Shown here one piece after another: positions 1 through 64,000 of a DNA stretch of 64,000 nt. The notes under the pieces were generated by a model. That model had not been told where the DNA came from. It saw only the letters and a list, made by a program, of their open reading frames with translations, and ran no database searches. The stretch is taken from NCBI GenBank assembly GCA_947184155.2, contig CAMXCT020000910.1, forward strand, positions 20,001-84,000, read 5' to 3'. Numbering within the stretch: the first letter of the stretch is position 1; each line of letters begins with the position of its first letter. The DNA is from Cladocopium goreaui (Eukaryota; Sar; Dinophyceae; Suessiales; Symbiodiniaceae). Both the position numbers and the translations under genes were made by a program.

Positions 1-200
1 TAAACTTCCTTCGGTTATCTTTATGAACCATATATAAATGGGTGAAATCTATATTTAACAATGAACCATTATTAACTTTAATAAGATGGGTATCTTTTCT
101 GCCGGCAAAGGAGTCCTCCATGAAACCAGGTCGTTTTTGCGTCCGCCAGGCCTTGTCAGCCTTCATGATTAAAGAGCCCTTCGTTTTGCCATTTGCCATA
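1..200. other. Unassigned AT-rich start of window
   Basis: No gene or repeat is recognised here. The only open frames are short and have no protein-like composition. Confidence 0.4.
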
Positions 201-343
201 CGGGATGGGGCAAAAGTGAACGTTGGTTTATAAACCATGAAATAACCACCATTAACTAGTTCGTTATATCTACCATAAACCCAATCGAATTCAGCCACTT
301 TTTTCATGCGTTTCGGTTCACGCGAGCTCGACTGGGGGCCCCA
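201..343. mobile_element. MITE family C copy, diverged
   Basis: The ends read GGGATGGGGC and GGGGGCCCCAT. The interior has the family C core (TTGGTTTATAAACCA, then a 'ctaccataaaccca' segment and 'attcagccactttttt'). The left terminus is degenerate. Confidence 0.55.
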
Positions 344-373
344 TTTGCCATATGTATCGTTTCATTACTAACT

Positions 374-553
374 TCAATCAACGGCCATGCTGGCCAGGAA
401 CCGATTGATTGGAGGTACCGATTCCATATATTTTAGGCCTATTTTTAAGGCCTAAATTTCAGTGAATATCCTCACAATTCATATGGCCAAACATATGGTA
501 CGGTACTAACGTAGCTCCAATCAATCGGATCCTGTTTTATTCCCATTGATTCA
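374..553. mobile_element. MITE family E copy
   Basis: An inverted-repeat element with GGCCATG..AGGAACCGATTGATTGGAGGTACC on the left and a matching GCTCCAATCAATCGGATCCTG on the right, around a nested 'aggcctatttttaaggcct' palindrome. It is longer than the other three E copies. Confidence 0.6.
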
Positions 554-596
554 GTCAACAGTTCCAAAAAAATGATGACATCCAACATAACTATAA

Positions 597-687
597 CCCA
601 TAGGATCCATGTATGCTATATATGGTAACATTTACCATCAATATACCCCCAATGTTAGCATATATACCATACATGGATCCTATGGGT
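597..687. mobile_element. MITE family D copy
   Basis: A 91-bp near-perfect palindrome: ACCCATAGGATCCATGTATG at the left and its complement at the right. The centre is 'accatcaatatacccccaatgttagc'. Confidence 0.75.
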
Positions 688-726
688 AAAACATTTTCAT
701 AACTAGTATAGTATACCATAGGATTT

Positions 727-786
727 CATAATTTTAACCAACGTAACCAACGTAACCAACATAACCAACATAACCAACATAACCAT
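727..786 (+). repeat. Short tandem repeat (ACCAACRTA)n
   Basis: Nine-base units 'accaacgta' grading into 'accaacata', repeated about six times. Confidence 0.8.
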
Positions 787-884
787 GATTTTCATTGCTA
801 GCTTTACCAGAGGGTATATTAAATCCAACATATGACTAGTTCAATTTAAACAGACTGAATCCAACATATTGCTTGTTCAAGCCA

Positions 885-1005
885 TACCCTCTGGTCAACT
901 GTCCGATAACGAACTGGAAAGATCCACCATTCTATAGCTGGGTAAATCCACGAACTTTCGACTGGGCCATGTTCAATAGCAAATTGTTGACATAACCAGA
1001 GGGTA
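885..1005. mobile_element. MITE family A copy
   Basis: TACCCTCTGGTCAAC at the left and 'ttgacataaccagagggta' at the right. The interior is the 'cgaactggaaagatccacc' variant. A second right-type terminus lies at 1066-1086. Confidence 0.65.
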
Positions 1006-1098
1006 TCCCCATATATTCCCCATGATTTTCCCATAAAACCATATAAAATCACTAAAAATAGCTATTTTGACATAACCAGAGGGTATTATCATGGTTAA

Positions 1099-1431
1099 TC
1101 ACCATTTATAGTGGATATAAGCTTCTGGTCTCCAAATCGGAAGCGGCGTCTGATCCTGGGCGTTAATGTAGTGTTCCTGAAGAGTTGGAATTCGAATTCC
1201 ATCTGGCATAGAGTAAATAAAACCAGTGTAATCGAACTGCTCGATACCGTGCCTTGCATAGCTCTGCAGGTAGGTATTGCCCAGGGATCGGCCTTCACGC
1301 AAATGCGTGATAAGGTCTTGAAAATTCTCCTGACGGGTCTGTGCATGTTCACTTCGAGTGGCTCCGAAATACGAAGATTCAGCAAGGACAGCGTCAACCA
1401 GCACTCCGATATCGAAAGGCGACTGGGTTGA
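1099..1431 (-). CDS. Exon-like open segment, unknown product
   Basis: One minus-strand frame is open for about 110 codons from roughly 1431 to 1099 and has a balanced, soluble-protein composition. It holds the stretches LVDAVLAESSYFGATRSEHA, FQDLITHLREGRSLGNTYLQ and DYTGFIYSMPDG. The only initiators are non-ATG, so it reads best as an internal exon. An AG acceptor is available just upstream on the minus strand near 1433 ('gcatcag|ctcaacc'). It lies in a GC-richer island bounded by MITE A termini at about 1066-1086 and 1442-1463. I recognise no family. It could be one exon of a host gene or a gene fragment moved with the repeats. The plus-strand frame over the same bases is judged a shadow. 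Confidence 0.4.
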   Translation of the reverse strand, partial: STQSPFDIGVLVDAVLAESSYFGATRSEHAQTRQENFQDLITHLREGRSLGNTYLQSYARHGIEQFDYTGFIYSMPDGIRIPTLQEHYINAQDQTPLPIWRPEAYIHYKW

Positions 1432-1441
1432 GCTGATGCAG

Positions 1442-1463
1442 TTATGTTAGTTTACCAGAGGGT
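1442..1463. mobile_element. MITE family A solo terminus
   Basis: 'ttatgttagtttaccagagg' followed by gta, without a matching left end close by. The facing partner terminus may be the one at 1661, leaving about 200 bp of single-copy sequence between two outward-facing ends. Confidence 0.5.
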
Positions 1464-1660
1464 AAACCTCCATTTTCCTATGGTTTTCCCATTTTGCTAT
1501 GGGTTTTCCTATGGTAATCTTCATTTATCGAAATGATGGACTCCCAAGCTCTCAGATTCCAGACCACCAGCAAGGAGCACACAAATTTCTGCCTCGGACG
1601 TCCGAGGAAGCCTACGCATGAAACATGGGATTTCCATGGAAATTTAATGGAATTTAATAT

Positions 1661-1760
1661 ACCCTCTGGTAAACTAACATAGCCATGGAAAATGGCCTAT
1701 TTATAGATGGTTTACCTGTTAAAAAATTGTTATTTTCCATGGCTATGGTAATTTACTGGG
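1661..1760. mobile_element. MITE family A copy, right end eroded
   Basis: The left end TACCCTCTGGTAAAC is intact. The right end is 'ggtaatttactgggg' instead of the usual CCAGAGGGTA. The arms 'tagccatggaaaatgg' and 'ttttccatggcta' pair. Confidence 0.55.
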
Positions 1761-1858
1761 GAGATGAGGGAGATGTTTCATGGGAATGGGATAATAATCC
1801 ACTGGATATATACCCTCTGGATCCCATTTTCCCAACTTCGAGCATTGCTATGTTTCAT

Positions 1859-1960
1859 CTGGTTGGTGGTATACCTACCCCTCTGAAAAATATAAAAGTC
1901 AAATGGGAGTATTCCCAACTGAATGGCAAAATAACATTCATGTTCCAAACCACCAACCAG
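1859..1960. mobile_element. MITE family B copy
   Basis: 102 bp with intact termini CTGGTTGGTGGT and ACCACCAACCAG. The interior contains 'gggagtattcccaac'. Confidence 0.8.
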
Positions 1961-1963
1961 TAA

Positions 1964-2680
1964 TATATAATTTACTGGGGACATGAGGGACGAGGGAGAT
2001 GTTTCATGGGAATGGGATTATAATATCTTATAATCCACTGGATATATACCCTCTGTATAATTAGAATTCAACAGTTTGGATAAATATGTTGGTTTATGAT
2101 GCGACCTGATTATAGATGTATTTGATTATATGTATCACATGTATATATATATAATTATATATATAACATTCTACCCAACATAAATCCTAGCTAATTAGTC
2201 TAGTTATAAATCAACTTATCCATCTAGGGGGCAGCCCTTCCCATTGGTAAATCCAGAAAACGACGTCATTTTACGAACAAGAAGGCGGATGCAACGAACA
2301 GCTATAATACCAATAGCACCAAAGGGGTTCAATCAGAGCCCGCATGGTTACTGCACCAACGAAAGCAAAGGATACAATAATATATATATATATACCACTT
2401 GTAGTTAATACCAGCTAATAGTCCGCATAAATGTACATAGTATAACAGTATTAACCAGTTTTACCAGTTAAAGTCCATCACCAGGTAATACCAGTTTCAT
2501 ATGGACTATACATCAGTCTGATCAGTTATCTTCACCATTTATTCTGCCCGCACCTAAGCCAAATTGATGGAGGAAGACTGATTTCCCGTTAGCAGGCCAT
2601 CACAAATGGTTTCGCGATCTTTTCATTTTGGGAGCATTGGTGGCATTCACTCTTAGATTTTTTTTTGCCCCCATACACTA
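1964..2680. other. Non-coding AT-rich stretch
   Basis: Contains (TA)n runs at 2138-2165 and 2380-2395. The segment 'ggggacatgagggacgaggg' near 1976 partly repeats 1757-1775. No gene, RNA gene or MITE is recognised in the rest. Confidence 0.4.
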
Positions 2681-2683
2681 CCA

Positions 2684-2787
2684 CTGGTTGGTGGTATACC
2701 TACCCCTCTGAAAAATATGAGTTCGTCAGTTGGGATTATGATTCCATATACTATGGAAAATAAAAAATGTTCCAAACCACCAACCAG
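2684..2787. mobile_element. MITE family B copy
   Basis: Both termini are intact. The flanks read 'ctacca' on the left and 'ctacaa' on the right, a possible short target duplication. Confidence 0.8.
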
Positions 2788-2927
2788 CTACAATGTTTGG
2801 ATGTTTGATCCTTCACAATACTAGCAGGGCATGTTGAAGTTCCAGTTTCGGATTGCCACATCCAGGTCCGTACAAGTCCCAACCCCCCTGAGCATTCCAG
2901 CTTGATCTTTTCGATATTCCTCGGTGC

Positions 2928-2985
2928 GGCATCTAATACCCATATGCTCATCAGGGAAGAGGCATCTAATACCCATATGCTCATT
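2928..2985 (+). repeat. 32-bp direct duplication
   Basis: 'ggcatctaatacccatatgc' followed by tcat occurs at 2929 and again at 2961. Confidence 0.85.
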
Positions 2986-3064
2986 TGCCCTCAGAAAAAA
3001 TCACCCAGTTTTGTATACCATATGGAGGATATGGGAAATATTAGGAGCTATCCAAAATACTATA

Positions 3065-3172
3065 CTGGTTGGTGGTATACCTACCCCTCTGAAAAATGAT
3101 GGAGTTCGTCAGCTGGGATGATTATTCCAAATACATGGAAACATAAAATTCATGTTCCAAAACACCAACCAG
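3065..3172. mobile_element. MITE family B copy
   Basis: The left end is intact. The right end is AACACCAACCAG, with one change in the terminal repeat. Confidence 0.78.
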
Positions 3173-3699
3173 TCATCCTTCATCATCCCTTTTCCCCCAG
3201 TAAACCATATCATCCGGTAAATCCTCCTTTTTCTTCCAGATATTTTCCAGTAAATTCCCAATTGTGACGTTTTCCAGAAAATGCCCAAATTGTCTTCCGC
3301 TTTTCCAGTCATATCCCATGTTGTTTTTTCCCATTTTCTAGTAATGGGGTTAAAACGATTATAAACCATCCCTCAGTTTACCATAAAAGGGTGATATAAA
3401 CCATCAACGGCGGGTTGATTTACTATTGATGTAACCATATTACATGCCCATTTTCCCAACTTCGAGGATTGATATGTTTTAATACTTAAATTCCACATTT
3501 CCCAGTTTTCCCAGTTATAACTATATAAATACTTAAATCATCCTTTTTCTTCCAGATATTTCCCAGTAAATTCCCAGTTGTATCCTAAATATACCCATGG
3601 AGCATTGCTGGGATGGAGCTATCGGACCATACAAACAACTGTGGATGCAAACTCTTGGGATTCCGATGAACTGACAATGAATCACTGGAGAATGGGATA

Positions 3700-3832
3700 C
3701 AAAATGATATATATATATATATCCAATATGTATAATATATATAATATAATATAATAAAATAAAATATAATATATATATATACAATATGTATAATATATAT
3801 ACAATATGTATAATATATATATATATAAACCA
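3700..3832. repeat. AT microsatellite tract
   Basis: Runs of TA, 'aatata' and 'aataaa' units, almost free of G and C. Confidence 0.8.
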
Positions 3833-3992
3833 TCTACATCCATCTGGTGAGTTCGCAACCATCCTCAGTTTTGTTTAGCCTTTAATAAAAAGGGCCCTAT
3901 GAGGCGGTGCCTGCTGATACTGCTGATATCATCCAGATGATCTCAGATGATAAAGGTGGGAGGTTCATATATTTTCAGCAATGAGGAACATT

Positions 3993-4090
3993 ACCCATAG
4001 GATCCATGTATGCTATTTGTGGTAACATTTACCATCAATATACCCCCAATGTTAGCATATATATATATACCATACATGGATCCTATGGGT
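3993..4090. mobile_element. MITE family D copy
   Basis: The same palindrome as at 597, with an expanded (TA) run in the right arm. Confidence 0.75.
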
Positions 4091-4358
4091 TATATGATGG
4101 TGGAACCTCCCACCTTTATCATCTGAGACTATGCAAATTCGGGAAAATATCATGGAACAGCATAGTCTCAGATGTGATATACATATTATATGTTCCCGAA
4201 TTTCCAGAGTCTCAGTCTCCTGTAATATGGAACATCACCATTTTCGGGAAATCAACAATCAGACATGTTCCACAACCAGCTCGAAACCATCACTGTCAAC
4301 ACTATAAAGATAAATCCATGGATTCGTTTATATGGCTTATAAACTTCAGCTGGTTAGT

Positions 4359-4501
4359 ACAGGACGGGGCCCCCAGTCGATAGCATTCAGTTGCCTGAAA
4401 AAAGTGGTGAAATTCTATGGTTTATGGTAGATATAACGAACTAGTTAATGGTGGTTATAATGGTTTATAAACCAACTTATAACTGGGGGGGCCCATCCTG
4501 T
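4359..4501. mobile_element. MITE family C copy, GGATGGGGCC subtype
   Basis: The ends ACAGGACGGGGCCCCC and GGGGGGGCCCATCCTGT match each other. They are flanked by GT on the left and AC on the right. The interior carries 'cgaactagttaatggtgg' and 'tggtttataaaccaac'. Confidence 0.75.
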
Positions 4502-4502
4502 A

Positions 4503-5160
4503 CGTTCCTCCCTTTGGATTGAATAACCTTAATCCGTAAAGCGATAGAAACTTACCCTTGCCCTTGCCCGGGGAACTTGCCCGGTTGATTGATCCAGTAG
4601 ATGCACTAACAAATCATGCTGCTGGACAATCTAGTTTTTGATGGTTGAAGAGCAGTCATAATTTCCAGAACCCGCAACTGGCCATTAACAAACATAACCA
4701 GCCTGTTGTAAACGGTAACAACCATAAATTACCATACCATTAAGATCCATTAAGAATTAAACATCCATTTCCACCCAAAAAAACCCTTGCCAAACATACA
4801 AGCTGCCAATGCTCAAACAACACCAACCCTTCCCCAGTTGATGAACCAAGTAGATATCCTATGGTTGACTTCCCGTCCTCCAATCATCTCCATGGTTTGC
4901 TGGAAACTCCCCCAAAACTGTGAGGATTTTCCAAGCGAACTACACCTCGGCTAGGATTTTCGTGGGATTTTCCAGGACAAGGCTCTTGTAATGCATATCC
5001 AAAGGATCGTCATGGGACACTTCATAAATAAGCACCTGGGCAAGCACAATACACCACGGCGAATACACAAAAGGACAACAAAAGCTATGCCAAGATCGCC
5101 TCTTTTGGATATGATTATATGGTTACAATATACATATAATATCCCAACATGATATAGAAC
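4503..5160. other. Unassigned sequence
   Basis: Mixed composition with no recognised gene or repeat. Open frames are short. AT-rich tracts start at about 5165. Confidence 0.35.
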
Positions 5161-5164
5161 AAAC

Positions 5165-5270
5165 ATTAACATATACATATATATATATATATATACATAC
5201 ATATACATGTACATGTACATTTACATGTACATATTACATGTACACATATATATATATATATATTCCACAT
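5165..5270. repeat. TA/ATGTAC microsatellite
   Basis: (TA)n followed by repeated 'acatgtacat' units and another (TA)n run. Confidence 0.8.
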
Positions 5271-5311
5271 ACATCGTGATTTCTAAACATACTGTAATAT
5301 GATATCATGCT

Positions 5312-5608
5312 ATGTTTCCGTGTAGCATTGAAACCATGTATGCAGGTATATCTCATGGCATGTTTTATTTTGCGATTCCTAGTAACTGGCCTGAAATGCG
5401 CTTCCGAATGGCTGGTTTCGACACTTTCCGGATATATAGGGAAATTGATCCCAGGTGGAGGAAGGGATGGAACAAAAAGAAATACATCTTGAAATCAAAC
5501 GACCAGCTGTTTTTTTTCCTGCTGGCTTCTGCCTATTTACCTAGCTTTGTGGTGACGGTATCTTATTGCTTCTGCAGGCTACCCCAAACTATGAAACCAG
5601 TTTCCTAA
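5312..5608 (+). CDS. Possible exon or short ORF, unknown
   Basis: A 98-codon ATG-initiated frame with a mixed N-terminal half (stretch WPEMRFRMAGFDTFRIYREI), a basic patch WRKGWNKKK, and a C-terminal hydrophobic stretch near residues 67-85 (FFFLLASAYLPSFVVTVSYC) that could be a membrane segment. No family is recognised. The host DNA is AT-rich and a chance frame of this length is possible, so support is weak. Confidence 0.2.
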   Translation: MFPCSIETMYAGISHGMFYFAIPSNWPEMRFRMAGFDTFRIYREIDPRWRKGWNKKKYILKSNDQLFFFLLASAYLPSFVVTVSYCFCRLPQTMKPVS

Positions 5609-5847
5609 CATCATTCATACCATTTCTTTTCATTTCGTACTTTATTGGGCTTGCAACATGAACTTCAGAAAACGTACCCGCTACTTGTCCACGTGAGCAA
5701 TTAAAAAAACAACCCTATCCCATCTAAGTATACTGGTTGGTTAGTAAATATTCCATGCCTTGTGTCATAATCCCACCAAACCAGCTACCCCCGGCAAATT
5801 CACCCATCATCAGAGGTATTTTGCTCATGGCTCAACTACCAGCTACC

Positions 5848-5930
5848 CTCTGGTAATTTAACGTAGCTAATGAAAATGGCCATTGAGTTCGTTATGAAAA
5901 CTGGTGATTTTCCATAAATCATCCATTTAT
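5848..5930. mobile_element. MITE family A, left part
   Basis: TACCCTCTGGTAATTTAAC followed by the usual 'aatggccatt' and 'ggtgattttccata' arm. The right terminus is missing. Confidence 0.55.
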
Positions 5931-6712
5931 AGTAGGATTTTCTATTATAAACAATCCATTTTTGGGGTACCCCGTTCCATTATTTAATGGGATTTTCCAT
6001 TGGAAACGTTTACCAGCCGGCTATCTTTTACCTCCAGGCCCAAAGGCACCTTGTCTGGAAGTTGAACTGCCAAGCGGTCGCGGTATACCGCGATCTTCTT
6101 GACATAGTCCTTCCAAACCCATGCGATGATCCCACGTGGTATGTGAGCAATTGATCAGCAAAAGTGAAAGTCAACTGTCATTCCAGTACTGGTTGGCCAA
6201 TAGATGCTAAGAACGGGATTCCCCTATTGGATTACACAAATCGCCAATATGTTGGGTAGTATAATCCCCTATAACCAGCAAATGTGAAAGTCAATAGGGT
6301 TCATCATCCATGACAACATTTTCCAACATTTTCTGGCTGAAGATAATGGAAAGATCATGGGAATATAATAGGGAAAATCTACTGGGATATATTTGGTGGA
6401 AATATACTTTCTGGCGATGATGGGGGTCCCAGATAGGATCCCGGGTCAATAACCACAGCATGACCCCAGTTATGTATGTGTTTTTTTTTATGGGTTTTAT
6501 ACAGGGTTTATAAACCACGGATCCTAACTGAATAAATGTGCCATTGTTAAGTGAGATTGTTTTTTTGGATCTAAATGAGAGTAAATATAAAGATATATAA
6601 AGGGGATACACTATGATACAATGGTAATATATGACGGTTTAACAAGACTTAATATATGTGCCATGGTCAAGTTACATGGAAATTATGTGGGTTATGGTCA
6701 TCCCACCATCAT
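5931..6712. other. Unassigned sequence
   Basis: Two similar phrases ('gatcagcaaaagtgaaagtc' at about 6153 and 'ccagcaaatgtgaaagtcaa' at about 6272) suggest an old local duplication. No gene or intact transposon is seen. Confidence 0.35.
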
Positions 6713-6826
6713 CTGGTTGGTGGTATACCAACCCCTCTGAAAAATATGAGTTCGTCACTTGGGATGATTATTCCCATATATATATATTATGGAAAAATAA
6801 AATTCATGTTCCAAACCACCAACCAG
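6713..6826. mobile_element. MITE family B copy
   Basis: Termini intact, with an internal (TA) expansion after 'gattattccca'. Confidence 0.8.
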
Positions 6827-6839
6827 ATGACAAATTTAG

Positions 6840-6917
6840 TGTGAAACATATTAGTCAATGGGAAGGATTATCCCATATATTATGGAACAATAAAAAATAT
6901 TTGAAACCACCAACCAG
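6840..6917. mobile_element. MITE family B, right part
   Basis: The right half (from 'attagtcaatgggaaggatt' to ACCACCAACCAG) sits 13 bp after a complete copy. It belongs to the 'gtcaatgggaaggattatcc' internal subtype. Confidence 0.65.
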
Positions 6918-7461
6918 ATGTGTTTCCCATATGTTCCTATGATTTTCCCATGGTTTTCCCAGGTGGTTAGTGCGTGAAAAGGACCAACAAATCTGGAGAA
7001 TGTATGTTTTTTGCCAGCCCAAATCGGATTTTGTCCACCCAAACTGGGGATTGCTATGTAAATGAAACAGGCCTATCATTCTACCTACGACTGATTTGAT
7101 TTCAGGGATGTTTTTTTCTATACTGGAAACAATGAGGTTTCAAATATTGTTCTGTCAATTTTCCTGTCAGCCAAATTTTAGAACCATCCATGTAATTGTG
7201 GTGTGTATATATAATATTTGCCCACACTGACCCCCGAAACAACCACACCAAATTTATGACATGGATAGAATGGAACCGCTTCTGCCACGGACCAAGGGTA
7301 ACACAGTGACCACCATGATCATCACGTTTTTGCAGCGAATCCCTATTCTCGCAGACTTTTTTTTCTTCGGAGCACATCCGCACCGTTTGCCCCATAGTTA
7401 TACTGGTATAATCTACAGTATGATGTCCTGTAGATTTTCCATTCAACTCAGCAATATTAAG

Positions 7462-7572
7462 CTGGTTGGTGGTATACCTACCCCTCTTAAAAATATAAAA
7501 ATATGAAAGTCAGTTGGGATTATCATTCCCAATAGTGGAAAAATAAAAGCCATGTTCCAAACCACTAACCAG
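7462..7572. mobile_element. MITE family B copy with clear target duplication
   Basis: CTGGTTGGTGGT to ACCACTAACCAG. It is flanked directly by ATTAAG on both sides, the clearest target duplication seen for family B. Confidence 0.82.
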
Positions 7573-7667
7573 ATTAAGTCTCACTGCTCACCAGGTCGAA
7601 TGTAGGGCTTCCATCTTTGTTTGTTTAAACCCCGCACCCTCCTGACTACCATGTGTAGTGATAAAGG

Positions 7668-7776
7668 TACCCTCTGGTAAACATACAAAAAACTATTGAA
7701 CATGGCCCATTTAGTTCGTGGATTTACCCATTAAACATGGTGATTTTCTAGAGTTATGTTAGTTTACCAGAGGGTA
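7668..7776. mobile_element. MITE family A copy
   Basis: 109 bp with intact ends. The left arm is the 'acatacaaaaaactattgaa' variant and the right arm the 'gttatgttagtttaccag' variant. Confidence 0.78.
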
Positions 7777-8027
7777 ACAGAAGAACACCCTCTGCTATAG
7801 AAGGTGAGGGTCATGTACTATGTATGTGTCTACTTGCGGTTGCAGTCGGGATTTTCAATGGGTACAACTATGGTGATAGCCTCCATAAATTGGGAGAATC
7901 ACGGCTATAACTGAACTATTTTTACATATCCGGTAATAAGAGGAACTGAACTGCACACCCAAGTCAAGAAGATACTGGACTCATTCAATATCAAATCCCA
8001 TCACTGATCTAGGCCAATACTGTTGCT

Positions 8028-8156
8028 ACAAGGTGGTACCCCCAATTATAAGTTGGTTTATAATCCATCGTAACTAATTTGTCATATCGTCCATAAACTT
8101 AACAGTTGTTGGAGATATAAACCAACTTGGCGGTTCCGAACTGGGGAACCACCTTA
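8028..8156. mobile_element. MITE family C copy, AAGGTGGTRCC subtype
   Basis: The ends ACAAGGTGGTACCCCC and CTGGGGAACCACCTTA pair. The interior has 'aagttggtttataa' and 'ataaaccaactt'. Confidence 0.72.
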
Positions 8157-8437
8157 GAGATACGCACATATTCCATATTATTCATGAAATTCCCATCTAT
8201 TCCCATTAATACTTCCATTGTAATCCCTACTAAATCACCATCTTGGCTGCTTCATATTTGAAACCTCCCTCGTTTTTTTCGGAGATTCCGCATCTTTTCC
8301 GCATGATGCCACCATCATTTGGGGGCTCACGTTAAGGGGACGCAAGACCTATGAGACCAACATGGAGGTTTCCGTTTTGTCATGGGACCCCCAAATCATG
8401 TCATGGACCGTGAGCTTTCAGCGTGCCCACAAAGCTG

Positions 8438-8760
8438 CTACTGCGTTCTTTCACCGACACAATTTGCTACTGCTTTCAGCGTTGCGAGCCTTGCCGGTCT
8501 CGCTTCATACGGAGATTCTTCGGTCATCACGCATCGCATGCTCCAATTTTTGCAATGTCTTTTGATAGTCGGTGATTGGCTGCAGCGGGTCATGGCCGCA
8601 GCGAGCACGACATCCATGTGAGCTGTGAAGAGTTTCATTTCTGCCGCTGTATGGTCTGCCACCGTGATTTCTGTAGCATAGCAGTGCCTACGCTCAGCAT
8701 TGTGCTCGCACTGTTTCTTGAAGCACTGCTTGCAGCCATCGGAATGCCAGCTATTTTCAA
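8438..8760 (-). CDS. Exon-like Cys-rich segment, unknown
   Basis: A GC-rich island. On the minus strand one frame stays open from about 8760 to the TAG at 8438. Its upstream end is rich in paired Cys and His (stretch CKQCFKKQCEHNAERRHC) and it continues as MKLFTAHMDVVLAAAMTRC. The Cys spacing resembles a small metal-binding or disulphide-rich module, but I cannot assign a family. The nearest ATG lies inside the segment, so this would be a terminal exon or gene remnant. The two plus-strand frames here are less protein-like. Confidence 0.3.
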
Positions 8761-8769
8761 CCTAGACTT

Positions 8770-9521
8770 GGGGCCCCTATTTTAAGAAAGCAACATATTA
8801 GCATCGGAAATGGTTTATAAACCCATATATTCCATATATATATATATATAACTGGTGAGATGGTGAGATGTTCATTAATCCAGTTTACTGGCATATCCCA
8901 GGGTTGTTAGCCAGGTATGGTGGGGCCGCAGCCCCATGCGGCCCACAGACATCTCTCCTTACATCTGATTCGAACCTTTTGTTCCTCAGTGCGGCGTGCT
9001 GATCATGGAAACCCGTGGGATACTGAGCCCGAGCGTTCACCTGGGTTCATGTTCGACCCCAAACTAGGATTTGAATCTTTAGTTGCTAGTCATGTTGTTC
9101 ATACATATATACAGTATGTATGTATGTATATATATATATATATCATATCCCCAAACATAGATGCAGTTATCTGTACAACCATCAAAAGTGAAAAACTGGT
9201 CTGACGGGACCCAGTAGTAATATGAGTAGCTGGAAGACACCAATCACAAGCTGGCCAATTTGTTGGGAGGAAACATGCCATCAACCCCTTGAGAAGATGA
9301 TCAGCTAGCCATGTGCGGGTCCATTTCTACCAGATTTGTTGGCCCTTGGCCATCTGTTTTGGTATGTTCCCTTTGATACACCCAATGGCACAAGATTCAA
9401 GCACTACTCAGTACCCTTAGGCTGCCATACAGAATCAGCAGGAGTGCAAGTAGTGGTAGGATTCACCCACTTTTCGCAAGTGCGTCCTTTCACCAATCGT
9501 GGATCGGAAGTTCTTAATCAC
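8770..9521. other. Unassigned sequence with microsatellite
   Basis: (TA)n at 8835-8850 and TATGTA/(TA)n at 9107-9143. The piece 8915-9070 is GC-richer and may be gene-derived, but no frame is convincing. Confidence 0.35.
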
Positions 9522-9630
9522 TACCCTCCGGTAATTTAACATAGCTATTGAAAATTGCCATAGAAATGGTGAGTTTTCCCATGAAAAATGGTGGATCTTT
9601 CCAGTTCGTTATGTAAACGTTCAGAGGGTT
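9522..9630. mobile_element. MITE family A copy, right end eroded
   Basis: The left end is TACCCTCCGGTAATTTAAC. The right end is 'aaacgttcagagggtt'. Confidence 0.65.
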
Positions 9631-9885
9631 TTCATCTGTTCACCCTGCTTCGAAAAGTCCCTGATTTGACCGAAAAATCCTACGTTTCTTGCCAGGATCA
9701 AACACCGCAGGTCACGCAACGAAAAAAACACGCGCCATCCAAGGAGTCGGAGGATACAACATGATACAACCACTGGGGGCCGTGAAATGTTGGTTGCTTT
9801 GGTAAAAAAAAATCATCCGACTGTATATATATATAATATATATATATCTATCTATCACAACCCCCATTCATCTTAGTAATAAGAT

Positions 9886-10010
9886 CTGGGCAAATTATAA
9901 TATGTTATAATATTTCACTAACCTGAATAGTTCGGCCATTTGCGGATGATTCCCCTTATTAACCATGATTATAGTGAGGGAGAATAGTGAGGTCGTTATA
10001 ATTTAGCCAG
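9886..10010. mobile_element. MITE family F copy
   Basis: CTGGGCAAATTATAA to TTATAATTTAGCCAG. It contains the diagnostic 'cactaacctgaatagttcgg' and 'gtgagggagaatagtgaggt'. It is about 10 bp longer than the array copies because 'tatgttataa' is duplicated near the left end. Confidence 0.8.
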
Positions 10011-10407
10011 ATAAGATGTAATAAGTTTTAAACCAACAAAACCGCCCTTTAGGGGGACCCATGGCAAGGGTAATCATCCCCAAGATATCATCATCATTAT
10101 GTTTCCTGACTGAATTGTGCTTTGAAAAGGTTATACATCTCACAAAAAATCCATCTATATCCCATGAATTATTCCCTGTTATATCCCCATGAAATATCAC
10201 CATGACATATCCGCAGCATTGTTGTTGTTTGAGGTTGTTTTTCACCGTGGTTTTGACTACGTAATGGTTGGAGAAGAAACAGTAACAATCAGCATAGTGT
10301 TGTTTATAATCTTATACATCCCATCATATTGCATTCTAGTAAATCACATTCGTTTTCTGTATCCCCAATTAGATTCAAAACCGTATCTTGGGGCCCCACA
10401 CCGTAGG

Positions 10408-10510
10408 TACCCTCTGGCAAACTAACAGTTTGCTATTGAAAATGGCCATATTTAATGGAAAATTCCAGTATTTCTGTGGCAATGTTCAATAGCTTTTTGT
10501 ATGTTTATCC
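10408..10510. mobile_element. MITE family A copy, right end lost
   Basis: The left end TACCCTCTGGCAAAC is intact. The right arm reaches 'agctttttgtatgttta' and then stops before CCAGAGGGTA. Confidence 0.6.
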
Positions 10511-10838
10511 AAGATCTTATAATCTTTATCCAGTATTATTTTCATCTTAGTATTCTCAATTGCAATTTTCAATAGCCAGGGTAATCCATTGTGAACATCC
10601 ATATCCAAGGCTCAGTGACCAGGTGCTGAATAATCACCTCAGCTGCTGATGGGCGGAACATCTGACATGGGCTGAAAGAAACATGGGCTGTTTAAAGAAA
10701 CATGGGAAACTATGGGAAAATCATGGGAAAATGAGCTAATGATTGTTAATGTTGGTTAATATACTGTTAATATATGGTTAATATTAATGGTTATTATATG
10801 GCTAATGATCTTGAATAATATGGTTTATCAATGATTAC

Positions 10839-10944
10839 TGGTTGGTGGTTTCAACCTACACCTCTGAAAAATGATGGAGTTAAAGTCAGTTGGGATGATG
10901 AAATTCTCAACTGAATGGAAACATAAAAAATGTTCCAAACCACC
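10839..10944. mobile_element. MITE family B copy, truncated right end
   Basis: CTGGTTGGTGGT at the left. The right end stops at 'ccaaaccacc' followed by an unrelated 'gtggcac'. Confidence 0.72.
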
Positions 10945-11131
10945 GTGGCACTGGAAAATGTGCAGTGATTTTCCCAAGGAATCACTTCCATTTAAAATCG
11001 ATCTCCCTTCATCCGCAACAAATCAAATCAATCAAACAACCTGGATTTTTGCAAAGAAATATTGGAATGACAGTCAAGAAAAGAAGGGATTAAGGTGAAT
11101 CAAACATATTTAAGCGAGATTGTGACATGTT

Positions 11132-11240
11132 TACCCTCTGGTAAACATACAAAAAGCTATTGAACATGGCCCATTCATAGTGAGTTTTCCCATGAGACAT
11201 TGTGATGTTCCATAGTTTTTTGTTAGTTTACCAGAGGGTA
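11132..11240. mobile_element. MITE family A copy
   Basis: Intact ends, 109 bp. It lies 17 bp from the next copy, separated only by a (TA)n run. Confidence 0.78.
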
Positions 11241-11257
11241 TATATATATATATATAT

Positions 11258-11362
11258 TACCCTCCAGTAAACTAACATAGACCCTGCCAGATAGGGGTTG
11301 GAAGATTAGTTTCCATTAAAAGTTGGTGATTTTCAGGGTCTATGTTTATTTACCAGAGGGTA
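11258..11362. mobile_element. MITE family A copy, 'gaccctgcc' internal subtype
   Basis: The terminal repeats are of family A, but the core is 'agaccctgccagatagggg' pairing with 'cagggtcta'. The same core is seen at 14811 and 61359. Confidence 0.78.
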
Positions 11363-11502
11363 TCTATTAAGTATCTATTAACATCTATTTTCAATAGCTA
11401 TTTCGACATAACCAGAGGATAGACTTCTCGGTTACATGTTCTCGAACTCCTGATAATCTGATGTTGCCGCCTCCTGACATCCGGAACCTAACGAAGGTTT
11501 AT

Positions 11503-11604
11503 ATCAATGGATTGGTTTAAGGGAAAACTTACAGGAAACCATGGTTTTTACCATGAAATATGGGGTTTTCCTATAAATTTTCCCCTAAACCAATCCATTG
11601 ATTA
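11503..11604. mobile_element. MITE family G copy
   Basis: Palindrome ATCAATGGATTGGTTTAAG...CCTAAACCAATCCATTGAT with a nested 'ggaaaccatggttt' centre. A second diverged copy is at 55889. Confidence 0.65.
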
Positions 11605-11724
11605 TAGCTGGGAAAATCAGAAAACATGTAGGAATTCTCATGGTTGATAATGGTAAATCATTCTTAATAGTGGTTACTAATCATAATAATTGTTATTACT
11701 AATCATTGATTATCCATTGTAATC

Positions 11725-11832
11725 CTGGTTGGTGGTTTTGACCCCTCTGAATAAAATGAACGTCAGTTGGGAAGGATTAATTATCCCATATATTATGGAA
11801 AAATAAAAGCCATGTTTGAAACCAGCAACCAG
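11725..11832. mobile_element. MITE family B copy
   Basis: CTGGTTGGTGGT to ACCAGCAACCAG. The interior lacks the usual 'tatacctac' segment ('tttgacccctctgaa'). Confidence 0.78.
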
Positions 11833-12165
11833 AGAAATAGTGGAATTTCCTATTTGTTACCAGAGGCAATTTCCTATTTACTCGGAAAATCTATGAATAG
11901 TAAATACATATATATATATTATATATATGTCACTAAATATCCCATTCTCCAATGATTCATTGTCAGGAATCACGGAATCACGGAATCCCAATTTTTTTTT
12001 TACTGGGAAAATCTATGAATAGTAAAATTTCGTATTTGATTGATTAGTTACGAGAGATGTATGTCCCAAACAACATGTCCCAAGCGACGGATGTCCCATT
12101 GGGAAAGCATGTTTTACAAAAAAAATCAGCGAATCTAGGATAGTCATTTCCGCCAAACCAACATT

Positions 12166-12296
12166 CAATGGCCATTTCAGGAACCGATTGATGGGAGGTA
12201 CCTACCATATATAAGGCCTATGTAAGGGGATATCCCCACAAAATATGGCCTTATATGGTACAGTACCTCCATTTTAGGATCCTGAAGTGGCCATTG
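12166..12296. mobile_element. MITE family E copy
   Basis: CAATGGCCATTTCAGGAACC to 'ggatcctgaagtggccattg', with nested GGAGGTACC/GGTAC and 'aaggcctat' palindromes. This is the best-preserved E copy. Confidence 0.75.
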
Positions 12297-12402
12297 AAAC
12301 ATAGCCACGTGACATCTGTCATGACGTCTCGATAGGCATAGCGGTCCTGTGATGTCATGGTAATGTTTTTTGGGCGAAGAAAAAGTCTAAGAAGTTGACA
12401 CA

Positions 12403-12513
12403 TACCCGGCCTGGTAAACATACAAAAAGCTATTGAAATGGCAATGTATAGCAGATTTCCCCATTAAACATGGTGATTTTCCATAGTTTTATGGGACAGT
12501 TTACCAGAGGGTA
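12403..12513. mobile_element. MITE family A copy
   Basis: The left end is degenerate (TACCCGGCCTGGTAAAC). The right end 'gacagtttaccagagggta' is intact. Confidence 0.68.
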
Positions 12514-12800
12514 CTTGGAAGTGTATCCCACTTAGTAAATGGGTCAAAAACCATCAGTTAGATTAATGGAATATCCCCTGGTATATATGGGATTATATGG
12601 GTTATTATGAAGCACTTACTAAGTGGGATGCACATCCAAGTATGATCCTACAGCAACAATACCACTAACATCTACTAACCATTTATGAACCATATATGGA
12701 CCATATATGAGGCTCGTTGCTTTCTGGATCGGGCTGCTTGAAAAACCTCTGACCCAGAATTGGCTATGGCAAATGATAAGCTGGCTAAATCAAAAAAAAT

Positions 12801-13730
12801 ACTTTACTTCGTGTGATCCCCACCATGACATTTATACATTTTCTTACTGGCAAATCTTCTGGCATTCTATCTGGCATATCTTCTGGCACTCTATCTGACA
12901 TATCTTCCGGCATTCAATCTGGCATTCTATCTGGCATATCTTCTGGCATATATTCTGACATATCTTCTGGCATTCTATCTGACATATCTTCTGGCATATA
13001 TTCTGACATATCTTCTGGCATATCTTCTGGCATATCTTCTGGCAGATCTATCTGGCATATCTTCTGGCATATTTTCTGGCATTCTATCTGGCAAATCTTC
13101 TGGCATTCTATCTGGCATATCTTCTGGCAGATTATCTGGCATTCTATCTGGCATATCTTCTGGCATATATTCTGACATATCTTCTGGCATTCTATCTGGC
13201 ATTCTATCTGGCATATCTTCTGGCATATCTTCTGACATTCTTTCTGACATTCTTTCTAACTTTCTTCTGCACATTCTTTGTCCCATATCTTCCTACATGA
13301 GGTCCGGCAGGGAACACTTGGCGTGGATACTCGCGGTTGAGGTCCGGCAGGGAACACTGGGCGTGGATGGTCGTGGTTGAGGTCCGGCAGGGAACACTGG
13401 GCGGGGATGGTCGTGGTTGAGGTCCGGCAGGGAACACTGGGCGTGGATGGTCGTGGTTGAGGTCCGGCAGGGAACACTGGGCGTGGATGGTCGTGGTTGA
13501 GGTCCGGCAGGGCACACTGACGTGGATGGTCGTGGTTGAGGTCCGGCAGGGCACACTGACATGGATCGCAGTGGAGCAGGAGGAGGACGAGGAGGACGAG
13601 GAGGAGGAGGAGAAGGAGGACGAGAAGAGGGAGGAGAAGGAGGAGGACGAGGACGAGGAGGACGAGGAGGACGAGGAGGAAGCAACTGACATAAAATCTA
13701 ACAACCCTCACCTGGCAGGTGGGGAAAAAT
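12801..13730. repeat. Composite minisatellite block, copy 1
   Basis: Three different tandem arrays sit in a fixed order between unique ends. Left end: 'tgatccccaccatgacattt' near 12816. Module 1 (12835-13260): degenerate 'tctggcatatct' units. Module 2 (13301-13575): seven 40-bp units starting GGTCCGGCAG. Module 3 (13575-13685): a purine tract of GAGGACGAGG units. Right end: 'aaccctcacctggcaggtgg'. Read on the minus strand, module 1 encodes MPEDMPDRM-type repeats and module 2 encodes Pro-rich repeats, but no initiator or gene context supports translation. An inverted relative is at 57511-58626. Confidence 0.8.
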
Positions 13731-13864
13731 GTTTCCTGTTTAAACCAGCCATTACTGAAATCATCTGAAATCGATTGAAATCGCACAACTTTTCTGCAGT
13801 TAAAATGCATGGTGCTTGCCAGGTAAAATCACCAGCTATCCAATCTTTGATGGTTCAGAATGAG

Positions 13865-13982
13865 GTACCCTCTGGTTATGACTAACAGTTTGCCATGGTA
13901 TAGATGGCCCATAGAAATAGATGGTTTACCGAACTTAAAAATGGTGATTTTCCGTAGTTATGGGACAGTTTACCAGAGGGTA
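13865..13982. mobile_element. MITE family A copy
   Basis: TACCCTCTGGTTATGAC to 'gggacagtttaccagagggt' plus a. A 5-bp insertion follows the left terminus. Confidence 0.75.
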
Positions 13983-14810
13983 AATCCAATGATGAACTGC
14001 AACTATGGTCATAAACCAGCTACTTGCCCATCTCTACCAACTTTCATTGTTTCAACCGTGATGTTGGCTGCTCAAGTCGCTGGTTTTGTGCGTGAAACTT
14101 TTTTTTGCGAGTGAACTCCAGTCCTCTTCGGCGGAATTGCAATAATTTAATGACCTGAACTAAGTTGATGTAGAGATTGTTCCCCTTAGTAATTGCCTTC
14201 CGCTGAATATTAAATACCTTCCTGGACACCTTGGTTTAGTATTGGATCTAAGCTTTTGGGTTCCGCGAAGGAATGAATACAACATAATACAATATCTTCA
14301 AAACCGAACCAAATGCCCAGGTTAATAGCCTGGCTGCTGATGTAGCTTGCATGTCCACTCTCGACCAGAAACGATCCTTTGCAACTAGTTGCAATGTGTA
14401 AATGCACATGTTTCATTGTTAAAACCTGGAGATGTCCATTTTTTCAGTGGTTTGTCTGCTATTCATGGCAAACAAATCACCAGTTTGGATGCTTCAACCA
14501 GAATTAAGCCACCATGTTTGATGGTTAAACCACCAACCCACTTACCATATATCTGTCTGTTTCATCATCCCCCTCTGCGACAGTCCTGGTAGAGGCCATG
14601 CACGGTAGAGAAGACCACCTCACCGAAAGGGTCAAATGAAACTTAGTTATTTTGACGTGTTTATATAGTAATTTTGACAAAGTAGTTGTGATTATTTTGA
14701 ACCATTAGTTGTTAATTAGTAATCATTAATTATTAATTATTAATGGTTGATATGATATGTTAATAAGTTATATGTACTTATTTAGTTGTTTTGACATATT
14801 TAAGTAGTAT
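13983..14810. other. Unassigned sequence
   Basis: No gene or intact element is recognised. 14690-14800 is rich in 'attaattattaatgg'-type AT words. Confidence 0.35.
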
Positions 14811-14926
14811 CACCCTCTGGTAAATTATTGTAAATTAACATAGACCCTGAAAAAACAAACAATGTGTTCGTTGAAACTTATCTTCCAACCCTTACCTGGC
14901 AGGGTCTATTTTAATTTACTGGGGGA
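14811..14926. mobile_element. MITE family A copy, 'gaccctg' subtype, diverged
   Basis: CACCCTCTGGTAAATT at the left, core 'atagaccctg' and 'cttacctggcagggtcta', right end 'ttaatttactgggggat'. Confidence 0.6.
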
Positions 14927-15356
14927 TAATTATTAATTATTAATGCTTCATAGTCCCAAGTATTTAATAATAATATTAACATATTTATTAGCCATTTTAA
15001 ACCCCAAGTATTAAGTATCAATGGTTCATAATCCATGATCAAACTATCATAGATTATGAACCATTAATGATTAATACTTGGAGTTTATTTGGGTATAATT
15101 TGTTTTCAAACACCCCCAAATAAACCACATGTATTGATTATTGATGGTTCATAATCCATGATAGCTTGATCATGTATTACAATATTTATAATATAGCTTA
15201 ATTCCAAGTGATTAATTTTAACACCGGCCCCACTAACCCCAAAAAATCACTAAGTTATCATAATCCATGATTGATTGGTTTATAATTATGATGATCCAGT
15301 GAAAATACTTGCGGTTTTCATAGCTATGAAAATTCTTAATGCTTATAATCTATGAT
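14927..15356. repeat. Cluster of AT-rich palindromes
   Basis: 'caagtattaagtatcaatgg' (15004) pairs with 'ccattaatgattaatacttg' (15061) around a short loop, and a related arm recurs at 15127-15200 ('ttgatggttcataatccatg'). No coding signal. Confidence 0.55.
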
Positions 15357-15466
15357 AGCCTCTGGTACACTAACAGTGTGCTATTGAACATGGCCATAGA
15401 AATAGTTGCTTTACCCATAAAAAAAAAGTGATTTTCAATAGTTATGGGACAGTTCACCATCTGGTC
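15357..15466. mobile_element. MITE family A copy, eroded ends
   Basis: The left end is 'cctctggtacactaac' and the right end 'gacagttcaccatctggtc'. The interior is typical. Confidence 0.6.
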
Positions 15467-15627
15467 ATCAATCATGGCTGGATTTTTTTCACCATAAAAA
15501 GAGCTGAGTTTCCCAGATTGCCTCCATTGATCGACAAAATTTACCATCAAACACATGAGTCAATCAACATGGGGATACAATGGGATGTCATTCAGATTAC
15601 CGTATTTAAAGCAACATTAATATATAA

Positions 15628-15728
15628 CCGGTTGGTGGTATACCTACCCCTCTGAAAATATGAGTTCGTCAGTTGGGATTATTATTCTCAATATATTGAA
15701 AGATAAACATGTTCCAAACACCAACCAG
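15628..15728. mobile_element. MITE family B copy
   Basis: CCGGTTGGTGGT to AACACCAACCAG. The core is shortened. Confidence 0.74.
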
Positions 15729-16028
15729 ATAAAAAGAAAAAAACACACATATATATATATACATGAATTATTGACTGCATTTCTTGACCTTGCTAAAACA
15801 TGCTGCAACTGTTTACCAATTGAGACTATTAATGAAATAGACATTAGTCATAGAAGGTAATGAGATATGGACACCGAGGCATCCCATACTGTTCGCCATT
15901 GGTTATATCCCACTATATTATACAGTATCCCCTTAATATCCCCATCAATTCTGGTGGTTTGTATCCGATCAATCAAAGTATCCCCTGAATTGCAGGACAT
16001 AATCCTCAATGGGACAATTGTGGGAATA

Positions 16029-16137
16029 TACCCTCTGGCTATTTAACATAGCCATGGAATAGATGGCCCATAGAAATAGATGGTTTACCTATCAAAAATG
16101 GTGATTTTCCATGGCTATGTTAAATAACCAGATGGTA
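16029..16137. mobile_element. MITE family A copy
   Basis: TACCCTCTGGCTATTTAAC to 'ttaaataaccagatggta'. It lies 13 bp from the family F copy that hosts the large LINE. Confidence 0.75.
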
Positions 16138-16150
16138 ATGGCAATATAAT

Positions 16151-16261
16151 CTGGGTAAATTATAATAAATCACTAACTTGAAATAAGGCCATTTTGGGAT
16201 GATTCTCGTTATCAACCATGATTCCAGTGAGGGAGAATGGTGAGGTCGTTATAATTTACCC
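16151..16261. mobile_element. MITE family F copy split by the LINE
   Basis: CTGGGTAAATTATAA at the left, running to 'gaggtcgttataatttaccc' at 16242-16261. The expected final AG is displaced to 29575, beyond the 13.3 kb LINE. This is the target element of the insertion. Confidence 0.82.
16246..16261 (+). repeat. Target-site duplication of LINE 1, left copy
   Basis: TCGTTATAATTTACCC, identical to 29559-29574 at the other end of the element. Confidence 0.85.
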
Positions 16262-16495
16262 TTTTCCGTAAGTCAAGAGCCTCCCCCTATCGTGTGGAGG
16301 GAGGTGTCCATGGCGTGAGAAGAATGGTGACAAACAGTGAAAAATAAAAGCAAGCCAAGCGGGACCATGCCAATGCAACCAAAGTAGACCCCAGCAGCAG
16401 TGGAATGGCCCATAGCGACCAAAAAGTATATCCTCATGTCAGGACTCAAAAAGACAGCAGCTGCAGTCGAATGCACCAAGTCAAAGTTGCACCCA
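16262..16495 (-). other. LINE 1 3' UTR with terminal hairpin
   Basis: 234 nt after the ORF2 TAA. Near the very 3' end CCTCCC (16280-16285) can pair with GGGAGG (16299-16304) over a 13-nt loop. The element ends in GGAAAA on its sense strand, directly joined to GGGTAAATTATAACGA of the target. LINE 2 has an analogous arrangement, so this may be the region its RT recognises. Confidence 0.55.
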
Positions 16496-19400
16496 TTATG
16501 CAAAAACAAGAGGTTTCGAGGGAGTGCGCTTCCACTCTCGTACCAATTGAAAACCACGTGCTGCATGCTTGAGCCCCTCGGGCCATGTTCGACACATATG
16601 GGTGACATCCACTCTAGTCACAGGTTGTTCCATCTGTAGGAGATTATCCAACCCTTGATTTGCCAACAAATAAGTGCGCAAAAGCATACACACCTGCCTT
16701 TGGTGCGGAAAGACTGGCCTTGTCTTCACGCCAGCAGGCTGATGTGCTGACCCCAATTGATACAAGGATCGAACGAATCCCAATGGTCGTTGAGGCCAAG
16801 GATCGTATGCATGAAGCTTACGGATCTGCAAAACAAGATTACTAAAGGTGTGCGCAAGCTCTGACAGTCCAACCTGAAAGGTCAAGGCAGCATCCCATGA
16901 ATCAAACGTCTGAAGATATTCAACTCCACTAGGGCGACTCCTTTTGAGTGGCAAAATAACACCTGAATGCACCATGAAAGACACAACCATTTCTGACCAT
17001 GAAATACCAGGATCATCAGGGTGAGGAATACTCTCATCAGGCCATTTCACTTCATGCATCCATGCCAGTACCTTTTCGGCCAACGGACGCCCCCAAGCAG
17101 AATGCTGGAGTAGACAGAGGCCAGGCGGCGGCGGTGACCATACATGTTCCACATTCCATGCACCAAGAATGTCCACTGGATTCGGAGCTGCTGCTGGACG
17201 AAGCTCCGCATGAACAGCTGTCTCCTGTTGCAACGCTTCCAACCTGGCATAATGGGCACGCAAATCCAAAAACAACTGGAACAGTCTGCGAAGGTGTTTC
17301 CTTGTGACATCCTGGTCCAAAAAGATTTCTTCGGCAAGACTGGAGGTTTCTGGCTGAAAATACCGACAGGCAGAGATAGCAGCTTCATTCGCAAGTTTAT
17401 TCCCTAGACATTTGTATACCATGAGCAGGTCCATACCAGAAAAGTCACTTACATGTGCCTTAACCTTACACACCTTCCGTTGACCTGTCTGCAACGCTGT
17501 CCACAAACGTTCAACCAAGTCAAAATTCTCTAAGCTCACCAATGCTTTGACATCATTGGCAGAAAGACACTGATTCCAAGCCAAAATAACGCTCTGACAA
17601 TCCGTATGAATGACTACATTCGGAAACCACTCTGCCGCAAGCAGCACTGCAAAGAACTCAGAACGATAAATGGTCTGATTGCCCGTCGTTCGAGCCATGG
17701 CAAGCTTCATGAGAGAAGGTGGAAAGATACCATGTGTGAGCCACTTTTGAGCTTCCAACTTTCGTTGGTCATCTGTCAGACACGTGTCCAAAACTATGGC
17801 ATAAGCGCCATAGCGGCAGCTAGGATGAGCAGGATGCATGAGAGATCCATCCGTGTACACATGTATATCAAAGCCCAAAGCCATGAGATCAATGATTCTC
17901 TGATACAAGCTAGGGTCCAGCTGCGCCTCCGGACAGCACATGTGCAAAGCCAGGAGTGCATCCTGGCTTGGGTGTCTCAGCAAGAAAGGTAATTCATGAA
18001 CATCAGCCCCATTGTCCAAGAAAAACTGCAAGGTGTCAGTATACGGTTCTCGAATGTGAGCAGAGGCAGGACAGCTAAAAATTCGATGGAACCGATCATC
18101 AAAATCCTGGCAATGGCGGCACTGGCCAGTGGCATCACTCGCCCATTTGGACTTTTGCATCTCAGTCTGAAATGAGCCCGACAACTCTTGAAGAATGTGG
18201 TGTTGCTCCACCTGATTAAAAGTATCAACCAAAGCACCAGTGTCTTCACTATTGAGCTGCAAGAAACGCGGGACCCCTTTACGATCACAGGCATGCATTA
18301 AGAGGTCTGTATCCCATGCATATCTCAACCACCGGATGAGCAGTTTACGGCCAGTTTGGAGAAGAGGCAGCCAGCCAAACGCATGGACATGAAGGCATCC
18401 ATTGGCATCTATCTTCCAACCCAGCTTGGACAAATAAAAGGATAGGACACCAGCAGGACCACGACATTGGTATGACAGCCCAGAATGGGTGGCTGCCATT
18501 CGGAAAAAGGTCTTGCGTTCTGTATCTGTGGCTCGAATCATCATCCGTTTGATAGCCATCAAAACTCGCAGCACAAGCTCAAGAAAAGGATCAAGCAGTT
18601 GTGGGGTGGCAGCCAAAGCCAATGCAGCATTCCTGGAGTGTGAGTGACCCAATAAGGCATTGCTGATAGAGGTCCTAAGTTTCCGAGTGTGACTATCACC
18701 TAGAGGCAGGATCTCAGCACCATAAAACACCGCAGGGAAGATCGCACCCTTCACCACTTGGATCTTGGTATGGAGAGAATGGGGGATTCTCTGAAGCTTA
18801 AGGAGACGAGCATGAACTTTCTCAAGTCGGTTCCTAAACTTACCTAAGTTGGGGACACCCTGATAGGTTACTTGTGCACCTAAATCCATTGCATTTTGGC
18901 ATCGGGGGACATCTGAAGTGGCAGGTGTGGATTGCAAAACATTGGACAACAATGCAAACTGCTCGGAGCTTGTGGCCCAAGCCCATGTCTTCCGCCAATC
19001 AATCTGCATTTGCGTGGACTGCACAAAGCTTGTCGTGAGTGCCAAAATGCTCCGGTGCGCAGCTGCATTGGTAGCACTCCAAGTCCAGTTGTCTGCATAA
19101 GCCGCAATCTGGCACGAAGCCACCCGGTCATGAATCAGGCGTACCCAAATATATGCCAAGGCAAGTATGCTAACTACAGACCAACTGTCACCTTCCGGGC
19201 AACCATGGTTAACAAAAAGCCTATCAGAGCAAACCTCTCCGAGCTTCCAGACACGGCACAGTTTTTGAAGGGAAGCGTACCACTGTCGAGTGATCAAAGG
19301 TGGAAAACCCAGCCAGTCGAATGCATGCAACACCGCAGCCTGGCTAATGGTGTTAAAGCACTTGAGCAGATCGGCTGTGACCCCTGATCTGGGTTGAGCA

Positions 19401-22400
19401 TTGTGGTACGACAATTCTATGAGCCATTGTTGTCGGAGATAGGCATCAGAAGGCCCACGATGAGCCAAGAAGCCTGTGATTTCATCAGGGAACTGCAAGG
19501 ACATAAATGCCAACAGCTGCTTACAAATGACCCGAGACCATAATCGATAGAGCTGAGCCAGGACAGTTATCGGTCTCACCTGAGAAGGCTCTGGAATCTC
19601 ACAGGTCTTCGGGACGGCTATTGTGAATGCTGTCATAAGCCATGCTGGAAATCCACTTTCAAAGCCATTAATGATACGCTGAACATGGGAAATGGCACGG
19701 CCTGGCAAATGTTGCAACTCCTGGGAGGAGATGCCGTCGATCCCTCGAGATGAGGGGATCTTTAACCGCTTTACCGCAGCAATCCATTCATTAGTGTCGT
19801 CCATATCAATTGCTGGTGCCGGCAAATGAATTGGCAGACTGTCAACAAACGCCTGAAACTGTGGAGCTGCCTGTGTTTCAGGGTTGGGTTGGTTCCAAAG
19901 TGGCATCCAAAAGTCTTTCAGCAAGGACAGTATGGAGCATGGATCAGCTGTAATCTGTCGCTGTGTAACAATGTCATGTTCAGGCAGCACATGCTGGTCA
20001 GCCATGCGAAGCTGCAAGGAATACATATCCCTGTGGACCAAAGTGCAAGGAATGTCTCCAACATGGACTGGAGCAGCAAAGTCAAACTGTTCTGCATTGT
20101 CACAATAGGCAACCAAGGTATTAGGCTCATCTTGGACCAGAATGGCATCTTCCGAAAGGTTACGAACCATCTCAACTAAAGGAGGGGCAGTAAATTCACG
20201 AACCGAGGCAAAGGCAGCCCTATTACCCGCATACCTGGCATCCAAGTCTTGAGCGAGGAGAGCTCGATCCTTGTGAAGTTTCCTGTCAAAGGCAACATCT
20301 GCATCAGTCTGAAACCGCAGCAGTTGCAGCATGGTGCCAATATAGCCAACCTGGGGGACCTCAAAGGGTGGAGGACCCAGCTCTGGGGTTTGTTGGCACC
20401 ACCTAATCTGACAACCTCCAAAGGCACGACATCTTAAAATGGCATGCCATTCCTGAGTCATTTCAATCATTGCCTGGGGAGTGGGCTGGCATTGGTGTGC
20501 CTTAACAACCCTGCGATAGAGCGCTTGGACTCTTCGAACCTGCTTGATTCGGCATTGGGTGGTACGTCTGATGACCTCCCCTGGTGGCGAATAATCCCCC
20601 GGTCTAGGAGGTTTGGTGAGGAGCTTTTTCTGAGCCAGCTGGGGCTTTCGAGGTTGGCAACGTCCTCGAAATTGCTTGGGAAGAGGCTTGGTTTGGTGCC
20701 AAGCAATATCTTCATTTTCCTGCTGGGTACAGCGATATGCCCTGTCAACTGCATCTTCAATGGTTCGACCCCAAGCTGTTAAATCTTGTGGTTCTCCAAG
20801 CTGATCCACGGCCAGGTCATAGGATTCAGGCAAGAACTTCGGATCAATTGGCAGGTCAGTCCATGGTCTTGGCAGAGGTATTCGCAGGGTCTCTCTCGCT
20901 ACAGCAGGGATGGTCATTTGAAACAGAACAACATTGTGTGCATCAAAATGGCCAGCTGGAAGAACAGTGACTTGTGAGACCCAACAGGCCGCAGAAGGGG
21001 AGAACACCGCAGTATCCGGCTGTGTAGCTCCTTTGCATGTAGGGGGCATATCACTCCCATGGATTTGACGATGCAACTGTCGAAGGTCAACCAGATGTCT
21101 ATCTTGTGCTTCTTCTGCTATCAGCGCAAGGGGGTCAGAATTAAAGTCTCCCAGAATTACATAAGGCAGGTCGAAATGGGAGACTGCCTGTAAGGCAGCT
21201 TGGAGCAAAAGAGTGTTGGCTCGGCCCGATCCGGAGGTGGCATGCCCATAAATGACAACAATCTGCAATTGAAATCTGCCAGTTTCAAAGAGAAAATGAC
21301 CAATTCTTGATGAAGAGGCATGGAAATCATCAATGGTATCACCAATTTTTCTGATGGGCCAAGATGAGAATAAACCAACACCAGTTGCCTTACCCCGCAA
21401 GGAAGGAAGTCCATCAGACCTCTGGACTCTGTCCGGAGCAGGAACTGACCATTTAGAACGAAAACCAATGTGGCGCATGGCATTGGCAAATTGCCGTTGC
21501 ACCGCAAGGGTGGCCGCTGTTTCAGACGCACTGACAACATCTAAGGCGTGCTCTCGAATGAGCTCAGCATACTGTGTTGGTTTGGAAACAATGCTGGTGG
21601 GATTGGTTATGGCAAAGTTTAGGCAAAGCTGGTCAGGACCAGGGTGCAATGCTTCACCAATTCGCATGGCTACATAAGGATCAAATGATCGCTGTTGAGA
21701 TGGCAAAATGCCATCTTGGCAAGGCCGTACTCGCAAATAAGAAAAAACTCTGGCCTGAGAGGATGCTATACACTTCATGGCAGGCACTGAGAGCATGGCA
21801 CAAGTCAATTGGCATATCAAAGACAATGTTGTCTCCCGAAAGTTTGCAGGATGACAAAACATGGCAAAAAAAATGAACTGCTTTAAGGTCAACCCTGGTG
21901 GCATGGGACTACAGACCAATACAAATGCTTCACCAAAGTTGGGATCGGCGAAACCTGATAGCCCTTGGTTGACCATGGCATGACAAAAAGGGAGGTCGCT
22001 GGTCCTTTCAAGCAAGCTGACTGAACATTTAAGGCCAAAAGGAGCAGCTCCCATTTCGCATCTCTTTGCCGCTTGCACCATTGGTGAAAGAGAGACACGC
22101 AAAAGCAACCGTATACTTTGATCCCCAGCAACTGAAAAAGCTATACAGGCAAAGGCATAAGGCAAAATTAGGCTGGAAAAGTATGGCAGGACAGGTTGCT
22201 CACTAAATTTTCGGCAAAAAACTCTGGCAAGTCGGTGACAGAGCACTGCTGTCAGTGTTCTTGGCCTATGTTGAGATGGCGTGCAGGCAAGAGCCAAAAA
22301 CAAGCAGCATCCATCACTGTGCTGAAGGCTGTGTCGGGTGCAAGAATCTAAACAGTTATGGCACCAGAGACAGGACACATCCACTGCCGTGATATTCCAA

Positions 22401-23539
22401 CAGGGTCGTAGCCTCTCAAAAAGACAAGCAAAAACTGGGAAAAAAGGCCCCAGTGTGTCTGACAAAAATTGGTCGAACCCTGTTTCGCAGGAAGCATTGA
22501 GGAGGGCATCTGGTAAACAATCTGATGCAGCTGATGCCATATTGGCATACAAAACGTCAAACGCAAATGGACAGGGCATCCTCAATGTCCACAAACAATC
22601 ACCTTGGCTATACATTGCTGGCAATAAGTGAGGCATGAGTGTCATGACAGATACTGTACAATGGAAACTGGTCAAATGTCCAAGGAATGACATGATCATC
22701 CAGCCATGGAACTGTTCCATGTGCTCACATAAAGCAGCGTGAAAAAACTTAGCCAAATCCGTGATGGCCAATGATATAGCAAGCAAACGCCATAGCCCTG
22801 GGCTCCAACATGTGCAGGAGTATACAGGCTTAACACAATCGCCATCAATGTCACACCCAAGTGCCAGTGAAATAGGGCATGGAGAAACATGAATCCCAAT
22901 GGAGGAAAATGGCTGTGAAAATGGCTGATCAGCGGGTGTTCCAACTAATGGAAGCAAGTATTTGTCAATGGTCGTTGGGGATTCTATACACTTCAGGCAG
23001 AAATCGACACATTGACAGGTACCAAATTGGGTTGGTATGGCTTGAGACCAATTCCTGTGATGTCCATGGAGGAATAATGCAACAGAAAACAACAATGAAA
23101 ACAGCAAACCGATCAACATCGAGTAGTGGATCTTCCGGATCTTCTGGGAGCAAAACTGTTGTGGTGCTTCAACATCACCCAGAAGTCCGGTCAGTGTTAA
23201 GGTATCAAACCGAAAAATGATACAATATTGACAAATCATCGAACGGCACAAGAGCCCCACAGGACTATTCGAAAGACACAACACAGGAGACCTAGGATGT
23301 TCTATACACTGTAGACAGGCTAAGAGAAATTGCACAAAAAGGGGTGGCCTGTTTAATCCCAGGTTTTGTCGACACAAAATGGTGACTAGTCTCAACAAAC
23401 TGTACATCAGTGCGGTGAACAAAAGTGTCCACCTTGGAAATGTCCAGGATACCAGCCGGTCACAGTTGTTTGCGGCAGAGATAGCACATTGCACACAATG
23501 TCTCATATACACTGCCAAAAGTTGGATTATGCAAGGCAA
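16496..23539 (-). CDS. LINE 1 ORF2: endonuclease / reverse transcriptase / RNase H
   Basis: A 2,347-codon frame, far longer than a normal LINE ORF2. Residues 1-350 are the second copy of a Cys-rich hydrophobic repeat, and up to about 620 the protein stays Cys-rich. RIGEALHPGP is at 626-635. The AP-endonuclease-like domain (about 635-890) has Glu673, GDFN at 797-800 and an Asp866/His868 pair. The RT domain (about 1240-1520) has GIDG, DLLKCF (Asp1390), GCPEGDSW at 1446-1453 and YADN at 1481-1484, where YxDD is usual. A CCHC knuckle is at 1807/1810/1818/1823. RNase H (about 1890-2060) has Asp1897, Glu1961, Asp1980 and His2029, with GNKLAN where GNxxAD is usual. The role is target-primed reverse transcription in the nucleus. 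The frame begins without an ATG (the first is at 23506), and homology shows it should be continuous with the upstream ORF, so the true start lies upstream of a frameshift. Confidence 0.9.
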   Translation of the reverse strand: MPCIIQLLAVYMRHCVQCAISAANNCDRLVSWTFPRWTLLFTALMYSLLRLVTILCRQNLGLNRPPLFVQFLLACLQCIEHPRSPVLCLSNSPVGLLCRSMICQYCIIFRFDTLTLTGLLGDVEAPQQFCSQKIRKIHYSMLIGLLFSLLFSVALFLHGHHRNWSQAIPTQFGTCQCVDFCLKCIESPTTIDKYLLPLVGTPADQPFSQPFSSIGIHVSPCPISLALGCDIDGDCVKPVYSCTCWSPGLWRLLAISLAITDLAKFFHAALCEHMEQFHGWMIMSFLGHLTSFHCTVSVMTLMPHLLPAMYSQGDCLWTLRMPCPFAFDVLYANMASAASDCLPDALLNASCETGFDQFLSDTLGPFFPVFACLFERLRPCWNITAVDVSCLWCHNCLDSCTRHSLQHSDGCCLFLALACTPSQHRPRTLTAVLCHRLARVFCRKFSEQPVLPYFSSLILPYAFACIAFSVAGDQSIRLLLRVSLSPMVQAAKRCEMGAAPFGLKCSVSLLERTSDLPFCHAMVNQGLSGFADPNFGEAFVLVCSPMPPGLTLKQFIFFAMFCHPANFRETTLSLICQLTCAMLSVPAMKCIASSQARVFSYLRVRPCQDGILPSQQRSFDPYVAMRIGEALHPGPDQLCLNFAITNPTSIVSKPTQYAELIREHALDVVSASETAATLAVQRQFANAMRHIGFRSKWSVPAPDRVQRSDGLPSLRGKATGVGLFSSWPIRKIGDTIDDFHASSSRIGHFLFETGRFQLQIVVIYGHATSGSGRANTLLLQAALQAVSHFDLPYVILGDFNSDPLALIAEEAQDRHLVDLRQLHRQIHGSDMPPTCKGATQPDTAVFSPSAACWVSQVTVLPAGHFDAHNVVLFQMTIPAVARETLRIPLPRPWTDLPIDPKFLPESYDLAVDQLGEPQDLTAWGRTIEDAVDRAYRCTQQENEDIAWHQTKPLPKQFRGRCQPRKPQLAQKKLLTKPPRPGDYSPPGEVIRRTTQCRIKQVRRVQALYRRVVKAHQCQPTPQAMIEMTQEWHAILRCRAFGGCQIRWCQQTPELGPPPFEVPQVGYIGTMLQLLRFQTDADVAFDRKLHKDRALLAQDLDARYAGNRAAFASVREFTAPPLVEMVRNLSEDAILVQDEPNTLVAYCDNAEQFDFAAPVHVGDIPCTLVHRDMYSLQLRMADQHVLPEHDIVTQRQITADPCSILSLLKDFWMPLWNQPNPETQAAPQFQAFVDSLPIHLPAPAIDMDDTNEWIAAVKRLKIPSSRGIDGISSQELQHLPGRAISHVQRIINGFESGFPAWLMTAFTIAVPKTCEIPEPSQVRPITVLAQLYRLWSRVICKQLLAFMSLQFPDEITGFLAHRGPSDAYLRQQWLIELSYHNAQPRSGVTADLLKCFNTISQAAVLHAFDWLGFPPLITRQWYASLQKLCRVWKLGEVCSDRLFVNHGCPEGDSWSVVSILALAYIWVRLIHDRVASCQIAAYADNWTWSATNAAAHRSILALTTSFVQSTQMQIDWRKTWAWATSSEQFALLSNVLQSTPATSDVPRCQNAMDLGAQVTYQGVPNLGKFRNRLEKVHARLLKLQRIPHSLHTKIQVVKGAIFPAVFYGAEILPLGDSHTRKLRTSISNALLGHSHSRNAALALAATPQLLDPFLELVLRVLMAIKRMMIRATDTERKTFFRMAATHSGLSYQCRGPAGVLSFYLSKLGWKIDANGCLHVHAFGWLPLLQTGRKLLIRWLRYAWDTDLLMHACDRKGVPRFLQLNSEDTGALVDTFNQVEQHHILQELSGSFQTEMQKSKWASDATGQCRHCQDFDDRFHRIFSCPASAHIREPYTDTLQFFLDNGADVHELPFLLRHPSQDALLALHMCCPEAQLDPSLYQRIIDLMALGFDIHVYTDGSLMHPAHPSCRYGAYAIVLDTCLTDDQRKLEAQKWLTHGIFPPSLMKLAMARTTGNQTIYRSEFFAVLLAAEWFPNVVIHTDCQSVILAWNQCLSANDVKALVSLENFDLVERLWTALQTGQRKVCKVKAHVSDFSGMDLLMVYKCLGNKLANEAAISACRYFQPETSSLAEEIFLDQDVTRKHLRRLFQLFLDLRAHYARLEALQQETAVHAELRPAAAPNPVDILGAWNVEHVWSPPPPGLCLLQHSAWGRPLAEKVLAWMHEVKWPDESIPHPDDPGISWSEMVVSFMVHSGVILPLKRSRPSGVEYLQTFDSWDAALTFQVGLSELAHTFSNLVLQIRKLHAYDPWPQRPLGFVRSLYQLGSAHQPAGVKTRPVFPHQRQVCMLLRTYLLANQGLDNLLQMEQPVTRVDVTHMCRTWPEGLKHAARGFQLVREWKRTPSKPLVFA
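21635..21664 (-). other. RIGEALHPGP motif before the endonuclease (2A-like?)
   Basis: It sits at the boundary between the Cys-rich region and the endonuclease, where 2A-type ribosome-skipping peptides (DxExNPGP) separate modules in some LINEs. Glu and PGP are conserved but the key Asn is His, so cleavage is doubtful. From memory, RIGEA-x-x-PGP is common at this place in dinoflagellate elements. Confidence 0.35.
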
Positions 23540-24878
23540 ACAGGATATCTGGTTGGCAAAAACGGCACCTTAGCACAACTTCAGAGTCACCGTCCCTATC
23601 CATGAAAGAGCAGGCTGGCAGCGGAGTGGAAGCTGGCTGGGTCAGGGGGCAAAATTGAGGGACATCGCCTTCAGTATCCAATGGCCCAGCAATCGATATC
23701 TGTACGCTTGGCAAGGGCTGGCCGGTGTACGTTTTGCAGAGCCAAGTGTACACCGGATCATCTGGAAAGCAAACGGATGCATTGAATGCCGTGTCCAGAA
23801 TAAAATGGTCAAACAAATTAAAACAAGGCAGCATCAATGTCCATAAATCGCCAACATATCTATACAGTGATGGCAGGAAATGAGTCATAGCTGTCATGTC
23901 GAATGCCATGCACAAGGAACATGACAAAAGGCCAAACATGGACATGAACATCTGGCCATGGAACTGATTCATGTGTGCACATTTAGCAGCATTACCAAAC
24001 ATAGCCAGTTCCGTACTGATCAAGGCTATATTAAGCAAACAGCATAGCCAGGAGCTCCAACAGGTGCAAGACCACATTGGTGCGGCAAGTACACAACCAA
24101 GAACCAGTGAAATAAAACATGCACGAAATCCAACTAATGGAAGCAAGTAAATGTCGATGGTCGTAGGAAATTCCATACATTGCAGGTATGGACCGACACA
24201 TCGACTGTCACCAGATTTAGTTGTCAGGTCATGGAACTGATCCATGTGATGTCCATCTAAGGCTGGTGCAGCAGTGTACCTAAGTGATATCGGAAAAAGA
24301 CCAAGCAGTAAATTGCAAAGCTTTAGGGTCATCTGGAGACCAAACTGTTGCAGTGCTTTATCATCTCCCAGAAGTCCTATGGGCAGTGGGACGTCAAACC
24401 AGAAAAAGTAACAGGCAAGACAAATCATCAGTCGGCACCTGAGCCTCTCAGGACTGTGCGAAAGGCACGACCAAAGGGACAGACAACATGCTATACACTG
24501 AAAACAGGCTAGCAAAAGAAGTACAAAACGGGGCAGCCTGTTTGATCCCAGATTTGGTCGAAACAACCTAATGACAAAATGCGAATTGTGCATCAGAAGG
24601 ATGAACAAATGCGCACCCCTTGGGAATGGCCAAGGAAGCACGCGGTCCATATGGTTTTTTGCGACTGGGATGTCACATTGCTCAAAATGTGGCATACACG
24701 ATGCCCTAGATTGGATTGTGCTAATCATGGCAAACAGGAAATCTGGTTGGCAAAAAAAGGACCTTAACACAACTTCAGAGTAACCGTCCCTATCCATGAA
24801 GAAGCAGAATGGCATTTGAATTAAGGCTTCCAGGGTCAAGTGGGGGCAAAATTGAAGGTCATCGCCTTCGACACCCAC
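22500..24878 (-). repeat. Tandem duplication of a 1.19-kb Cys-rich coding unit
   Basis: Two in-line copies encode about 400 residues each. The start of unit 1 (MDRDGYSEVVLR, codon at 24797) is matched by MDRDGDSEVVLR at 23603, 1,194 bp away. Later landmarks also repeat: SPTTIDKYLLPLVG against FPTTIDIYLLPLVG, and YSCTCWSPGLW against WSCTCWSSWLC. Similarity fades after GDCLWTL in unit 2, at about 22.6 kb. The units are diverged at the nucleotide level, so the duplication is old. Confidence 0.8.
23460..24878 (-). CDS. LINE 1 middle ORF: Cys-rich hydrophobic repeat unit 1
   Basis: 472 codons, in the same frame as ORF1 and following its TGA by only 24 nt. It encodes one full Cys-rich unit with several hydrophobic stretches (such as FVLLLLACFQCIACCLSLWS and CCLLNIALISTELAMFG) and the start of unit 2. 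The frame ends at a TGA at 23460-23462 after a 5-nt length difference from unit 1, while the unit 2 homology carries on in the ORF2 frame. I infer that ORF1, this ORF and ORF2 were once one or two longer ORFs. The domain is not one I recognise. The many Cys and hydrophobic residues suggest a membrane-associated or metal-binding module. It could be translated by TGA read-through, by re-initiation at its ATG at 24878, or not at all. Confidence 0.6.
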   Translation of the reverse strand: MGVEGDDLQFCPHLTLEALIQMPFCFFMDRDGYSEVVLRSFFCQPDFLFAMISTIQSRASCMPHFEQCDIPVAKNHMDRVLPWPFPRGAHLFILLMHNSHFVIRLFRPNLGSNRLPRFVLLLLACFQCIACCLSLWSCLSHSPERLRCRLMICLACYFFWFDVPLPIGLLGDDKALQQFGLQMTLKLCNLLLGLFPISLRYTAAPALDGHHMDQFHDLTTKSGDSRCVGPYLQCMEFPTTIDIYLLPLVGFRACFISLVLGCVLAAPMWSCTCWSSWLCCLLNIALISTELAMFGNAAKCAHMNQFHGQMFMSMFGLLSCSLCMAFDMTAMTHFLPSLYRYVGDLWTLMLPCFNLFDHFILDTAFNASVCFPDDPVYTWLCKTYTGQPLPSVQISIAGPLDTEGDVPQFCPLTQPASTPLPACSFMDRDGDSEVVLRCRFCQPDILFALHNPTFGSVYETLCAMCYLCRKQL

Positions 24879-24902
24879 AGGCCCCGCTCTCGGTGGCGTT
24901 TG

Positions 24903-27900
24903 TCAATCTCGCATGTCTCCTCCATCTTCAGGCTTCCGCTTCTGCTGTCCTCCAAGAAGGTGCTTGAGCTCGGCCATACGCTCCTCCATAACTGCAGTAT
25001 TCTTCTGAAAGGCATTTTGCAGGGCACGATCCAGATCATTCTTGATGGCGTCCATTGTCTGGGCAACCTGGTGAACTTGCTTCTGCTCTCTTTCCTCTGC
25101 AGCCTGAAAGCGAGCTTCTGTGTGCTTTGTGAAGGCTTCTTGTTGTTTGGCAAGAGTTTGGATCTGAGCTTCAATCGTCTGGAGTTTCTGATCCTGAGCT
25201 TGCAATCTGGACTCCGTAGGGCCATCAGCAGAGCGGGGCTGCATCACTGCAGGGGCCGTTGGTTTTGGTCCTGTATATCGAGCCCACGGATCCATGTCAA
25301 CAGTATGGTCGTGAAAAGGGTCTTTGACATGCTTGGAAGATCGTGGTCCAACCAAAACAGAAGCATTGGCAGCAGGTTTGGGTGGCAAGTGACGCACCAA
25401 AATAGGTGACGCATTGAACATGAGAACCCCCTCCGGTGGATGCCGATCAGAACGTAAGAGCATGGCCCGGGGTCCAAGATTACGAATGGGCTGGCAAACC
25501 CAGCCTGTCTTCTGGGCCCATTGCTGCATGACTTCAAAAGTGGTGCCAAACGGAAGGCCTTCCGCCTTAAACATTAGCTCCCCTTTGAGTTGGTGTGGAC
25601 GAGGGGCATTGGGACAAAGGATATCCCAAGCAGCGTCGAAATCAGAATCCTTGAATCTCAAACCCAACGTTTTCTTCCCCTTTGCCATACCCAAGCATGA
25701 GGCAACTTTGGCACTGCAAACTGCAGCCTGTCGAGAGTCACACTGCAGCCAAATGATTCGATAGTCCAAAGAGATCTTGCCAGAAGGCTGCTTCGGTGTA
25801 CAGAACAAATGGTTGAATCCAGATCTGGCCAAAAAGGTGGCAACCTTGTCCATGCCAATTGAACAATGGACCTGGATGGTCTGTGCTTGTACAGGGGCAC
25901 AGGGCGCCCGATCACTGCGAAAGGAACGACCCCACATGGACAAGACCGCATCAGCCAATCCTTCTGCCTGCAATAATTTCCTGATGAATGGGAAAGTGTT
26001 TTGTGTGGCTTCTGTCCATTGCTCAACGGAGAAATCACCTTTGTACAAAGTGATGGCCATCAACATGCACTTGGCAGCATCAACTTGCTGAGGATCACCC
26101 TTTTGGTATAACACCTCTTTGGCCCCCAGTTGATACATGAAGCACTTGAGTAGTACCATATTGCCATCAAGGTTGTGGCAGGGGACCGACAGTTCCTGAA
26201 ATGGCAGCTTGGATTCAGGTTTGGCCCCAACCACCAACAAGGCAAGCTCATCAGCAGATAACTTCTCCGGTGTTTGAAGCCATTGGGCGGCTTGGGTTGT
26301 TCCCATCAAGCAGATGCCTGTCGCCTGAGGTCGCAACAGTGGGATGGCAGGACATGGTGTTCCATCCTGATTCTTGAAGAAAGATTCCACCAAAGTGAAC
26401 TCATTCGGATCAATAGGATCAGTACCTTTCTTCTTCTTTGGGCGCTGCCAGGGGAGCCCGTTTGGCTTTTTCCGGGTGGATGGCTTTGCTGGCTCAGGAA
26501 CTGCGATGTCAGTCTCTCGACAAAGGGTGAGGAGCGCAGTCATTTTGGCATTCCCTGTTGGCATGGCAGTAATCGTTTGGATCTTGGACAAGCTATGCTT
26601 CTGAAGAAGAGTATCAGCAGTCTTCGATATCCATTGCAATTCAAAACCGTGCTCCAAAAGATAGGAGGCCAGTGCCGTCTGTTGCAGAATTCGTTGCTGG
26701 TTTTTCACACCAACTCCTCCACCTCTTAATGCAAGGACGGCATGAATGAGTACAGCCTGGCGATGATCTGTGATTGGAAGGTCGGCAATTGCGGTCTCAG
26801 GCATCACCTGGTGAGCTTGGCAAATCAACCTATGGGCGGCAGGTCCAGATACCGGCATCATGGCATGCTGAAGAAATTTGATGATCATGGCGGCTGTGAA
26901 AGACTGGGGAATCATTCCTTCCCACAGCGGACGTGTCCACCATTTCAGCAAGAATGGCTTTTTGGAATCCTCACCATGTGAAGCAATGGCACAATCCATC
27001 AGAACACGAAATGCTGCAATGGAGAGGGCAACATCAAACGCAATTGGAGTGACCACACCATGCTGTCGAGCAGGAGCAAAGCAAACTTGCGTGGAATCTT
27101 CATGATGCACAATGGAGACAATACGACCCAAGTGAGTCAGACTTTCATCATGCAAGGCCAACTTCCAAAATGTCGCCGTCAGTCGACGAATTTCAATGTC
27201 GCCTGTGATGCTGAGCTCCAATTGATCTTGAGACCTATTCCACAGCTTTGATGTAGTGGCAAGTTCAAGGGCTGCAAGCAGAGGCAGAATGTCCGGCAAC
27301 ACCTGATCTGGGTTACAGCCATGCTTCAGAGGACGACTCAACAACAAGGTATGATCATCTGTGGTCTGGTGGATATTGAGCGGTCCGAATTGATCATACA
27401 CAACCTCAGCCATCTGGGCAATAGCCTCATGAGCCAACAAAGGCGTGTTGACATCCAGCCTGAAAAGGGTCAGTTGTTCGTCCAAAAGAATCTGTACCAT
27501 AAGTTTCGGCATCATGCTATCCGTGGGAAATGGAACAGTTCGCAAATGGAGAGCCGTGCATGCATGGGTGTCATCTTCGTCAGGAAAAACACACTCATAC
27601 GCAAAGGACCATGGAGTTTCAACAATGCACGCTGGCAGATCCGCAGAAAACCAAAATTTGATTGTCTGCTCAGGCAGTTGCAATGCGGCTGGCAACACTA
27701 CTGAAAAAGGCATGGTGGCCGAATGCTCATCATTGTCGGATGCTGGCGATGATGCCACCGAGAAAGCAATGTCATAAACCGATTGTCCTGGCGGCAAGTC
27801 ATGTTCCTCAGGCTGTGAAAGGGGCATCAAACCTAGTTCAGGAATCCATGCATGCATCTTGTCAAGTCTTTCAGCAAAACTATCACAGTCCAACAGGCTA

Positions 27901-29492
27901 TCCAAAAACCTCTTTGAAGGCACTTGATCTGACATAGTGAAAAAGACACCTCGGTTTGCGTGAGTGACGTGAGCATTTGGCAGCAATCGTACCTGGGCAA
28001 GCTTCTCAAGCGCCTGAGCTGCATCTACATGGGTTGGCATGATTGCATTAACCACATTCAGCAAGGGAAGCATGGCATGCAACGGTGTGATGCAATTTCC
28101 AATAATCATCCATGCAAGCTTGTGGTCATTGGGCAAGTAGAGTTGGTTGATCATACCATGAACCATTGCAATTTCAACGGGGTGGAAAAGACGTGCCCCA
28201 AATGGCAGCCCATTTTGCCGATGAAAGAAACCCAAGTATCCATGCTTGTTGAGGAAGTCATCATTGATCTCATGTTGGGATCCATATCGTGCGAGAAACG
28301 TTGGCAAATACTGATCAGTAGCATACAACCGAGACTGGAAGACAACCGACGGTGGCTGCAATTGGTCAGAACGGCGGGATGCTTTCTTTGGATCGGATGC
28401 AACGGATGCCATGAATTGTGTAATGAGCAAAGGCCGGATGCTGGCATCATCCCATTGGAAGATGCACTGGCTGTGATCAGGCGGAAAAACTGGAAAAACA
28501 GATCTGGCCAAAGTAGGAACTGACCAGTCGCCATGTACACGCTTAGCAACCGCTGTCCAACGACTCCTGGAGACCCCTAAGAGTTCTTTGATGTCCCAAA
28601 CCCTCTGCCAAGTGAGCTTATATCCAATCCATCTGAGGGCTTTCTCAATCACTCCTTTGTGGTCATGTGTACAAAAACCAGCAACATTCTCCATGGCTAT
28701 GTACTGAGGTCGAAGAAAACGACAAAGCAAAATTGAATGAAGAAAAAGTTGCCCCTCTTCCTTCCATAAACCAGCTGATGTCGATGCATTACTCCAGGAC
28801 GGACATGGAGCACTTATAGTGACAAGGTCAACACCCCACTTCGTAATGGCAGGAAGCCATCTCTTTGAAAGAACATCATCACAAATGACCCAGTGGCCTG
28901 CGTAGTTTCTTTCAAAGTCAAATGGAATTGTGTCGTCTGGTTCAATAAGTGCTGCTGCATGATTCATGGAATAAGTGAAAGCCGTGTTCAAATCAACCTC
29001 GATACCAATGGATTGCGACTGAACCCCTTGCAGACTAAAAATCATGTCAAGCATGGCAGTCCAACCCCCAATTCCCCCCGAAAACATCTCAAGGTGATGA
29101 AAAACATGATCTCTGTTTGGTGAGTCAACAAACCCCCATTCCGAGCAGTCATCAAAGAAAAACGTACGCACATCCAGGGGGTGATCAGTCACCTGCCAAA
29201 CCCAAAGTTTGGTGTTCATGGGCGGAATGGCTCTCTGAATGTCCCAGACCAAAGTCAAGCCAGTCTCATTCTTGACGTCACCAGGAACTACAACTGAATC
29301 CCTCCAAAACTTGTCAACACCTGAGCCCTCTGGGACCCACTGATCCATCTGCAGATTCAAAACATTTTCCCACAGAGTATAGTTGGTGAATTCTATCAAC
29401 ATGTTGATCCTCTTCTGAAATGGCAAACATCCATCAGCTGACTCAATGTCATAGCGCTGAATGATTGAATCCACCAGTTCATTCACTTCCAT
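24903..29492 (-). CDS. LINE 1 ORF1: DNA cytosine-C5 methyltransferase fused to a coiled-coil ORF1-like protein
   Basis: 1,529 codons from the ATG at 29490-29492 (a TTG at 29531 is also in frame and a stop lies at 29544-29546). The methyltransferase domain spans about residues 132-487: EMFSGGIGG (SAM-binding motif I), SIGIEVD (motif II), SAPCPSW with the catalytic Cys near residue 230 (codon at 28803-28805), AMENVAGF (motif VI), GVSRSRW (motif VIII) and IIGNCITPLHA (motif X). All core motifs are intact, so activity is plausible. A long unassigned region follows, with an ALRGGG stretch and a basic PKKKKG patch that could be a nuclear signal. The last 100 or so residues are a Gln/Glu-rich coiled coil after a DPWARY motif, as in ORF1-type RNA-binding proteins. 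The role is inferred: methylation of element or target DNA, plus RNP assembly. The stop is TGA C. Confidence 0.88.
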   Translation of the reverse strand: MEVNELVDSIIQRYDIESADGCLPFQKRINMLIEFTNYTLWENVLNLQMDQWVPEGSGVDKFWRDSVVVPGDVKNETGLTLVWDIQRAIPPMNTKLWVWQVTDHPLDVRTFFFDDCSEWGFVDSPNRDHVFHHLEMFSGGIGGWTAMLDMIFSLQGVQSQSIGIEVDLNTAFTYSMNHAAALIEPDDTIPFDFERNYAGHWVICDDVLSKRWLPAITKWGVDLVTISAPCPSWSNASTSAGLWKEEGQLFLHSILLCRFLRPQYIAMENVAGFCTHDHKGVIEKALRWIGYKLTWQRVWDIKELLGVSRSRWTAVAKRVHGDWSVPTLARSVFPVFPPDHSQCIFQWDDASIRPLLITQFMASVASDPKKASRRSDQLQPPSVVFQSRLYATDQYLPTFLARYGSQHEINDDFLNKHGYLGFFHRQNGLPFGARLFHPVEIAMVHGMINQLYLPNDHKLAWMIIGNCITPLHAMLPLLNVVNAIMPTHVDAAQALEKLAQVRLLPNAHVTHANRGVFFTMSDQVPSKRFLDSLLDCDSFAERLDKMHAWIPELGLMPLSQPEEHDLPPGQSVYDIAFSVASSPASDNDEHSATMPFSVVLPAALQLPEQTIKFWFSADLPACIVETPWSFAYECVFPDEDDTHACTALHLRTVPFPTDSMMPKLMVQILLDEQLTLFRLDVNTPLLAHEAIAQMAEVVYDQFGPLNIHQTTDDHTLLLSRPLKHGCNPDQVLPDILPLLAALELATTSKLWNRSQDQLELSITGDIEIRRLTATFWKLALHDESLTHLGRIVSIVHHEDSTQVCFAPARQHGVVTPIAFDVALSIAAFRVLMDCAIASHGEDSKKPFLLKWWTRPLWEGMIPQSFTAAMIIKFLQHAMMPVSGPAAHRLICQAHQVMPETAIADLPITDHRQAVLIHAVLALRGGGVGVKNQQRILQQTALASYLLEHGFELQWISKTADTLLQKHSLSKIQTITAMPTGNAKMTALLTLCRETDIAVPEPAKPSTRKKPNGLPWQRPKKKKGTDPIDPNEFTLVESFFKNQDGTPCPAIPLLRPQATGICLMGTTQAAQWLQTPEKLSADELALLVVGAKPESKLPFQELSVPCHNLDGNMVLLKCFMYQLGAKEVLYQKGDPQQVDAAKCMLMAITLYKGDFSVEQWTEATQNTFPFIRKLLQAEGLADAVLSMWGRSFRSDRAPCAPVQAQTIQVHCSIGMDKVATFLARSGFNHLFCTPKQPSGKISLDYRIIWLQCDSRQAAVCSAKVASCLGMAKGKKTLGLRFKDSDFDAAWDILCPNAPRPHQLKGELMFKAEGLPFGTTFEVMQQWAQKTGWVCQPIRNLGPRAMLLRSDRHPPEGVLMFNASPILVRHLPPKPAANASVLVGPRSSKHVKDPFHDHTVDMDPWARYTGPKPTAPAVMQPRSADGPTESRLQAQDQKLQTIEAQIQTLAKQQEAFTKHTEARFQAAEEREQKQVHQVAQTMDAIKNDLDRALQNAFQKNTAVMEERMAELKHLLGGQQKRKPEDGGDMRD

Positions 29493-29558
29493 GGCTCTTT
29501 CGCGGAATCTTTGAACGAAACCGACAGGCAAACCACTCGAAGGTTAGAGCCTAATGCC
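29493..29558 (-). other. LINE 1 5' leader
   Basis: The 66-nt sense-strand leader begins GGCATTAGGCTCTAACC. It loosely resembles the 3' half of the dinoflagellate spliced leader (CATTTTGGCTCAAG) but needs gaps, so this is only suggestive. No promoter motif is evident. Confidence 0.3.
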
Positions 29559-29574
29559 TCGTTATAATTTACCC
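29559..29574 (+). repeat. Target-site duplication of LINE 1, right copy
   Basis: TCGTTATAATTTACCC, followed by AG, the missing end of the split MITE F. Confidence 0.85.
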
Positions 29575-29576
29575 AG

Positions 29577-30117
29577 ATGAATGTGTAACCACAACGTGGT
29601 AAACCCAATAACATCCAATAACAATGGAATCTAGTAGGATATTATATAATAGGATAATATCGATTCATATAGGAGATTAGTGGAATAACAATGGATAATT
29701 ATCGGATAACTATAATAGTCGCCATCCCCGATAGAGGTGTTGATTCATATATCATACCTGTAAATTTGCAAGATTAATGACTTCCACAATCTTGGAATTT
29801 TATGTATATATATATATACTTATATACGTGTATAACTGTACCTGTTGTAATGGTTCAAATATACTCCGCAGTAAATTAATATGCACTAGATAGGGCAAAC
29901 CCGTAATTTCTTTACACCTTTATATTTATATATATATATATACATATGAATATAAATGGTTGAATTGTACCATATCTATCAATATTGTCCTATTAATATT
30001 TATATATGTATATAACCAATTATATCCTAATAATACCCTACTAATATTTAATAATATCCTAATGAACATTATCCTACTAACATCCTACTATATCCTATGA
30101 TTGGGTCTACCACATTA
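29577..30117. other. AT-rich non-coding stretch
   Basis: Contains (TA)n tracts near 29805 and 29932 and 'aataatatccta'-type words. No gene or MITE is recognised. Confidence 0.4.
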
Positions 30118-30387
30118 CAAGGTGGTGACCCCCCAGTCATAAGTTGGTTTATAAACCATAGCTGGTTGGTGGTTTTAACCATCTTGAAAAATGATAGAGT
30201 TCGTCAATAGGAAGGATTACATCCCATATGTGAAATGGAAAATGATCCAGCCATGTTCCAAACCACCAACCAGTGGTTATTAACCATCATTAACCATCAT
30301 TAACTAGTTCGTTTTATCCTCCATAAACCCAAACGTGAAATTGGAGTTATGTTCACCAGCGAATTAACGAACTGGGGCACCACCTTG
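30118..30387. mobile_element. MITE family C copy interrupted by a family B copy
   Basis: ACAAGGTGGTGACCCCCC at the left and CTGGGGCACCACCTTG at the right. After 'tttataaaccata' the element is split by family B and resumes with 'attaactagttcgtttta'. Confidence 0.78.
30162..30273. mobile_element. MITE family B copy nested in family C
   Basis: Termini intact. It belongs to the 'aaccatcttgaaaaatg' internal subtype also seen at 33843, 55624 and 62817. Confidence 0.8.
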
Positions 30388-30399
30388 GCAGAGGATTTT

Positions 30400-30565
30400 C
30401 TCAGATGTTCCCTATATGTTCCTATATTTTCCCTATATTTCCCCTATATGTTCCCCATATTTTCCTATATTTTCCCTATATTTTCGTATATTTTCCTATA
30501 TTTTCCCATATGTTCCTATATTTTCCTATATTTTCCCTATATTTTCCCTATATTTTCCCATGTAC
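30400..30565 (+). repeat. (CCTATATTTTC)n tandem array
   Basis: Eleven-base units with small variants (cctatatgttc, cctatattttc, cgtatattttc). Confidence 0.85.
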
Positions 30566-31302
30566 TACACACCTTTCATCATGAAATCTTCTGGGCTCTT
30601 CAACCGCGTCAACCGGCGCGCGCCTGGTACATCACTACGCTGCCATCATTGCAACCAATGACCACATTGTTCTGCCTACGTCAGAAATGGCTTGGTCACG
30701 CTTGGCCACAATGGCATGGTAAGTTATGGTAAGTTGTGTTTCTGTTAAATATGGATTTTCCTAACCAGAAACTCCAGAAACCATAGTTTTTCCTAAGAAA
30801 CATATGGGTTTACAAGAAATTTAGATCTACCAGAAACAGTTTGGTTTATTTTGTAGAAATAAATGTGAGTTTATGGTAGATCTACACTTGCTTGGGCTTA
30901 AAATCTTATAACTGGGGGGCTGACATAGCATGTGTTTGGGGGGGAATTCGTGTGATAACCATGGAACTGAATATGGAGGTTTCCTAAAATGGGGGGCTGA
31001 CATACCTTGATCATCCATTTTGATAGGATTTTCCATGAAATAAACCAACCAGCTATTGGGGCACCCCTATTTATGGAAAAGCCCATATGGAAATCATCCT
31101 AGTGCTGGTTGGTTCACGGGTCGTTTGTACAGCTCCATTTTCCGGTGCGAAGGAGCACCATTGCTTTCCTCCAAGAATCTTTATTGCTAAATACATCCTA
31201 CAATTACACCCTCTGGTAATATATAGCTATTGAAAATCTATATCATTATTAATCTCATTAAATAAATATGTTCCAATTGCACTATATCTCACTAAAAAAT
31301 GA
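30566..31302. other. Unassigned sequence
   Basis: 30590-30700 is GC-richer but no convincing frame is seen. A solo family A left end (ACCCTCTGGTAATATATAG) is at 31207. Confidence 0.35.
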
Positions 31303-31420
31303 TACCCTCTGGTAAACTAATATATAGCTATTGAAAATGGCCATCTATGATCATCTATGGTTGATTTACCCGGTAAAAATGGTGATGTGTTCCATAGTTA
31401 TGTTAGTTTACCAGAGGGTA
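31303..31420. mobile_element. MITE family A copy
   Basis: Intact ends. An inner 'gatcatctat' duplication lengthens the core. Confidence 0.78.
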
Positions 31421-31433
31421 ATGCCATGAATAG

Positions 31434-31718
31434 CTAAACATAAATCCTTGCGGAGTGAAAAGACCTCCAGTCACCAGGTGAATTCCTCCGTGCGCTCTTT
31501 TGACCCGAGAATCCCGAGAGCTCCTGGTGAACCCGAAGGTGGTTCAGCTCATTTGAGTGACCCTCGATTCTTGCCAGACTCGGGAGACGGTCTGCATCAG
31601 AGGAGACTCCATAAGTTTCAGACAATTTTGATGGAACATATCCCTGGATGATCATTATGTCGACATTGAAGACATGAGAATTATAGACAGAGAATAGAAT
31701 CAGTATCAATTGCACCAA
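31434..31718 (-). CDS. Exon-like segment, unknown
   Basis: A GC-richer island between two family A copies. The minus frame gives KLSETYGVSSDADRLPSLAR and NELNHLRVHQELSGFSGQK, a soluble-protein-like composition. The plus frame over 31448-31651 is also open (FDPRIPRAPGEPEGGSAHLS), so strand is uncertain. No family recognised. Confidence 0.22.
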   Translation of the reverse strand: MVQLILILFSVYNSHVFNVDIMIIQGYVPSKLSETYGVSSDADRLPSLARIEGHSNELNHLRVHQELSGFSGQKSARRNSPGDWRSFHSARIYV

Positions 31719-31967
31719 TTTGCGGAAACACTCGAAAAAATGCGGAGTATAAAATCAAGAAAATGGTGTTATCACCGTTGAAAGAGGTGTTCCATTGGAC
31801 AAAAAGGGCTTTTTAACGCATTTGAGTGTTCAAGAATGGCGGGAACACTTCAAAATGGCCGATTCCATGGGGGGAAGCTTTGGGTAGCGAGGAATGGGAT
31901 ACTCTTTGGCGCTTTTTTTTTCCACCATCTATGATTTTTATAGAAGATTTTATAGGATTTCATGTGT

Positions 31968-32077
31968 TACCCTCTGGCATTTTAAGATTCCTATTGGAAA
32001 ACGCCATGTTTGCTAGGTAAATCATCGAACTACATTTGCAATATTCAATGTCCAAACCGTTGAATTACCGGAGGGTA
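31968..32077. mobile_element. MITE family A copy, diverged
   Basis: TACCCTCTGGCATTTTAAG to 'gaattaccggagggta'. The arms are strongly mutated. Confidence 0.6.
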
Positions 32078-32148
32078 CAATGGTCAGCTGGGTCCCACCC
32101 AAAACATGGCAAAACACAGATCAGTTGCTGTACCCACTACACAGTTTT

Positions 32149-32262
32149 CTGGTTGGTGGTATACCTACCCCTCTGAAAAATATGAATTCGTCAGTTGGGA
32201 TGATTATTCCCAACTGAATGGAAAAATCAAATTCATGTTCAATGTTCCAAACCACCAACCAG
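32149..32262. mobile_element. MITE family B copy
   Basis: Complete, with the 'cagttgggatgattattccc' hairpin and a small 'ttcatgttcaatgttcc' duplication. Confidence 0.82.
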
Positions 32263-32925
32263 TTTTTGTTGGTTCATCTCATATTTTTCATGCTTTGTAC
32301 CCATCCGCAACCCTCATTCAAGGTATTTCAAGGTTCACCCCAGTCTAGTTGTAGCACAACTTTCTGTCTTGCATGTAGACGGATGGCAACTGGGATGATC
32401 TTGCGGATTGGTACATGGTCTAGAATCTAGAGTTAACATACAAAAAGATGAGGAACACATCGGGGTTTCCCCATGGTTTCCCGTTGGGACGTGAGCAACT
32501 TGCCCCTTCGCTAATCAACCATGGCTGGGATACCCCAAAATGAAGATCCTATTGGAAAAATCATCAATGGAGGATTGTCCATTTCCATGTTTGAAACCAG
32601 AGGCTACCTGAGGACAAAGAAGTCCTTGGCTAAAATCAACCATTTCCACGATATGGATGTAGTCAGCCAGTGGTCAGCCCAAGCCCTTCTTTCCCAATCC
32701 CAGTTTGAGGTCGTTTTAGCCGGACACTGAACGATGGAATACGATAGACACATGTGTCTGGCCAAGGCTCAAGTGGTTCTAAAAGACTATAAGGCTCTCA
32801 AAAAAAGTCAAAGGAAAACTCAGAAATATATTCTCGTTGAGATTGTCAAGATGTTTTAGTAGATATGACTGTCAACTGCAGAGTCACTGATGCGCGTCAG
32901 AATCTTCCGGAGATTTGTTGCAACA
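32263..32925. other. Unassigned sequence
   Basis: No gene or intact element is recognised. Short open frames have no conserved features. Confidence 0.35.
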
Positions 32926-33034
32926 TACCCTCCGGTAAACTAACAGTTTGCTATTACAAATGGCCCATAGAAACAGTTAATTTACCTACTAAAAGTGGTG
33001 ATTTTCCATAGTTATGTTAGTTTACCAGAGGGTA
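32926..33034. mobile_element. MITE family A copy
   Basis: TACCCTCCGGTAAAC to GTTTACCAGAGGGTA, 109 bp. The interior is close to the copy at 36830. Confidence 0.78.
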
Positions 33035-33179
33035 TCTATATCTATCTATGTATAAATGTGTCTATATATACAATGCATGGCATGTTTTTGTTACTTTATA
33101 AAGTGGGGCCCCAAGAAAACGATGGCCAAGTTGGTTTATGATCTCCTTTCCACTGATCAACATATTAATCAATTAATAG

Positions 33180-33288
33180 CTGGTTGGTGGTATACCTACC
33201 CCTCTGAAAAAATATGAGTTCGTCAGTTGGGCTGATTATTCCCAACTGAACGGAAAAAATAATCCAAATGTTCCAAACCACCAACCAG
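33180..33288. mobile_element. MITE family B copy
   Basis: Termini intact, core 'cagttgggctgattattccc'. Confidence 0.82.
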
Positions 33289-33409
33289 TCTATCATTAGA
33301 TGTCCAACATAAATTCTGGTCAGTCCAGTTACCAACATATCTCTCATGAATCACTAGCCAAAATACTGTAAATCCCATCGTATTTTGGTCAATCCTGACT
33401 GTTGCAAAT

Positions 33410-33523
33410 TACTCTCCGGTAATTTAACACTTTGCGACATAGAAAATGGCCCAAAGAAATAGTTGATTTACCCATTACAATGGTGATGTTCCATAATTTT
33501 TTGTAAACGTTTACCAGAGGGTA
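33410..33523. mobile_element. MITE family A copy
   Basis: TACTCTCCGGTAATTTAAC to 'acgtttaccagagggta'. Confidence 0.72.
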
Positions 33524-33724
33524 AACCTCCATTTCCCCATGGGTTTTCCTATGGTTTTCCCATTTTGCTATGGTTTTTCCTATGGTTTTCCTAAGTCGGC
33601 ATTGATTGTTGGTTGCCATTTCTTTGCCTCCCCTGATCTGAGAGATTGCGTCAATTCAGTCGTGGGATCAGGTGTGGTGTTTTCAGACGTTGCAACGTTG
33701 CGGTGGTGACCGAAATTAGCTAAA

Positions 33725-33820
33725 ACCCATAGGATCCATGGTGCTGGTATGTATGCTACCATTTGGAGTATATTGATGGGATCCATGTTACCATATATAG
33801 CATACATCGATCCTTTGGGA
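33725..33820. mobile_element. MITE family D copy, diverged
   Basis: ACCCATAGGATCCATGGTGC at the left. The right end 'catcgatcctttggg' is mutated. Confidence 0.68.
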
Positions 33821-33842
33821 AAGTAAGTTGTAGTATAACTAG

Positions 33843-33950
33843 CTGGTTGGTGGTGCAATAACCATCTTGAAACATATGAGTTCGTCAATGTGGAGGATGA
33901 AAACCCATATATGAAATGGAAAATAAAAAATGTTCCAAACCACCAACCAG
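33843..33950. mobile_element. MITE family B copy
   Basis: 'ggtgcaataaccatcttg' subtype, termini intact. Confidence 0.8.
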
Positions 33951-34009
33951 ACTCTAGTATAACTAGGGGTTCATGAGAATTGTATCTATATACTTAATAG
34001 ATGTTAACA

Positions 34010-34058
34010 GGGTTTATAAACCAACTTACAACTGAGGGACCCACCTTGCAAGAGTCTT
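34010..34058. mobile_element. MITE family C, right end only
   Basis: 'ttataaaccaacttacaac' followed by 'gggacccaccttg'. Confidence 0.55.
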
Positions 34059-34399
34059 AGTCTCGGCAGCTTTTGTGCAACTGGAATATCTAAATTTTGT
34101 GACGTTGAACATCTGGGATTGACTTTTTTGGTGTGGAAGATTCTTGAGGAATCGGCAATTGGTTATTCTAACTAGGCCAGTTGGAATAATTCATACTTAT
34201 TCCCAAGCTGGAAATGAACTATTCTTGGGGTGGTTGCCCTTACTTCGAAATCACTTTTGCTGAGGGTTTCATTTGTTGATTTACAGTAATTATCTACAGT
34301 TTGATGGATGATATAGATGGGTTCCAAAAAGAACACATTTACAACTGGAAAGACCCACATTGCATCAACCATTGATGGTAAGGTTGTTGTGAGGTCACT

Positions 34400-34520
34400 A
34401 CAATCTGAGGCTCCCCAGTTATAAGTTGGTTTATAAGCCCCAGTAACTGTAGTTATAAGCAAAAAAACATAGTTATTGGAGTTATAAACCAACTTAGCTA
34501 TCTTGGGGGCCTCACATTGT
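34400..34520. mobile_element. MITE family C copy, ATGTGAGGCC subtype
   Basis: ACAATCTGAGGCTCCCC and TTGGGGGCCTCACATTGT pair with each other. Confidence 0.73.
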
Positions 34521-34701
34521 ATACTACGTTGCTGAAGTTGGTTAGCATCTTTCTTGAAGAGAATGTCCGAAGCCCGGAGAGTAATTATAGGGCAGTCCAA
34601 TCACCCAGCGGGCCGTATTTGAGGAGATACTTAATCATCAACCTGGATTGTATATCATAACCCTCAATATCTTGGGTAGATTTGGCTAGTGTAATCCCCT
34701 A

Positions 34702-34819
34702 TACCAACTGGTAATTTGTCACATAACGAACTGGAAAATCACCATAGATAGTTCGTGAATTTTCCCATGAAATTCATGGTGGATCTTTCCATAGTCATGT
34801 GACAAATTACCAGAGGGTA
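34702..34819. mobile_element. MITE family A copy
   Basis: TACCAACTGGTAATTTGTC to 'gacaaattaccagagggta'. The subterminal 'tgtcacataacgaactgg' variant also occurs at 885. Confidence 0.7.
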
Positions 34820-35121
34820 CACTTTTCGACGGCGGGTCCCTTTTGCATCCTCACATGTTCGACATGTCTGCAATGTCGAGTAGATTTTTCGAAAAACAAC
34901 ACATGTAGCATCTCCGCTTCTAGATCTTGAAATAAGCCCAGTACTTCATGTTGTTTCTGTGTTGATTGGCAGAATGTTCCACGCTCTCCCAGGCTGAGTT
35001 GCTATGCTATCCATGGACCAGTTGCTAAGCAAGCGGCCCTTTCCCTGTGAGGTGTTTCAGTCCACCGGTGAGGCTGTCATCAGGATAGTTCGGTTGATTT
35101 GGTTCACTAGGCAAACTATAG

Positions 35122-35195
35122 CTGGTTGGTGGTTGAGCCCTACCAAACTGAAAAATGATGGAGTTAAAGTCAGTTGGGATGATGAAATTCCCATT
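35122..35195. mobile_element. MITE family B, left part
   Basis: CTGGTTGGTGGTTGAGCCC to 'gggatgatgaaattccc'. The right end is missing. Confidence 0.6.
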
Positions 35196-35230
35196 TATCC
35201 ATTTGCGATTTTAAACCTACATAACTATAA

Positions 35231-35333
35231 CTGGTCGGTGGTATACCTACCCCCCTGAACAATATTAGTCAGATTCGATCATCATCCCAATCTATTGGCA
35301 AAAATAAAATTCATGTTCCAAACCACCAACCAG
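35231..35333. mobile_element. MITE family B copy
   Basis: CTGGTCGGTGGT to ACCACCAACCAG. A loose right-end fragment ('tgttccaaaccaccaacc') lies at 35390-35408. Confidence 0.75.
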
Positions 35334-35522
35334 CCATCATAAGCCCATTAAACCACCATTAAACCACCATTTTCCCTGTATTTTTCCATGTTCCAAACCA
35401 CCAACCACTATAGGACTCATGGCTTAGTGAGATCTGCATCCCAGGAAACCGAGTCGACTGAATCACCGAAGACGTCACCTCGCGTCCGGAAAATTCCATC
35501 GTGGTTTACCGGTTGAATCCCC

Positions 35523-35733
35523 ATAAGGTGGTGCCCCCCAGTGATGTGAATGTTGGTTTATAAACCATAGTAACTATAGTTATAAGTACCATAAACCATA
35601 GTTATTGGAGTTATAAACCAACTTAGCTATCTTGGGGGCCTCACATTGTAGTAACTATAGTTATATCCTCCATAAACCCAAACGTTATTGGAGTTATGTT
35701 CACCAAGTTAGCTAACTAAGGGGCACCAACTTG
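35523..35733. mobile_element. MITE family C, composite of two subtypes
   Basis: It starts with ATAAGGTGGTGCCCCCC, reads into GGGGGCCTCACATTGTA at about 35633-35650 (the end of a different subtype), then continues to GGGGCACCAACTTG. This suggests one copy recombined with, or inserted into, another. Confidence 0.68.
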
Positions 35734-35955
35734 CACTTGAAGAAACATGTGACTGCTTAGTCTATAAATCTCACCTGTCATCTTACCATTCCGGGTGCTT
35801 GAAATGTTCATTCCACATGTGGGTAGATCTTAAAATGGTGTCTAATTGGGAAATCCATTTGGTCTCATATAAGCCATGCTTGCTTTGTCCAAGTTTGGGA
35901 TGATCTAAAATCCTTACCTTTGACCCATTCCCACAGATATTTCTGCTGCATTACC

Positions 35956-36250
35956 CAAGGGTGGTGCCCCATAGGTAGCTAAGTTGTTTCCAAACTAGGT
36001 TGACTATCATTTGTGGCAGATATATCCTGGTTGGTGGTATACCCACCCCTCTGAAAAATGATGGAGTTCGTCAGTTGGGATGATGAAATTCCCAATATGA
36101 TGGGAAAAATAATCCATTCATGTTCCAAAGCACCAACCAGATATTTCATTAACCACTATTAACCACTATTAACCACTATTAACCACTGTTTGGATGTTTG
36201 ATCCGATGGGTTTTATAAAGCAACAAACATAACTGGGGGCACTTGTTTTG
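35956..36250. mobile_element. MITE family C remnant split by a family B copy
   Basis: The left end 'caagggtggtgcccc' and the degenerate right end 'actgggggcacttgttttg' flank the B copy and a (TTAACCACTA)n array at 36148-36187. Confidence 0.5.
36027..36140. mobile_element. MITE family B copy
   Basis: CTGGTTGGTGGT to AGCACCAACCAG, flanked by 'atat' on both sides. Confidence 0.8.
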
Positions 36251-36319
36251 CAGTGTTGGTCCGATGGTCTCCGCAGGTCTACGAACACATATTAATTCGT
36301 CAAAATGAACAACCAACAT

Positions 36320-36440
36320 AGACATCATGTGTATATATTATTATTATATATATATGACATATGTATATATATATAATGCATATATATATATATATAATGC
36401 ATATATATATAATAATATATATATATATGAATATGTGATC
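36320..36440. repeat. TA / ATGCATATA microsatellite
   Basis: Self-complementary (TA)n and 'taatgcatatatata' units. Confidence 0.8.
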
Positions 36441-36540
36441 ATATGTGCATATTGATTTTTTGTTTTAACACAAATAACATATGCTATGTATATATCATTT
36501 CAAAATTTGCACAACACATGTTCATACACATGTCACATAC

Positions 36541-36699
36541 ACAGACAATAACGGGCCGTTGAATCGCCGCTCCATCTCTAAGTGGAAGTCTTTTCGCTGG
36601 AACTGTGGCCACCCATGCGAACGTTGGCCAAGACTTTCCTCGGCGCCGAAAGAGGTCCACGCAAGGTGCGTTCATGTGGATTTAACCAACCCCAAATGA
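36541..36699 (+). other. GC-richer island, possible exon
   Basis: Both strands are open for about 60 codons (plus: SKWKSFRWNCGHPCERWPRL; minus: FRRRGKSWPTFAWVATVPAK). Neither is recognisable. Confidence 0.18.
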
Positions 36700-36705
36700 T
36701 ACGTA

Positions 36706-36811
36706 TACCCTCTGGTAAACTAACATAACTATGGAAAATCACTATTTTTCATGGGAAAATTCACGAACTAAATGGTGATTTTCCATAGTTATGTTAAATT
36801 ACCAGAGGGTA
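36706..36811. mobile_element. MITE family A copy, near-perfect palindrome
   Basis: Both arms carry the same 'aactatggaaaatcac' module, so almost the whole element can fold into one hairpin. Confidence 0.82.
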
Positions 36812-36829
36812 ACTATAGATGGGTGAAGC

Positions 36830-36938
36830 TACCCTCTGGTAAACTAACAGTTTGCAATGGAAAATGGCCCACAGAAATAGTTGATTTACCCATTAAAAAT
36901 GATGATTTTCCATAGTTATGTTAAATTACCAGAGGGTA
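36830..36938. mobile_element. MITE family A copy, asymmetric arms
   Basis: It lies 18 bp from the previous copy. The left arm is 'agtttgcaatggaaaatggc' and the right arm 'gattttccatagttatg'. Confidence 0.8.
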
Positions 36939-37254
36939 TTTCTATGTTTATCAATCCTACTAAGTATATAAGTATTACTATGGTTTACAATACTTGTATA
37001 TTCATGAGGTGAAGCTAAACCAATCAAGATAACGAAGTAGGGAATACCCCCAATATTCCACTTGAAAATAGATTGTAGTTGCCTAGTAACGTCATAGTCC
37101 CAATTACATCCCTATTATTGTTGGTTAAATACCATATATATAACCCCATACTTCAATGATACCCCAATGATGGCTGCTTATAAACTAAACTCAAGTGGTT
37201 GTTGGTGGTTAAAGCCTTTCATACGCCACTATCATATCAATGGGAATAAAAAAG
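36939..37254. other. Unassigned AT-rich sequence
   Basis: No gene or intact element recognised. Confidence 0.35.
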
Positions 37255-37401
37255 AATCCTAAAATGGAGGTGTGTTAGCACCATCTTTTTTACCATATTT
37301 TCTGGGATATTCCCTTACATAGGCTTTATTTTATAGGCTTATAGGCCTTATTTATGTCAGGTACCTCCAATCAATCGGTTCCTGTTGCATGGCCATTGAT
37401 T
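37255..37401. mobile_element. MITE family E copy, diverged
   Basis: 'cctaaaatggaggtgtgtta' at the left and 'aggtacctccaatcaatcgg' at the right around 'ggctttattttataggctta'. Confidence 0.58.
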
Positions 37402-37713
37402 ATATCTATTTATATCTATTTAATGATTGACTTAAATCCATCATGTTAATCACTAGATAATAGAACTAAATCCATTTAAATCCATCCAGTTATATTATCT
37501 AGTGATTAACCATTATTTATATTATTATCTAGTTATATTAAATCCATCAATCCATTAACTAACATAACTTGATCTATTTAATCTCTTGATCTATTTAATG
37601 ATCATAGGGGGGTCACGGGGTTAACGAATTGAGGTTCTCCAAGTTCCAAGGCGTCCAGACGCCAGGATTTTTACCAGTGAAACCGCTGGCGAGAAATGTC
37701 GAGAAAAGTCACA
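37402..37713. other. Unassigned sequence with ATCTATTTA and AATCCATC words
   Basis: Locally repetitive 'tatctagtgattaa' and 'taaatccatc' words at 37385-37600. 46083-46140 carries a similar inverted phrase ('ctattatctagtgattaat'), hinting at another dispersed repeat. Confidence 0.4.
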
Positions 37714-37817
37714 TACCCTAAGGCAAAATAAAATAACTATGGGAAATCACAATTTTTACTGGGAAAATGCACTATAAATGGTCATGTTCAATAGCTATGT
37801 TAGTTTACCAGAGTGTA
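37714..37817. mobile_element. MITE family A copy
   Basis: The left end is degenerate (TACCCTAAGGCAAAAT). The right end is 'ttagtttaccagagtgta'. Confidence 0.68.
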
Positions 37818-38327
37818 GGTTGTATAGGTCATTTTTTTCGAAGATGTACTGCCTAAGAACTGAGTACTCTAGATTATACATGCATTATTTTTAAAATTGC
37901 CTTTTTAATCCCTTTGTGCGGCGATTGTGCAGTAATGTGGCAAGCTCAATCATAGTAACTATCACCAGCAAAGGATAAAATTACACCACTGTTTTGAATT
38001 ATGTAAAATGACAAATGGTTGTTTAATCGCATGGTTTAAGGCATTAGTTTTACCACATTAAATTTATTAGGTACATACACTCATATCCCCAGATTATTGA
38101 TGGTTAAACTCCTATAAATAGTTATTGTTAAACCCCTAAGTCCCTACAGTCATTTATGGAACACATATATCCATCATGGTGTTCTTAAGATCTGCTTTGG
38201 GATTTCAACCTGTTTCAAACATTTTTTGTTTTTCAAGCATACTTGGGATGGTTTTGATGACTGTATACTAATGTTTTAACAGTAACAATATAGTCCCTAC
38301 AAATATTGATGGTTAAACTCCTATAAA
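37818..38327. other. Unassigned AT-rich sequence
   Basis: 'ttgatggttaaactcctata' at 38098-38118 recurs at 38308. No gene seen. Confidence 0.35.
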
Positions 38328-38436
38328 TACCCTCTGGTAGTTTAACATAGCGATTGAAAATGGCCCATTGAAATAGTTGATTTACCGAACTTAAAGATTG
38401 TTATTTTCCATAGCTAAGTTAGTTTACCAGAGGGTA
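38328..38436. mobile_element. MITE family A copy
   Basis: TACCCTCTGGTAGTTTAAC to 'ttagtttaccagagggta', intact. Confidence 0.78.
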
Positions 38437-38513
38437 GTGGTTATTATATCCTATATTTCATACTCATATCCTATATTAAATGGAGTTTATAAGACACTAA
38501 ACTACACCAAACT

Positions 38514-38732
38514 GGGATTTACCATCTGGTAATCAATCATGGCTGGTAATATACTATAGTATGATCTGTGATAACTCCCAATGTAATAAATCCATCATAT
38601 CACTAGTATAATCCATTATATCCCCTATAAATAGTGGTTATTTACCATCTGGTCATCAATCATGGCTGGTAATATACTATAGTATGATCTGTAATAATTC
38701 CCAATGTAATAAATCCATTATCTCACCATATC
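38514..38732 (+). repeat. Local direct duplication of about 90 bp
   Basis: 'ctggtaatatactatagtat' with matching flanks occurs at about 38541 and again at about 38669, two copies offset by roughly 127 bp. Confidence 0.8.
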
Positions 38733-38992
38733 ATTGATGGTTAAACCCCTATAAATATCATTGATGGTTAATCATAATATAATCATAACCACAATCATCA
38801 TAACTATAATCATCATAACCGTTATTATACCCATTATATAAGCATTATTTACCATTATATTTGACCCCTATAAATATTGGTTATTGGGTAAATCAACTAT
38901 TTCTATATTAGATGGTTATATTAGACATGGTTAAATAGTTGATTTACCCCTATACATATCAACTATATCTGTTTCTCTGATATAACACCATT
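38733..38992. other. AT-rich sequence with CATAAYYATAAT words
   Basis: Degenerate 'ataatcataaccacaatcat' repeats at about 38770-38830. No gene. Confidence 0.4.
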
Positions 38993-39092
38993 ACCCATAG
39001 GATCCATGGTGCTGCTATATATGGTAACATGGATCCCATCAATATACCCCAGTCATGTTAGCATATATACCAGCACCATGGATCCTATGGGT
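38993..39092. mobile_element. MITE family D copy at the head of the satellite
   Basis: ACCCATAGGATCCATGGTGC to 'gcaccatggatcctatgggt'. The right end of this element is found inside every 212-bp unit that follows. Confidence 0.78.
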
Positions 39093-39115
39093 TAGTGGAA
39101 TATAACACCATTAGT

Positions 39116-39652
39116 CTGGGTAAATTATAATATTTCACTAACCTGAATAGTTCGGCCATTTGGGGATGATTTCCCTGACTAACCATGATTATAGTGAGGG
39201 AGAACAGTGAGGTCGTTATAATTTACCCAGATTTATAGAGGATTTTCCATTGCCACCTGTGATTTATAGAGGATAATTTCCATTGCACCATGGATCCTAT
39301 GGGTTAGTGGAATATAACACCATTCGTCTGGGTAAATTATAATATTTCACTAACCTGAATAGTTCGGCCATTTGGGGATGATTTCCCTTACTAACCATGA
39401 TTATAGTGAGGGAGAACAGTGAGGTCGTTATAATTTACCCAGATTTATCGAGGATTTTCCATTGCCACCTGTGATTTATAGAGGATAATTTCCATTGCAC
39501 CATGGATCCTATGGGTTAGTGGAATATAACACCATTAGTCTGGGTAAATTATAATATTTCACTAACCTGAATAGTTCGGCCATTTGGGGATGATTTCCCT
39601 GACTAACCATGATTATAGTGAGGGAGAACAGTGAGGTCGTTATAATTTACCC
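39116..39652. repeat. 212-bp satellite, left block (three units, third interrupted)
   Basis: Each unit is one 115-bp MITE F (39116-39230, 39328-39442, 39540-39652 cut) plus a 97-bp spacer that ends with the right terminus of MITE D. The anchor 'taaattataatatttcac' is at 39121, 39333 and 39545, spaced exactly 212 bp. Confidence 0.9.
39633..39652 (+). repeat. Target-site duplication of insert 2, left copy
   Basis: GAGGTCGTTATAATTTACCC, identical to 44042-44061. Confidence 0.9.
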
Positions 39653-39799
39653 TTTTCCTCGCGTCGGGAGGGTCGCCAGCCTGACCTAAGTGAAGCTGGT
39701 GCCTTTCACCACTTCCATCCTCCCTCATGGAGGGAATTGCTACCCAGTCATTGGAGCAAACCGCAACTGTTGCTGCGGGTTCTTTAACCAGTCTCTGAT
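39653..39799 (-). other. LINE 2 3' UTR with terminal hairpin
   Basis: 147 nt. TCCCTC (39721-39726) pairs with GAGGGA (39730-39735) over a 3-nt loop. The sense strand ends in GGAAAA joined to GGGTAAATTATAACGA, the same junction as LINE 1. Confidence 0.55.
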
Positions 39800-42770
39800 T
39801 CATCGTGCAGCTTTATGTGTCATGGCAGTTCTGCTGTCCCAGGATTGCCTGAGTTCGCTCTTAACCTGCAGAAACATGGCCTCGTCCGGTTCAATGGGGA
39901 ATTCAGGAATATCCACAAATGCCCGGCCTCTGTGGCGAAGTAAGTATGGTTGCAAGCTCGAAAGAACCTCAGTTTGAAACGGCACAACTGCCCGTATCCG
40001 GAATCCACTGCTGAAAAACGCAGCCCCTTGGATGTAAAGGCTGCGCACCAGTCCACGCTCAACCTCCGGAAAAATCGGAGTATCTTGGAGATCTTGCAGT
40101 TGCTTACAAAAAATTGCGAAAAGATTAGCGAGTTCTGACAACTTAACATCATAGGCTTTCAGAGCTGCAAAAGACTGTATGGGAGTCAGCATCATGACTC
40201 CCTCTTGTCCTGGTCTTTTCACTGGAAGAAAGCATCTGGCAAAAATCATAAAGGACAAAACCATTTCGATCCAAGTCAAGCCTGCATTTTGGATTTCATC
40301 GTCTGTCCGATTAGTTGGCCATCTTATCTGATTGCACCAGTCTTGTAGCTTGGCTGTCAGTGTTGGCCCCCAAGTGCAATGTCGCAGCTCCTGGACTTGA
40401 GGGGCCACTCTGCTCCAGCAAGGGTCAGCCTGGTATTGGCAAAGCTTGTGGAAAACCGCCTGTCTGGTAGGCAGTGCCTGCTCTGGGAGTGTGGTGGCTT
40501 CCTCTTGCTGTTTGATGAATTTAAGTTCAGCATGTCTGCGGATCACTTCCAGGTGGTAGCGCAACAATTGTGCCAAGTGATGGCGTTGAGCTGCAAGGTC
40601 CTTATGCATGTCCTGCATCTCTTGAACCAGTGGCGCCAACAGGAATTCATTGGCTGTGATGGCAACGTCGTTCGCGCGCTTGTTTCCCAGTCGGTGATAA
40701 AGTGTCAGCCACGGAACCTGCGAATCCTCTTCCGCATGTGCTTTGACCTTCAGGAATTGCCTGTTGCCTGTATGGAGTGTCACCCAAAGGCGCAAAACAA
40801 GGTCTAAATCTTCCATATCATGCAGGGTGTCAGGGTTACTGGTATTTTGGCATCTACGTATGGCGGCTAGGGTGACCGCAGAATCTGTGTGGACTATGGT
40901 GTTTTGGAAACGCTCACATATGTACACTATGGCATATAACTCTGCTCGGTGGATGCGTTGCTCACCTGGGGTGCGAGCAACCGCAAGGCTACAAAGAGTG
41001 CATGGCATGTGCTGTCCTGTTGCATAGTGCTTTGCATGCTGTTCTCTTTCTGCATCATCTGTGGCTGTATCTATGATAACCGAATGTGTGGAATAGCTTT
41101 CATTGGGGTGCGCTGGAAATTGACAAGACCCGTCTGTATAGAAACTCAATGGCGCTCCCTGCATGTCAACCGCGTGGACTGCCTGGTAGAGACCTGGCTG
41201 GATGTCAGGCTCTGTGTGAGTCCAATTGCAGAGGTGTAGCCATTCGGCCTGCGAGTGCGTATGTATGACTGGTAGCTCGTGCCAGTATGTTCCCTCATTT
41301 TGCATCCATTGGAAAGTGAGTGGGTATTGTGCCCTTATATCTTCAACCAACGACCAACGTGCAGTGAAATAACCTATGCTCCCTAGTATCCAAAACCTGA
41401 CAGTTGGAGCAGTTGGGGCTGGTGGAAGTGTCCCAGACTGCCTGCTGTGCGGCGGTTTGATATGCTGCTGAAATTTCGTTCAACAAAGTTTTCCAGTCCT
41501 GCCTGGGAAACTGCCGCATGACTGCAGTGGTGTCAAGTTTATTAATAGGGGGCAAACCCTTTAAGGCTGTTCGGTCGGAAAATCTGGGCAGCAATTGGGT
41601 TTCCCACTCTTTTTGGAGGAGGCGCCTCCAGCATTGCCTACTGGTTGTGAAAAGGTTAAGGCGCAAAAAGGCTGTTACCTGGATATTACCTAGCTTATCA
41701 ATTACCCATCCCATTCGGCTAAGGTAAAACTTAAGACAGCCCGCCGGGCCTTTGCATTCGTAGGAAATTCCTGAGTGCTGTGAGGCAATACGCAGAAACA
41801 GCTGCGCATCTTTTGGAGTGCATCTGTGCAGGAACCTGTGAGCCATGTCAATAGCATTCTGTGTCAAGACCAGCTCTGGGTCTTGGAGCTTCGGCAGGCA
41901 TTGGATAGCTATGGCTGAGTTTCGGCTAACTGATGGGCCTAAAATTGCATCAGCAATGCTGGACCTCAGTTTGTCTGTATGCTGCCGGCCAATTGGGATT
42001 ATGGCAGACGCATAAAAAACTTGGGGATAGATGCCCATAGTGACCAGCATACTTTTGCTACGGGCATCGTGTGGCATGTGCTGCAACTGTCTAAGTCTAC
42101 GCTCGGCTTCGGACAGCCTCTGGCTGACTTTTCCAAGTTTGGGGGGACCCCTATATGTTAATTGCCCACCAAGATCCATTGCTTGCATCAGTGTGGCGAC
42201 AGCATTGGGTCCAAGCAGGTCCCGTAACGCTTTTTTCAAGGGTGGTAGGTGGGACTGGTGTGTCATCCAGATCCAGCTTTTCTTCCAATCTATGGTCATG
42301 GTGTACGCCCCTACAAAAGAACTAGTATGTCTGAGGACGCTGGCATGAGCCTGGGGGTGTTTGGCCATCCATCCCCAGTTATCAGCGTATGCCCCCATTG
42401 TTACATCGTCTGTATGCCTGTGAATATACGCAATCCAACATGTGGAAATCAGAACCATAACCAGTACTGAGAGGGGGTCTCCCTCAGGGCAGCCTCTAGA
42501 GGTATGTAAAATTGGACCTATTAAGGGGCCTAGTGTCCAAGATCGTGTGACCTCTTGGAGTGAAGTATACCATTGATTAACCAGAGTTCTGGGAATGCCT
42601 ACGTGCAGCATGGTGGATTGAGCTGCCTCTCTGTCGATTGTGTTGAAGCATTTAAGGAGGTCAATGGAAATACCTGAGCGGTGTCCTTGCCCATTATGGG
42701 CTTGTTCAAGCAACCATTGAAACTCATATATAGCATCATAGGGCCCTCGGGACGGTAGGAACCCTGTATA
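39800..42770 (-). pseudogene. LINE 2 ORF2 fragment: partial RT, zinc knuckle, RNase H; truncated and frameshifted
   Basis: Homology to LINE 1 ORF2 starts at about 42770 with LPSRGPYDAIYEFQWLLEQ, inside the RT domain, so endonuclease and early RT motifs are gone. The first frame (to 41343) has DLLKCFNTI, GCPEGDPLS, YADN and the knuckle CSNCQVLDTREHRLFHC. A one-frame slip at about 41343-41350 leads to the RNase H frame (39800-41350) with FYTDGS, HRAELYAI, HTDSAV, KVKAH and GNKRAN. The protein is clearly diverged from LINE 1 (by eye less than half identical), so it represents another subfamily. The copy is dead by truncation. The frameshift may be real or an assembly error. Confidence 0.82.
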
Positions 42771-42777
42771 TATATAA

Positions 42778-43461
42778 TCATAATATAATGTTTCTGAAAA
42801 TTGCGCCCTTGTACTCCTCCAAATTCATCTGAGTCCTCGTGATCCTGTGTTTGCTCATATTTACCAATCTTGTGATAAATTTCTTTCTCATCTTCAAATA
42901 TTCAGTTCTCAACATTTCTCCTGTATCTAAACTTCTTTTTCTACGCTCCAAACATGAACTCAATCTCAAACGTGCATCTTCCGCGATTGAATGTTTTGGC
43001 CTCCATTTTCCGCGTCCAACCAAATTGTGTATATATAAGTAAGGTGCCACATCAACATGTCTCACATCACCATTCTTTGTCAAAGAACCACGCAACTTCC
43101 ACTCTTCATGCATTTCAGATGTGGCTTCACGATATTCCTCATCATTCATTCTATACAAACCCATCCGTTTGTCTGTCAAATACATCTTCAGTACTCTCCA
43201 GTTTTCACTACGACATAGCTTGCTAGCTATGATCCAACCTGCAGCCCGAGCATATCCCCACTTGTTGTTGATTGCCATTGAGCATAGCTCATATTGCTCT
43301 TCAAGGTCATCTATATCATATTGATCCATTAGCCTTCCAATACGTAGACGTCTGTAAGGCAACAACTCACCTGGTGGCTTAGCCAGCAAGCTTTCCACAT
43401 AGCCATGATGTCCCTTGAGGCGTCTTTGCGCTCTCAGCTCACCTACGCTTGTTTGAGCCAT
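42778..43461 (-). CDS. Unrecognised 227-residue ORF in the chimeric insert
   Basis: ATG-initiated (43459-43461). A basic, helical-looking protein: it begins MAQTSVGELRAQRRLKGHHG, has an acidic stretch DQYDIDDLEEQYELCSMAIN, and ends in a Lys/Arg-rich segment (RKKFITRLVNMSKHRITRTQ). No signal peptide, membrane segment or known motif. It lies on the same strand as the LINE fragment and is joined to it about 10 bp after its stop. Intronless, with a different base composition from the LINE. Possible origins are a processed host mRNA or an accessory ORF of an unknown mobile element. The sequence around its start resembles a decayed spliced leader (see findings). Confidence 0.5.
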   Translation of the reverse strand: MAQTSVGELRAQRRLKGHHGYVESLLAKPPGELLPYRRLRIGRLMDQYDIDDLEEQYELCSMAINNKWGYARAAGWIIASKLCRSENWRVLKMYLTDKRMGLYRMNDEEYREATSEMHEEWKLRGSLTKNGDVRHVDVAPYLYIHNLVGRGKWRPKHSIAEDARLRLSSCLERRKRSLDTGEMLRTEYLKMRKKFITRLVNMSKHRITRTQMNLEEYKGAIFRNIIL

Positions 43462-43589
43462 AATCTACAATACAACAACATAAAAATAATAATATGCCAA
43501 TTTTCAATACTTCACATAACCATCAAGAACTCATCATAGCGTACATTCTGCATAACTTCATTTTTACGCCACAGCTCAACACTCTCAAG

Positions 43590-44021
43590 CTACAAGTCTT
43601 CGCCACGCTCAGGAACATCATCATCAAAATGATCTGAAGGCCTTTCTCGATAAGGGGAGATAGGTATCCTCCTGATCTCACGTGCTTCGAAAGGAGCCTC
43701 CTGATTGTTAGCCCATGCTTCTTCTTCATCAGCAGTCATCCTTTCCCAAGGAGGGGTAGCATCACGTTTATCCCACCATTCAAAGGAATCAGAATCCTCA
43801 TTCTCCGAGCGATCACGTCCACCATTTTCAAAAGCAATTCTACTTGATTGAGGCTCATTCAAGTCGACCTCACTTCTAAATCTCTCATCACGTTCCTCTT
43901 TTTCTCTTACCCACTGAGGTACTTCTCCAGCCCCAGGATTTACCTGAGGAAATGCCCAACCTGCAGATTTCCCTCTCGCACGTAGACGTTCAAACGCTGG
44001 AGGCCATAAACTCTCATCCAT
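43590..44021 (-). CDS. Unrecognised acidic 143-residue ORF in the chimeric insert
   Basis: Starts at an ATG 20 nt inside the 5' end of the insert. Strongly hydrophilic, rich in Glu, Arg and Asp (MDESLWPPAFERLRARG near the start, then ENEDSDSFEWWDKRD and MTADEEEAWANNQEAPFEAR). Probably disordered. It precedes the 227-residue ORF by 128 nt on the same strand, so both could come from a single RNA. No family recognised. The frame shares no similarity with LINE 1 ORF1. Confidence 0.45.
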   Translation of the reverse strand: MDESLWPPAFERLRARGKSAGWAFPQVNPGAGEVPQWVREKEERDERFRSEVDLNEPQSSRIAFENGGRDRSENEDSDSFEWWDKRDATPPWERMTADEEEAWANNQEAPFEAREIRRIPISPYRERPSDHFDDDVPERGEDL

Positions 44022-44041
44022 CCTTCTTCTGATCTCAGCAC

Positions 44042-44061
44042 GAGGTCGTTATAATTTACCC
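44042..44061 (+). repeat. Target-site duplication of insert 2, right copy
   Basis: GAGGTCGTTATAATTTACCC, followed by the continuation of the interrupted satellite unit ('agatttatagaggat'). Confidence 0.9.
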
Positions 44062-44699
44062 AGATTTATAGAGGATTTCCCATTGCCACCTGTGATTTAT
44101 AGAGGATAATTTCCATTGCACCATGGATCCTATGGGTTAGTGGAATATAACACCATTCGTCTGGGTAAATTATAATATTTCACTAACCTGAATAGTTCGG
44201 CCATTTGGGGATGATTTCCCTTACTAACCATGATTATAGTGAGGGAGAACAGTGAGGTCGTTATAATTTACCCAGATTTATCGAGGATTTTCCATTGCCA
44301 CCTGTGATTTATAGAGGATAATTTCCATTGCACCATGGATCCTATGGGTTAGTGGAATATAAAACCATTAGTCTGGGTAAATAATAATATTTCACTAACC
44401 TGAATAGTTCGGCCATTTGGGGATGATTTCCCTTACTAACCATGATTATAGTGAGGGAGAACAGTGAGGTCGTTATAATTTACCCAGATTTATAGAGGAT
44501 TTTCCATTGCCACCTGTGATTTATAGAGGATAATTTCCATTGCACCATGGATCCTATGGGTTAGTGGAATATAACACCATTAGTCTGGGTAAATTATAAT
44601 ATTTCACTAACCTGAATAGTTCGGCCATTTGGGGATGATTTCCCTTACTAACCATGATTATAGTGAGGGAGAATAGTGAGGTCGTTATAATTTACCCAG
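44042..44699. repeat. 212-bp satellite, right block
   Basis: The rest of unit 3, then MITE F copies at 44161-44275, 44373-44487 and 44585-44699 with anchors at 44166, 44378 and 44590. The array ends at the terminus of the last F copy, followed by (TA)n. Confidence 0.9.
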
Positions 44700-44816
44700 A
44701 TATATATATAATATACAATATGTATAATATGGCTAATCAATGATTAGTACTAACAATTATTATGATTAGTAACCACTATTAAGAATGATTTACCATTATC
44801 AACCATGATAATTCCT

Positions 44817-44877
44817 ACAATGTGAGGCCCCCCAGTGATGTTTGTTGGTTTATAAGCCCCAGTAACTATAGTTATTG
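44817..44877. mobile_element. MITE family C, left half
   Basis: ACAATGTGAGGCCCCCC to 'aactatagttatt', then abruptly replaced by a GC-rich segment. Confidence 0.62.
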
Positions 44878-45060
44878 TTCAACCAGGCCATTTTGACTGG
44901 CTCTGCCACCGTGGCGCATCGCCGCGCTGCGGAACTTCCGCCGTCCGTTGGCGGCGACGGAGCTTCCGCTGTCCGCCGTTCTCCGGCTGTCCGTGGTCTT
45001 CCTGCCGGACACATGGGGAGTTCAGCGGGACAAATGGTGATGTTAGCAGGTAACATGGTG
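44878..45060. other. GC-rich island of uncertain nature
   Basis: CG-rich for about 140 bp ('gcgcatcgccgcgctgcgga'), open in both orientations (plus: ATVAHRRAAELPPSVGGDGA). Possibly an exon fragment. No recognised domain. Confidence 0.25.
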
Positions 45061-46390
45061 ATTTTATGAGGAAAAAATGGAACAAAAACATGGAATTTAC
45101 AAAATGTTACTAGAAAAAATGTGGCAATTCATGGATTTTCCTGACACAAATGGGGATGTCACCATCAACATATGGTGATTTTGCTAGGAACAAAAAAAGA
45201 ACAAACGTGATTTCACCAGGAAAAGTTGGGATTTCACTCGCAAAACATTGGGATTGTACTGGCAAAACTTGGCATATGCCAAACTTGGGATAAACAGCAA
45301 ACAAACATGACAATTCACGAACTTGAAATGAAACAAGGATAAACAAGGTCATATAGTGATGTTGCGGCAACGTCGATATGAAACGTTATAATTCAGCCAT
45401 CCCAATCAAACCCCCGTCAGATCCCTCATCCCAAATAGTTAATTACTGACTTCATGGCCAACATGCCAACAACCACCATTATGTTGTTTGAATCCAAAGA
45501 GCAAATCATTCCGATCAACTTACAATCGTTGCCATTCTCATTGTTTGCCTCAACTTTGGTGATTAAATATCTCATGTTTCATAACCAACAACCACAACAG
45601 ATCCTCCCATCAGCAGTCGAAATTGTTGGGTATTTGATGGTATTTATCCCATCAGCAGTCGCGTTACTTCACATCAATTGGCTGGCGAAATCACGATTCA
45701 TCCCATGAGTTCCCCCATGAATTTCCCATAGAAATTCCCATTGTTTCTGCATACGCTTCCCCAATCCAAACCTCATCAAATATCGCCAATCAGGCAAATC
45801 AGCATTTGTATCCCATTGTATTGAAAAAAAAATGGTGGCTTATCCACTTATCCCCATCTGATATTTAAGTGGATTTAACTGATTATTCCCGTAGACTTCC
45901 AATTTCGCAAACATAGATCCAACTGATTACAGTAATCCCATTCACTCCCATTAATATCCCATTCCCAAGCGAAAAAATCCATCATGGCATGCCATGTTTT
46001 TCTCAAGTTCCCATCCTCCCAATCGAATTCCCATCCCATAGAATAAATGAAATCATGAAAAACAGATCAAGTTCTATTAGTCAGATAGATTTAAATGGAT
46101 TTAGTTCTATTATCTAGTGATTAATATGATGGATTTAAATCATTAAACAAAAAACAGACATGTTCAATCCCATCAAGAGATCAATCGAAAAAAATATCCG
46201 TGATATTCACAGGAACATGTTCCATGCTATTTCCCATCGATTTCCGTCATTAAATCCCCATGATTCATGCCACCATCTCCATCGCATATTCCCCAGGAAT
46301 TTCCCATCGATATCCCCACATTGTTTTTCCCAAGAAATTCTTATCCCGTCAGTTCACGGTCCATCATCAAATTTCACCAAAAAAAACTTA
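45061..46390. other. Unassigned stretch with loose short repeats
   Basis: 45030-45320 has degenerate units of about 22 bp built on 'ggtgattttxxxaggaaaaa'. 45720-46330 is rich in 'cccatt' words. No gene supported. Confidence 0.35.
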
Positions 46391-46490
46391 CTGGTTGGTG
46401 GTTTCAACCCCTCTGAAAAATATGAAAGTCAAATGGGATTACTATTCCCAATACATGGAAAAATAAAAAATGGTCCAAACCACCAACCAG
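46391..46490. mobile_element. MITE family B copy
   Basis: Exactly 100 bp with intact termini. 'ctaaacgtagagaatggatg' at about 46502 is mirrored by 'cattccctacgtttagca' at about 46577, an inverted pair just outside it. Confidence 0.82.
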
Positions 46491-46774
46491 ATTACTGGTG
46501 CTAAACGTAGAGAATGGATGGGTTGTTGGGGGTTGCTGGGATGATGAAATTGAGAGTTAGCCAGTGGATCATTCCCCCATTCCCTACGTTTAGCACAAGT
46601 AAGAAAACATCCCACGCAATAGGTTTCAAAAAAAAACACATCAAATCTGCATGAAATATCCATGAAATATCCATTACTATACCATTGTATTTGGTAAATG
46701 CTGGTTTATCCCATCATTTCGTCATCGATTTCCCATTCCCCATAATTTTCTCATTCATTTTCCAAAAAATCCCC

Positions 46775-46888
46775 ATAAGGTGGTGCCCCCAGGTTTATAA
46801 ACCATAGCAACTAAAGATATATCTACCATACACCCTAATGATTGAAAGTTATTTGCACCAACTGAGCGATGACTGGGGCACCACCTTG
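46775..46888. mobile_element. MITE family C copy, AAGGTGGTGCC subtype
   Basis: ATAAGGTGGTGCCCCC and CTGGGGCACCACCTTG. Confidence 0.75.
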
Positions 46889-47045
46889 TTCTATTGGGTA
46901 CATGTTACTTTATCAATGTGTTTTTTCTCCAAGAGATATGGGTATGTTACGAAGAGTATTCATCCCTTTGACATGTATGACATCCCATTTCCGGGAAGTT
47001 TCCCAGAATTCTGCGAAGACGACTGAGATTCAGAAAGTGGGACAT

Positions 47046-47149
47046 TACCCTCTGGTAAACTAACATAACTATGGAAAATCACCACTTTTAATGGGAAAAC
47101 TCACTATAAATGGCCATTTTCAATAGCTATGTTACTTTACCAGAGGGGA
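47046..47149. mobile_element. MITE family A copy
   Basis: TACCCTCTGGTAAAC to 'gttactttaccagaggggaa'. Confidence 0.76.
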
Positions 47150-47304
47150 ATCGAATTGTTATGGACAAAAAAAAATCTGCGAATTGCAGCACAAAAAATC
47201 ATCATTTTCCCATAGAAATCATTTTATCAAATCATCGAATCCCATCCAAAAAACCATGGAATGTGCAGAAAAAACATGTCCCGAATAGAATGATGATCTT
47301 GAAT

Positions 47305-47366
47305 GATCCAATCCAATCTAAGTTATGATTGTTATGATCCAATCCAATCTAAGTTATGATTGTTAT
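47305..47366 (+). repeat. 31-bp tandem duplication
   Basis: 'gatccaatccaatctaagtt' plus 'atgattgttat' occurs twice in a row. Confidence 0.9.
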
Positions 47367-47373
47367 GATTCTT

Positions 47374-47489
47374 ATACCGTTTGGTTATTTAACGTAGCTA
47401 TGGAAAATCACCATTTTTGATAGGTAAATCATCATAAATCCTCTAACAATGGACCATTTTCTATAGCTATGTTAAATAGCCAGAGGGTA
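47374..47489. mobile_element. MITE family A copy
   Basis: TACCGTTTGGTTATTTAAC to 'ttaaatagccagagggta'. Confidence 0.72.
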
Positions 47490-47515
47490 ATCCCAATTTT
47501 TCCATAGAAATCCAT

Positions 47516-47650
47516 ACAATGTGAGGCCCCCGTTCGATAGCTAAGTTGATGCAAATAACTCCAATGTCACTATGGTTTATGGTACGCAAATAACTATAGT
47601 TACTGGGGCGAATCTAAACCAACAAACATCACTGGGGGGCCTCACATTGT
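47516..47650. mobile_element. MITE family C copy, ATGTGAGGCC subtype
   Basis: ACAATGTGAGGCCCCCG and GGGGGGCCTCACATTGT, flanked by T and A. Best example of this subtype. Confidence 0.8.
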
Positions 47651-47739
47651 ATGATTGATTACTCAAAGATTATTATAGAAACTAGGCTTATGAATTGTTG
47701 GCAGATATAGTAACCAACTGGGATGTACCATAGAAATCC

Positions 47740-47910
47740 ACAGAAATCATAGCATCCAATCCCTCAGGCCCCATCCCTTTTTGAGCCTCTTCAGGTTCAC
47801 ATTCTTCGGTGCCGCCGGCGGATTCGAGGCTTGCCGCGCCAACTTCGGCACCTCGGCCTGCGGTGCTCGGGACGAAAACCCAGGTGGTTTGAGTCGAAAA
47901 AGCCATGGAA
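47740..47910 (-). CDS. Exon-like segment, unknown
   Basis: GC-rich island. The minus strand reads TTWVFVPSTAGRGAEVGAAS and then SLESAGGTEECEPEEAQKGM, Ala/Glu/Gly-rich as in low-complexity exons. It ends downstream in AT-rich DNA. The plus-strand frame is also open for part of it. Not recognised. Confidence 0.27.
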
Positions 47911-48238
47911 AACCACGGTTTTACGGTTTTACTTGGCAAAATTCATGGGGATTTTGGAGTTGTTGGAGTTCATATCACCTTCAGCTTTTCTTTTTGGAGC
48001 TTTACTGCAGAAACAAGAACATAAATGATAAGTTAAACACCATGATTATTTACCTAATTATCCCGGCAGGAGAACCCAAACAGTGTGTAGTTAGGATTCT
48101 AAAGGGAAAGGTGGAAGTGGCCCTAAATCATTCAATGTATTTAGGTCTAATTTCACTGTAAATGGGGTTGGTGTTTTCCCAAATTGCACAAAATATAATA
48201 CCAACATCAAATCCCATATATATATATTATAAATTTAA

Positions 48239-48339
48239 TCATTATAAACTCCATTAACTATAGTTATATCTACCATAAACCGTAGAATTCAGCCACTTTT
48301 TTCAGGCAACTGAACCCTATCTTGGGGGCCCCATCTTGT
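48239..48339. mobile_element. MITE family C, right part
   Basis: 'attaactatagttatatcta' to TTGGGGGCCCCATCTTGT. The left end is absent. Confidence 0.6.
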
Positions 48340-48444
48340 ATTAATCACTGATATTAATGGAATGGTGGGAATGTACTATTAATCACCATAAGTTCAATTA
48401 TTGTTAACATCATAGTGAAGCATAATGATTATTCACCATTAAGT

Positions 48445-48586
48445 CAATGGGAATTCCAGGATCCTAAATTGGAGGTACTGTACCATATAAGGCAATATTC
48501 TGTGGGGATATTCCCAAAAAAATAGGCCTTACATAGGCCTTATATATGGTAGGTACCTCCAATTTAGGTTCCTGAAATGGCCATTG
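48445..48586. mobile_element. MITE family E copy
   Basis: 'caatgggaattccaggatcc' to 'ggttcctgaaatggccattg', with 'ttggaggtac' and 'ggtacctccaatttagg' pairing. Confidence 0.7.
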
Positions 48587-48596
48587 ATTAAACCAT

Positions 48597-48740
48597 GTTT
48601 TTCGACCTGCCCAAGTTCCAGTCCGTCCCGCGCCTTGTCCTTGTCTGCCACGACTCTCGAGGGTCGCATCAAGGAGACAACCCCAGCTGCTTGGACGAAT
48701 TTGCCACCTGGCACCGGGCTACAACATTCCCATATGCTCC
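48597..48740. CDS. Exon-like segment, strand ambiguous
   Basis: GC-rich island bounded by MITE E and MITE C. The plus strand gives FDLPKFQSVPRLVLVCHDSR followed by GSHQGDNPSCLDEFATWHRA. The minus strand gives PGGKFVQAAGVVSLMRPSRV. Both look coding. The plus-strand VLVCHD faintly recalls the LVCHD segment of GH85 endo-beta-N-acetylglucosaminidases, but this is a guess on one short motif. Confidence 0.25.
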
Positions 48741-48906
48741 ACAGGATGGGGCCCCCAAGATAGCTAAGTTGCCTTATAAGTGGCTATGGTTTATGGCAGA
48801 TACAACTATAGTTAATGGAGGATATATTGGTTTATAAACCAACTTATAACTGGGGGGAGGATATATTGGTTTATAAACCAACTTATAACTGGGGGGCCCC
48901 ATCCTG
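48741..48906. mobile_element. MITE family C copy, GGATGGGGCC subtype, with internal duplication
   Basis: ACAGGATGGGGCCCCC and GGGGGGCCCCATCCTG. The right arm ('ggaggatatattggtttata' onward, about 43 bp) is present twice in tandem. Confidence 0.78.
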
Positions 48907-49226
48907 CATGTATATGGTATATTTACCTACATTTGGGTGATCTTTAGGGAAAATGTTTTGTAAATATTCGATACTTGGAGCATGTGGGATTGACATTTGG
49001 AGGAAAAAAAGGAAAACTATGGAAAACATATGGAACAATCAACAAGGCTAAAACATGCGAAACCAGCTACAAATTCAGCAAATCATCAAAAATGTTGCTT
49101 GAAACAGCAACAAAGGCAAGGTTTTTTTTGAGGATTTAATGAATTCAATCAATGGATCTAACGTGAACAACATGGGTTACAATCCTGAAAGGTGATGGCC
49201 CCCCCCAAAGTTTGTTGGTAAGCCAT

Positions 49227-49348
49227 ACAAGGTGGTGCCCCTTAGTTAGCTAACTTGGTCTATAATTCCAAAAACTAGGGTTTATGGAGGATATAACTAT
49301 AGTTACTATGGTTTAAAAACCAACTTATAACTGGGGCGCACCACCTTA
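49227..49348. mobile_element. MITE family C copy, AAGGTGGTGCC subtype
   Basis: ACAAGGTGGTGCCCC and CTGGGGCGCACCACCTTA, flanked by T and TA. Confidence 0.76.
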
Positions 49349-49599
49349 TAGGAAACTAGTTCGAATATCTACCATAAAGACAAGTCTCATTGGAACTAGT
49401 CGTACCAACTGAACGAGGCTGCGAACTCATCAAAAATGGCCGTTGAATCACAAAACCAACAAAAAATGCTGTGACTTGTGACTGAATCAATTCAATGACA
49501 AAAATACTGTCTTGTGAATTCATCATTTTACCATATTTGATATCATATTTCACCATGAAAATTTCTGTAAAATCCCAATATTCAATGGTGAAACCGCCC

Positions 49600-49905
49600 A
49601 TTTTCCACGGGTTTTGGCAGCCACTGGCACCTGTGGCGCCCAGCTTCTTCTTTCCACTGAGGTTCAACATGTCTCTCAGCTTAGCAGCCACGTCCTGGCC
49701 GGTTTCCAGGAAAGTCCGAGGGATTTGCAGAAACTAGTTGTACAGTAAATATTTGCACCTTCAGATTTCCAGAAACGGCAAACTTGTTGAACTTGTGCCG
49801 GAGAGCCAGCTGGCTCAGCTGCTTTGTCTTTTAAGACGCTGGCTCGTGTACCAGGCGACTTGGATTGTTCCCCACCCAAACCCAGCCCTCAGCTAACATC
49901 TGGTG
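49600..49905 (-). CDS. Two adjoining exon-like segments, unknown product
   Basis: On the minus strand 49905-49760 reads EQSKSPGTRASVLKDKAAEP and AGSPAQVQQVCRFWKSEG. In another frame, 49710-49600 reads GQDVAAKLRDMLNLSGKKKL and GATGASGCQ. Both are GC-rich and hydrophilic and lie 50-100 bp apart, as expected for two exons with a short intron, but I cannot place splice sites. Not recognised. A solitary MITE B follows on the far side (49972). Confidence 0.3.
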
Positions 49906-49971
49906 CTGCTGAACGGTTTCGTTGGACGTGTGTCCACTTGGGCATTCTGAATGAGTGCGGTCCGCCCCAAT

Positions 49972-50084
49972 CTGGTTGGTGGTATACCTACCCCCCTGAA
50001 AAATATCTGAAAGTCAGTTGGGATGATTATTCCCAACTAAATGGAAAGTCATAATCCAGCCATGTTCCAGTCACCACCAACCAG
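49972..50084. mobile_element. MITE family B copy
   Basis: CTGGTTGGTGGT to ACCACCAACCAG, with 'tctgaaagtcagttgggatg' inside. Confidence 0.8.
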
Positions 50085-50194
50085 CCATCATAAACCCATT
50101 CAACCACCATTAAACCACCATTTTCCATATCTTTTCGAAAATCAAAAAATAGTGAATGTTGGTTTGGATTTTTTCCATTTTTCAATAGTGATTT

Positions 50195-50250
50195 TTCCCA
50201 TTAAACATGGTGATTTTCCATAGTTATGTAATCGTTTACCAGAGAGGGTA
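50195..50250. mobile_element. MITE family A, right part
   Basis: 'ggtgattttccatagttatg' to 'tttaccagagagggta'. A loose MITE B right end follows at 50265-50283. Confidence 0.55.
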
Positions 50251-50299
50251 TTGGAAAAAACACATCTTCCAAACCACCAACCGGATGAGAGTCGGATCA

Positions 50300-50690
50300 G
50301 CTAGTGTGGCTCCCAGTTCGCCCGCACGTTCTCCAAAGCCTCCAGGTTGATATTGCTATTAGTACAATACATTAATGTATTAGTTTGTTCAATGCCTGTT
50401 CAATGCTTATATTATACAGTATATTAATATGAATCATGAATTGCATTTGTATGCTAATATGTAAATATTTTGTATATATATATATTCATGATAATAGTAG
50501 ACTAGTATTTGATATGCATTCAAATATACCTTGGTATTTACCACTAGTATAAGTATACATATAATTAAATCATATAAATATATACCTTGGTATAAACCAC
50601 TATATGTATATATATTAGAAGTATCATAATACATATTTAGATCGTCGTTTACATATAAAATCCATTGTATAGATCGAAAATGTTATTATA
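50300..50690. other. AT-rich non-coding stretch
   Basis: 'taccttggtataaaccacta' near 50582 partly repeats 50528-50550. No gene. Confidence 0.4.
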
Positions 50691-50699
50691 AAATAAATA

Positions 50700-51590
50700 C
50701 GAATAACTATACATATACGAATAAATATACGAATAGATATACATATACATATACATATACAAATGCACATATACATATACACATATACACATACATATAC
50801 ACATATACATATACACATATACATATATACATATACATATACACATATATACATGTCTACATATCTACATATCTACATATATACATATATACATATATAC
50901 ATATATACATATATACACATATACATATCTACATATCTACATATCTACATATCTACATATATACATATATACATATATACATATATACATATATGCATAT
51001 ATACATGTATACATATATACATGAAAACATATTTACATATATACATGTATACATACATACATACATACATATATACATACACACATATACATATACACAT
51101 ATACATATACACATATACACATACATATACACATATACATATACACATACATATACACATATACATATACACGTATACAAATACACATATACACATACAT
51201 ATACACGTATACATATACACATATACATATATACATATACACATATACATATATACATATACATATACACATATATACATATCTACATGTCTACATATCT
51301 ACATATCTACAAATCTACATATATACATATATACATATATACATATATACATGTATACATATATACATATCTACATATCTACATATATACATATACACAT
51401 ATATACAGATATACATATATACATTTATGCATATATACATGTATACATATATACATATCTACATATTTACATATATACATAAATACATACATACATATAT
51501 ACATATATACATATCTACATATCTACATATCTACTTATCTACATATCTACATATATACATATATACATATACATATACATATTGTCATGG
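50700..51590 (+). repeat. (ACATAT/ACATAC)n microsatellite, about 0.9 kb
   Basis: Alternating purine-pyrimidine hexamers, with zones of 'acatatctac', 'acatatac' and 'acatatat'. Long open frames on both strands here (His-Ile-Tyr and Cys-Ile-Tyr repeats) are artefacts of the periodicity. Confidence 0.92.
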
Positions 51591-52060
51591 TAATGATATA
51601 TGAGATACACATATATCCTTAGTCAATCCATATATGGTATGTTATATATAAATGTTAATGGTAATATACTAATGGTCATGATGGTTCATATGGTCATACA
51701 ACGGTCAAAAAACATTGTCACAGGGACTATCATGGTTATGTCATTGGATTTGCTTCCATTGAATTACTCAATAATCAACCAAAATTGGGAATGGTTTATG
51801 GTCTTGATGTCATTGGGTTTACATCCATTGATAACCCATTAACATATTTCCATAAGCAAATATAATTTAATATAGCATATAATATATTGGTTCCATGCTC
51901 GTTTTGGGGAGCCTCGAAAATGGAGTTTTGGGAAAGTAACATCCTTTTAAGATGAGGCAGTGCTATTTGTTTTTTCTTTACAAAGGTGCTGTGACTTTCA
52001 AAGGGGTGGTTTTCTAAAAAAAAAAAGTTTGGATGTGTCTCGTATTCCATGCAGAAATTG
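51591..52060. other. Unassigned sequence
   Basis: 'gtcattggatttgcttccat' at about 51740 is echoed by 'gtcattgggtttacatccat' at about 51809. No gene recognised. Confidence 0.35.
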
Positions 52061-52260
52061 CTGGATAGATATGGATCTAAGGGCAGGCTCCCCCCCCAAT
52101 TCCCCCTCCCGGCCCCCCTCCCACATTTGCAAGACCCTCCACGACCTCCCGCCTCCCCCCCCCTCCAGGGTTGTGCTGTCTCCATGTGGGACGATCTTCA
52201 ACAGGCTAACATGCTAGAATTCTGCCAGGTTCCTCTTCCTCGAATTCCCGTAACCAAACT
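52060..52260. other. C-rich segment, possible exon fragment
   Basis: Pyrimidine-rich runs ('ccccccccaattccccctcc' type). The minus frame gives WRVLQMWEGGREGELGGEPA. Low complexity, so coding is doubtful. Confidence 0.2.
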
Positions 52261-52499
52261 CTTTGACCATTTGACCAGAAAAACAAAACTTTGAAATCGA
52301 GTTTTGTGAAAAAAAGTGACTAAATGAGTTTCCCGTAAAGAGCGGGTGACCTATATCAATATATTCATTCTATCCACTAACAATATCCGTATATAGCCAA
52401 TATACAGATATATATATATATATATATGTATATATATTTCTTCACATATAATCAATTCTCAACATCTATTGGTATCATCCCCATTTTTCACTACCCACT

Positions 52500-52650
52500 C
52501 GTCTCCTGTTTCAGCATCTTCTCCGCTAAGACCTGTGGCGTAGGCGCCGCTTCACAGCGTTCGATGGGGACCTTCTGCTCCTCACGCGATCGCCGCCGAG
52601 CGGACCCGACGAAGCTTGATCGGAAGAAATGTGCCAAGTTTAGTATATAG
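52500..52650 (+). other. GC-richer island, possible exon
   Basis: The plus frame reads SAKTCGVGAASQRSMGTFCS then SRDRRRADPTKLDRKKCAKF before a TAG. Basic and unrecognised. Confidence 0.22.
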
Positions 52651-52775
52651 TGATACTGTGTGTATGAAGTTTAAGTAAACATAACTAAACTACATGTTTC
52701 CGACGAAACCATCTTGATGGAAAGAAATATGCCAACCGTAAACTAAAAAATGCCATTGTCAAAAGATGGTACATG

Positions 52776-52894
52776 CAAGGTGGTGCCCCCCCCAGTGATG
52801 TTTGTGGGTTTATAAACCATAGTATATCCTCCATAAACCCTAGTGAAATTGGAGTTATGTTCACCAAGTTAGCTAACTAAGGGGCACCACCTTG
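52776..52894. mobile_element. MITE family C copy, AAGGTGGTGCC subtype
   Basis: CAAGGTGGTGCCCCCC and GGGGCACCACCTTG. Confidence 0.77.
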
Positions 52895-53020
52895 TGGTTT
52901 ATGGTCATCCTACTATCATTCGGGATTCCTGATCTGGATTGATGGCCATCCAAGTGTTTGTGAAGTCCGAAACGATGGTCGCTAATGTGGTTAAAACAAT
53001 AATGTGGTTGAAACAATAAT

Positions 53021-53117
53021 GTGGTTGGTGGTTTCAACCATCATGAAAATATTAGTCAATGGGAAGGATTATCCCATATATTATGGAAAATAAAAAATGT
53101 TTGAAACCACCAACCAG
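53021..53117. mobile_element. MITE family B copy
   Basis: GTGGTTGGTGGT to ACCACCAACCAG. A 'aacaataatgtggttg' repeat leads into it. Confidence 0.76.
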
Positions 53118-53642
53118 ATAATAAACCATCCCCCAAATCACCATAAATAGGTGGTATAAAATATTCCCAAATGGGTGGTTTATTCTTGTTTTAACCACGT
53201 TATGGCGGTATGAAAAATTAGGGCCCCAAAGGACTTTATAGGCGGGTAGCCAAATCATTAGTTCCAACATGGCAGCTAGACTCTCAAAGTTCTCGGGAAT
53301 GTCTATACAATGTTGTGAGTATGGTTTTACTACTACTTACCAGAACACTTCGCTAAACCATGCCAAACCAATATTGAAACCATCAACTCAGTCATTCCAT
53401 TAGTCTTATTTTTGGCGGGTGGAATAATCATTTACTACTTAATTACTAAGACTTACTATTGGTTAATATTTCTGATATCCCATTATCCCTATGTTTAGCA
53501 GACCGCATCATTTCTTGCGGTCTTATCGCCATTTTCAACCCGGATAATTCACCTTTTTTCACCGTTTCGATGATCCTCCGTTTGTTGTTGAGTCTCGTTT
53601 CACCATGTCTCACCTAAGATTTAGGCATGTAATATCAATTAT
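53118..53642. other. Unassigned sequence
   Basis: No gene or intact element recognised. Confidence 0.35.
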
Positions 53643-53746
53643 TACCCTCTGGTAAACATACAAAAAGCTATTGAAAATGGCCCATAGAAATAGTTGAAGT
53701 ACTTATTAAAGTGGTGATTTTCCATACTTAGGTTTACCAGAGGGTA
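53643..53746. mobile_element. MITE family A copy
   Basis: TACCCTCTGGTAAAC to 'ggtttaccagagggta'. Short by about 5 bp in the right arm. Confidence 0.77.
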
Positions 53747-53863
53747 GACCCAACTGACGCCCATGGGTGATTAGAAAAACATTCAGAATAACCATTTATC
53801 AATACCATCCGTCTACTAATCATGTCAACCAACTAAGATTCATTTCATATTCAGCAATGAGAT

Positions 53864-53969
53864 TACCCTCTGGTAAACTAACAGTTTGCTATTGAAAATG
53901 GCCATTTATAGTGAGTTTTCTCATGAAAAATTGTGATTTTCCATAGTTATGTTAGTTTACCAGAGGGTA
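53864..53969. mobile_element. MITE family A copy
   Basis: Both ends intact, 106 bp, 117 bp from the previous copy. Confidence 0.8.
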
Positions 53970-54157
53970 AACCCCAGCATTTTTCTACCTGGAATCAAGA
54001 GTAAACCCCGACTAAGAAGCATATACCACTGACGTTCAATTATGATTTAGTTCGATCAGAAGATTCCTAGCCGCTCTGATATGTGATGCTTTGGTGTTTA
54101 AATATCCATTCTCACCTGGTAAACACCCAAGTCACTGGATGATGCATATATATATAT

Positions 54158-54257
54158 AGGTAAATTATAATATTTCACTAACCTGAATTAATGAAATTTT
54201 GGGATGATTCCTCTTATTAATTGACCATGATTCCAGTGAGGTCGTTATAATTTACCC
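54158..54257. mobile_element. MITE family F copy, internally deleted
   Basis: AGGTAAATTATAATATTTCA to GTCGTTATAATTTACCC. It lacks 'gggagaacagtga'. The LINE target sequence is intact and unoccupied. Confidence 0.75.
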
Positions 54258-54611
54258 ATATATATATACTATGGCCATATAATTAGCTATACAAATCTAT
54301 ATAGGCATAATAATGTATATACACACATTATACACCCACGTATATGAGTAACTGTCACACTCATTGGCACTTAACGAGACTTAATGCTTATCCCGGATTA
54401 ATAACCCCGAAGTCTTTTAACATGGGTTCCCAAAATAGTGATGTTTTCCCTCGATAAACGTAACCCCCCTAGTTGGTAAACTAGAGGTTTATTCATCCTG
54501 GGTTGATATTCATAACCCGGTATAATATATGGTATAGCTACTGCACTTTAACAAGCGGGAATCGGGAATAGAATCTATATATATATATTCCTATATCTAA
54601 TCATTAGAGAT
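54258..54611. other. Unassigned sequence
   Basis: (TA)n at 54258-54267 and 54575-54590. No gene. Confidence 0.35.
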
Positions 54612-54717
54612 ATACCCTCCGGTAATTTAACATAGCAATTGAAAATTGCCATGTACAGTTGTTTTATACATTAATAATGGTGCTGTTCTATAGCTACGTT
54701 ACTTTACCAGAGGCTAT
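54612..54717. mobile_element. MITE family A copy, diverged
   Basis: TACCCTCCGGTAATTTAAC to 'gttactttaccagaggcta'. Confidence 0.66.
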
Positions 54718-54873
54718 ATCAAACATATGGGGATATTATGATCATAATAACCATTACATAGCCATTATTATAACCATTATATAACCATTATTTACCAGAG
54801 GGTCATCAATAGTGTCCTTTTATGAAAAATAGACGGGTCGCTTTGGGGTATTTGTTCGTATCATCTACCTATT

Positions 54874-54973
54874 CTGGTTGGTGGTTTCAACCCCTCTGAA
54901 AAATATTAGTCAGTTGGGATGATTATTCCCAATATATGGAAAAATAATCCAAATGTTCCAAACCACCAACCAG
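54874..54973. mobile_element. MITE family B copy
   Basis: 100 bp with intact termini. It is flanked by TATT on the left and TATT on the right. Confidence 0.82.
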
Positions 54974-55048
54974 TATTGGTTGTGAACAATTGGCGCTGAA
55001 CCGCCTCTTCTTTCATCAACCAGCCAGTGGACATCTACGAATATAGCA

Positions 55049-55200
55049 ATCCCATTATAATCCCATTATAATCCCATTATAATCCCATTATAATCCCATT
55101 AAGTCTCATTGAATCCCATTATAATCCCATAATAATCCCATTATAATCCCATTATAATCCCATTAAGTCTCATTATAATCCCATTCCCATTAAGTCCCAC
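55049..55200 (+). repeat. (AATCCCATTAT)n tandem array
   Basis: About twelve 11-bp units, with 'aagtctcatt' variants interspersed. Confidence 0.88.
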
Positions 55201-55249
55201 AAGGATATCCTATTTCTGATAAACAATCACCCCTTCCAGTACCTCACAA

Positions 55250-55410
55250 CTTGGGCCCTTCGTTTTGGTTGTTCGCGCGCCTTGCCCCCGGGGAACTTCA
55301 CGGTGACATCACTCCCGGCCACGCCACGGACCATGGCCAACTGCCAGGGCGATGGCGCATCCTGGCATCGTTTCACTCACTCTGCGCGGCCATTTGAAGC
55401 AGGAAATGAC
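55250..55410 (-). other. GC-rich island, possible exon
   Basis: The minus strand reads DAPSPWQLAMVRGVAGSDVT then VKFPGGKAREQPKRRAQ. The plus strand is open too. Not recognised. Confidence 0.22.
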
Positions 55411-55623
55411 ATTTGAAGCCGGTACCATCTGGTCTATTTAACGCTGAGCTGGACAATCACCATTTGTCAAGAACGGTAAATCATCAATATGTTTTTAAGC
55501 ACGACAAATCATCATCATGGAACTCAATGGGCCATCTTCCATTGCTATCTTTAATAACAGAGGCTCAACTCATGGATCACTCAGGGTTTAATGTGGACAT
55601 ATGATGAAGATATCGTTTAATAT

Positions 55624-55735
55624 CTGATTGGTGGTGCAATAACCATCTTGAAAAATGATGGAGTTCGTCAATGGGAAGGATGACATTCCATATATGAAAT
55701 GGAAAATAATCCAAATGATTGAAACCACCAACCAG
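55624..55735. mobile_element. MITE family B copy
   Basis: CTGATTGGTGGT to ACCACCAACCAG, 'caataaccatcttgaaaaat' subtype. Confidence 0.77.
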
Positions 55736-55888
55736 ATATAATTTGCCATAAATGAGAAAATATGGGTATAGCGGGTTTGTCAGTGGGTTTTCAGTGGATC
55801 GACCCATGACAACATATGACAACAATCTCCGATCTTACGCGTGAAAACTGAAATGGTAGATTCTGAAACAAATCCCATTCTAGCTTTC

Positions 55889-55985
55889 AATGAATTGGTT
55901 TTGTTGGGAAAATCTTCACTGGAAACAATCGATTTCCCCATGAAATATCGGGTTTTCCTGTCAATTGTCCCTTAAACCAATCCCA
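55889..55985. mobile_element. MITE family G copy, diverged
   Basis: 'caatgaattggttttgttgg' to 'ccttaaaccaatcccattct', sharing 'ccatgaaatatcgggttttc' with the 11503 copy. A family A right part abuts it (55986-56061). Confidence 0.58.
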
Positions 55986-56061
55986 TTCTGACTTGAATAG
56001 TTGATTTACCCATTCAGAATGGTAATTTTCTATAGCAAACTGATTTTTTTACCAGAGGCTA

Positions 56062-56612
56062 ACTTCAAAAAAAATCACTGGCAAACGCACCGAGGTCCAT
56101 GCGCCCATGCGCACCAGTCGCCTCTTCGGGATTGATGGTGACATTTGTGTTGTTCATGCTGGTCATGCTGTCGTTCGCCTTAGCAGCTTAGCTGCTGCTG
56201 TCGTTCGCTGCAAATCATGGGGAGAAAAATGATCTGAATGCTGGTAAAACAATGCCATGTTTACCACACGAAAAAAATCACCATTTTTAGGTATGTTTAC
56301 CATTCCCAAATGGGTGGTTGCTTCTCATTCTATCCCCTTTTTAATGAGTAATTATTTTAAACTATGAGGAACAATAATTAAGCATGTCGAATATTGTCGG
56401 TCAGTCTTGTTAGTTGGTGATCATCCTTAAATATTTGTGTCATTCCTGATAATGATTTTCCTCATCAGTTTTTACCTAAAGCATTACGATGAACATCACT
56501 GGGGGGTTACTTGGATGTGCATCCCACTTACGATCCGTAGCTAATAACCCTAGCAAATGCCAGCTAGATTAATGGAAACATCAGCAGTTTTATGGACTAT
56601 ATGTGACTATAT
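56062..56612. other. Unassigned sequence
   Basis: 56080-56215 is GC-richer, with 'tgctgtcgttcgc' duplicated (about 56168 and 56198). No supported gene. Confidence 0.35.
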
Positions 56613-56708
56613 CTGGTTGGTTGTTTGAACCCCTCTGAAAAATATTAGTCAGCTGGGGTTACTATTCCCAATATGGAAAAATAAAAAGTGTTCCAAACCA
56701 CCAACCAG
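56613..56708. mobile_element. MITE family B copy
   Basis: CTGGTTGGTTGT to ACCACCAACCAG, flanked by ATAT on both sides. Confidence 0.79.
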
Positions 56709-56955
56709 ATATTATATACATGGGTTATGTTCTCCATTTACGATCCCTAGGATGAACCCCTAAGCAGAAACCAACGAAGTCATTGGGATTCTTTAGCTTC
56801 AGCCAAAAATGAGCGGGGAAAAATACCCCTATCCATCCCATCCCATGATACAATATTCCCAACATACTATAGTACTAACAAACAAGGGTTAACCTACTAT
56901 TGTTATAACCTATTTTTTTGTCTTAGTACATATTCCTTAATTATGGCTTATAGTT

Positions 56956-57061
56956 ACCCTCTGGTATACTAACATAGCTATGAAAAATCACCATTTATAA
57001 TAGGTAAATCAACTATTTCCATGGGCAATTTTCTATAGCTATGTTAAATTGCCAGAGGGTA
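56956..57061. mobile_element. MITE family A copy
   Basis: TACCCTCTGGTATAC to 'ttaaattgccagagggta'. The arms are in reversed module order compared with 32926. Confidence 0.78.
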
Positions 57062-57510
57062 TAACAATATGAACGCTGATCCCATAGTGTTAATATGTAT
57101 ACGATCAGCTCACCAGTTAGATCATATCCTGATCCCATCAGGATTATACCGGTAGCCACTGATAGTTTGAAAAAGAAAGCCACCAATATCCCATGTTGTA
57201 TTCTACTGTGTGTCAAAAAAAGTCCCACATCATCAAAATTGACCTAATATACATTTGAATATATAATTGACCTAATATTATAGTCCCAAATGTACTTAAT
57301 ATAAATATATACATATATATATATATATATATCTAACGTCAAAAGGTTTAACTGATTTTATTTGAATATATGACATTATATGACTATATCACTGGTTTCA
57401 TAAAACCCAATCAACAGATTGGCCAATCCGAATAATTCACCAGTTAGTACATATTCCTTTTTACTGCCAATTAAATTCGAAAAGGAATTCACAATTCAAC
57501 AAGGTTGTGG
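57062..57510. other. Unassigned AT-rich stretch
   Basis: (TA)n at 57308-57332. No gene. Confidence 0.35.
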
Positions 57511-58626
57511 TTATTCCCCACCTGCCAGGTGAGGGTTGTTAGATTTTATCAGAGTTGTTCTCCTTCTTCTCCTTCTCCTTCTCCTCCTTCTCCCCCTTCT
57601 AATCCACCTTCTCGTCCACCTCCTCTGCATCCACTTCCAGGTCCACTTCTGCCACTTCCATGTCCACTTCCGCCTTGCCAACTCTTCGCCAAGCTCTTCG
57701 CCAACTTCCGCACGCAATGGGCACTGCTGGACCTCAACTGCAAGGGTCTGAGCGCAGTGGGCACCGCTGGACCTCAACCTGTGACCCGCCGAGTTGAGTG
57801 AGCACCGCTGGACCTCAACCTGCAGTGAGCACCGCTGGACCTCAACCTGGGACCCGCCGAGCTCAGTGAGCACCGCTGGACCTCAACCTGGGACCCGCCG
57901 AGCTCAGTGAGCACCGCTGGACCTCAACCTGGGACGCGCCGAGCTCAGTGAGCACTGCTGGACCTCAACCTGGGACCTTCCGAGCTCAGTGAGCACCGCT
58001 GGACCTCAACGGCCAGAGAGAATGCCAGAAGATATGCCAGATAGAACGCCAGATAGCATGTCAGATAGAATGCCGCCAGAAGATATGCCAGATAAAATGC
58101 CAGAAGGTATGCCAGATAAAGTGCCAGAATGTTTGCCAGATAGAATGCCAGAAGATTTGCCAGAACATATGCCAGAAAATATGCCAGTTAGAGTGCCAAA
58201 AGATATGCCAGATAGAATGCCAGATCGAATGCCAGAAGATATGCCACATACATAGATTGGCAGAAAGTGGGCCAGAAGATATGCAGGATAGAATGCTAGA
58301 AAGAAGATTTGCCAGACAAACGCGACTAGAACATAGGGACAAAGAATGGCAGAAGATAACCCAGATAGAATACAAGATCATGTCGAGTAGAATTTTAGTG
58401 GATCACTCGCTTTGCTGGGTTCTGGGTCAAGCAAGCTCAAGCCAAAGCAAGTTGTCTTGTGGAACTGATGATGTGTTTGACCAAAAAAACGCAATGGCTT
58501 GCTTGCAAAGGGAGTGGCTGGTATCTATGTGATCTTCACCATGAAGATATGACAGAAGATATGTCAGAAGATTTGCCAGTAACAACACGTATAAATGTCA
58601 TGGTGGGGATCACTCGAAGTAAAGTA
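57511..58626. repeat. Composite minisatellite block, copy 2, inverted
   Basis: The mirror-order relative of 12801-13730. It begins with 'ccacctgccaggtgagggtt', then a pyrimidine tract (57550-57620), then roughly 41-bp units carrying GCTGGACCTCAACC (57715-58010), then 'gccagaagatatgccagata' units (58015-58330), and ends with 'aaatgtcatggtggggatca' near 58592. About 230 bp of non-repetitive sequence (58330-58560) has no counterpart in copy 1. The plus strand encodes MPEDMPDRM repeats. Confidence 0.8.
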
Positions 58627-58677
58627 ATTCCTCTTTAATGGCATTCACCAGATATTCCAATTCAACAGTTTGATGGG

Positions 58678-58789
58678 TACCCTCTGGTAAACTAACAGTT
58701 TGCTATTGAACATGGCCATAGAAATAGTGAGTTTTCTTATGAAAAATAGTGGATCTTTCCATAGCTATGTAAACGTTTACCAGAGGGTA
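58678..58789. mobile_element. MITE family A copy
   Basis: Intact TACCCTCTGGTAAAC and GTTTACCAGAGGGTA ends, with the 'gtggatctttccatag' variant. Confidence 0.78.
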
Positions 58790-58832
58790 GTTATAATTAA
58801 AATATCAGCCATGAAAAACCACTTCGATCAGT

Positions 58833-58975
58833 ACAAGGTGGGGCCCTCTGGATAGCGTTCAGTTGGTGAACAGAATGAACGAATTTCACTATGGTTTATG
58901 ATACTTATAACTATAGTTAATGTGGGTTTAAAGTAATTATAGCCAAGTTAGTTTATAACTTTATAACTATAGTTA
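58833..58975. mobile_element. MITE family C remnant
   Basis: ACAAGGTGGGGCCCTCTGG at the left. The right end decays into 'aactatagttataac' repeats. Confidence 0.5.
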
Positions 58976-59057
58976 TAACTATTCATAACTATGGGTTCAT
59001 GATCACTATGATTTACTAATTGGTTAATAATAATCCAAAAAAAACCGTTCGATCTGT

Positions 59058-59172
59058 CTGGGTAAATTATAAAAATTCACTAATCTGAATTAAGGCCATT
59101 TGGGGATGAGTTCCCTCAAATAAACCATGATTCCAGTGAGGGAGAACAGTGAGGTCGTTATAATTTACCCAG
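59058..59172. mobile_element. MITE family F copy
   Basis: 115 bp, CTGGGTAAATTATAA to TTATAATTTACCCAG. An unoccupied LINE target. Confidence 0.85.
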
Positions 59173-60359
59173 TGGAATTATATTCTAAACGCCGATCCCA
59201 GCGTCCGTCAGTCTAGGCTTCGGCTGCACCAACACCACAGTGCCATCCTCTAACTTCATTGGGCCTCGATTTCATCGGGTGGAACAACTTACCATGGAAA
59301 GAAAGTGAGTTTTAGGATCATGGTTTAATAGTGGTTAATGTTTGCTAATGATGGTTGTATCATACTTTCCCAGCAAAGGATGGAGTTTGAATTGATGTTA
59401 GTGCAGTACAGCAATAATTCATAAACCACCCATATAAAATGATGGTTTACAGCACCCATACAACCGGTAGAATTGGGGACGGTTGATTATTGCTTTACCA
59501 ATTAGGTTCAAAAGTGGAATTGAGTTCAAAACCACAACAACAATGGGAATTTAAGCAGCAAACTCTGAATTTGACATGATTTAGCGAGCAAAAACACTGT
59601 CATGCATTTGGATCTAAGCAACAACTATGAATTTTATCGTGGTGATTAAACGGAAAATCCAAAAGGAACCTTGGTTTTAGAGGTGTCCTGAAAATTTTGT
59701 TCCTTAAACAATTTCTGGGATTCCAATAGAATCTGCCAGTTTTGATCCATGTGCCGGTAAGGTAAGAGAAGGAATCTGTTGACGATGTCCTGTTGATTTT
59801 CTGAACAGCTGTGATTAAAATGGAATCAGTTGATCAATGATTTTGCACAAAAATAGAAGAGTTAAATCCTACTGTACTCAAATTGAGTAAGTCACTTTTC
59901 TATTTTTTGGGGTTTACTATATGGGTTATTCTCCAGTGCCATGTTTTATTCCCAGAGGGTAAACCTGGTTGAACGGTAGTATTGTATAAAGGTTGGTTCA
60001 TTTTGCCATGTGGATGGAGGATCATGCTTATAATCATTCTGGGAGGCAGGGACTGGCAGGAAATAGGTTACCAATTATTTATCAATATGCTGTCCCATAT
60101 GATATAGCCATTGATATTATATCTCATTCTATCCCGATTAAATGGAGATAACCCTAAAGTACAAGCTCCAAGTATCTCAAAGTGATACCGCCAAAAACAT
60201 GCCCTTGCTGCTGTTTTTTTTTGGTCGGGAATTCGAGGCTTGCCGTGAGTGGGGACAAGGCTCCCATCACCAGCTTCTGAAGCGCTCACGCGCAACGGTG
60301 TCATCAAACACGACTGGTTTTTTTTGAACAAGCCATGAAGGTTTCTAGCAATTTAACCT
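59173..60359. other. Unassigned sequence
   Basis: A short GC-richer piece at 59195-59285 (plus frame FGCTNTTVPSSNFIGPRFHR) could be exonic. The remainder, to 60359, shows nothing recognisable. Confidence 0.3.
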
Positions 60360-60449
60360 CCATTAACTAGTTCGTTATATCTACCATAAACCATAGAATT
60401 CAGCCACTTATAAGGCAACTGAACGCTATCTTGGGGGCCCCATCCTGTA
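60360..60449. mobile_element. MITE family C, right part
   Basis: 'attaactagttcgttatatc' to TTGGGGGCCCCATCCTGT. Confidence 0.6.
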
Positions 60450-60727
60450 CCACGTATTTGAATTTTGCTGAGTTGGTGATTTCTTGATTTCCCCCATTGG
60501 TCGATACCACATTTTCCGAACACTGAAGCAAATCCAAGAGATTCCAAGAGACAATCGATAAAAACTGTGGTAAACCCAATGCCATAAACTTTAACCATCG
60601 CAGCAAAGCATCAGGGGGTCATTTAAAGTCATCCCTTAACAGTAGATCCAACTGTTTTTATATAAAATGGGAAGGTATATACAACTTATCAAACAAAAAA
60701 ATGGGGATGGTCAACCATTCTTTGGTT

Positions 60728-60875
60728 TCCCCTCTGGTAATTTTGAACATGGCAGGGAAATCCCCTATAGATGGGTACCACCCAGTACACTAACATAACT
60801 ATGGAAAATCACTTTTAAGAACGTGAAAATAAACTATCAATAAACAATTTTCCATAGCTATGTTAAATCATCATA
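60728..60875. mobile_element. MITE family A remnants
   Basis: A stray left end 'cccctctggtaattttgaac', then a badly eroded copy with 'taactatggaaaatcact' and 'ttttccatagctatgttaaa'. Confidence 0.45.
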
Positions 60876-61149
60876 TGGGATAATGGATATTACATATATA
60901 TAATGGATACTAATGGCGATGTTCAATAGCTATGTCATTGTTAAATTACAAGATTGTATTTCAATAGGAAAATCAAAGAAGTGAATGATGGATAATCCAG
61001 AGGCGACCAAAAGTGGATCTACCCCAGATATATTTTGTTGTTGGTTTAGATTCAACCTATAAAAACTAGATAGTTATAAGTATCATAAACCAGAGTAAAA
61101 TTAAAGTTATGTTCACCAACTTAGCTATGATACATCAGCTATAAATCCC
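60876..61149. other. Unassigned sequence with a decayed family C interior
   Basis: 61035-61130 matches family C internal words ('ataaccagagtaaaattaaa', 'ttatgttcaccaacttagct' type) without ends. Confidence 0.35.
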
Positions 61150-61640
61150 ATGAAATCCCAATTTTTGTTGGGTAGATCAGCATGTTCCAACTGTAAACGA
61201 GGGCCCCACTCCAAGTCCAAGAGACCCAAGTGTCGATCCATTGGCACACCTACAAGGCATCGCAGTGAAACATGCGGCATGGATACTATCCAGACTGATC
61301 CATTAAGCTATGAATTTCATGAATCATCCAGTGCGAAAGAGCCATACGAACCGCCATATACCCTCCAGTAAATTAACACTTCGACCCTGCCAGTCATCGG
61401 GGTTGGAAGATTAGTTTCCACTAAGAATGGGTTTCTTGTCAGGGTCTATGTTAATTTACCAAGGGTAACATCTGTATTCACGAGTACTGATGAAATCAGC
61501 ATGTTTGTTGAAGCAGCACGTTGCAAAACAAGTCCGACCCAAGATGACCCTGAAAAATCCAAGCGAAAAGCCAGGCACAGTGATGGTCGGGCTATGGCCT
61601 GTATTATAAGAAGGTAAGACACCCACATTGGATACATATC
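61150..61640 (+). CDS. Exon-like region interrupted by a MITE, unknown product
   Basis: Before the MITE, the plus frame reads GRSACSNCKRGPHSKSKRPK and CRSIGTPTRHRSETCGMDTI to EPYEPP. After it, the same frame reads TSVFTSTDEISMFVEAARCK and TSPTQDDPEKSKRKARHSDG, then a TAA. Both halves are GC-richer and have similar basic, Ser/Lys-rich composition, so I suspect one coding region split at 61359-61467. Not recognised. The element length would break the frame, so the result is a pseudogene, or the MITE lies in an intron. Confidence 0.27.
61359..61467. mobile_element. MITE family A copy, 'gaccctgcc' subtype
   Basis: TACCCTCCAGTAAATTAAC to 'gttaatttaccaagggta', at a TA site. Confidence 0.75.
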
Positions 61641-61790
61641 TGATTTATAGCTATCTGATGTCTATGTGATGTAATGGTTAATGTATCTCATGATGTCAGA
61701 TACATATAACCAGATCACTATGTATGGCATTGTATGGCTAATATATGGTTAATATTATCATGTTATTCATACATAACATCCTTATAAATT

Positions 61791-61893
61791 CTGGTTGGTG
61801 GTTTCAACCCCTCTGAACAATATGAAAGTCAAATGGGAGTATTGTTCCCAACTGAATGGACAAATAACCCACATGTTCCAAACCACCAACCAG
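61791..61893. mobile_element. MITE family B copy
   Basis: CTGGTTGGTGGT to ACCACCAACCAG, core 'gggagtattgttcccaac'. Confidence 0.82.
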
Positions 61894-62154
61894 ATAATAT
61901 ATATATATATACACTGTATAATATGGTAAATCATATGGTATATCTATATCATATCCCATAAAACCCATTCACATTTATAGATTTATGGTTATGGTATATC
62001 ATGTCTCCAAATGATTGTTAATGTATCTGATCTATATCTGATGTATTGGACATCAGATGTGAACAACACCATCATCCCACTTTGGAGCATGATTTATCTG
62101 ATGGTTAATCATCCCGTTTTCCCTTAAACTTTGGCCGTATCCGAAAAAAATACT
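61894..62154. other. Unassigned AT-rich stretch
   Basis: (TA)n at 61898-61911 and 'atcatatggtatatctatat' words. No gene. Confidence 0.35.
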
Positions 62155-62261
62155 TACCCTCTGGTAAACATACAAAAAGCTATTGAAAATGGCCATTTAT
62201 AGTCTGATTTACCGATTAAAAATTGTGATTTTCTATAGTTCCGTTAGTTTACCAGAGGGTA
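62155..62261. mobile_element. MITE family A copy
   Basis: TACCCTCTGGTAAACATAC to 'ttagtttaccagagggta'. Confidence 0.78.
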
Positions 62262-62620
62262 TTTGCTGCAAATTACCAAAGTTGTGACATTGAATATCAA
62301 GCAAACTTAAACCTTGTATGGCTAAACCCCATAGTATTCAATGGCTATATAAACCAACTTACCCTCCGGTGTCATCAAACATGGCTGGCTGGAATATCCA
62401 CCATTTATAGTTGTTTTTCCCAGCTACAAACCTCCGTGTATAGGGGATGTTCCAAGATATTCCTATATGTTCCTATAACTTGCTTAGCATTTGAGTTGAT
62501 GGAGGATACAACGAATCAGTCAAAGCAAGTTGTAACATGTTGTAACTTTTTCGTAACCATTGACTATTGTCATACCCAATGGAGTTATAAAGTGATACCG
62601 CATTTATAAACCAACAAACA

Positions 62621-62730
62621 TACCCCCTGGTAAACTGTCCCATAACTATGGAAAGATCCAGCATTTTTAATGGGTAAATCCACCATAAATGGCAATTTTC
62701 AATTGTTTTTTGTATGTTTACCAGAGGGTA
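62621..62730. mobile_element. MITE family A copy
   Basis: TACCCCCTGGTAAAC to 'gtatgtttaccagagggta'. The module order is the reverse of 62155. Confidence 0.77.
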
Positions 62731-62816
62731 CCTACAAACCATCCATGGTATTTTCGACGTTCCAAGATTTCCCCCACATGTTCCCATCGTCTTTCCGTGG
62801 ACTTAACATCGATTTT

Positions 62817-62983
62817 CTGGTTGGTGGTGCAATAACCATCTTGAAAAATATGAGTTCGTCAATGGGAAGGGTTATCCCTTTTTTTGATGGAAAATAAAAA
62901 ATGTTTGAAAGTCAGTTGGGATGATTATTCCCAATATAATATATATTATGGAGAAATAAAGAATGTTTGAAACCACCAACCAG
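62817..62983. mobile_element. MITE family B, hybrid of two subtypes
   Basis: 167 bp. The 'aataaccatcttgaaaaata' subtype runs into a second interior 'gtcagttgggatgattattc' before ACCACCAACCAG. Confidence 0.74.
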
Positions 62984-63154
62984 TTAACATTGATTTTCCC
63001 TGGACTTCCCAGCGCCTTTTTCCGCGGTTTTCTCGTGTCCAAGATACCCAACTCCATCAGCACCTTGATCGCATCCAAGCCATTGATGCTTGCCTTAGAC
63101 GGATGGGGAATCACAATACTCCCATTCATCAAAATCGTCATATGTTATTTGATT

Positions 63155-63258
63155 CGTGGTTGACCTACCCCTCTGAAAAATGATGGAGTTCGTCAGTTGG
63201 GATGATGAAATTCCCAATATATGGAAAAATAAAATTCATATGCCAAACCACCAACCAG
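63155..63258. mobile_element. MITE family B copy, left end eroded
   Basis: 'cgtggttgacctacccctct' to ACCACCAACCAG. Confidence 0.72.
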
Positions 63259-63451
63259 TTATCCTATGTGTTATCAAATACTCCCAAAATTGATCAAAAT
63301 TGATCAAATTGTATATGTTATCATGCTGTTTCCCAGTATATACCTCATTTTAAGGCAAACCCACATGGTGGGATTTTTCGCTGAAATTGGAGCTAGCCAA
63401 AGTTTGAAATCGAAAAAATGGATCAAACAAATTTCGGAGGCAGCTCAGATA

Positions 63452-63546
63452 TACCCTCTGGTAAACATACAACCAGCTAAATAGTTGATTTACCTATTAA
63501 AAATGGTGATTTTCCATAGTTATGTAAACATTTACCAGAGGGGGTA
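63452..63546. mobile_element. MITE family A copy, shortened
   Basis: TACCCTCTGGTAAACATAC to 'catttaccagagggggta'. The left arm is deleted by about 15 bp. Confidence 0.74.
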
Positions 63547-64000
63547 TTAAAAATCATATGATTCAAAATCATTGGATTTTGGGCGAAAGACATTGGAATT
63601 CACAAGGAGGAATGAAGGATTCAGCCTCTAGCAAACATACAAACTTGACAATGCAAAAAAAAATCACCGACAACTTTCTGTTGTACCCAACACAGGGACC
63701 TCACATGGCCCGGTGACCAGAGACCAAGCTTTGGTGAATCCACTGGTTGATACCCCAATGGCTGTCTGCTTAATCCCCATGTGTCCCCTAGAAACAAAGA
63801 ATTAACCAAAGCAGCACACCTCCAGCTGTCCGCGCTTCTGCCGGTTGTTTCTTTTCGGAATTCATAAGAATTGACGGTGTTCAAAACCCTGTGTCGTCCC
63901 TGTATACTGGTTGGTTAAGAACGGATTTTCATGGATGATATTCTACTAATTCTACTGCAAAAAAGGTCAGCATGGATGGTGATAACCGCCAATAATGTGG
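63547..64000. other. Unassigned end of window
   Basis: No gene or intact repeat is recognised. 63690-63850 is slightly GC-richer, without a convincing frame. Confidence 0.35.

Follow-up and report, generated by a model that had tools for sequence, protein, structure and literature searches.

Two LINE retrotransposons in the 64,000-bp stretch of the Cladocopium goreaui genome analysed here (hereafter the window) end at one and the same base of a short, high-copy repeat, which raises the question of whether they came to lie there by chance or belong to a lineage that targets the repeat.

A shared 3' junction in repeat F

The sequence GAGGTCGTTATAATTTACCC occurs at 16242-16261 and at 39633-39652 of the window, and in both places TTTTCC follows directly. 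The resulting junction, GAGGTCGTTATAATTTACCC^TTTTCC, is the 3' end of two elements, LINE1 and LINE2, and lies 2 bases inside the end of a 115-bp repeat, F. This confirms the proposal of the initial annotation that two diverged LINEs end at an identical base of F. Its description of unfilled F copies as continuing with AGAT or AGTG holds for most copies in the window, but fails for those at 54238 (ATAT) and 9989 (GCCAGAT, one change). Divergence of the two elements was likewise borne out: blastn found no DNA match between them at E 1e-3, and their proteins share 41% and 33% identity in two regions. A random insertion would fall at the exact right end of F with a chance of about 1.4e-6 (arithmetic from 3255 such ends in 1.166 Gb), so the junction shared in the window is not a chance event. 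The window has a G+C content of 41%, below the Symbiodiniaceae genome means of 45.8-50.7% given in the available excerpt of PMC11114475.

LINE1 is a methylase-encoding element of 13,297 bp (16262-29558, minus strand), delimited by its junctions, target duplication and reading frames. It inserted into the F copy at 16151-16261 (plus strand; blastn identity of 84-87% to other full-length F copies) and, as sequence comparison revealed, is flanked by a 16-bp target duplication, TCGTTATAATTTACCC, with one plus-strand copy at the LINE 3' end (16246-16261) and the other at the 5' end (29559-29574), after which AG follows as in unfilled F. Its 3' tail (16262-16310, minus strand) carries the conserved hairpin described below and a short A tail. 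The ORF2 frame (P0001; 16496-23569, minus strand) has Pfam matches to RVT_1 (E 1.5e-15) and to Exo_endo_phos (E 2e-05), the latter only just above the Pfam cut-off; the endonuclease domain occupies about residues 636-900 of this frame. The ORF1 frame (P0002; 24906-29543, minus strand) matches C-5 cytosine DNA methylase (PF00145, E 1.4e-13), and locus L069 has an ORF1 C-terminus related to it. The predicted order of a methylase ORF1 upstream of a reverse transcriptase-bearing ORF2 is that of SymbioLINE-Dnmt of Symbiodinium, as far as the excerpted description of that element goes, a likeness drawn from domain layout (PMC5890265). A methylase-bearing LINE is itself indicative of a dinoflagellate, perhaps one of the Symbiodiniaceae. 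Around the ORF1-ORF2 gap (22571-24869), LINE1 contains an imperfect direct duplication (~73%) whose period is ~1.2 kb.

LINE2 is a 4,389-bp insertion (39653-44041, minus strand), delimited by its junctions and by a 20-bp target duplication, GAGGTCGTTATAATTTACCC, with plus-strand copies at the LINE 3' end (39633-39652) and 5' end (44042-44061). Both duplication lengths given in the initial annotation, 16 bp for LINE1 and 20 bp for LINE2, therefore stand. The F copy that received LINE2, identified by blastn, spans 39540-39652 (plus strand) and sits in a 212-bp tandem array (39073-44841) into which the element inserted. The LINE part proper (39653-42768) matches RVT_1 (E 4.8e-13) and, below the Pfam cut-off, RNase H (E 0.013); the reverse transcriptase fragment had no match in the viral contig collection. 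The 5' 1,273 bp (42769-44041, minus strand) are non-LINE sequence with two open frames (P0005, P0006) that lack a confident Pfam match. Upstream of the point where this segment begins, L073, a member of the LINE2 family, has different sequence that matches ORF2, and the arrangement resembles a chimera formed by template switching in a single insertion. Copies of the LINE2 family are ~99% identical, which suggests recent insertion.

Site 1 across the genome

We call the shared junction base site 1, GAGGTCGTTATAATTTACCC^AG. Across the 6202 contigs of the 1.166-Gb assembly, exact copies of the F right end number 3255, and a reversed-pattern control has none. The junction TTATAATTTACCC|TTTTCC occurs 21 times in the same genome (reversed-pattern control, 0). 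We read all 21, which carry several tail families, and every one lies at the right end of F, the one with GAGGTCG. The opposite, left end also carries TTATAATTTACCC, with 2210 exact copies when its own leading bases are included, and it holds none of these 21 inserts, a count that covers TTTTCC tails only; recognition therefore extends past the 13 bases that the two ends have in common. At 137 F right ends the next base is not A. Among the 100 of these that were listed, 27 adjoin recognisable LINE 3' ends, and the other 73 were left without a LINE assignment.

We also searched the genome for LINE 3' tail patterns, without using F. Tails lay in F at the site-1 base in 5/5 cases for the LINE2 family, 4/4 for the LINE1 type, 6/6 for family C (one in a variant F copy), 4/6 for family D and 4/4 for family E. 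A broad hairpin pattern had eight matches, four of them LINE tails, all four in F. The remaining matches (L133-L136) had neither hairpin nor F and were judged to be chance; if they are counted, the overall tally becomes 27/33. As it stands, the tally is 27/29, or 22/24 once duplicates are removed, with copies that share flanks, L138/L139 among them, counted once, and flanks shorter than 130 bp not comparable. The two exceptions, L131 and L132 of family D, are flanked by GGGATGGTTTATA.. and GGATGGTTTATA.., the second of them within another repeat. This tabulation of flanks of other 3'-end copies is the one that the initial annotation had proposed, and the random flanks that it named as contrary evidence did not appear. 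A precise 3' junction is shared in a defined target, the mark of a target-specific non-LTR retrotransposon. Specificity of the clade for F is not absolute.

The elements found at F form several families that are 20-48% identical in ORF2, the frame in which F-site loci resemble the LINEs of the window. Such divergence, together with a common 3' hairpin, supports the earlier suggestion that the specificity is old. One filled F site is present three times at C5989 (L025-L027), ~47 kb apart and with near-identical 450-bp flanks; judged by its sequence, this is a tandem segmental duplication.

A second position within F

With the last 301 residues of the ORF2 frame of LINE2 as query, we found at least 131 matches genome-wide, a lower bound because they were scored from 239 first-look candidates. 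For 55 of the 131 the 3' flank is known: 36 lie at site 1, 15 at a second site in F, and 4 elsewhere. From the 75 highest-ranking rows, two split rows belonging to C5989 were dropped and the remaining 73 compared by position; 25 of the 73 adjoin known site-1 junctions, a number that includes duplicates arising from a single event (C125/C2121, C5989 three times, C631/C6141). Two matches, C6081 and C1979, read as off F. Twenty further places gave 11 at site 1, 7 at site 2, one in a different MITE (L154) and one in no recognised repeat (L155); among those counted as site 1, L149 failed the 4-mismatch filter and was placed in a decayed F copy by eye. Eight additional copies were all at site 2. These 28 places were picked from the top down, with some near-identical rows skipped, and are not a random sample.

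Site 2, AAGGCC^ATTTGG, is occupied at L151-L153 and L156-L167. There GGCCTTAATTCAGGTTAGTGAAATATTATAATTTACCCAG, or a slight variant of it, comes after the LINE; unfilled F reads AAGGCCATTTGGGG, and the plus strand of F is broken after AAGGCC. The exact base is uncertain by 1-2, since many tails end in G. In the window, the equivalent position in an F copy without insert (59058-59172, plus strand) is 59097^59098 (GGCC^ATTT). No pair among the 15 site-2 copies shared flanks when their last 110 bases were compared by blastn. At both sites, every copy read has its LINE sense strand on the minus strand of F. At L154 (~220-300), a LINE of the same group ends at GGCC^ATTTTCAATAGC in its different MITE family.

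It could be argued that these elements have only a weak preference: their endonuclease would favour AT-rich stretches that end in CC, and F, being common and a good match, would be hit with no dedicated targeting of the MITE. Off-F insertions at TATAAACCATCC(C)^ and GAAAATGGCC^ do resemble the F sites, and sites 1 and 2 have little in common beyond AT-rich..CC^. A weak preference should scatter insertions, however, and 51 of the 55 ORF2 copies with known flanks occupy just two positions in F; the abundant left end, with its TTATAATTTACCC, is free of TTTTCC inserts. We therefore regard this explanation as unlikely and retain dedicated targeting of F.

The nature of repeat F

F is 115 bp long with inverted ends, CTGGGTAAATTATAA, which extend over 15 bp in most window copies. 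An AT-rich flanking direct repeat of 6-7 bp was present in 3 of 8 intact copies tested and in none of the other 5. Several plus-strand copies in the window have no insert: one at 9886-10011, with a flanking repeat (ATAAGAT) read by eye; two at 39116-39443 in the 212-bp tandem array; three at 44161-44700 in an array of the same kind; and a shortened copy at 54159-54258, with AT repeats on its flanks and outermost two bases that deviate from the usual CT..AG ends. Patterns for the F end had no matches in the viral contig collection or the genome contig collection that we scanned.

By its terminal inverted repeats, F, a high-copy repeat, appears to be a MITE-like element. Some features would also suit a different multicopy sequence, such as a SINE, an RNA gene or a satellite, acting as the LINE target: six F copies around LINE2 lie in the 212-bp tandem array, and the short flanking repeat is missing from most of the intact copies tested. 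The 15-bp inverted ends and the AT-rich 6-7 bp repeats beside some copies fit a MITE instead, and we consider it quite unlikely that F is something else.

Three MITE-like families in the window (e.g. at 33173, 36706 and 39116) carry CTGGT or CTGGGTAAA close to one terminus, with ACCAG or ACCCAG close to the opposite one. Such ends resemble GT..AG splice sites, and these families are possibly introners. In the excerpted text of PMC9860276, the introners of Symbiodinium microadriaticum are, like F, short dinoflagellate elements with terminal inverted repeats; their duplications are 4 bp, whereas F has flanking repeats of 6-7 bp in 3 of 8 copies.

Insertion anatomy and proposed mechanism

At site 1, inserts for which both ends were read have target duplications of 15-20 bp. 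These measure 16 bp for LINE1, 20 bp for LINE2, 15 bp for L013, L016, L020, L050 and L073, and 16 bp for L037; L011 has 16 bp with one mismatch (exact match 9), and L130 has 19 bp, read by eye. Two inserts carry two labels each (L016 is L065, and L018 is L073). Whole filled sites with inserts of only 26-48 bp are also visible, and inserts down to 26 bp are expected from 5' truncation.

Sixteen site-1 tails, of LINE1 and LINE2 type, share a 7-bp stem close to the 3' end, after which comes a short and for the most part A-rich stretch. With arms placed by hand, 97.3% of 112 cells were paired, compared to a shuffled mean of 75.7%, and the covariation score was 0.832 versus 0.386 for shuffled alignments; none of 500 shuffles was as high on either measure, a comparison to be read in the knowledge that related sequences can exceed shuffles. 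Controls in which the hairpin was slid were 33-58% paired. Two of the five measures were weaker: both-side pair changes numbered 5 (reached in 102/500 shuffles) and further pair types 15 (reached in 23/500). In single-sequence folds, the 15 site-2 tails mostly form a similar, longer hairpin. In other LINEs the reverse transcriptase is known to recognise the 3' end of the RNA, and the tail hairpin fits such recognition.

Predicted reverse transcriptase and endonuclease domains, 5' truncation and target duplications together point to LINEs that move by target-primed reverse transcription. The encoded putative endonuclease, perhaps with other DNA-binding parts, would nick a strand of F after ACCC (site 1) or GGCC (site 2), and the freed 3' end of F would prime reverse transcription of the LINE RNA, the hairpin of which the enzyme may recognise. 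A second nick 15-20 bp away would produce the target duplication. As a MITE with thousands of copies, F would offer a landing site that is continually renewed.

Later amplification of a small number of ancestral insertions, whether through segmental duplication or through movement of F with its cargo, is a very improbable explanation. Some copies do have near-identical surroundings: the 450-bp flanks of L009/L019, L020/L022 and L025/L026/L027 match at 99.8-100%, and L138/L139 agree at 93% over 183 bp. Among flanks long enough for the filter (at least 130 bp), however, no other pair compared is alike beyond F. The F sequence around the inserts varies between copies, the tails come from many diverged families, inserts as short as 26-48 bp exist, and with duplicates removed 22 of 24 tails still lie in F. 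We hold it to be highly probable that a diverse LINE clade, some members of which carry a methylase ORF, inserts at fixed positions of F by target-primed reverse transcription.

Discussion

The best-known LINEs with target specificity insert in RNA genes and telomeric repeats, and to our knowledge a mobile repeat has rarely been described as the target of a LINE. Tx1L of Xenopus reportedly inserts in the DNA transposon Tx1D, as Christensen et al. are said to have described in 2000. Tx1L is an apurinic-endonuclease LINE for which Tx1D is the fixed target, and in this the LINEs described here are like it. Tx1L is known as one family with one target, whereas here many families, some with a methylase ORF, use two positions in a short MITE. 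In PDB the LINEs studied here had only weak matches, to two R2 proteins and one other reverse transcriptase.

That LINEs can be target-specific, with transposons among the targets, is already noted in the excerpts available of two papers (PMC4640811, PMC8869645). According to the first of these, R1, R2, Keno, Utopia and other LINEs target multicopy RNA genes, and Keno and Utopia both insert in U2 genes (PMC4640811). The present LINEs resemble them in having precise 3' junctions in a repeated target and in that distinct lineages can use one site; they differ in that the target is a mobile-type repeat and not an RNA gene. For SymbioLINE-Dnmt, the available excerpt reports no target specificity, and a word search of the text found neither 'target site' nor 'mite' (PMC5890265), whereas here methylase-bearing LINEs and LINE2-like LINEs lie at fixed positions in a MITE. 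We found no report of a MITE-targeting dinoflagellate LINE among open-licence papers. A LINE clade that is diverse, partly methylase-encoding and linked to two positions of a single MITE appears to be new.

How far the association extends is a broader matter. We lean towards the view that a whole dinoflagellate LINE superfamily, including its methylase-bearing members, has specialised on a single MITE family, with lineages split between two fixed positions of the 115-bp MITE. LINE and MITE would then be evolving in the roles of parasite and landing pad, possibly a harmless one, the MITE perhaps being intron-like. The initial annotation had likewise cast the MITE as a harmless place to land, and a role for F as a benign landing pad is plausible.

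A single genome holds many LINE families, two target positions within one short MITE, empty sites in their thousands and filled ones in dozens. How target specificity evolves, and how elements switch from one site to another, can thereby be tested directly. Methylase-encoding LINEs, whose biology is unexplained, gain a target.
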